Shown one piece after another: positions 1 through 29,794 of a DNA stretch of 29,794 bases. Within the stretch, counting starts at the first letter, position 1. Each line of letters opens with the position of its first letter. The notes under the pieces were generated by a model. It worked only from the letters and a program-made list of their open reading frames with translations, made no database searches and was not told the origin of the DNA. This DNA is from Elusimicrobia bacterium HGW-Elusimicrobia-2 (lineage in GTDB: Bacteria > CG03): the NCBI GenBank assembly GCA_002841685.1, contig PHAM01000020.1:1-29794 (forward strand), in the 5' to 3' direction. The translations under genes were made by a program, and so were the position numbers.

Positions 1-60
1 GTCATTCTGAGGAGCGTTAGCGACGAAGAATCTAAGATTTCTCGCTTCGCTCGAAATGAC
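1..60. repeat. Imperfect inverted repeat, interspersed palindromic element
   Basis: The left arm begins GTCATTCTGAGGAGCG and the right arm ends CGCTTCGCTCGAAATGAC. The reverse complement of the right arm begins GTCATTTCGAGCGAAGCG, so the two arms form an imperfect hairpin. Short palindromes opening with GTCATTCTGAG are known as interspersed repeats in many bacterial genomes. The left boundary may extend beyond the window. No gene is visible in 1-181; the rest holds the promoter of the molybdenum-cofactor operon. Confidence 0.7.
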
Positions 61-119
61 AGAATGTATGCCGTTCAATCGGAGTATGAATAATGGGGGA
101 TAGCAATAGGAAATTGTTG

Positions 120-148
120 TTGACGGCGTCTCATAATTTCATTAGAAT
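120..148 (+). promoter_or_regulatory. Sigma-70-type promoter of the molybdenum-cofactor operon
   Basis: A -35 box TTGACG (120-125), a 17-nt spacer and a -10 box TAGAAT (143-148) match the housekeeping consensus well. Transcription would start near 155 and give a short leader containing AGGAG (171-175), 6 nt before the TTG start of the first gene. No Moco-riboswitch-like long leader fits between this promoter and the gene. Confidence 0.7.
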
Positions 149-181
149 GAGCATAGAAATGCAAATTAACAGGAGACGAGT

Positions 182-1249
182 TTGAAAAAAATAAAAATAA
201 AGGTTGAAGATTCCGTCGGAAAGATTTTCCCGCACGATATAACGGCGATAATACCCGGGAAATTCAAGGGCCCCGCGTTTAAAAAAGGGTGTATAATAAA
301 AAAAGAAGATATTCCATCTCTCTTAAAAATAGGAAAAGAAAAAATCTGGGCTCTGGAAATTTCAAAAGATGAATATCACGAAAACGAAGCGGCGGAAAAA
401 TTCAGAACTCTTGCCGGGGACAATGTCAGATCAATCGGGCCTTCAGAAGGTAAAATAAGTTTCATCGCCGCCAAAAGCGGGCTTCTTCTTGTTGAGAGGA
501 AGAGCGTTGACAGAATCAACCGGATCAAAGATGTGGTTTTGTCGACACGGCACTCCTTTGTTCCGGTCAAAAGCGGAGAGATAATAGCGGGAATAAGAAT
601 TGTTCCGTTAGCGACGAAGAAAACAAACGTGGACAAAGTTTTAAACGTCGCGCCTAAGACGGCGGCAGAAGGCACGCCGTGGTGTGACGCCAGCGCTTCG
701 CGAGCGGATAAGTTGTTGGAGATAAAGCCGTTTAAAAAGAAAAAATGCGCCATTATTGTTACGGGTTCGGAAGTCGCGAAAGGCAGAATAAAAGATAAAT
801 TCAGACCGGTTATAGAAAAAAAATTGAAGGAATACGGAAGCTCTGTTAATTTTTTCAAAATTATTACCGATGATGAAAAACAAATAAAAGAAGCTATCCT
901 GGAGGCGAAAAAGAAATGTAATTTGATTATACTCACGGGCGGTATGTCGGTTGACCCCGACGACGTGACGCGTCTTGCCGTAAAAAAAGCGGGAGCAAAA
1001 ATTATTTCTTACGGAGCGCCCGTTTTGCCGGGCAATATGTTTCTTGCGGCGTATATCGGAAAAATCCCGGTCCTGGGGATTCCCGCGTGCGCGCTTTTCT
1101 ATAAGAGGACAGTCTTTGACCTTTTTCTTCCGATGGCGCTGGCCGGGGTTGAGATAACAAGGGAAAATATTTTAAGCAGGGGTTACGGCGGTATCTGCCT
1201 TCAATGCAGAATTTGCGTTTTCCCCGACTGCCCCTTTGGAAAGTCATGA
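182..1249 (+). CDS. MoeA-like molybdopterin-binding protein
   Basis: 355-residue protein with a MoCF/MoeA-like molybdopterin-binding domain (about residues 188-330). Visible signatures are IIVTGSEV, GRIKDKF, LTGGMSVDPDDVT and SYGAPVLPGNMF, which in this family bind the pterin during molybdenum insertion or transfer. The C-terminus carries four cysteines (C339, C342, C345, C350) in a CLQCRICVFPDCPFG motif that recalls the Cys-rich tail of clostridial and deltaproteobacterial relatives. The TTG start is chosen because AGGAG lies 6 nt upstream and no ATG fits better. Residues 156-176 appear to be a repeat-derived insertion just before the MoCF domain. The stop codon overlaps the moaA start by 4 nt (ATGA). 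It is shorter than canonical MoeA, so the exact reaction is not certain. Confidence 0.88.
   Translation: MKKIKIKVEDSVGKIFPHDITAIIPGKFKGPAFKKGCIIKKEDIPSLLKIGKEKIWALEISKDEYHENEAAEKFRTLAGDNVRSIGPSEGKISFIAAKSGLLLVERKSVDRINRIKDVVLSTRHSFVPVKSGEIIAGIRIVPLATKKTNVDKVLNVAPKTAAEGTPWCDASASRADKLLEIKPFKKKKCAIIVTGSEVAKGRIKDKFRPVIEKKLKEYGSSVNFFKIITDDEKQIKEAILEAKKKCNLIILTGGMSVDPDDVTRLAVKKAGAKIISYGAPVLPGNMFLAAYIGKIPVLGIPACALFYKRTVFDLFLPMALAGVEITRENILSRGYGGICLQCRICVFPDCPFGKS
647..709. repeat. In-frame copy of the CGCGCCTAAGACGGCGG repeat family
   Basis: Positions 649-665 read CGCGCCTAAGACGGCGG, identical over 17 nt to copies at 25067 and 25961. It encodes VAPKTAAEG followed by a Cys/Ala/Ser-rich stretch (residues 156-176) in the MoeA-like protein. 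This stretch falls between the family's VPL segment and the conserved IKPF...IVTGSEV block, where I would not expect such a sequence. The right boundary is a guess. Confidence 0.6.
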
Positions 1250-2172
1250 CAGATTCACAGGGAAGAAAAATCAGCTACATCAGGATTTCGCTCACAGACA
1301 GATGCAATCTCCGCTGCCGCTATTGCATGGGAGAGGAAGGAATAAAAAATTTAAGACATAGTGATATTTTGACATACGAGGAAATTCTGAGGATGACAGA
1401 AATTTTCAGAACTCTTGGCGTGGAAAAATTCAGGTTTACGGGAGGTGAGCCGTTTGTGCGCAAGGGCGTTATGGATTTTTTTGAACAGCTGGATTTCCCT
1501 TTTCACATAACGACAAATCTTACCGCGCCTTTCCTCGACATAGGCAGAATAAACAAACTTAAAATTGCCTCAATCAATGTGAGCTGCGATTCACTGGAAC
1601 CCGAAAAATACAGATTTATAACGCGCGGCGGCCGGCTTGAAACTTTTCTTGAAAATTTCAGAAAGCTCCGTATAAAAAACAAAAAACTGAATGTTGTGCT
1701 GGTAAAAAATTTTAATGATGACGAAGTGCTGGATTTTATAAAATTCGCCGCGGAATCGGACGCTGATGTGAGATTTATAGAGAAAATGGATTTTTTGAAC
1801 GATAATCTTGATTTTGCTCCGTTGCGGCCCCTTGAAAAAAATCTCATAGAGACGGGAATTATTGAAGCGGAAAGTTTTAACGAGCCCGGCGGTGCCGCCA
1901 GATATCACAAGATGAATAACTCAGATAAACGTGTCGGATTTATTTCTTCCATGACCGAGCCTTTCTGCGACAGGTGCGGCAAAATCAGGATTAAAGCGAA
2001 CGGCGATGTGAAGCTCTGTCTTTTTGATGAGAACAGTTTTAATATTAGTAATGTTTTAAAAAACGGCGCAAACAATGAGATACTGGATTTTATTTATGGG
2101 ATTATTCAAAAGAAAGGTAAATTTCCCGATGTCCGCCGGGGAATGGAGCCGATAGCTCAAATGGGAGGATAA
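1246..2172 (+). CDS. moaA: GTP 3',8-cyclase MoaA
   Basis: Radical SAM enzyme for the first step of molybdopterin synthesis (GTP to 3',8-cyclo-dihydro-GTP, in partnership with MoaC). The N-terminal cluster motif CNLRCRYC supplies C20, C24 and C27. The second, substrate-binding cluster is supplied by C241, C244 and C258 in FCDRCGKIRI...KLCLF. FTGGEP and the C-terminal Gly-Gly tail (AQMGG) are also family hallmarks. The length of 308 residues is slightly short but complete. An upstream in-frame ATG at 1204 exists, but the 1246 start gives the usual ATGA coupling with the preceding gene and begins at the conserved N-terminus (DSQGRKISYIRIS). moaC follows with no gap. Confidence 0.96.
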   Translation: MTDSQGRKISYIRISLTDRCNLRCRYCMGEEGIKNLRHSDILTYEEILRMTEIFRTLGVEKFRFTGGEPFVRKGVMDFFEQLDFPFHITTNLTAPFLDIGRINKLKIASINVSCDSLEPEKYRFITRGGRLETFLENFRKLRIKNKKLNVVLVKNFNDDEVLDFIKFAAESDADVRFIEKMDFLNDNLDFAPLRPLEKNLIETGIIEAESFNEPGGAARYHKMNNSDKRVGFISSMTEPFCDRCGKIRIKANGDVKLCLFDENSFNISNVLKNGANNEILDFIYGIIQKKGKFPDVRRGMEPIAQMGG

Positions 2173-2646
2173 ATGAATACCGCACTTTCGTATTGGTCCG
2201 AAAAAGGCAATTTAAGAATGATAGATGTGACGGAGAAGAAAATTACGAAACGTGTCGCGAGGGCCGTCGGGAAAATTCTGATAAAACAAAAGACAATGGA
2301 GCTTATAAAATTAAAAAAAACGCCGAAAGGCGATATTTTTGCCGTGTCAAAAACAGCAGGCATAAACGCCGTAAAACAGACGCAGTTTCTGATACCGTTG
2401 TGTCACAATTTGGGAATCACGCACTGCGAGATAGATTTCAAAATCAGAAAAAACGCTGTTGAAGTGATCACGACCGTAAAAACAAAAAGCTTTACGGGTG
2501 TTGAAATGGAAGCCCTGACGGGAACGGCCGTCACGCTTCTGACCCTTTATGATATGCTGAAACCCGCGGATAAATCCATGGTGATTTCGGAAATAATGCT
2601 GCTTTCAAAAAGCGGAGGGGAGAGCGGGAAATGGCTGAGAAAATAA
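2173..2646 (+). CDS. moaC: Cyclic pyranopterin monophosphate synthase MoaC
   Basis: Converts the MoaA product to cyclic pyranopterin monophosphate. Family blocks are clear: MIDVTEKKITKR, GDIFAVSKTAGI, LIPLCHNL, TGVEMEALTG and the catalytic YDMLK (residues 126-130, Asp and Lys corresponding to E. coli D128/K131), then LLSKSGGESG. The length of 157 residues is typical. The ATG directly follows the moaA stop, with GGAGG (2164-2168) inside the end of moaA as ribosome binding site, so the two are translationally coupled. No moaD or moaE is seen nearby, so the later dithiolene-forming step must be encoded elsewhere. Confidence 0.97.
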   Translation: MNTALSYWSEKGNLRMIDVTEKKITKRVARAVGKILIKQKTMELIKLKKTPKGDIFAVSKTAGINAVKQTQFLIPLCHNLGITHCEIDFKIRKNAVEVITTVKTKSFTGVEMEALTGTAVTLLTLYDMLKPADKSMVISEIMLLSKSGGESGKWLRK

Positions 2647-3116
2647 CTGCTGCCGTGCTGACGGTGTCCACCGGCTCTTTTGCTGGAACAAGAAAAGACA
2701 CAAGCGGGCTCGCGCTTTGTAAACTGTGCGGAAATAACGGTTTTAACGTGATTGCGCATGATATTGTTGATGACAGCAAAGCCCAGATAATGCGTAAGCT
2801 GAAATTTTACGCGGACAAACTGAAAGCGGATATTGTTCTCACAACAGGCGGTACCGGCTTCGGCCCCGAAGACATCACTCCCGAAGCGACAGCGGCGGTG
2901 CTTGAGCGAAACGCTCCCGGTATTCCGGAACTTATACGAATGGCAGGCTTCAAAAAAACAAAAACAAGCGTTTTATCAAGAGGTATTGCCGGCATAAGAA
3001 AAAAAAGCCTGATAATCAATCTGCCGGGATCGCCGAAAGGCGCGGAAGAATCGTTTGAAGCGGCGGCCGGCCTGCTGTCTCATGCGGTAAAGATGTTAAA
3101 GGGCGGCGGCCATTGA
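2631..3116 (+). CDS. mog: Molybdopterin adenylyltransferase (Mog/MoaB family)
   Basis: 161-residue single-domain MoCF protein that adenylylates molybdopterin before metal insertion. The signature TTGGTGFGPEDITPEAT lies at residues 71-87 and the phosphate-contacting LPGSPKG at 131-137. It overlaps the end of moaC by 16 nt and sits in the same operon as a second MoCF protein (the MoeA-like gene), so adenylyl transfer and molybdate insertion may be split between these two. Mog and MoaB cannot be told apart by eye. Confidence 0.93.
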   Translation: MAEKITAAVLTVSTGSFAGTRKDTSGLALCKLCGNNGFNVIAHDIVDDSKAQIMRKLKFYADKLKADIVLTTGGTGFGPEDITPEATAAVLERNAPGIPELIRMAGFKKTKTSVLSRGIAGIRKKSLIINLPGSPKGAEESFEAAAGLLSHAVKMLKGGGH

Positions 3117-3144
3117 CGGAGCCGGCGCGATGAAGGAGCATTTT

Positions 3145-3579
3145 ATGAAAATAGCGGAAATAAATATAAGCAAAAAAAAAGGAACGGTAAAGACCCCCGT
3201 TGAAACAGGCGAATTGATTGTGGATTTCGGTTTTTGCGGGGACGCGCATGCCGCCTCTGGTTCTGCGAAGCAGGTGAGTATTCTGAGCGTTTCCTCAATA
3301 AATAAGATGAGGGAGGAGCTTGGAGACAAAATTACCGGCGGTGTTTTCGGCGAAAATCTGGATTTGGAAGGAATTGAAAATTCGGAACTTCCTGTCGGCA
3401 AAAAAATAGTTTTCTCCTCCGGCGCGGAACTGGAAGTGACTGAAATCGGTAAAAAATGCCACAGCGGCTGCGAGATATTCAAAATCACGGGAAAATGCAT
3501 TATGCCGCTGAAAGGAGTATTCTGCAGGGTTGTGAAAGGCGGTAAAGTGAAAAAAGGGGATGTATTTAATGTTTTGTAA
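3145..3579 (+). CDS. MOSC domain protein
   Basis: 144-residue stand-alone MOSC (molybdenum cofactor sulfurase C-terminal) domain. Visible signatures are GDAHA, QVSILS, FGENLDLEG, LPVGKKI and the conserved cysteine region GKKCHSGCEIF. Such small MOSC proteins are thought to handle sulfur or bind cofactor and are common in Moco operons. An in-frame ATG at 3130 exists, but AAGGAG at 3133-3138 is ideally placed for the 3145 ATG (6-nt spacing), and that protein begins with the conserved first strand KIAEINIS. Confidence 0.92.
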   Translation: MKIAEINISKKKGTVKTPVETGELIVDFGFCGDAHAASGSAKQVSILSVSSINKMREELGDKITGGVFGENLDLEGIENSELPVGKKIVFSSGAELEVTEIGKKCHSGCEIFKITGKCIMPLKGVFCRVVKGGKVKKGDVFNVL

Positions 3580-4213
3580 GGTTGAAAACGCCACGAAGGC
3601 AAGAAAGAAATTTCTTCAGCGTATAGACGAAAAAAAAACCTATATTATCTCCAAGGATTCCATAGCGCGCGCCGTACTGATGCCGGTGGAAGCGTATGAA
3701 AAATTCATTGCTGCGGGAAGAACAAAGCTCCCCGCTCTTGCCGTACTGGGAGCCCGGGACTGCGGCAGGAAAAAAGCGCTTGAAACGGCCTCTGCCGTTA
3801 ATTCCGCCGGAAAGTATTTTTCAAAAATAATCTTTGTGTACGGCCCCGAAACAGAAAAATATGCCGGACTTTTTAAAACCGGTGAAACGCGGATCGTTTG
3901 CAATGAAAAACCGCAGATGCCTATAATCACTTCGCTGAAGCTCGCTGTTTCGGCGCTGTCGCCGGGCGATGATTTCCTTGTGTTCTGCTTTCTTTCAAAG
4001 CCCCCTGCCAAACATATGCTGGGGAAGATGTCCCGAAAAACAGCTCTTGCCCGGAAAAACCGCAAAGGCATTGTTATAACAACAGTGAACAAGCGCCCGA
4101 CCCATCCTGTAGCGATGTCAAAAAAATATTTTAAGATGCTCCTGTCTACGAGAAAAGAGCTTGGCATTCCCTACATAATCAGAAAGTTCCAAAAAGACAT
4201 AATTTACTCATAA
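3569..4213 (+). CDS. Phd/YefM antitoxin-like domain fused to a degenerate MobA/MocA-like domain
   Basis: 214-residue two-part protein. Residues about 1-50 resemble the Phd/YefM antitoxin fold: ATKARKKFLQRID, YIISKDSIARAVLMP, EAYEKFI, matching the usual pattern of a helix, 'vvIt..g.pvAvL' and 'eeYerl'. The rest resembles MobA/MocA-type nucleotidyltransferases: LAVLGARDCGRKKAL in place of LAAGxSxRMGxxKAL, then MPIITSLKLAVSAL, and THPVAMSK like the GHPVLF region. The Gly-rich NTP loop is altered, and the metal-binding GDQP is replaced by FLSKP, so catalysis as a guanylyl- or cytidylyltransferase is doubtful. No toxin gene lies beside it. It is the last gene of the Moco operon, overlapping MOSC by 11 nt. 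The start is chosen at 3569, not 3560, for spacing from GGGG (3556-3559). Confidence 0.68.
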   Translation: MFCKVENATKARKKFLQRIDEKKTYIISKDSIARAVLMPVEAYEKFIAAGRTKLPALAVLGARDCGRKKALETASAVNSAGKYFSKIIFVYGPETEKYAGLFKTGETRIVCNEKPQMPIITSLKLAVSALSPGDDFLVFCFLSKPPAKHMLGKMSRKTALARKNRKGIVITTVNKRPTHPVAMSKKYFKMLLSTRKELGIPYIIRKFQKDIIYS

Positions 4214-4228
4214 CCGGCGGGCAGGGGT

Positions 4229-4555
4229 TCAGCGCTTGAGTTCTTTCTCCAGCCAGTCCTCATAATCTTTACCGCACGCGTATACATCAAAGGCGATTAT
4301 TTCCGGCACTTCATAATTATGAAGCATTTTTATAACTTTCTCAACTCTGCCAAACAGCGATTTTCGTGTCTTGATAAAACAGAGATATTCTTCCGCGCGC
4401 TCTATATCGCCTTCCCATCTGTATACACTGTTTGCTTTTCCCGTGATCTGAACGCAGGCGGCAAGGCGTTTTTCGACCAGGACTTCCGCTATTTTTTCCA
4501 GCGTTTTCCGGCTTCCGGAAGCCGTTGTAATCTGAATAAATTTTTCTCGTTTCAT
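4229..4555 (-). CDS. cutA: CutA1 divalent-ion tolerance protein
   Basis: 108-residue member of the CutA1 family, small trimeric proteins linked to metal tolerance, with an unsettled biochemical role. Conserved features are QITTASGSRKTLEKIAEVLVEKRLAAC, SVYRWEGDIERAEEYL, FIKTRK, and the C-terminal HNYEVPEIIAF...YEDWL. The ATG at 4555 is preferred; an in-frame GTG lies 6 nt upstream. It converges on the Moco operon (15-nt gap) and diverges from lhgO. Confidence 0.93.
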   Translation of the reverse strand: MKREKFIQITTASGSRKTLEKIAEVLVEKRLAACVQITGKANSVYRWEGDIERAEEYLCFIKTRKSLFGRVEKVIKMLHNYEVPEIIAFDVYACGKDYEDWLEKELKR

Positions 4556-4616
4556 AAACACCCCCGCTTATGTTATTAAAAAATTTCTGCTGTGGCTATA
4601 TGAATACCGGGTTTTT

Positions 4617-4625
4617 TGTTAAAAT
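4617..4625 (+). promoter_or_regulatory. Extended -10 promoter, probably leaderless, for lhgO
   Basis: TGTTAAAAT is an extended -10 element (TG, one base, TAAAAT). Only 6 nt separate it from the ATG at 4632, so the transcript would begin at or near the start codon. There is no Shine-Dalgarno and no clear -35 box. Confidence 0.55.
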
Positions 4626-4631
4626 AGTGCC

Positions 4632-5804
4632 ATGGAAAAAATAGATACAGTTGTTATCGGGGGCGGGGCAGTGGGCTTGGCGATTGCCAATGCCATTGCC
4701 GAAAAAGGCAAAGACATATTTCTTTTTGAGAAAAATCCCTATCTCGGCGATGAGCAGTCCGGCAGGAACTCGGGGGTTATCCATGCCGGACTTTATTACA
4801 AGGAATATCCTTTGAAGAAAAGACTCTGCGTTGAGGGCAACAGGATGCTTTATGCTTTTTGCGAAAAGAACGGTGTCTCCTTTTCAAAAACCGGTAAATT
4901 CATAGTGGCCGTCAACGCGGAAGAAGACAGGATGATAGATCGCTATATTGATAACGCGCGGGATTCCGGCGCGCTGGGCGTGCGGCGCGTGAGCCCCGCT
5001 GATGTGCGGGAAAAAGAACCTAATGTTAATGTTTATTCGGCGCTCATAAGCCCCTCCACCGGCATTGTGGACGCCGCCGATTACATAAGCTGCCTCGGCC
5101 GCGAGGCCCGCGCGAAGGGCGTTGAGGTGATGACATCCACAAAGGTCACGGGCATTACTTCCGGCGGAGCGGGTTTTATTATTGAGCTGGAAGAAGGCGG
5201 CGGAAAATCCGTCAGCGCTGTCAGGAGGGAGGAATTTACGGCTGAGACGATCATCAATTCCGCGGGCCTTTATTCCGACGAGATAGCCAATATGATAAAT
5301 CCGGAAAACGCGTATAAGATAATACCCGTGCGCGGCGAGTATTACTGTTTTGATTCATCCTCAAGAAGCGAACTGGCGATGAACGGAACGAATGTTTATC
5401 CCGTGCAGAAAGAATATTTTATAGACGGGGCAAGGCATCTGGCCATAGGCATACATCTCACTCCGGTTTTTGATATAGCGCCGGACGGCCGGAAGGCCAT
5501 AGGCAAAAAAATACTTGTGGGTCCGACATCCCTCGCCGTGAGAGACAAGGACGACTTTGAAAAAGGACGCCTCGGCCCGGAGCATTTCTATGAGGGTATC
5601 AAAGAGTTTTTTCCCGGGATAAAACCGGAAGATCTGAAAATTGATTATGCCGGCAACCGCGCGAAACTTGAAACGGGCGGTGATTTCATAATAGAGAGGG
5701 ATAAAAAGTATTCCGGCGCGGTGAATCTTGTCGGCATAGAATCGCCGGGTCTGACAGCGTCTCTGGCGATAGCGGGATTTGTTAAAAATCTTATCGCGGC
5801 ATAA
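4632..5804 (+). CDS. lhgO: LhgO-type FAD-dependent L-2-hydroxyglutarate oxidase/dehydrogenase
   Basis: 390-residue flavoprotein of the DAO fold, the usual length for LhgO, which oxidises L-2-hydroxyglutarate to 2-oxoglutarate and passes electrons to oxygen or quinone. The N-terminal dinucleotide motif is VVIGGGAVGLAIA (G10, G12, G15), followed by the family block GRNSGVIHAGLYY. Later come PSTGIVDAADY, NSAGLYSD, IIPVRGEYY, and the C-terminal FAD contact GIESPGLTASLAIA. Family membership is strong, though related glycerol-3-phosphate oxidases share the fold. It stands as a single gene with its own promoter. Confidence 0.9.
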   Translation: MEKIDTVVIGGGAVGLAIANAIAEKGKDIFLFEKNPYLGDEQSGRNSGVIHAGLYYKEYPLKKRLCVEGNRMLYAFCEKNGVSFSKTGKFIVAVNAEEDRMIDRYIDNARDSGALGVRRVSPADVREKEPNVNVYSALISPSTGIVDAADYISCLGREARAKGVEVMTSTKVTGITSGGAGFIIELEEGGGKSVSAVRREEFTAETIINSAGLYSDEIANMINPENAYKIIPVRGEYYCFDSSSRSELAMNGTNVYPVQKEYFIDGARHLAIGIHLTPVFDIAPDGRKAIGKKILVGPTSLAVRDKDDFEKGRLGPEHFYEGIKEFFPGIKPEDLKIDYAGNRAKLETGGDFIIERDKKYSGAVNLVGIESPGLTASLAIAGFVKNLIAA

Positions 5805-5820
5805 ATGGCATCGCGCGGGT

Positions 5821-5849
5821 TTGTGTTTACGGTGGAATTTCAGTAAAAT
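5821..5849 (+). promoter_or_regulatory. Promoter of rmuC, probably leaderless
   Basis: A -35-like TTGTGT (5821-5826), a 17-nt spacer and a -10 TAAAAT (5844-5849) lie 6 nt before the ATG at 5856, so transcription would start at about the A of the start codon. Only a weak AGG precedes the ATG. Confidence 0.55.
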
Positions 5850-5855
5850 CAGGTC

Positions 5856-6962
5856 ATGGGAAATATACTTATTTTTGTCGCCATCGCTCTTCTTGCGGCG
5901 ATACTGATCAAGCTCTTTATATCAGGCGGCAGCAATGACAGTCAGGCACTGATAGATATCAATAACAAAATAACGGAGATGAAAATCAATCAGCTGGAAG
6001 GCCTTAACCAATCCATGAAAGAGCAGCAGGCGGCGTTCGGCGTTATTATTAAAACAGTGAATGAGAACCTTTCCAGAACCCAGGGCAACATCAATGAGCA
6101 GCTCGGCTCGGCCGGAGCGACCATGGGGGATGTGCAGAAGAAACTTGGAGCGCTCGCCGAAACGACCAAAAACATCCAGAAAATAGGGGAAGACATTTCC
6201 TCGCTTCAGGATATTCTCCAGGCCCCGAAGCTCAGGGGTAATCTCGGGGAATTCATGCTTGAAGATTTGCTAAAAAACCTCGGCGCCAGCAATTATGCCA
6301 TGAAGTATTCTTTCAGCGACGGGACACAGGTTGACAGCATTATAAAGCTCGGCGAAAAAATAGTGCCGATAGATTCCAAATTCCCTCTGGAAAGTTTTAA
6401 GCGCCTGATGCTCGCGCCGGACGATGATGAAAAAAAGAAGTGCAAAAAAGAATTCGTCCGCAGCGTAAAAGAGAGAATAGACGAGATCGCCGATAAATAC
6501 ATCAATCCTGATGAGGGAACTTTTGACTTTGCCCTGATGTATATTCCGGCTGAAAATGTTTTTTACGAAGTAATCATAAATGATTCTTTCGCGCATGATT
6601 ATGAGATAGCGGAATACGCCATGAAGAAACACGTTGTCCCTGTTTCACCCAACAGTTTTCACGCCTATATCATGGCCATAGTGTACGGGCTCAAGGGGTT
6701 TAGAATAGAAAAACAGGCGGCGACGATTCTGGGTGAACTGACAAAAATACAGGATCAATTCGCGAAATTCTATTTAAACTTCACGCTCGTGGGAAAGCAT
6801 ATAAGCAACGCCTATTCCAAATATGACGAAACACAAAGGCGCGCCGAAAAATTGAATGAGAAAATATCAAAATTAACTCTCGAACATAACGAGCTGCCCG
6901 ACGAAACGGAATATATAGAAAAGATACCGGACGGCGGAAATTCGGCGGCGCCGGCCGATTAA
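5856..6962 (+). CDS. rmuC: RmuC family DNA recombination protein
   Basis: 368 residues. An N-terminal membrane segment (about residues 4-22) is followed by a predicted coiled coil (about 35-125), then the RmuC domain with a nuclease-like PD-(D/E)xK fold: LRGNLGEFMLEDLL, SDGTQVDSII, KIVPIDSKFPLESFKRL, PDEGTFDFALMYIPAENVFYE, VPVSPNSFHAYIMAI. RmuC is implicated in limiting inverted-repeat recombination. It is convergent with the small gene at 6976-7236 (13-nt gap) and is the only gene of its transcription unit. Confidence 0.94.
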   Translation: MGNILIFVAIALLAAILIKLFISGGSNDSQALIDINNKITEMKINQLEGLNQSMKEQQAAFGVIIKTVNENLSRTQGNINEQLGSAGATMGDVQKKLGALAETTKNIQKIGEDISSLQDILQAPKLRGNLGEFMLEDLLKNLGASNYAMKYSFSDGTQVDSIIKLGEKIVPIDSKFPLESFKRLMLAPDDDEKKKCKKEFVRSVKERIDEIADKYINPDEGTFDFALMYIPAENVFYEVIINDSFAHDYEIAEYAMKKHVVPVSPNSFHAYIMAIVYGLKGFRIEKQAATILGELTKIQDQFAKFYLNFTLVGKHISNAYSKYDETQRRAEKLNEKISKLTLEHNELPDETEYIEKIPDGGNSAAPAD

Positions 6963-6975
6963 GCGGATTCAAATC

Positions 6976-7236
6976 TCAGTCTTCTTTTTGTTCAAGTTCC
7001 ACGATGTGGATTATCGCCGATTTGCTGATTATGATGGAGTGATATTTTTTTTCCAGCTGCCCGTTTTTTGAGATGACCGCGTTTGCAATGGGAATAAAAG
7101 ATTTGGCCGTGTCGTTGATAAAATCCGACAGGCGTGTTTTATAGCCAGCGGTGGGAAGATTAATAACGCCTTCCACAACACGCCCGCCGAGGATCTCTAT
7201 TTCCACGGGAATCTTTCTGAAAACGCCGTCTGCCAT
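6976..7236 (-). CDS. Conserved small protein of unknown function, downstream of gspE
   Basis: 86-residue soluble protein with no signal peptide. It looks mostly beta-stranded (VEIEILGGRVVEGVINLP, SAIIHIVELE) with a central LSDFINDTAKSFIPIANAVI segment, so a small beta-barrel is plausible. I do not recognise a named family. GGGGAGG precedes the ATG at good spacing, so it is a real gene. It lies 41 nt after gspE on the same strand and is probably co-transcribed, so it may act with the pilus or secretion ATPase; that is inference from position only. Confidence 0.75.
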   Translation of the reverse strand: MADGVFRKIPVEIEILGGRVVEGVINLPTAGYKTRLSDFINDTAKSFIPIANAVISKNGQLEKKYHSIIISKSAIIHIVELEQKED

Positions 7237-7277
7237 TTTTCCTCCCCGGGACGCGCCGAAAGCCGCCCCGTCCGCTC

Positions 7278-9452
7278 TTACTGCTCTTTTTTAAGGACTC
7301 TGAAAACTTCCTCGGAAGATGTCACGCCGCTGAGGCATTTCTGGAGTCCGTCCTGAAACATGGGTACAAGGGTGCCGTTATCTATTGCGGCCCTCTGTAT
7401 TTCTTCGGGCGTCACCCCTTTTTTAATAACCAGTTTTCGTATTTCCTCATCGGGCATAAGGATCTCGTGCACCCCGATGCGGCCTTTATAACCGGTGTTA
7501 TCGCATTTTTTGCAGCCCGCCTTTCTGAAAAGCGTGATGCCAGGTTCAATTCCAAGACTTTCGGCCAGATCGGCGTCAGCTTTAAATTCTTCTTTGCAGG
7601 CGCATAGCCTTCTGACGAGACGCTGCGCGCAGACGATTATAAGGGAAGAGGACACGAGAAAAGGTTCCACCCCCATATCGAAAAATCTTGTTATGGTTGT
7701 GGAAGCATCATTCGTGTGAAGCGTGGAAAGCATAAGATGACCGGTGAGAGCCGCCTCGATAGCGACCTCCGCTGTTTCAAGATCGCGTATTTCCCCCACC
7801 ATTATGACATCCGGATCCTGCCGGAGAAAGCATTTCAGGGCGTCGGCAAAAGTGACGCCGATGTCTTTTCTGACGGGCATCTGGTTGATCCCCTCGAGCA
7901 TATATTCCACGGGGTCCTCGGCGGTCTGAATATTGATGTCGGGCTTATTGATCTCGGTGATAGCCGCGTAAAGTGTCGTGGTTTTCCCGCTCCCGGTGGG
8001 CCCCACATTCAGTATCATTCCGTATGGCTTGGCTATCGCGGCTCTGTAAAATTGCATGTTCTTGGGCGAAAAACCCATTGCCTCAAGACCGAGCATGGTG
8101 CCGGTTTTATCCAGAATACGCATGCAGACTTTTTCTCCCCAAACAAGCGGCGCGATGCTGACCCTGAGCTCTATATCGGGATTATCCTTTCCGAAATCTT
8201 TGAATTTAATACGCCCGTCCTGAGGCCGGCGGCGTTCGGCTATGTCAAGCGATGACATTATCTTGTATCTTGTGAGCATCGCGCTGTGGGCGCTGCGGGG
8301 AAGTTTGTGCACCTGCTTCATCACGCCGTCCATCCTGAATCTCACCATAGTGTATTTTTCAAAAGCCTCTATGTGTATGTCGCTGACCTTTTTATTATAA
8401 GCTTCCCTGATTATCTGGTTCGCGAGTTTGATGACAGGGGCAGATTCTTCGCTTTCGTAATTTTCATTGTCTATCTCTTCAGTGCTGCTAGTGCTGCTTG
8501 TTTTTATTTCCAGATCCGCCTGCATTTTAGCCGTGGCTTCGTCTTCGTCCGACGCAGGCTCACCGATGCTCTCAAGATAATTTTTTATGGCATAATCTAT
8601 GTCACTCTTGGCGGCAACCACGGTTTCCTTCACTTTGCATTTTGTTATAACTTCAAAATTTTCTATGCCGGTGTAATCCAGCGGATTGGAACACACCACC
8701 CTCAGTTGCCTGCCGGGATATAATTTTATGGGTATCAGCCTGAATTTCCGGAGGTTATCCGACGTTATGCGGGTTTCGTCGAGTATCTCGTTGGCTATGG
8801 TGAAATCTTCGCCGAGCTCTATGTACTGCTGCTTTGTCAGCCGGGCGATGTAATAAGCAAGTTCCTGCGGTGTCATCGTAGCGGCGGGGTTAAAGGCCTT
8901 TTGAATTATTTTGGCCGAATACTGGGCGACTTCCTCCAGCAGATAGGCATCCGATTCGCTGAAATATCCCGGAGCTATGGATTTGTTCAGCACCTGTATG
9001 GCGCCTATGACTTTGCCGTCCGCTTTAAGAGGAGAGGTGATCATCGAGCGGGTCTGAAAACCCGTGTCTTTGTCAATGCCTGCGGCGTGGTCGGCGTCTT
9101 TGGAAACATCCTCAACGACCCGGCTTTTTCCCTCGGATATCACCTTGCCGACGATACCCGTATTGAGAGGCAGTGTGAGTTTCAGCAGAGTCTCCCTTTT
9201 AGCTTCATAAGATTTTTGCACCGCGGGATTGCCTTTATACAGGTTCGGGGAAAAATAAACATGACTGAACTTTATCTTGTCTTTGTCCACAAGATAAAGC
9301 GTTATTGATTCCGCGAAAAGGCTGCTGACTATTTTTTCTATTGTTATTCTGAGGACGGTATTAAGAACCTCCGGAGAGATTTCTTTTTTGAATATTATCT
9401 CCCTCAGCAGCGGGGCGATGATACGGTTTAGTTTATCCTCTATACCGGCCAT
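7278..9452 (-). CDS. gspE: GspE/PilB-type secretion ATPase with N-terminal GAF domain
   Basis: 724 residues. A GAF-like domain (about 20-187) precedes a GspE/MshE N-terminal domain (about 190-295), an acidic Ser/Thr-rich linker (300-337) and the ATPase (about 340-724). Walker A GPTGSGKTT is at 484-492, Walker B VIMVGE at 549-554, and the Asp-box TAEDPVEY at 510-517. The His-box is GHLMLSTLHTND. Four zinc-site cysteines are present (C617, C619, C647, C650). It would power a type IV pilus or type II secretion system at the inner membrane; GspE and PilB cannot be separated here because no partner genes are present. A GAF domain at the N-terminus is unusual and suggests ligand or redox control. 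The ATG has a TATAAT 6 nt upstream and no ribosome binding site. Confidence 0.92.
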   Translation of the reverse strand: MAGIEDKLNRIIAPLLREIIFKKEISPEVLNTVLRITIEKIVSSLFAESITLYLVDKDKIKFSHVYFSPNLYKGNPAVQKSYEAKRETLLKLTLPLNTGIVGKVISEGKSRVVEDVSKDADHAAGIDKDTGFQTRSMITSPLKADGKVIGAIQVLNKSIAPGYFSESDAYLLEEVAQYSAKIIQKAFNPAATMTPQELAYYIARLTKQQYIELGEDFTIANEILDETRITSDNLRKFRLIPIKLYPGRQLRVVCSNPLDYTGIENFEVITKCKVKETVVAAKSDIDYAIKNYLESIGEPASDEDEATAKMQADLEIKTSSTSSTEEIDNENYESEESAPVIKLANQIIREAYNKKVSDIHIEAFEKYTMVRFRMDGVMKQVHKLPRSAHSAMLTRYKIMSSLDIAERRRPQDGRIKFKDFGKDNPDIELRVSIAPLVWGEKVCMRILDKTGTMLGLEAMGFSPKNMQFYRAAIAKPYGMILNVGPTGSGKTTTLYAAITEINKPDINIQTAEDPVEYMLEGINQMPVRKDIGVTFADALKCFLRQDPDVIMVGEIRDLETAEVAIEAALTGHLMLSTLHTNDASTTITRFFDMGVEPFLVSSSLIIVCAQRLVRRLCACKEEFKADADLAESLGIEPGITLFRKAGCKKCDNTGYKGRIGVHEILMPDEEIRKLVIKKGVTPEEIQRAAIDNGTLVPMFQDGLQKCLSGVTSSEEVFRVLKKEQ

Positions 9453-9458
9453 TAAGAT

Positions 9459-9464
9459 ATTATA
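9459..9464 (-). promoter_or_regulatory. Perfect -10 box before gspE, probably leaderless
   Basis: On the minus strand TATAAT is followed by ATCTTA and then the ATG at 9452 (6 nt apart). No convincing -35 box at 16-18 nt was found; TTGATA lies only 13 nt upstream. No Shine-Dalgarno exists. Confidence 0.5.
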
Positions 9465-9510
9465 GGGCCCGCGGTTTTATCAAGAGAGAATATTATTTGC
9501 GGGCTTTTCT

Positions 9511-10155
9511 TCACTCGCTGTCGGGGACAATGAATTCGTCTAAGCTCCCGGGATTATAGGAACTCTTGTAGCCCGATTCGGGGCTCCGCAGTATCCGTAT
9601 AGGTATCGCGCCGGCTTCTTTGGCGTATCTTATGTCGGAATCGGAGTCGCCGTAAAAAGCGTCGATACCGAGTTCTTTTAGCAATTCTGTTTTTCCGCTG
9701 GGTGCGAAAAAGATATTGCTCTCAGGGATATCAAGCGTTTTGCTCATGAATTTTTTGAGAGCTTCCCCCCCGGAATTATTACGCGCGGTTATGAGGAACA
9801 CCTCATGCCCTTTTTGCTGATGGGCCTTTATGATCTCAACGGTTTTCGGTTTCAGGATAGAGACTTCCTCGTCAGATCTATTCACTATTGTCCAGAACTC
9901 ATCCGTATAGGCCTGGGCGCCCTCGTAACCTTTGTCAAAAGCGGGAGAAGAAAACAGGACAGTATCGTCAATGTCCAATCCCACTTTTTTGACAGAAGGA
10001 TCATCCAGCGCCGGAGTTGTTATGCCGGCGGCTTCGCGGGCTTCTATAGCGGCCGGTGACGCACTCTGTTGCGGGACAACGGGCGGGGCGGCGCATCCGG
10101 CGGCTAAAAATATCGCCGCGATTAATGTCAACAACAAGGATTTTAACTGTTTCAT
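9511..10155 (-). CDS. aphA: AphA-like class B acid phosphatase, lipoprotein (HAD superfamily)
   Basis: 214 residues. A hydrophobic signal ends in the lipobox LAAGC (C21), so the protein is probably lipid-anchored facing the periplasm. HAD motif I is GLDIDDTVLFSSPAF (nucleophile D61, D63), motif II is FLITAR, and the C-terminal motif is FYGDSDSDI (168-175), followed by IPIRILRSPESGYK. Together these match E. coli AphA, a class B nonspecific phosphatase that releases phosphate from nucleotides and sugar phosphates. A longer frame starting at 10326 is rejected because it runs through repeat sequence and lacks the signal. AGGAG precedes the 10155 ATG. Periplasmic nucleotide dephosphorylation would fit the nucleoside-salvage genes nearby. 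Confidence 0.88.
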   Translation of the reverse strand: MKQLKSLLLTLIAAIFLAAGCAAPPVVPQQSASPAAIEAREAAGITTPALDDPSVKKVGLDIDDTVLFSSPAFDKGYEGAQAYTDEFWTIVNRSDEEVSILKPKTVEIIKAHQQKGHEVFLITARNNSGGEALKKFMSKTLDIPESNIFFAPSGKTELLKELGIDAFYGDSDSDIRYAKEAGAIPIRILRSPESGYKSSYNPGSLDEFIVPDSE

Positions 10156-10187
10156 AATTTTATCTCCTACATTACATATCATAACAA

Positions 10188-10207
10188 TTTTGCCGGGGGC
10201 GGGACTC
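10188..10207. repeat. 20-bp direct repeat of the tRNA-Leu 3' end
   Basis: An exact 20-bp copy of 10331-10350, which is the 3' part of tRNA-Leu(GAG) plus 3 flanking bases. The two copies bracket about 123 bp of GC-rich, repeat-like sequence (10208-10330) with GAGTCCC/GGGACTC inverted copies and TCGTCCGCCGGACG. This resembles an attL/attR pair or a short duplication at a tRNA 3' end. No integrase is present. Confidence 0.75.
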
Positions 10208-10333
10208 CTTCTCCCCCAACGCTTTCGCGTTTCCTCCGAAGCCTGGCGCTCTCGCTGCCGTTCGCTACGCTCACTATCGTCCGCCGGACGCGCTTCGAGT
10301 CGCCTTCGAGTCCCTTCTCTGGACATATATTTT

Positions 10334-10415
10334 TGCCGGGGGCGGGACTCGAACCCGCAAGAGTTGCCTCATACGGCCCTCAACCGTACGTGTATGCCAG
10401 TTCCACCACCCCGGC
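10334..10415 (-). tRNA. tRNA-Leu (anticodon GAG)
   Basis: The minus strand folds as a cloverleaf: acceptor GCCGGGG/CCCCGGC, anticodon stem TACGG/CCGTA around TTGAGGG (anticodon at 10379-10381), a class II variable arm, and T-loop GGGTTCGAGTCCC. The discriminator is A and CCA is not encoded. It lies 19 nt after secG, so it is probably in the same transcript. Confidence 0.95.
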
Positions 10416-10434
10416 GGAACAAAAAACTAATATA

Positions 10435-10728
10435 TCAGCGCTGAGCCCCTTCCTGGGGGGCGGGCGCAGCCGCCGGCGGCACAGCCGGAAATTTCACACC
10501 CCGTTGTTTTACCGCCGCGGATATGGATATGGATGTAATTACGAAAAGAATACCGAGCACGACCACAACCTTTTTTAAAAACTCATCCCCTGCCGGGCCC
10601 ATCAGAAGAGAATCCGAGGAGCCGCCAAGAAATGACGATCCGGTCGCGCCGCGGCTGACCTGGATCAGAATTATAAATATCAGCGCCGTCGCTATTACCA
10701 CATGACAAACAACCAGAAATGTATACAT
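10435..10728 (-). CDS. secG: Preprotein translocase subunit SecG
   Basis: 97 residues with two membrane segments (about 3-23 and 51-70) separated by the conserved cytoplasmic loop (QVSRGATGSSFLGGSSDS), as in SecG, the accessory subunit of the SecYEG channel. The C-terminal tail is Pro/Ala-rich. It begins 4 nt after pgk; the pgk-secG pairing is common in bacteria, usually with tpiA between, but here tpiA is absent. tRNA-Leu follows. Confidence 0.93.
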   Translation of the reverse strand: MYTFLVVCHVVIATALIFIILIQVSRGATGSSFLGGSSDSLLMGPAGDEFLKKVVVVLGILFVITSISISAAVKQRGVKFPAVPPAAAPAPQEGAQR

Positions 10729-10732
10729 AAAA

Positions 10733-11905
10733 TTACTCCTGCTTTAAGGCTTCTATTCCCGGCAGCATCCTGCCTTCCACGAATTCCAGCGATGCGCCCC
10801 CTCCGGTTGAAATATGGCTGAAATCATCAGCGACCCCGGTTTTGTTTATGGCTGATACGCTGTCGCCGCCGCCGGCCACCGAAACAGATCCGGCTTTTGT
10901 GGATTCCGCTATTATTTCGGCGATTTTTTTTGTGCCTTCCGCGAACTCCTTTACTTCAAAAACCCCCATGGGCCCGTTCCAGAATATGGTTTTGGCTTTC
11001 TTTAAGATCCGGGAATATTTCTGCACCGTCTCAGGGCCTATGTCAACACCGTAAAAACCGTCGGGGATTGCAGATGATACGGAATTTTCAAGGGCTTCTT
11101 TAAACGATTTGCTTATCACATGGTCCGATGGCAGAAGAAGTTTTTCTCCGGCCGCCCCGGCGATTTCCTTCGCCTTTTCAAGAAAATCGTCCTCGACAAG
11201 CGACAGGCCGGTATTTTCCCCGCGGGCTTTAAGAAAGGTGTATGACATGGCGCCGCCGACAAGCAGATAGTCCACTTTTGACAGCAGGCTTTTCATGACC
11301 GATATTTTTGTAGACACTTTAGCGCCCCCGAGCACGGCGGCAAAAGGTTTCTTCGGGTTCTTAAGAAGCTCAGAAAGATATTTCACCTCTTTCTGAATCA
11401 GAAAGCCCGCCGCCGACGGCAAAAGGGCGGGAATACCCGCCGTTGAGGCATGCGCCCGGTGCGAAACAGCGAAAGCGTCCTGTATGAACACATCTCCATA
11501 AGATGCGAGTTGTTTCGCGAAATTTGCATCGTTGTTTTTTTCTTCGGAGTGGAACCTCAGGTTTTCAAGCAGGGCTATGGAGCCCTGCGGAAGATTTTCG
11601 AGGCCCTCTTTTGTATTATCGCCGACGCAATCTTCAAAAAAATACACCTTTTGCGCGAGAAGTTTTTCAAGTCGCGGCAGAACGACTTTGAGCGAAAAGT
11701 CCGGATCGGGGGCGCCCTTGGGCCTGCCGAGATGGCTCATAAGAATGATTGAGCGCGGCCGCTGTTCAAGGATGCTGTTTATGGTGGGCACATGAGCGCT
11801 CAGTCTTGTGTCGTCGCTGACTTCGCCGTTTTTGACAGGCACATTGAAATCAACCCGCACGAGGACTTTCTTGTCCCGGAGATCCATATCTCTCAGCGTT
11901 TTCAT
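10733..11905 (-). CDS. pgk: Phosphoglycerate kinase
   Basis: 390 residues, the usual length. It makes ATP and 3-phosphoglycerate from 1,3-bisphosphoglycerate in the cytosol. Signatures are VLVRVDFNVPVKNG at the N-terminus, LMSHLGRPKG, LLENLRFH, AVLGGAKVSTKI, FWNGPMGVFE and the nucleotide-binding GGGDSVSAI and STGGGASLEF. It lies 3 nt after gap and 4 nt before secG, so all three are clearly co-transcribed. Confidence 0.97.
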   Translation of the reverse strand: MKTLRDMDLRDKKVLVRVDFNVPVKNGEVSDDTRLSAHVPTINSILEQRPRSIILMSHLGRPKGAPDPDFSLKVVLPRLEKLLAQKVYFFEDCVGDNTKEGLENLPQGSIALLENLRFHSEEKNNDANFAKQLASYGDVFIQDAFAVSHRAHASTAGIPALLPSAAGFLIQKEVKYLSELLKNPKKPFAAVLGGAKVSTKISVMKSLLSKVDYLLVGGAMSYTFLKARGENTGLSLVEDDFLEKAKEIAGAAGEKLLLPSDHVISKSFKEALENSVSSAIPDGFYGVDIGPETVQKYSRILKKAKTIFWNGPMGVFEVKEFAEGTKKIAEIIAESTKAGSVSVAGGGDSVSAINKTGVADDFSHISTGGGASLEFVEGRMLPGIEALKQE

Positions 11906-11908
11906 GAG

Positions 11909-12904
11909 CTATTTTCCCTGCATATACTCTATAAGGTCGATAACCCTTGTGGCGTATCCCGTCTCATTGTCATACCACGCCAGGAGTTTCACCATGTCGC
12001 CGAACACTTTTGTAAAAGCGGCGTCTACGGTGGATGATTTGGGATTGCCGTTAAAATCTATCGAAACGAGAGGCTCTTTACAGACGGCCATATATTTTCC
12101 GAGAGGGCCGTTCGCGGCTTTAACCAGCGCCGCGTTGACTTCTTCGGCCGTGGTTTCTTTCCCGACCTGCACAACGACATCTACCACGGACACGTTCGGG
12201 GTGGGAACGCGTATCGCGAAACCGTCCATTTTGCCTTTCAGTTCAGGTATAACAAGCCCTATGGCTTTGGCGGCTCCCGTAGTTGTCGGTATCATTGAGG
12301 CCGAGGCGGTCCTGGCACGGCGAAGATCTTTGTGCGGGGCGTCCAGAACATTCTGATCATTGGTGAAAGAATGAATCGTTGTCATAAGGCCTTTTTTAAT
12401 GCCAAAGGAGTCCATTATAACTTTCATCGGCGGCGCCAGGCAGTTTGTTGTGCAGGATGCGTTGGAGATGATGAAATGTTTGGAAGCGTCATATTGATCT
12501 TCGTTGACGCCCATCACTATCGTTATGTCTTCATCCGTCGCCGGAGCTGAAATTATCACTCTTTTTGCCCCCGCTTTAATGTGCTTTGAAGCCTTTTCTT
12601 TGCTTTTGAAAAGCCCTGTTGATTCCACGACTATTTCAACGCCCAGATCTTTCCACGGAAGAGCTTCAGGATCCCTTTCGGCAAAAACTTTGATCTCTTT
12701 ACCGTCGATGACCAGGCTGTTCGCCTTTGCTTCTACGGAGCCGGGAAAAATGCCGAAGGTGGAATCGTATTTAAAAAGATGTGCGAGAGTTTTAGTATCC
12801 GCAAGATCGTTTACGCCCATAAACTCAATGTCCTTAGAGTTTAATCCGGCTTTAAGCACCAGGCGGCCTATGCGGCCGAATCCATTAATACCAACTTTTG
12901 TCAT
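11909..12904 (-). CDS. gap: Glyceraldehyde-3-phosphate dehydrogenase
   Basis: 331 residues. The N-terminal NAD-binding motif is INGFGRIGR, and D33 (in VNDLAD) suggests preference for NAD over NADP. Catalytic C151 lies in [12 protein letters not shown] with H178 downstream, and [15 protein letters not shown] closes the domain. The start at 12904 has GGAGG at good spacing; an in-frame ATG 8 codons upstream is rejected. It is 55 nt after coaX and 3 nt before pgk. Confidence 0.97.
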
Positions 12905-12959
12905 TTTGCATCCTCCATTTTGGAACATTAATTCAAAAATCCTTCAATCCTTCGTTTCG

Positions 12960-13727
12960 CTATTTTGAGATGGGAATATCCCGCTCAATCAAGTTCTGAT
13001 TATACAAGTTTTTATAAAATTGTAAAAGGCCGTTAAACACGAGCGCCTGCGCTTTTTTGTAGCGGAACGATAGGTCTCCGGGCCTGAGAAACCGTGATCC
13101 TGAGCCGGTTAAGAACACCGCCGCCCCCGGCTCACGTTTGAGAAAATCAGAAACTGTTTTTTCTATACCGCCGAGTGTCGCCGCCCACACGCCTTTTCTG
13201 ATACATTCGCCGGTGTTTGATCCGGGCCCTTTCCGCGGTCGCGAGAATGCCGTATCAGGAAGAAGGGCGCATCCTTCATTCAGCGCTTTAAGGGAAAGCT
13301 CTATTCCCGGGAATATCACGCCGCCCCGGTAATTGCTCTTTTTATCCACAAGTTCGCAGGTGACGGCGCTCCCTATGTCCACGATTATAAAAGGGGGCCG
13401 CTTTTGGGCGAGAGCGCCGATTATCGCGGCTATTCTATCGGCGCCGATGTCTTTAATAGGAGCGTATTTTAGTTTGACGAGCGTGATATCGCGGTAGGTT
13501 AAGAAATAAATTTTTATACAGCTGGAGCGGCAAATTTTTTTTAGCCTCGCTGTTGCTCTCGGCACCACCGAACAACACACGCAGATGTGGATGTTTTTCA
13601 GGATATCCCTTATTTTTTTTTCGCTCAGGAGCGAAGTCCTGAACTGTTTCCCCGGTACGGTTTTTCCTTTTTTTACGCCGACGGTTTTTATAAAAGTGTT
13701 TCCTGCGTCAATTAAGAGTGTTTTCAT
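12960..13727 (-). CDS. coaX: Type III pantothenate kinase
   Basis: 255 residues, first step of coenzyme A synthesis (pantothenate to 4'-phosphopantothenate). The ASKHA-type motifs are visible: LLIDAGNTFIK (phosphate loop), GADRIAAIIGA, and DIGSAVTCELV (the family often has DxGTA; here Ser replaces Thr). The C-terminal FLTGSGSRFL completes the fold. It overlaps the upstream peptidase gene by 20 nt, indicating translational coupling. Confidence 0.92.
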   Translation of the reverse strand: MKTLLIDAGNTFIKTVGVKKGKTVPGKQFRTSLLSEKKIRDILKNIHICVCCSVVPRATARLKKICRSSCIKIYFLTYRDITLVKLKYAPIKDIGADRIAAIIGALAQKRPPFIIVDIGSAVTCELVDKKSNYRGGVIFPGIELSLKALNEGCALLPDTAFSRPRKGPGSNTGECIRKGVWAATLGGIEKTVSDFLKREPGAAVFLTGSGSRFLRPGDLSFRYKKAQALVFNGLLQFYKNLYNQNLIERDIPISK

Positions 13728-14967
13728 GTTTGAATTTGCCCTGCATTATCAGTTCAGCTATGTAGCGGTAATACTTTTTCTTGAGCGGTAAAAAATCCTC
13801 CATCTCTTTCTTTGTGAGGCTTTTTGCCGGCGGAAGTTTTAAGGTCAGGAAATTAACAAAACTCCCGTGTTTTTTTACCCTGAAATCAAGATGAGGGCCT
13901 GTGGAAAGACCTGTCGAGCCGACATAACCGATATCCTGCCCTTTTTTAACAAAAGCCCCTCTTTTTATGCCGCCGGAGTATCTTGAAAGATGTCCGTACC
14001 ATGACTCATATGTGGAATTGTGTTTTATTTTTACCATCCTGCCGTAGCCGCCGTTTCTGCCGACATAAACAACTTTGCCATCGCCGATTGATGACACGGG
14101 AGTGCCACTCGGCGCGGCGTAGTCTATGCCGTAGTGAGACCTGTAATATTTTAAAATGGGATGAAATCGCCGGTTGGAGAAGTAGGAGGAAATCCTCCTG
14201 AAATGCAGCGGCGCTTTAAGAAACTGAGTGCTCAAAGATTCTCCCGATGGGCTGTAGTAATCATAAAGTTCGCCGCGGGGTAAGGCAAATGCTATGAATT
14301 CACTGATTTTTCTCCGTGCCCGCCGGCCGCCACACATAATATATTTGCCGGCAAGGATGGTGCCGTTATCAACCTCCTGTCCGCTGTCTGTGAAAGACTG
14401 CTCATAAATGATAAAAAATCTGTCTCCCGGACGGGGATCCGTAAGAAAATCTATTCTGGATTCAAAAATATCCGCGAAATTCATTATGAGCGAGGGATTC
14501 ACGCCGGCCGAGATCATGGAATAATAAAGATTGTTTTGAACGGTGCCGGAATAGCCGAAATATTTTTTATGGATTCTCATTTGCACTTCATCGGACCTGT
14601 AACCCGCAGTCGTGAGTTTTACGAGATATTTTTTTGCCACTTCCGGCTGGTATGAAAATTCCAGTATTTTATTTTCCGTGGACATGGCGATCTCATAGTA
14701 ATGTCCGGCCTGTATTTTTTTGACATTGTAAATTTTTGAGAATTCGCCGATTACGCCGTAATAGTTGTTCGCCGGCACGCCGCGTTTGGCGAAAACTGTT
14801 ATGAGATTTTCGCCAGGCGCGAGGGTGTCGCCGTATATGATCGCCTTCGGTTGCGGGGGAATCTCCTTGCGGCTTCTCCTGGCACGGATAAAAAAAACCG
14901 CCGTCAGCAGAAAAACAGCGGCGGCGGCAAAAACAAGCGGTTTTTTATTTTCCGGCAGCTCCATCAT
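13708..14967 (-). CDS. Membrane-anchored M23 family metallopeptidase
   Basis: 419 residues. One N-terminal membrane segment (about 10-27) is followed by LysM/OapA-like and Csd3-like regions (about 45-260) and a lysostaphin-like M23 domain (about 262-385), resembling E. coli MepM (YebA), a peptidoglycan DD-endopeptidase. Zinc ligands H278 and D282 lie in SHYGIDYAAPSGTPV, and H359 in TGPHLDF. The usual second His of HxH is Asp here (D361). GDGKVVYVGRNGGYG is the typical core hairpin. ATG 14964 is an alternative start. It lies between apgM and coaX in the long operon. Confidence 0.92.
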   Translation of the reverse strand: MMELPENKKPLVFAAAAVFLLTAVFFIRARRSRKEIPPQPKAIIYGDTLAPGENLITVFAKRGVPANNYYGVIGEFSKIYNVKKIQAGHYYEIAMSTENKILEFSYQPEVAKKYLVKLTTAGYRSDEVQMRIHKKYFGYSGTVQNNLYYSMISAGVNPSLIMNFADIFESRIDFLTDPRPGDRFFIIYEQSFTDSGQEVDNGTILAGKYIMCGGRRARRKISEFIAFALPRGELYDYYSPSGESLSTQFLKAPLHFRRISSYFSNRRFHPILKYYRSHYGIDYAAPSGTPVSSIGDGKVVYVGRNGGYGRMVKIKHNSTYESWYGHLSRYSGGIKRGAFVKKGQDIGYVGSTGLSTGPHLDFRVKKHGSFVNFLTLKLPPAKSLTKKEMEDFLPLKKKYYRYIAELIMQGKFKHENTLN

Positions 14968-14985
14968 TTTTATCCAGCCCGTTTG

Positions 14986-16188
14986 TCAGGCCCCGAATTT
15001 TTTTAGCTTCAGAGCGTTTGCCATAAGGATAGGCATTATGTCCGCCGACCATATCCTTCCTATAGATCCGTTTTCAAAAGCCCTTTCCGAAAAAACGGAT
15101 ATATCGTCCGCTATTTCATATTTTGATTTTATGGCTATGGGGCAGGGATGCCAGGAATGCGCGCTCATCTTCGCCGGAGTTGAATGGTCCGCCGTTATGC
15201 AGACCACATCAAAATTTTGTGATATTATTTCGGGGAGCAGTTTATCAAAAGCCTCAATGGCTTTCACTTTGCCTTCAAAATCCCCGTCCTCACCACGGGA
15301 GTCGGTGTATTTGTAATGGTAATAGATGAAATCGTAACCGGAGCCCTTTTTCTTTAACGCTTCCAGCTGGCTCTCCGGCGTTGCGCCGCAATCGACAATA
15401 TCCATTCCCACAAGCGAGGCGAGCCCTTTATACATGGGATAGGTGGCGAAGGCCCCGCATTTCAGTTTGTAGAGCTCGCTCATCTTCGGGATGTCCGGCA
15501 GGCACGCGAAACCCCGCATGAGCGCCGTGTTGGCTACCGCTTCGCCTTCAAGAGCCTCATTCAGCCGTGTTATGAAAGCGTTGACAATTCTGGCAGATCT
15601 TGACGAGGCCTCGGAGGTGTTCCTGCATTCGAGCGGCGGAAGGCCTTCCTTCTGGGGATCAGCGTCGGCAAGATCGCCGCAAAGATTTTCTCCGGTGAAC
15701 ATAACCACGAACCTGTGTTCTTTGCCGGGAAAAATTTTCACTTTCACATCGTCTATTTCCGTTATTTTTTCGGAAAGTTTTTTGACAAGCCGTTCGTTCT
15801 CCTCCGTGGGAATCCGCCCGGCCCTCCGGTCAACGATGAGTCCGTCTTTGAGCGTGGCGAAATTAGCCCTCGCGGCCATATCGAATTCCGTCATCTCCAA
15901 ACCTATACCCAGCGCCTCGAGAACGCCTCTTCCTATCTGGTATGTCATGGGATTATATCCGAAAAGTGCGAGATGTCCGGGCCCGGAACCGGGCGTTATA
16001 CCTAGAGCCACAGGCACATTTCTTCCGCAGACAGACTCCTTCGCGAAAGCGTCAAGGTTCGGACGCACGGCCGCTTCAAGTTCCGTTTTGTCGTTGACAG
16101 GAATGCCGCCGAGGCCGTCGGCGACTATCATGCATATTCTTGACGGCGTCTTCTCAGACAGGCCCATCATCACATTTTCAGGAAACAT
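14986..16188 (-). CDS. apgM: Cofactor-independent phosphoglycerate mutase, archaeal type (ApgM)
   Basis: 400 residues of the alkaline phosphatase superfamily. It interconverts 3- and 2-phosphoglycerate without 2,3-bisphosphoglycerate. The first metal motif is MIVADGLGG. The active-site Ser region is ITPGSGPGHLALFGYNP, followed by GRGVLEALGIG and ARANFAT. C-terminal metal ligands appear in YYHYKYTDSRGEDGD and TADHSTP. The family is common in archaea and scattered in bacteria; it is distinct from GpmI and GpmA. AAGGAGG precedes the ATG. The gene links the nucleoside-salvage half of the operon to gap-pgk. Confidence 0.93.
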   Translation of the reverse strand: MFPENVMMGLSEKTPSRICMIVADGLGGIPVNDKTELEAAVRPNLDAFAKESVCGRNVPVALGITPGSGPGHLALFGYNPMTYQIGRGVLEALGIGLEMTEFDMAARANFATLKDGLIVDRRAGRIPTEENERLVKKLSEKITEIDDVKVKIFPGKEHRFVVMFTGENLCGDLADADPQKEGLPPLECRNTSEASSRSARIVNAFITRLNEALEGEAVANTALMRGFACLPDIPKMSELYKLKCGAFATYPMYKGLASLVGMDIVDCGATPESQLEALKKKGSGYDFIYYHYKYTDSRGEDGDFEGKVKAIEAFDKLLPEIISQNFDVVCITADHSTPAKMSAHSWHPCPIAIKSKYEIADDISVFSERAFENGSIGRIWSADIMPILMANALKLKKFGA

Positions 16189-16212
16189 TAAACCTCCTTA
16201 ACACCGCTGTTT

Positions 16213-17541
16213 TTACATCTTGACGATGCCGTTTTTATCAGCCTTGCCGTAGAAAAATTTAGGAGAAGGAACTTTTTCAGAACCTATGGTGTAAGCGGCG
16301 ACAAAACGTTTTTTTGCGGATTCAAACTTAACCTTATCGCTGTAATGAAATATGGCAAGCGCTTCGCCTTTTTTGACCTCATCCCCCACTTTCTTTTTCA
16401 GATATATACCTACTCCGGGATCCACTATATCATCCTGCTTGGCCCGTCCCGCGCCAAGAGCATTGGCGGCAAGGCCGACTTCAAGAGCGTTGATCTTCTG
16501 CACATATCCGTCACGGTCGCTGGCAACCGCCACTTCCTCTTTTGCCCTGGGAAGCATATCCGTATTATCAATAGAGGCAGGATCTCCTCCCTGGGCCTCT
16601 ACCATTTCTTTTAACTTCTTAAGACCGCTGCCGTCGGCTATGGCTTTTTTCATTCTGGTTTTTCCATCTTCTATGTTCGCGGCGATCCCGGATATGATAA
16701 GCATATTCGCTCCAAGTTCAACGCAGAGGTCTTCAAGGTCTTTTGGGCCGTGGCCATTAAGGGTGGCTATAGCTTCCTTAACTTCTATGGCGTTGCCTAT
16801 TGCGAAGCCCAGAGGTTCTTCCATTGAAGTGACAAGCGCCACCATTCTTCTGCCGGCAAGTTCCCCCACATCAACCATGGCTTTCGCGAGTTTTGCGGCA
16901 TCTTCATATGTTTCCATAAAAGCGCCTGACCCGGTTTTCACATCAAGAACGATACCGTTGGCTCCCGCCGCGAGTTTCTTGCTCATAATACTCCCGACTA
17001 TCAGAGGGATAGAATCCACTGTCGCCGTTCCATCGCGCAATGCATATATTTTCTTATCCGCGGGGGCGAGCTTTGCTGTTTGGCCTATGAGCGCGATATG
17101 TATTTTATTTACGTTCTCAACAAACTTCTCCATTGGCAGACTGCAGGAAAAACCCGGAATAGATTCAAGTTTATCGATAGTGCCGCCGGTGTGGCCCAGG
17201 CCCCGGCCTGTCATTTTCGCAACGATACCGCCGCAGGCCGCGACAAGAGGATTTAACACCAGCGAGGTAGTGTCGCCTACGCCGCCCGTAGAATGCTTAT
17301 CAACCTTAAAACCTTTTATGCCGCTTAAATCCACGCGGTCTCCGGAATCAACCATGCACTCCGTCAGAACCGTTGTTTCTTCAGCTGTCATATCCGAAAA
17401 ATATATCGCCATCAGAAAAGCTGATATCTGATAATCCGGTATATCTCCTTTGACAAACCCTGATATCATAAACTCGATCTCTTCTTTTGAAAGAGCCGCG
17501 CCGTCTCTTTTCTTCTTGATCACTTCATAAACACTGAACAT
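16213..17541 (-). CDS. pdp: Pyrimidine-nucleoside phosphorylase
   Basis: 442 residues. It cleaves uridine, deoxyuridine or thymidine with phosphate, giving the base and (deoxy)ribose-1-phosphate. The glycosyltransferase family 3 signature KHSTGGVGD lies at residues 82-90, with KMTGRGLGHTGGT, LRDGTATVDSIPLI and VKTGSGAFM. The opening FSVYEVIKKKRDGAALS and the length match Bacillus Pdp better than E. coli DeoA. It sits 21 nt after recJ and 24 nt before apgM. Confidence 0.95.
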   Translation of the reverse strand: MFSVYEVIKKKRDGAALSKEEIEFMISGFVKGDIPDYQISAFLMAIYFSDMTAEETTVLTECMVDSGDRVDLSGIKGFKVDKHSTGGVGDTTSLVLNPLVAACGGIVAKMTGRGLGHTGGTIDKLESIPGFSCSLPMEKFVENVNKIHIALIGQTAKLAPADKKIYALRDGTATVDSIPLIVGSIMSKKLAAGANGIVLDVKTGSGAFMETYEDAAKLAKAMVDVGELAGRRMVALVTSMEEPLGFAIGNAIEVKEAIATLNGHGPKDLEDLCVELGANMLIISGIAANIEDGKTRMKKAIADGSGLKKLKEMVEAQGGDPASIDNTDMLPRAKEEVAVASDRDGYVQKINALEVGLAANALGAGRAKQDDIVDPGVGIYLKKKVGDEVKKGEALAIFHYSDKVKFESAKKRFVAAYTIGSEKVPSPKFFYGKADKNGIVKM

Positions 17542-17562
17542 TTTTCCTCCTTGCGTTCAACA

Positions 17563-19680
17563 CTATTTCTTTTTCCAGCTTTTTAAGAAAAAAATAATTC
17601 TTTTCTTCCGCGTCAGCGCGGTGAAAATAACATCCATAACACCGCAGCCCGGATCCTCACCAGCGATTATATTAAGAAGTTTAGCGTTTTTTTTCAACCT
17701 CAAAAGGAATTTATCCCCTTTTTGCGAGACCGAAACGCAGTTCATCTCCTCAGCGGCGAACAGCGGAAGCGGATTCCCGTTCCCGAAAGGCTCAAGGATT
17801 TCAAGGAAACTTTTTATGTTTTTGCCGAGCCAGTCATCCCACATAATATCAGCTCGCGGAATTTTTTGCGCCGGCATGTCTTCGAAATAAGTCTCGCAGT
17901 CGTCTATGAATTGCCCCAGATCATCTTTTTTTATCCGGATCCCGCATGCGCCCGGATGTCCGCCGTATTCCGCCCCCTTGCCGCATTTTTTGAAAAGCTC
18001 CAGCATATCGCGGCCCGAGCCTCTCGCGGAAGCCGTCCAGTCGAAGGATGAAGAGGTAAAAACAACCGATGGTTTTCCGAATATCTGCGAGATCCTGCTC
18101 GCCGCGGGCCCCCGCAGGCCTGGAGGAAGTTTCTCAGCTTTGACCATTATGACGGGTTTTTTATTTAATCCGTTTTCGCGGATTTGCGTCAGCACCTCCT
18201 CAAAATGCAGTCTCATATCGCGCTGTCTTTTGTCATTTAGTTCTTTGACCCGATTGAATGAAGCGGAAATGTTTTTTTTGGAATCGGCTTGCAGGATTTC
18301 CAGGGCAAGACGCGGTTCGCCCATTCTTTTAGGAGCGTTAAGAAAAGGTATGAGTTTGCGTGACAGCTCCTCCCTGAGATTTTCCCGGGATATGGCGAGT
18401 TTTTTTATAAGCGTTCTCAGAGAATATCGTCTCACGTTCAAAATACCCGCAAGGTGTTTTTTGACCAGCGCGCGGGAAGTTCCTTTTAGGGCGATGTTGT
18501 CGGAAACAGTGCCCAGCGCCGCCAGCGGCAGGTTCTGCTCAACAAACACCTTAAAGGCCGGAGTTCTGAAATGAGACAGGATCGTGTAGAGTTTACGGGC
18601 GGTCTCCGCGTCCGGCAGAGCCCTGTGCGCCTCGGCGTTTATGCCGAAATAGTCTTTGAGATGTTCAAGCTTGTGACTCTGTGACGGCAGGCAGCTCCTT
18701 GACATGGGAAGGGTGTCGATCACATCATTGGCCAGCGCGCAGCCGGTGTATTTGCGAAATTCAGAATCTATGAAAGATGTGTCAAAGGGCGCGTTGTGAA
18801 ATATCAGAGTGTCGTTGCCTATCCATTCCCTGAAGCGGCGCAGCGTCTCCACGCGGCCCGGGGCTCCTTCAAGTTCCAGATTGCTGATACCGGTGAGAAC
18901 GCTTATTTCGGGGCTTATACGGCTTGATGGTTTCAGCAGTGACGAGAAACGGTCTATGACCCTGAATCCGGAGAATCTTACAGCGCCTATTTCTATGATC
19001 TCGTTTTGAGAAGGCGAAAGGCCGCTTGTTTCTATGTCGCAGGCTATTTTGATTTTGTCAAAATCTTTGTCAAGGCTCAGTTTATAGGCGGCGGCGAGGC
19101 AGAAAGCGGCCGCGCAACCGGCTATTTCGGTGTCCGGATGGCTGAGGCAGGAATCTATGACGGCGGAGGCTTCGGCGGGTTCCCCCGAAGGATAGTGATG
19201 ATCCGTTATTATGAACCTGATGCCCCGTTCTTTAAAAGCTTTCGCGGCCTTGTGTTCCGAGATTCCGACATCGGCGCTCACGACAACAGCGGGCTTTGAT
19301 TTCAGGACGGCGTCAATATCCGCCTCACCGATACCGTGCGCCGGACCGCCGCAGACAAAAAGAGATTTCTCCGCCCCGCTTAAAGCGTCGTCAAGGATCA
19401 GAAGTGAGCAGAGCCCGTCCGCGTCCGAATCCCCTATCAGCGCTATCCGCCCGCCTGCCTTGACGGCCTCTTTCAGTATTCCGACGGCTTTGCTCATATC
19501 GGGAAAATTCCCCATGAGTTCAGGGATATTTACTTCAGGCTCAATCCAATCTCTGATTGCGCTTTCGGTTTTCAGGCCCCGCGCGAGAAGAAACTCAAGG
19601 ATATGCCTGTCAGCTTTAACTTTTGACGAAAGATAATCTAGCACTTTTTCATCATCCGGTCGTTTCTCGTTAAAATCCAC
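17563..19680 (-). CDS. recJ: RecJ-like DHH exonuclease with an inserted DnaQ-type exonuclease domain
   Basis: 705 residues. The RecJ scaffold is present: motif I LIGDSDADG (D84, D86, D88), a DHH triad at 160-162 (FIITDHHYPSGE), LAALGTVSDNIAL (about 387-398, motif IV), and the DHHA1 signature GGHPGACGI (573-581), then an OB-like C-terminus. Between AGCAAAFCLAAAYK and motif IV lies a complete DEDDh 3'-5' exonuclease domain (about 211-370; DNA 18571-19050): ACDIETSG (D215, E217), HNAPFD (D300), and HRALPDAE (H352, D357). All five catalytic residues are intact, so this is probably a double nuclease: 5'-3' ssDNA degradation by RecJ plus 3'-5' activity. It is a single continuous frame, not two genes. 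Confidence 0.9.
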   Translation of the reverse strand: MDFNEKRPDDEKVLDYLSSKVKADRHILEFLLARGLKTESAIRDWIEPEVNIPELMGNFPDMSKAVGILKEAVKAGGRIALIGDSDADGLCSLLILDDALSGAEKSLFVCGGPAHGIGEADIDAVLKSKPAVVVSADVGISEHKAAKAFKERGIRFIITDHHYPSGEPAEASAVIDSCLSHPDTEIAGCAAAFCLAAAYKLSLDKDFDKIKIACDIETSGLSPSQNEIIEIGAVRFSGFRVIDRFSSLLKPSSRISPEISVLTGISNLELEGAPGRVETLRRFREWIGNDTLIFHNAPFDTSFIDSEFRKYTGCALANDVIDTLPMSRSCLPSQSHKLEHLKDYFGINAEAHRALPDAETARKLYTILSHFRTPAFKVFVEQNLPLAALGTVSDNIALKGTSRALVKKHLAGILNVRRYSLRTLIKKLAISRENLREELSRKLIPFLNAPKRMGEPRLALEILQADSKKNISASFNRVKELNDKRQRDMRLHFEEVLTQIRENGLNKKPVIMVKAEKLPPGLRGPAASRISQIFGKPSVVFTSSSFDWTASARGSGRDMLELFKKCGKGAEYGGHPGACGIRIKKDDLGQFIDDCETYFEDMPAQKIPRADIMWDDWLGKNIKSFLEILEPFGNGNPLPLFAAEEMNCVSVSQKGDKFLLRLKKNAKLLNIIAGEDPGCGVMDVIFTALTRKKRIIFFLKSWKKK

Positions 19681-19692
19681 GAATTTTTTTAT

Positions 19693-20487
19693 TCAGAATT
19701 TTTTTGAGGAAAGAATACTCTTTATAAGCCGTATGAAATCGCATGAAATCATTTTTCCCGATTCAATGACTTCCTTGTGGGAAAGGGGCTGTCCCGTAAC
19801 GCCGCAGGCGTAGTTGGTCATGCAGGAGATGCCTATCACCGTCATGCCGAGCTTTTTGGCCGTGATCACCTCCGGTACTGTGGACATTCCGACCGCATCG
19901 CCGCCGAGTGTCCGCACCATTCTTATCTCGGCCTTTGTCTCATACGAGGGTCCGGAAAAAGCCAGATAAACACCTTCATTGATTTGGATTTTCAGTTTTT
20001 TCGCTTCGGCTTTCACCATTTTTCTGTACTCCGCGTCATAAGCGTCGCTCAGATCTATGAAATGCGCGCCGCCGATAAGGGGATTATCCCCGATCATGTT
20101 TATATGGTCGCTTATCAGCATAAGAGACGGCACCTTGAAACTTCTATTGACCGCCCCGCCCGCGTTCGTCACAATGAGTTTTTTCACGCCCATTTTGGCC
20201 AGCACCTCTATCATCAGCACAAGCTTCGCCATAGGGTGCCCTTCGTAATAGTGTATCCTTCCGGACATGATGATGACTTTGCGCGAAGCTATTGTACCGG
20301 AGATGAGCTTTCCGGAATGGCCCGGCACTTTGCTCTTGGCGAAACCCGGGATTTTCTCGTAGAAAATTTCTTTTCTGTTTTTTGCTTCGTCCGCAAGCGC
20401 ACCCAGTCCGCTGCCCAGTATCAGGGCTGTTTCAGCGCCGTCAATCTTCTTCTTTATAACATTGTAAGCTTTTTCTGCCGCGTTCAT
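19693..20487 (-). CDS. punA: Purine-nucleoside phosphorylase (trimeric, PunA type)
   Basis: 264 residues. It phosphorolyses inosine or guanosine to base and (deoxy)ribose-1-phosphate. Visible motifs are LILGSGLG, VPGHSGK, GRIHYYEGHPM, VTNAGGAVN, FSGPSYETKAE, GMSTVPE and the Asn-containing SCMTNYACG that, in trimeric PNPs, selects 6-oxopurines. The 20487 ATG overlaps the deoB stop by 4 nt (ATGA), and a longer frame upstream is rejected because it only reads deoB out of frame. Its product is the substrate of DeoB. Confidence 0.95.
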   Translation of the reverse strand: MNAAEKAYNVIKKKIDGAETALILGSGLGALADEAKNRKEIFYEKIPGFAKSKVPGHSGKLISGTIASRKVIIMSGRIHYYEGHPMAKLVLMIEVLAKMGVKKLIVTNAGGAVNRSFKVPSLMLISDHINMIGDNPLIGGAHFIDLSDAYDAEYRKMVKAEAKKLKIQINEGVYLAFSGPSYETKAEIRMVRTLGGDAVGMSTVPEVITAKKLGMTVIGISCMTNYACGVTGQPLSHKEVIESGKMISCDFIRLIKSILSSKKF

Positions 20488-21674
20488 AATATCTCCTTTA
20501 AAAATGATGTTCCCTTTTTGGGGCCTTCCACGCCGAGATATTCCGCCGCCGTGGCCCCTATATCGGCGAAAGTCTCCCGCGTTCCCAGGTCCGCACCGGC
20601 TTTTACCATGCTTCCTGACACTATCAGCGGCACAAATTCTCTCGTGTGATCTGTGTGCGCGATGTATGTCGGATCGCACCCGTGGTCCGCGGTGAGGATA
20701 AGCATATCGTTTTTCAGCATGGATTTTCTTATCTCCGGCAGAGCCGTGTCAAATTCCTTTAAGGCGTCGTAATAACCCTGAGTATTTCTTCTGTGGCCGA
20801 ACAGTGAATCAAAATCCACCAGATTCACAAACAAAAGCTCTTTTTTTTCAGGAACCCTTTTTATATCTTCTATCGTCTGTTTTATTCCCGCGCCGTTAAG
20901 GCCGGTGTGCTGTTCTTCGGTCAGTCCCCTGTGGGCGAAAATATCTCCTATTTTTCCGACACCCACGACATTTACTCCTGCCGCTTTAGCGAGATCCATA
21001 AGCGTGATTGACACCGGCTCTATGGCGTAATCCTTGCGGTTAGTTGTCCGCGCGAAACTGCCGACTTCGCCGGTGAAGGGCCTGGCTATGACGCGCGCTA
21101 TGGCGTGAGGCCCCGTCAGTATTTCTCTGGTTTTTTCACAGACACTGTAAAGTCTGTCCAGGCCGAAATATTTTTCGTGGGCCGCTATCTGAAAAACGCT
21201 GTCGGCGGAAGTGTAAACAATTGGGAATCCCGTCTTTACGTGATCTTCTCCGAGTTCTTCCAGTATAACCGTGCCGGAGGAGGCTTTGTTGCCGAGGATG
21301 CCGTCAACCCCCGCGGCTTTTTTGAAGGTGTTCAGCAAGTCTTCGGGAAAACCGTTAGGGTAAGTTGGGAAGGGGCGTTTGGCGGGACTTCCCATTATTT
21401 CCCAGTGCCCGGCCGTCGTGTCCTTGCTGGCGGATACTTCCGCCATTCTTCCATAGGCCCCCTGAGCATCAGGCGCTTCTTTGCCGGGGTGAAGATTTTT
21501 TATCCTTCCCAGCCCCAGTTTTTCCAGATTGGGCAGATCCAGGCCTTTGAATTTTTCAACAATATGCCCCAGTGTGTCGGACCCTTTATCGCCGTATTCA
21601 GCGGCGTCCGGCATCTCGCCCACGCCCACGCTGTCAAGAACGATAACGATAACTCTCTTTGCGCCTTCAGTCAT
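20484..21674 (-). CDS. deoB: Phosphopentomutase
   Basis: 396 residues of the alkaline phosphatase superfamily. It interconverts (deoxy)ribose-1-phosphate and -5-phosphate. The family signature VLDSVGVGEMPDAAEYGD is near the N-terminus, the phosphorylated-Thr region is SASKDTTAGHWEIMG, and metal ligands are in VDFDSLFGHRR and LTADHGCDPTY. AGGAGG precedes the ATG. It is the first gene of the long minus-strand block and feeds pentoses from PunA and Pdp into the pentose phosphate pathway. I could not fix its promoter with confidence. Confidence 0.96.
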   Translation of the reverse strand: MTEGAKRVIVIVLDSVGVGEMPDAAEYGDKGSDTLGHIVEKFKGLDLPNLEKLGLGRIKNLHPGKEAPDAQGAYGRMAEVSASKDTTAGHWEIMGSPAKRPFPTYPNGFPEDLLNTFKKAAGVDGILGNKASSGTVILEELGEDHVKTGFPIVYTSADSVFQIAAHEKYFGLDRLYSVCEKTREILTGPHAIARVIARPFTGEVGSFARTTNRKDYAIEPVSITLMDLAKAAGVNVVGVGKIGDIFAHRGLTEEQHTGLNGAGIKQTIEDIKRVPEKKELLFVNLVDFDSLFGHRRNTQGYYDALKEFDTALPEIRKSMLKNDMLILTADHGCDPTYIAHTDHTREFVPLIVSGSMVKAGADLGTRETFADIGATAAEYLGVEGPKKGTSFLKEIL

Positions 21675-21722
21675 TTTTCCTCCTGATCAGTCAATCAAAT
21701 ATTTTTTATTCCACAAATATGC

Positions 21723-21785
21723 CGCGCCTAAGCCGGCGTACTTGAAAGCCCGCCGCAGGCGGACTTCGCAAGGCTCAGTCGCGCG
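21723..21785. repeat. Intergenic copy of the interspersed repeat family
   Basis: It starts with a two-mismatch copy of CGCGCCTAAGACGGCGG. From 21740 it continues ACTTGAAAGCCCGCC, a 3-base GCA loop, GGCGGACTTCGCAAGG. The 45-nt stretch from 21740 differs at only about four positions from 25921-25965, which lies inside a gene. GCCCGCC and GGCGGAC pair as a hairpin. This is the only non-coding copy seen, in the 167-nt gap between ade and deoB. Confidence 0.75.
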
Positions 21786-21841
21786 GGCGGGCGTATTTAG
21801 AAAACTTTTTGAAACCATTAATGTTCGCTTTTACGCGAAGT

Positions 21842-23551
21842 TCAGACAAAAAGTTTCACAAATTTATTCTGCGTCACATCCACCAGCCCCTTATCGGTGA
21901 TCTTCAGATCCGGTATGACCGGCAGAGCCAGAAAAGAAAGCACCATAAAAGGGTCATCAAGTTTACAGCCCATCGCGGCAGATGCCTTATGCAGATGTTT
22001 CAATTGTTTGTAAACAAAGGAAAGATCCCTGTCGCTCATAAGGCCGGCTATCGGCAGGGGAAGAATTTCCTGCCTGTCGGATTGGAAACAGCCCAACCCT
22101 CCACCGGATTTTATAATGGCCAGCACCGCCTGATAAATGCTCTCATCGTCGCAGCCGACGCAGATTATATTGTGGGAATCATGCCCCACCGAGGATGCCA
22201 GCGCCCCTTTTTTAAGGCCGAAGCCTTTTACAAAGCCCTGCGAGATATTGCCTGTCCTCTTGTGGCGTTCAACAACGACAATTTTAAGGATGTCATTTTT
22301 TGTGTCGGACACGGCAAAGCCATTTTCCGTCTTTACGGGCATCACCCGTTTTTTTGTTATAAGTTCATCGGGGACGAGCTCAATCACATTGACTTTTTTA
22401 GATGCCGCCGGGAGTTTGAAATGCGCGGGCATTATCCATTTTACGTTTATGCTGCTGCGAAGAGGCACGGGCTTTGGTTTTCTGCTTTTGAGGGCCTTTC
22501 CGTTACGGGCGACTTCTTCCCCGCGCTTGTAAACATTCAGAACCCTGAATTTGGACAGATTGTCCACAATGATAAAATCGGCGAAATAGCCGGGCGCGAC
22601 AGCCCCCGCGTTGCGCAGGCTGAAATGCCTGGCGGGGTTTATTGTGGCCATTCTTATGGCGGAGACGGGATCAACCCCTAAAGATATGGCTTTCCTTATC
22701 GTGTAGTCCAGGTGGCCTTTTTCCACAAGATCTATGGGATTGCGGTCATCGCTGACAAGGCAGAAGCGGCTCTGGTTTTTATCGTTGACTAGGACGGCGA
22801 GCGTCTTGAGATTCTTTGCCACAGAGCCTTCCCTTATCATAATGGTCATCCCCGCCGAAAGTTTTTCAAGGGCCTCTTCTTTCCCGAAGGATTCGTGATC
22901 GCTGTGTACGCCGCTTGTTATGTATGCGTAAAGATCTTTACCCATGAGACCGGGCGCGTGCCCTTCTATAGCTTTGCCGAAAGCTATTTTCAGTTTGTCA
23001 AAAATCTCCCTGTCGTTCTCAAGGACGCCGGGCACATTCATCACTTCGCCGAGTCCGACGACCCATTTTTGTGAGAAATAAGGCATGAGATCGACCGCCG
23101 AAAGCCTCGCCCCGGAAGTTTCCATATCGGTGGCCGGCACAGTTGAGGGCAGGGTAAAATATATGTCCACAGGCTGGTATTTCGCCGATTGCAGCATATA
23201 GGTAATGCCTTCCAGCCCCAGAACATTCGCTATTTCATGAGGATCGCATATAACGGTTGTCGTGCCGTAAGGCAGCACCGCTTTTACGAATTCGCCCATT
23301 TCCAGCATTGAGCTTTCCGTGTGTATGTGCCCCTCCACAAGGCCGGGCACGATATAGCGGTTTTTTATGTCAACAGTTTTTTTTGCTTTATAATTTCCGA
23401 ATCCCACAACAACGCCTTTGTGCACGGCGACCCCGGTTTTCTCTATCTTGCCGGAAAACACATTAACGAGCCGCGCGTTCTTGAAAAAAACATCCACAGG
23501 GATTTTGCCCCTTGCCGCTTTCACGAGTTCGTATTTATTGATAAAATTCAT
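21842..23551 (-). CDS. ade: Adenine deaminase
   Basis: 569 residues of the amidohydrolase superfamily. It converts adenine to hypoxanthine and ammonia. The metal-binding VEGHIHTESSML motif, CDPHEIANVLG, GHAPGL, SDDRNPIDLV, and the C-terminal GLKKGALASSVGHDSHNI with VGCDD are all characteristic of Ade. The 23551 ATG matches the family N-terminus; an upstream in-frame ATG is rejected because it would lie at the -10 box. It is separated from deoB by 167 nt holding a repeat, so it is probably its own unit. Confidence 0.95.
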   Translation of the reverse strand: MNFINKYELVKAARGKIPVDVFFKNARLVNVFSGKIEKTGVAVHKGVVVGFGNYKAKKTVDIKNRYIVPGLVEGHIHTESSMLEMGEFVKAVLPYGTTTVICDPHEIANVLGLEGITYMLQSAKYQPVDIYFTLPSTVPATDMETSGARLSAVDLMPYFSQKWVVGLGEVMNVPGVLENDREIFDKLKIAFGKAIEGHAPGLMGKDLYAYITSGVHSDHESFGKEEALEKLSAGMTIMIREGSVAKNLKTLAVLVNDKNQSRFCLVSDDRNPIDLVEKGHLDYTIRKAISLGVDPVSAIRMATINPARHFSLRNAGAVAPGYFADFIIVDNLSKFRVLNVYKRGEEVARNGKALKSRKPKPVPLRSSINVKWIMPAHFKLPAASKKVNVIELVPDELITKKRVMPVKTENGFAVSDTKNDILKIVVVERHKRTGNISQGFVKGFGLKKGALASSVGHDSHNIICVGCDDESIYQAVLAIIKSGGGLGCFQSDRQEILPLPIAGLMSDRDLSFVYKQLKHLHKASAAMGCKLDDPFMVLSFLALPVIPDLKITDKGLVDVTQNKFVKLFV

Positions 23552-23562
23552 AATGTAGAGGT

Positions 23563-23591
23563 ATTTTAACAACAAACCCGTTAAAAATCAA
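23563..23591 (-). promoter_or_regulatory. Promoter of ade
   Basis: On the minus strand, TTGATT (23586-23591), a 17-nt spacer and TAAAAT (23563-23568) form a good sigma-70-type promoter. The ATG lies 11 nt beyond the -10 box, leaving a leader of only about 5 nt and no Shine-Dalgarno site. Confidence 0.6.
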
Positions 23592-23661
23592 GCTGACAGA
23601 AAAGGTTGGAAGAAATAAAGTTGTATCGTGATGAGATTCTATTTAACCCCGAATTTGAATG

Positions 23662-23778
23662 GTGCCAGGGGTTGACCCGCCTTCGCGGCGCTCGCCTTCC
23701 CTTCGACTTCGCTCAGGAAAACTCGCGCATCGTCCGCCGTAGGCGGATTGGCTTGCTCCTCTCATAAATGTCAAGTAA
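23662..23778. repeat. Repeat-like GC-rich tract 3' of tRNA-Ser(GCT)
   Basis: It contains CTTCGACTTCGCTCAGG and a perfect hairpin TCCGCC-GTA-GGCGGA (23733-23747). It shares the phrase ATCGTCCGCCG with the tract 3' of tRNA-Leu (around 10277). No supported gene lies in 23592-23778; a TTG-initiated 50-codon plus-strand frame runs through it but has no good signal. Boundaries are approximate. Confidence 0.45.
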
Positions 23779-23871
23779 TGGCGGAGAGGGAGAGATTTGA
23801 ACTCTCGCGGGCCCTTACGGACCCCTACAGGTTTAGCAAACCCGCCCCTTCAGCCGCTTGGGTACCTCTCC
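23779..23871 (-). tRNA. tRNA-Ser (anticodon GCT), CCA encoded
   Basis: The minus strand gives acceptor GGAGAGG/CCTCTCC, discriminator G and an encoded CCA (23779-23781). The anticodon GCT (23835-23837) sits in loop TTGCTAA, followed by a long class II variable arm and T-loop GAGTTCAAATCTC. It reads AGC and AGT codons. Confidence 0.94.
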
Positions 23872-23883
23872 GCATTGAGATGT

Positions 23884-23892
23884 ATTTTAGCA
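23884..23892 (-). promoter_or_regulatory. Extended -10 promoter of tRNA-Ser(GCT)
   Basis: On the minus strand TGCTAAAAT (TG, one base, TAAAAT) ends 12 nt before the mature tRNA 5' end. It is placed between the terminator at 23905-23929 and the tRNA. Confidence 0.5.
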
Positions 23893-23904
23893 AAAATCAG
23901 AAAA

Positions 23905-23929
23905 ATTAAAAGAGAGCGCTCTCAGCGCT
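23905..23929 (-). terminator. Probable intrinsic terminator
   Basis: On the minus strand AGCGCT-GAG-AGCGCT forms a 6-bp GC-rich stem (23915-23929) followed by CTCTTTTAATTT. It would end a minus-strand transcript coming from the tRNA-Ser(TGA) side before the next tRNA promoter. The stem is short. Confidence 0.5.
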
Positions 23930-24177
23930 TTACAAAGATGCCGCTGACAAAGCGGTACACAGGGTGCATCTTTTCATGGAATTTTCCGGCAAAAACGAAG
24001 GCCGTAAAGGCGGCTATACTTTTCGTAAGACCGCCCGTAACATAAAAAATACCGCAATGACTAGAGCTCTTTTAAGCCCAGCGATAGTGCCGCACCCGGT
24101 ACAAAAGAGCCGATGTTCCCGGCCACAAAGCGTCTCTTCATGAGGATAGAGCAGGCCCAGAAGATGATGAAGAATTA
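23922..24177 (-). pseudogene. Probable frameshifted remnant of a DUF2752-like gene
   Basis: Two minus-strand frames together resemble a small DUF2752 membrane protein. The upstream frame reads HHLLGLLYPHEETLCGRE and then LFCTGCGT, like the family's Cys...CPGCG motif. After a stop near 24013 the other frame continues with GGLTKSIAAFTAF and FAGKFHEKMHP, resembling its GLTRA...G.F..A...HP part, and stops at 23922 inside the terminator. No start codon with a ribosome binding site is visible and the 5' end abuts tRNA-Ser(TGA). The gap 23872-24186 holds nothing else apart from the tRNA promoter and terminator. Chance similarity is possible. Confidence 0.35.
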
Positions 24178-24186
24178 TGAGTGATA

Positions 24187-24270
24187 CGGAGGCGGGAGGA
24201 TTCGAACCCCCGAGGCTCATCACCTAACGGTTTTCAAGACCGCCGCCATCAACCACTCGGCCACGCCTCC
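24187..24270 (-). tRNA. tRNA-Ser (anticodon TGA)
   Basis: The minus strand folds with acceptor GGAGGCG/CGCCTCC, discriminator G and anticodon TGA (24234-24236) in loop CTTGAAA. It also has D-arm GCCGAGTGGTTGATGGC, a long variable arm and T-arm GGGGTTCGAATCCTC. CCA is not encoded, unlike the neighbouring tRNA-Ser(GCT). Confidence 0.95.
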
Positions 24271-24343
24271 AGTCAGAAGTTTTATCGTCTATAAATAGCA
24301 TATTATTCAATTTTTGTGAATTGAATTCATCTGATTTTTGTGT

Positions 24344-24373
24344 TTGACGGTTTGGCGCATAGTTTGGTAGAAT
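24344..24373 (+). promoter_or_regulatory. Promoter of the scaffold/DnaA-like cluster, probably leaderless
   Basis: -35 TTGACG (24344-24349), an 18-nt spacer and -10 TAGAAT (24368-24373), preceded by TGG as an extended -10. Both hexamers are identical to those of the Moco operon promoter. The ATG at 24381 is only 7 nt beyond the -10 box, and no Shine-Dalgarno exists. The opposite strand of 24271-24343 should hold the tRNA-Ser(TGA) promoter, for which TTGAAT-18-GATAAA is a weak candidate. Confidence 0.65.
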
Positions 24374-24380
24374 AATAGCT

Positions 24381-25655
24381 ATGATTAAAAGATGGGAAAT
24401 TAAATCCAGCCCCGCTCCGCGCTTTCCGGACAGAAAGCTTTTGCTCATGTCGTCGAAAGGTAAAGATGACGCGGAAAAGCTTAAGAAAAGTTTCGCCGGA
24501 TACATGGGCGTTGTGGTCAGCAGTGATAGTGCCGATTTTCAATGGGCGGCGTATCTTTACGGCGCTTCGGCCAATATAGAAAAACTCATTAGTCAGGAGC
24601 TGACGGAATTATCCCTTGAAAGCTCCGTAAAGACAGTGAAAAAGAGCGAAACTTTGCCGCCTAAAAAAGAGGGGGATATAGCCCCCGGGGTTGAGACAAA
24701 ACCGGTGCCGCCGGACGAAAAGCTCTCCGAAAAGAAAGCTCCGCCTGAAAAGAAGATGGAATTTCCCAAAAGAGCGCCTAAGCCGGCGGAAAAAACTCCT
24801 GACGCTTCCGCCGCCAAGGCAGAAAAGTCCGACGAGCCGGCTAAAAAAGAGGAGAAAACAGAAAAGCCCTCAAAGCCCGAAGGCGCGGTAGCGGAAACGG
24901 CGCAGATGCCGGTGATTGAAGCGCCTGCACAAGAATCCGCGGGCCCGGTGATAGAACAGTTTGAGAAACCCTCTGCCCCGCCCAAGGCTGTTCCCGGCGT
25001 TGCGGATCTGCTGGAGACTTTTGACAAACCCGAGCCGGCGAAAGCTGAAAAAGCCGAAGGCGCGACCGCGCCTAAGACGGCGGACTTGAAAGCCGCGCCG
25101 GAGATAGAAAAATTTGAACAGTTCACACCCGACCAGAGCGCGACAAAGCCCCTGACGGGTCCCCTGATAGAAACTTTTGCTGAAAAAACCGCCGAGCCAA
25201 AGACAGCCGCCGCCTCGGAAGCTTCAAAAGAGGAGGCCGCTGCCCCGCCGGTTAAAGAGACTGAGCCCGAGAAAACGGAGCCGCCGCCCGTGAGAAAAGA
25301 CGCCAAGGCCATAGATGTGCTTTATCTTTGTCCTGAGAAAGCTAAGGATAAAGCGGATATCGTAAAAGAGAATATAGCGAAAATAGTCGCGGAAAAGAAT
25401 ATAAATTTTGATTTCAAGCCGGCGGGTGTTGTCGTGTATTCTCCCGGCGCCAACAAAGAGAGCATAATGGAAGAGATCGCTAAATATAAATTCAGCTTTG
25501 TTCTCGTCGTGGCCCCTGATGCCCTGGGCGAAGAGCTCCTCAGGGAGATAAAGAAAAAGGGTTTTGTTCCCAAAGTGATAACTGATGACAATATTGACAA
25601 AAAATTCAGGTATCTTAATCTAATTACGGATATTGTTTTATCGCCCCGGAGGTAA
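24381..25655 (+). CDS. Scaffold-like protein sharing terminal domains with the adjacent DnaA-like protein
   Basis: 424 residues, not a family I can name. A globular N-terminal domain (about 1-85, MIKRWEIKSSP...DFQWAAYLYGAS) and a C-terminal alpha/beta domain (about 309-424, IDVLYLCP...FSFVLVVAP...FRYLNLITDI) bracket a long Pro/Ala/Glu/Lys-rich, presumably disordered linker (88-308). Both ends align with the ends of the next protein. The linker holds four copies of a short motif: VIEQFEK (190), LLETFDK (210), EIEKFEQF (241) and LIETFAEK (262), and one repeat-derived TAPKTADLKAAP (229-240). There is no signal peptide or membrane segment. The C-terminal strand-helix pattern recalls Rossmann- or TIR-like folds, but that is only a guess. 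The next gene starts immediately after the stop. Confidence 0.8.
   Translation: MIKRWEIKSSPAPRFPDRKLLLMSSKGKDDAEKLKKSFAGYMGVVVSSDSADFQWAAYLYGASANIEKLISQELTELSLESSVKTVKKSETLPPKKEGDIAPGVETKPVPPDEKLSEKKAPPEKKMEFPKRAPKPAEKTPDASAAKAEKSDEPAKKEEKTEKPSKPEGAVAETAQMPVIEAPAQESAGPVIEQFEKPSAPPKAVPGVADLLETFDKPEPAKAEKAEGATAPKTADLKAAPEIEKFEQFTPDQSATKPLTGPLIETFAEKTAEPKTAAASEASKEEAAAPPVKETEPEKTEPPPVRKDAKAIDVLYLCPEKAKDKADIVKENIAKIVAEKNINFDFKPAGVVVYSPGANKESIMEEIAKYKFSFVLVVAPDALGEELLREIKKKGFVPKVITDDNIDKKFRYLNLITDIVLSPRR
25067..25099. repeat. In-frame repeat copy (scaffold-like gene)
   Basis: CGCGCCTAAGACGGCGG (25067-25083) followed by ACTTGAAAGCCGCGCC. It encodes APKTADLKAAP within the disordered linker. It is the cleanest short copy and is used here as the reference. 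A weaker related stretch, GCGCCTAAGCCGGCGGA, lies at 24774-24790. Confidence 0.65.
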
Positions 25656-27893
25656 ATGATAAAAGGCTACAAGCTTGTTTATAGCCCGACGTCAGACAAG
25701 CGTTTCCGCTACAAAGTCAAACTAAGCGCTGATGAAGCCTCCTGTCTGGGGGTAATAAAAGAAATAGGCCCTATCTGCGGCCGCCCTTTTAAAAATATTG
25801 GTTCCGATTTTGAGAAAGCTTTTTATGTCTATGGCTCATCGGACGAAGTAAAAGCGCAAATAATTTCCGCGCTGGAGACTCGCTCCTCGGACGCGCCAAT
25901 GCCCGGCGGTGCCACGCCGGACTTGAAAGCCCGCCTCAAGCGGACTTCGCAAGGCTCAGCCGCGCCTAAGACGGCGGAAGCAGACGCCGCGCCCGAGACT
26001 GTTGTTCCCCCGGCTTCGCAGGCAACCCCGATGCCTAAGGCCGAGGGCGTTTCTGTATCCGGGTTTCCGCGACCGCCTGAGCCGGAAGTGAGCCCTGATG
26101 TGACGAAGGCTGTTATCGGGGCTCAGAATGAGGCCGGGGCTTTCGATGTCCCGCCGCTTAATGGCAAATACAGATTTGATAATTTATACGAAGGCAGTTT
26201 TAATCGTTTTCTGAAACAGGCCTGTGAAGATATAGCCAAAGAGTTTTCGCCGTCTTACAACCCGCTGTTTATATGGGGCGGCGTGGGCAGAGGTAAAACC
26301 CATCTGATCCAGGCGCTCGGCAATTTCATTAAAAAGCATCATGAGAGCAAGACGGTTTTTTATGTACAGGCGCAGGATCTGATAACGATGATACATGAAG
26401 CTTTGGTTTCTCCCGCCAAAAAGATCCTGCTCCTTAAGAAATTAGGTTCAGCCGACGCGCTGCTTATAGACGATATACAGTTTCTTGAAGGCGAGGAGAT
26501 ACAGAGCGTTTTTTTTCTGATTTTTGAAAGGGCTTATCAGCAGGATCATCAAATCGTCTTCACCTCAGACAGGAGACCAAAGCAGCTTGCAGGTTTCGCC
26601 GACCGTCTGCGCTCAAGATTTGAATGGGGGCTTGTGAACAAACTGCAGAAACCTGATTTCAACTCGCGCAGGGAAATCCTCAAAATGAAAATTTCCACGG
26701 AATTCACCTCTCTTAAGCTGACCGATGAGATGCTGGATTACATAGCCGACAAATTCAAGGACAACATAAGAGAGCTTGAGGGCGTGCTGAAAAAATTGAA
26801 TATTTATCACAAATTGCAGGGCGAAGAAGTCACCATGGAGAGCCTGAAAAATATTGTGGCTGAGCTATTATTGGGCGAGGAGAAGCCCGAGGCCGCATCG
26901 TCCGCCACGGCACCTGCGGCGAAAGACGCCGTTCCCGGGCCGGCCGCGCCTAGGACGGCGGATTTGAAAGCTGCGCCTCCTGCCGGTAATCTCCCTGTAC
27001 CCGGGGCGCCGGCTGCCGGTCAGACTAAAGACAGCGTGCCGCCCGCGAAGGATGAGAAGCTTCCGCCGCCGGATGACTTTCCCCCGCCCCCTCCTGAGGC
27101 CCAGTGCCCCAACTGCGGAGCGGAACTGTCAAACATAGAGATGTATGACAGATGGTACTGTTACAGCTGCGGGCGTTACGCCCCTCCGGATTTCGGAAAG
27201 GGCAAACACGGTCTTTCATCAATGACCCATAAAAAAGATAAAAAAGTCGATCTGGAAAAGCTTGCCGCCCTGGAAGAACTCCGTAAGTTAGCCTCGCCGC
27301 AGAACACCGAGCCCATCCCGGTTATAGGAGAGAAAGATTATGAGTCCGCCGAAGCCGCGCCTAAGACTGCGGATTCGAAAGTCGTGCCTGTATCTAAGCC
27401 GGGGGAGCCGCGCGCGCCGGAAACGAAAGAGAGTTCAGTCGCGCCGATCAAGTTCACAAGAGAAATACAGTGCGCTCTTTTCTATCCGCTCAGGGGGGAT
27501 AACGCCATTAAGACGGTGACTGAGTATGTAAGGACGACGGTGACCAAGCACCGGCTTCACATAAAGTTTGATTTCATAGTGCAGCAGGAATATAAAATCC
27601 CGCAGATCAATTTCAGTTCGTTTTTAAATGTTCTGCACACGGCAAAGGTGAAGGTGGCCATTGTTGTGGGCCCGCCGGGCAACTCCGGCGTCAATGAGGA
27701 TGAGTTTTATGAGAAACTCAACGGGATGTTCGCTGATGAGGGCCTCTGTTTTGAATACATAGCCTACAAGGATATCAGGCAGAGCTATGAATACCTGAAT
27801 ATTGTGCTTGATATAGCTAATTTTGGTAAGCAGCGGCTGGGATATAAAATGATCAAGGAGGAATTCCATGGCGGTGATAGCAAGAAAAGATAA
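25656..27893 (+). CDS. DnaA-like AAA+ ATPase with zinc ribbon and novel terminal domains, lacking DnaA domain IV
   Basis: 745 residues. The N-terminal domain (about 1-82, MIKGYKLVYSP...DFEKAFYVYGSS) is followed by a linker, then a DnaA-type AAA+ domain (about 171-408): Walker A GGVGRGKTH (208-216), Walker B LLIDDIQF (269-276), sensor I VFTSDRRP, arginine-finger region RLRSRFEWGL (317-326) and sensor II NIRELEG (370-376). A Pro-rich linker leads to a zinc ribbon (C484, C487, C502, C505) and a C-terminal alpha/beta domain (about 600-725). The DnaA-box-binding domain IV is absent, so this is not a standard replication initiator. Hda-like or a new switch ATPase are options. The linkers carry three repeat-derived segments. 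The start directly follows the preceding stop, and a receiver gene overlaps the 3' end by 26 nt. Confidence 0.88.
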   Translation: MIKGYKLVYSPTSDKRFRYKVKLSADEASCLGVIKEIGPICGRPFKNIGSDFEKAFYVYGSSDEVKAQIISALETRSSDAPMPGGATPDLKARLKRTSQGSAAPKTAEADAAPETVVPPASQATPMPKAEGVSVSGFPRPPEPEVSPDVTKAVIGAQNEAGAFDVPPLNGKYRFDNLYEGSFNRFLKQACEDIAKEFSPSYNPLFIWGGVGRGKTHLIQALGNFIKKHHESKTVFYVQAQDLITMIHEALVSPAKKILLLKKLGSADALLIDDIQFLEGEEIQSVFFLIFERAYQQDHQIVFTSDRRPKQLAGFADRLRSRFEWGLVNKLQKPDFNSRREILKMKISTEFTSLKLTDEMLDYIADKFKDNIRELEGVLKKLNIYHKLQGEEVTMESLKNIVAELLLGEEKPEAASSATAPAAKDAVPGPAAPRTADLKAAPPAGNLPVPGAPAAGQTKDSVPPAKDEKLPPPDDFPPPPPEAQCPNCGAELSNIEMYDRWYCYSCGRYAPPDFGKGKHGLSSMTHKKDKKVDLEKLAALEELRKLASPQNTEPIPVIGEKDYESAEAAPKTADSKVVPVSKPGEPRAPETKESSVAPIKFTREIQCALFYPLRGDNAIKTVTEYVRTTVTKHRLHIKFDFIVQQEYKIPQINFSSFLNVLHTAKVKVAIVVGPPGNSGVNEDEFYEKLNGMFADEGLCFEYIAYKDIRQSYEYLNIVLDIANFGKQRLGYKMIKEEFHGGDSKKR
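25921..25992. repeat. Long in-frame repeat copy (DnaA-like gene, first linker)
   Basis: ACTTGAAAGCCCGCC (25921) through CTTCGCAAGGCTCAG matches intergenic 21740-21785 almost base for base. It runs straight into CGCGCCTAAGACGGCGG (25961-25977). It encodes PDLKARLKRTSQGSAAPKTA, which differs strongly in character from the surrounding linker. Confidence 0.75.
26945..26977. repeat. In-frame repeat copy (DnaA-like gene, second linker)
   Basis: One-mismatch copy of CGCGCCTAAGACGGCGG followed by ATTTGAAAGCTGCGCC. It encodes APRTADLKAAP just after the AAA+ domain. Confidence 0.6.
27356..27388. repeat. In-frame repeat copy (DnaA-like gene, third linker)
   Basis: One-mismatch copy of CGCGCCTAAGACGGCGG followed by the more diverged ATTCGAAAGTCGTGCC. 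It encodes APKTADSKVVP between the zinc ribbon and the C-terminal domain. Confidence 0.55.
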
Positions 27894-28347
27894 ACCCCCG
27901 CTGGTGCTTATAATCGACAGCGACAAGGAGGTTGTGAAGCTGCTGAGAGTATATCTCACCGATGAGGGTTTTAGGACATCGGAGGCCTATGACGGTATAA
28001 GGGGTGTCCTCCATGCCCTCAACGACAATCCCGATCTGATCATCACGGAGCTGAATCTTGGACGGCTCTCCGGTTACGAGCTCATAAAAAGATTGCAAAC
28101 GGTTTCCCGCCGTACCGCACAGATGCCGGTGCTGATTCTTTCGGCCAAAGCCCTTTCTTCTCAGGAGCAGGTAAGTCTTGTCGAACTGGAGCCGAATGTT
28201 GTTGAGTTTGTGCCCAAGCCCGTAACGCACGGAGCCTTTATGGTTAAAGTTCATAAGATACTTGGTACGGGAATGAGCGAAAAAGAAGTTCTTGAAAAAC
28301 TGGAGAGGCCCAGACATCTCAGCTCGGGGGAAAAGAGCATAGGCTGA
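27868..28347 (+). CDS. Receiver-domain protein with Glu at the phosphoacceptor position
   Basis: 159 residues with a CheY-like receiver fold (about 10-133) and a short charged tail with no output domain. The acidic pair (D17, D19 in LIIDSDKE), S92 (LILSAK) and K117 (VPKP) are kept, but the phosphoacceptor position in PDLIITELNLG is Glu (E61), not Asp. Glu can mimic phospho-Asp in some receivers, so this may be locked in an active-like state and act as a fixed protein-protein module. A strong AAGGAGG (27855-27861) precedes the ATG, which lies inside the end of the DnaA-like gene (26-nt overlap). Confidence 0.88.
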   Translation: MAVIARKDKPPLVLIIDSDKEVVKLLRVYLTDEGFRTSEAYDGIRGVLHALNDNPDLIITELNLGRLSGYELIKRLQTVSRRTAQMPVLILSAKALSSQEQVSLVELEPNVVEFVPKPVTHGAFMVKVHKILGTGMSEKEVLEKLERPRHLSSGEKSIG

Positions 28348-28400
28348 AAATGGAAATACGGGGCATTTTAAAGCGTCTGTTTCCATTGAGCGGAAAAACT

Positions 28401-28409
28401 TGTTACGAT
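28401..28409 (+). promoter_or_regulatory. Possible extended -10 promoter of the second receiver gene
   Basis: TGTTACGAT (TG, one base, TACGAT) would give a leader of about 26 nt containing AGGAG (28431-28435) before the ATG at 28442. The -35 region would fall in the right arm of the inverted repeat at 28349-28387. Weak by eye. Confidence 0.35.
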
Positions 28410-28441
28410 AGAGGGTTTTTAGAAAACGCAAGGAGTTTATA

Positions 28442-28867
28442 ATGGCTAAGATTCTAGTGGTTGACGACGACAGCAAAATTCAGATGGTGATACGCATCAT
28501 GCTGCAGAAAAAAGGTTACGATGTCAGGTGCGCGTCATCCGGCATTGAGGCTTTTCAGGAAATTCCCGAATACAGGCCGGATCTTATCCTGCTGGATGTC
28601 ATGATGCCCGGCATGGACGGCTATGAAGTGTGCCGGAAACTCAAATCTTCGGAAAGCACAAAAAATCTTCCAGTAATAATGCTCACGGCGCTTGGCATGG
28701 GTGAGGATTTTGAGAAAGCCATTGAAAACGGGGCCGACTGGTATATAGTGAAGCCTTTTAACTCAAGGCAGCTTCTTTCAAGAGTGTCAATGCTTCTGGA
28801 TGGAGAGAAACCGGCCGAAGAAAAAACCGGAGAAGAAAAAACGGGGGAGGAAGGTAATGGAAATTAG
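28442..28867 (+). CDS. Single-domain response regulator (CheY-like)
   Basis: 141 residues. A canonical receiver: ILVVDDDSK (D8, D9), phosphoacceptor D52 in LLDVMMPGMDG, T82 (LTAL), K104 (IVKPF). No DNA-binding output domain; the receiver is followed by an acidic tail with repeated EEKTG units (about 122-141). No histidine kinase is nearby, so the partner is unknown. AGGAG lies 6 nt before the ATG. Its last codons contain the ribosome binding site of the transketolase gene, with which it overlaps by 11 nt. Confidence 0.94.
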   Translation: MAKILVVDDDSKIQMVIRIMLQKKGYDVRCASSGIEAFQEIPEYRPDLILLDVMMPGMDGYEVCRKLKSSESTKNLPVIMLTALGMGEDFEKAIENGADWYIVKPFNSRQLLSRVSMLLDGEKPAEEKTGEEKTGEEGNGN

Positions 28868-29699
28868 GCAATTGGAAAAAAAGGCATGGCTTATAAGGAA
28901 GGACATAATAAAGATGATCTCCGCTGCTGGCAGCGGCCATCCCGGAGGTTCACTTTCGGCCGCCGATCTTATGACGGTCCTTTATTTTGACGAGATGAAC
29001 ATAGATCCCGCGAAACCCGATAAAAAAGACCGGGATTATTTTGTCCTTTCAAAAGGACATGTGTGCCCCGCTCTTTACGCGGCGCTGGCGCACAGGGGAT
29101 ATTTTGATACGAAAGAACTTATCACTTTGAGAAAACTCGGTTCGCGCCTTCAGGGGCATCCCGGCGTGAATAAAGGCCTTCCGGGCCTTGAGGCCTCCAC
29201 GGGTTCTCTCGGACAGGGGCTGTCCGTTGCCGGAGGCATGGCGCTGGCTTTCAAGCTTGATGGAAAACCCAACAGGGCTTATTGTATACTGGGCGACGGG
29301 GAGCTCGACGAAGGAAGCGTCTGGGAAGCGGCGATGTCGTCGGCACATTATAAGTTAAGCAATCTTTGCGCCATGGTTGACAACAACGGCCTTCAGATAG
29401 ACGGGGCGGTGGAAGATGTGATGAACATCAACCCTATCCCCGAAAAATGGAAAGCTTTCGGCTGGAATGTTATAGAGATAGACGGCCATTCCGTGAAGGA
29501 AATTAAAGAAGCTTTCGCGAAAGCCAGAGAATGTAAGGACGCGCCGAGCGTGATAATAGCCAAAACCGTCAAGGGCAAAGGCGTGTCTTTCATGGAAAAT
29601 ATCGCCGGATGGCATGGCGTTGCGCCGAACCCGGAGCAGGAAAAAGCGGCACTTGCGGAACTGGACGAGAAAGAAAAATTGTGGGAGAAAATAAAATGA
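28857..29699 (+). CDS. Transketolase, N-terminal subunit
   Basis: 280 residues, the thiamine-diphosphate-binding half of a split transketolase (non-oxidative pentose phosphate pathway). Signatures are AGSGHPGGSLSAADLMTVLYF, VLSKGHVCPALYAAL, LQGHPGV, STGSLGQGLSVAGGMALAF, and the ThDP/Mg motif GDGE (146-149) ending in DNN (175-177). The family normally has a separate C-terminal subunit gene next to it. Here the stop is followed immediately by a probable group II intron end, so that gene should lie beyond the window. The start at 28857 follows GGAGGAAGG and matches the family; an in-frame ATG 19 codons upstream only reads the receiver gene's tail in another frame. Confidence 0.95.
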   Translation: MEIRQLEKKAWLIRKDIIKMISAAGSGHPGGSLSAADLMTVLYFDEMNIDPAKPDKKDRDYFVLSKGHVCPALYAALAHRGYFDTKELITLRKLGSRLQGHPGVNKGLPGLEASTGSLGQGLSVAGGMALAFKLDGKPNRAYCILGDGELDEGSVWEAAMSSAHYKLSNLCAMVDNNGLQIDGAVEDVMNINPIPEKWKAFGWNVIEIDGHSVKEIKEAFAKARECKDAPSVIIAKTVKGKGVSFMENIAGWHGVAPNPEQEKAALAELDEKEKLWEKIK

Positions 29700-29794
29700 G
29701 TGCGCCGAGCAAAGCTCGTAATAGCCAGTTGGTGAAAGTCCAATCTGAGGAAAGGTTAGCCGCCACTTCAGAACTGAACTCTGCGCCCGGTTTG
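29700..29794 (+). mobile_element. Probable 5' end of a group II intron (cut by window edge)
   Basis: It starts with GTGCGCC, fitting the group II intron 5' consensus GUGYG, at the base right after the transketolase stop. Structured segments follow: hairpin GAGC-AAA-GCTC (29707-29717), TTGG-TGAAAGT-CCAA (29729-29743) containing the GGTGAAAGTCC phrase common in bacterial group II introns, and TTCAG-AA-CTGAA (29667 + 100 to 29778, that is 29767-29778). Alternative: the stretch is also an open frame from an ATG at 29696 and could encode a protein start, but it does not resemble a transketolase C-terminal subunit. Confidence 0.7.

Follow-up and report, generated by a model that had tools for sequence, protein, structure and literature searches.

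A DnaA-like ATPase with predicted loss of its DNA contacts in a conserved locus of two-component receivers and nucleoside catabolism genes

DnaA is considered to initiate replication in all bacteria, and to our knowledge those of its relatives that lack the DNA-binding domain IV (Hda) still serve replication. Here we ask what a DnaA-type ATPase of much greater length, missing that domain and placed among receivers and catabolic genes, may be doing in the genome of Elusimicrobia bacterium HGW-Elusimicrobia-2. The gene, called here DnaAL (DnaA-like ATPase), lies in a stretch of 29,794 nucleotides (assembly GCA_002841685.1, contig PHAM01000020.1, positions 1 to 29,794 of the forward strand) that was analysed as a whole and that we refer to as the window.

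The DnaAL open reading frame begins with an ATG preceded by GGAGG, and its start codon adjoins the stop codon of the partner gene (ending at 25655, with DnaAL starting at 25656); partner, DnaAL, the receivers RR1 and RR2 and the transketolase N-terminal subunit follow one another in this order on the plus strand (Table 1). The Pfam model Bac_DnaA matched residues 168-327 (E = 6e-45), and IstB barely exceeded its own cut-off over the same P-loop region. The NCBIfam model for DnaA, TIGR00362, matched residues 149-409 with its positions 99-343 of 437 at 260.9 bits, below the DnaA cut-off of 343.9 bits, and the positions of this model corresponding to domains I and IV were unmatched in DnaAL. Identity to DnaA proteins was about 35-46% across about 240 amino acids of AAA+ domain III, where the catalytic residues were all found: K214 and T215 of Walker A, D272 and D273 of Walker B, D305 of sensor I, the arginine finger R321 and R372 of sensor II. 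A first-pass annotation of this DNA had described an intact DnaA-type AAA+ core in a protein deprived of the C-terminal DnaA-box-binding domain, and both statements held: the TIGR00362 match ends at position 343, and a standard domain IV signature was looked for and not found, the DHSTV/DHTTV motif of this domain being absent in 25 of 25 DnaAL orthologs. A genome search for a separate full-length dnaA recovered an ordinary gene of 445 amino acids on another contig (G000:C87) of the assembly (1.78 Mb, 96% complete), which rules out DnaAL as the only DnaA of this genome. A separate ordinary dnaA was also present in all 12 genomes checked in the other phyla carrying DnaAL.

Table 1. Position of the DnaAL gene, its domains and its neighbours in the window.
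Feature	Coordinates	Strand	Remarks
Pyrimidine nucleoside phosphorylase	16213..17541	-	
Exonuclease (RNase_T) + DHH domain protein	17563..19680	-	705 aa; beside nucleoside phosphorylases
Purine nucleoside phosphorylase family	19693..20679	-	
Phosphopentomutase-like metalloenzyme (DeoB)	20484..21674	-	
Adenine deaminase	21842..23575	-	divergent; same conserved neighbourhood in other families
Partner	24381..25655	+	424 aa; N-domain and C-domain joined by linker, without AAA+ core
DnaAL (DnaA-like ATPase)	25656..27893	+	745 aa; N-domain, AAA+ core, Pro/Ala-rich linkers, zinc ribbon, C-domain
N-domain	25656..25895	+	residues 1-80; common to DnaAL and partner; predicted b-b-a-b-b-a
DnaA-type AAA+ core	26148..26885	+	about residues 165-410; Walker A 26274-26303; K222-equivalent deleted
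Zinc ribbon	27105..27170	+	CPNCGAELSNIEMYDRWYCYSC; residues 484-505; CxxC...CxxC; cysteines 484, 487, 502, 505
C-domain	27453..27860	+	residues 600-735; predicted b-a-b-a-b-a-b-a; common to DnaAL and partner
RR1, pseudo-receiver	27868..28347	+	Glu at phospho-acceptor position; first 26 nt overlap the end of DnaAL
RR2, canonical single-domain receiver	28442..28867	+	Asp pocket and conserved Lys
Transketolase N-terminal subunit	28854..29699	+	downstream, same operon; window and contig end here

Which parts of the DnaA engine have been kept was examined in an alignment of 25 DnaAL proteins from four phyla and 42 DnaA-type proteins. The Lys and Thr of Walker A, the two Asp of Walker B, the Asp of sensor I, the box VII Arg, the Arg finger and sensor II were invariant in the 25 DnaAL and in the DnaA set. 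In the DnaA of B. subtilis, K222 and I190 are essential in the motif binding single-stranded DNA (PMC6669920); the K222 position (B. subtilis numbering) was occupied by Lys in 42/42 DnaA and 0/25 DnaAL, all 25 of the latter having Ser, Ala or a deletion there. An unbiased scan pointed to the same residue: it found 54 positions with an invariance of 93% or more in DnaA, and just two of these, K222 and D277, had been lost by at least 70% of the DnaAL proteins. Because domain IV is missing and K222 is lost in 25/25, the prediction that DnaAL is DNA-blind is strongly supported by the alignments, and the loss of K222, being almost the sole change among invariant positions, makes of it a clean testable prediction. 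Eight residues of the DnaA filament interface have been named essential (PMC6669920). F218, R264, L269 and G317 were kept in 25/25 DnaAL and R321 was R or K in 25/25; R202, R206 and H231, three of the eight, were replaced in the class to which the window belongs, and a DnaA-like filament is therefore less secure there. The simplest reading of these sequences sees in DnaAL an ancient paralog of DnaA that would have kept ATP-driven assembly and lost DNA. The repurposed DnaA-type switch proposed in the first-pass annotation, in place of a role in initiation, is as a prediction well supported by the separate dnaA, the retained ATPase residues and the loss of domain IV and K222.

DnaAL was found in 16/16 genomes of the phylum of the window using a profile of its C-terminal half, G005 having only a 91-aa piece of it at the edge of a contig, and when 61 genomes were searched at the protein level, orthologs with lengths of about 650-800 aa appeared across this phylum. 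Most of the relatives that bear a name are 'Elusimicrobia bacterium' MAGs. When 386 genomes were searched with the C-domain, seven from outside the phylum had matches; every one of these has the AAA+ core, and the N-domain was present in those outside proteins that are N-terminally complete; in three other small phyla DnaAL occurred in 5/6, 5/5 and 3/3 genomes. In the tree of the AAA+ core a single branch splits DnaAL from all genuine DnaA (support 98/96). Other DnaA-like genes were met in these surveys: in G389 the gene lies in two frames (L112:1105-2778), a frameshift or an assembly error; the phylum of G130 has a third DnaA-type protein (L145, L146, L147; 499-501 aa), with K222 kept and without the DHSTV/DHTTV motif; and in two unrelated genomes, open frames 2145 aa (G027:C1:2399969) and 1754 aa (G039:C145:67930) long contain DnaA-like AAA+ matches.

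Outside the core, the first-pass annotation had proposed a domain-sharing partner and protein ends matching no family familiar to it. The partner was borne out by profile-profile comparison (hhalign), in which it matched DnaAL over the N-domain (99.6% probability, E = 8.5e-24) and over the C-domain (99.4% probability, E = 1.2e-21). No significant match was found in a Pfam scan of all N-domain and C-domain members. Structure comparison of the N-domain model (pLDDT 70, moderate) gave no clear known relative. A BMC-type fold was considered for this domain and rejected: EutL, CsoS1D and permuted BMC-H were listed, but at Z values no higher than 7.2 and mixed with many unrelated folds.

The model of the C-domain resembles the MID domain of Argonaute. 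The AlphaFold2 model (pLDDT 83), which has the order of elements given in Table 1, was compared with solved structures, and the best 50 VIA matches were all Argonaute/PIWI proteins (Z 12.3-14.9, 116-142 residues aligned). Foldseek gave the MID of MIWI a target-normalised TM-score of up to 0.75 (E = 3.6e-4) and listed lumazine synthase at equal or similar E with a lower TM-score. The tetrad by which the Argonaute MID holds the 5'-phosphate is Y-K-Q-K (PMC6299218); it was not conserved in the C-domain alignment, Q occurring in some orthologs only. An hhalign comparison with a small MID profile of five sequences was not significant (P = 0.019 over 40 columns), the PDB profile search with the C-domain returned no Argonaute match, and a Piwi domain was matched neither in the DnaAL protein nor in the genome of the window (G000). 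We therefore describe the C-domain as having a MID-like predicted fold and claim neither membership of the family nor guide binding. Two further assignments were tried and rejected: a TIR domain, suggested by weak TLR2 profile matches (E 0.02-0.06 over 59 columns) and absent from the structure lists, and a receiver, which gave no match.

The CxxC...CxxC ribbon reported at first pass is present, with the four cysteines given in Table 1, but the idea that it replaces domain IV does not hold in general. DnaAL proteins carry 0, 1 or 2 copies (absent in 8/25, doubled in 8/25, present in 17/25): one copy in the class of the window and one other group, two in the second part of the phylum, and none in three family-level groups; being optional, the ribbon is ruled out as a defining replacement. 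Several DnaAL-like ribbons also occur in a 716-aa frame of another genome (G045:C73:22301-24139) with no AAA+ match.

The surroundings of DnaAL bear on the processes in which it may take part. The minus-strand nucleoside enzymes of the window (Table 1) are followed farther along that strand by a phosphoglycerate-mutase-type protein, GAPDH and PGK. Two tRNA genes (23782-23871 and 24187-24270, minus strand) lie in the gap between the divergently transcribed genes, 5' of the partner, and an Rfam search of the window for a riboswitch returned these two tRNAs only. The window also holds a molybdenum cofactor biosynthesis cluster (182-4213, plus strand; MoCF-type, MoaA-like, MoaC and MobA-like genes) and a GspE/PilB-type ATPase with an N-terminal GAF domain (7278-9452, minus strand). 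A PilT-type gene is found just upstream in clusters of two other phyla, and DNA uptake by pili supplying the nucleoside pathway is a possible link.

Examination of related genomes, proposed at first pass for the four-gene neighbourhood, showed the DnaAL locus to be conserved in the phylum and in three further phyla, with transketolase no more than 5 genes downstream of DnaAL in 21/23 loci with enough sequence; G082 and G389 have no transketolase neighbour. In the rest of the window's phylum, shell genes, RpiB, DeoC and an FTCD_C-like gene lie 5' of DnaAL, and a GAF histidine kinase, a receiver, transketolase, adenine deaminase and DeoB lie 3' of it. The three other phyla present the order, or subsets of it, TIM, RpiB, (PduL or DeoC), PilT, (glycine cleavage genes), DnaAL, followed by (kinase, receiver), transketolase N and C, DeoB, PNP and PyNP. 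Two layouts of transketolase were met (28854-29699, L091, L085): separate N and C subunits in the class of the window and the other phyla, and a single fused protein in the phylum's second part. The cell-cycle, polarity or stress signalling initially envisaged is not what this context indicates, which is catabolism of nucleosides, deoxyribose and pentose phosphates together with two-component signalling.

Several of these enzymes belong to the sugar phosphate utilising (SPU) type of microcompartment locus, which is already known and thought to serve the breakdown of DNA and nucleosides (Axen 2014, PMC4207490; Sutter 2021, PMC8217296); a text search of the main texts of these two papers found no mention of a DnaA-like ATPase. 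The genome of the window has SPU-type genes on other contigs, among them G000:C52 and C74; these genes are TIM, PduL, shell proteins, an aldehyde dehydrogenase, a PduS-like protein, RpiB and DeoC, and shell-domain or SPU-type genes were present in 15/16 genomes of its phylum (L033-L046, L071). G013 has no shell gene, yet it keeps DnaAL and the enzymes, a combination that connects DnaAL with the pathway and not with the shell, and no shell gene was seen in the DnaAL loci examined from the other three phyla. A function of DnaAL in microcompartments only is weakened by both observations.

Both receivers of the cluster were confirmed, with the addition that in RR1 (55-93% identity across the phylum) Glu stands for the phosphorylated Asp in 6/6 orthologs, and RR1 would accordingly be predicted from its sequence to be an always-on or structural receiver. 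In RR2 the residues D9, D52 and K104 were invariant in 11/11 homologs from several phyla, and a single-domain receiver lies 3' of DnaAL everywhere but in one phylum (the G130 group). The histidine kinase of DnaAL loci carries GAF domains, and a small ligand or redox cue is therefore plausible for it.

Taking these results together, we tentatively favour, at somewhat less than even chances, the view that DnaAL is a phosphorelay-linked, ATP-driven oligomeric switch for nucleoside and deoxyribose catabolism, its oligomerisation, receiver binding, ligand and target being inferred. DnaAL would keep the DnaA-type core for ATP-dependent assembly, no longer engage DNA, and work with the shorter partner, which has no ATPase, and with single-domain two-component receivers. 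A kinase with GAF sensor domains would phosphorylate RR2, and the phospho-receiver, a small ligand of the C-domain (a nucleotide, a pentose phosphate or a related metabolite), or both, would set the ATP-bound oligomeric state. The N- and C-domains displayed on the oligomer, together with the partner, might then recruit or control the enzymes of nucleoside, deoxyribose and pentose-phosphate metabolism or their expression. A bolder version, in which an ATP-gated and DNA-blind oligomer of a DnaA paralog, with an Argonaute-MID-like ligand domain and under receiver control, senses the nucleotide or pentose-phosphate state and turns on DNA and nucleoside catabolism in several uncultured phyla, is in our opinion doubtful. 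Conserved gene order can also reflect causes other than direct function.

A rival explanation is that DnaAL acts on replication like Hda, co-assembling with DnaA as a subunit unable to hold DNA and either capping its filament or promoting ATP hydrolysis, and so tying initiation to the supply of nucleotides or pentoses. The complete AAA+ core with its Arg finger, the several interface residues kept and the loss of DNA contacts are what would be expected of such a poison or regulatory subunit, and Hda is likewise devoid of domain IV (TIGR03420 matches DnaAL at 93.4 bits). However, three interface residues have diverged in the class of the window, a simple motif scan found no sliding-clamp binding motif near the N-terminus of any ortholog, and the DnaAL loci examined lie with catabolic genes and not near dnaA, dnaN or other replication genes. 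We consider this role unlikely.

AAA+ activases and ParA-like ATPases serve carboxysomes, and by analogy DnaAL might be an ATPase that scaffolds, positions or remodels the catabolic enzymes or the sugar-phosphate microcompartment. In the phylum's second part the gene is located directly 3' of shell and DeoC genes, and 15/16 genomes of the phylum have shell-domain genes, both of which agree with this possibility; the shell-less G013, which keeps DnaAL with the enzymes, and the absence of shell genes from the examined loci of the other three phyla speak against it, and we regard it as slightly less probable than the Hda-like role. Least probable of all, in our estimation, is a nucleic-acid regulator in which the zinc ribbons or the MID-like C-domain would have taken over contacts with DNA or RNA from the AAA+ core, for transcriptional or RNA-level control of the operon. 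Ribbons in 17/25 orthologs, the resemblance of the C-domain to the domain of Argonaute that binds the 5' end of the guide, and the fact that none of the closest genes was noticed to encode another DNA-binding output protein are consistent with it, but the ribbons are absent from three family-level groups and the 5'-phosphate tetrad of MID is not conserved. Should the phosphorelay-linked switch be correct, it would mean that the engine of DnaA can be separated from DNA and put to new use as a switch, and the sugar-phosphate microcompartment pathway would gain a component of regulatory or mechanical nature.

The literature searched contained no description of the DnaAL architecture. Parts of it have counterparts in known systems. 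SPU microcompartment loci share with the genome or phylum of the window DeoC, RpiB, TIM, PduL, aldehyde dehydrogenase, PduS-like and shell genes, whereas DnaAL is found also in genomes and loci with no shell gene detected. The MID domain of Argonaute/PIWI proteins resembles the C-domain in predicted fold, and is its best match among solved structures; DnaAL differs in having no PIWI domain, no conserved 5'-phosphate tetrad and no significant match to the prokaryotic MID profile. Hda/HdaA (TIGR03420), the regulatory inactivator of DnaA, is likewise a DnaA-type AAA+ protein without domain IV, but DnaAL is much larger, scores far below the cut-off of that family (93.4 against 194.8 bits) and is closer to DnaA than to Hda. 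With the DnaA initiator itself DnaAL shares AAA+ domain III and all the ATPase residues, and it is set apart from it by the lack of domains I and IV, the loss of K222, the additional N- and C-domains, the optional ribbons, a separate clade and a different genomic context.
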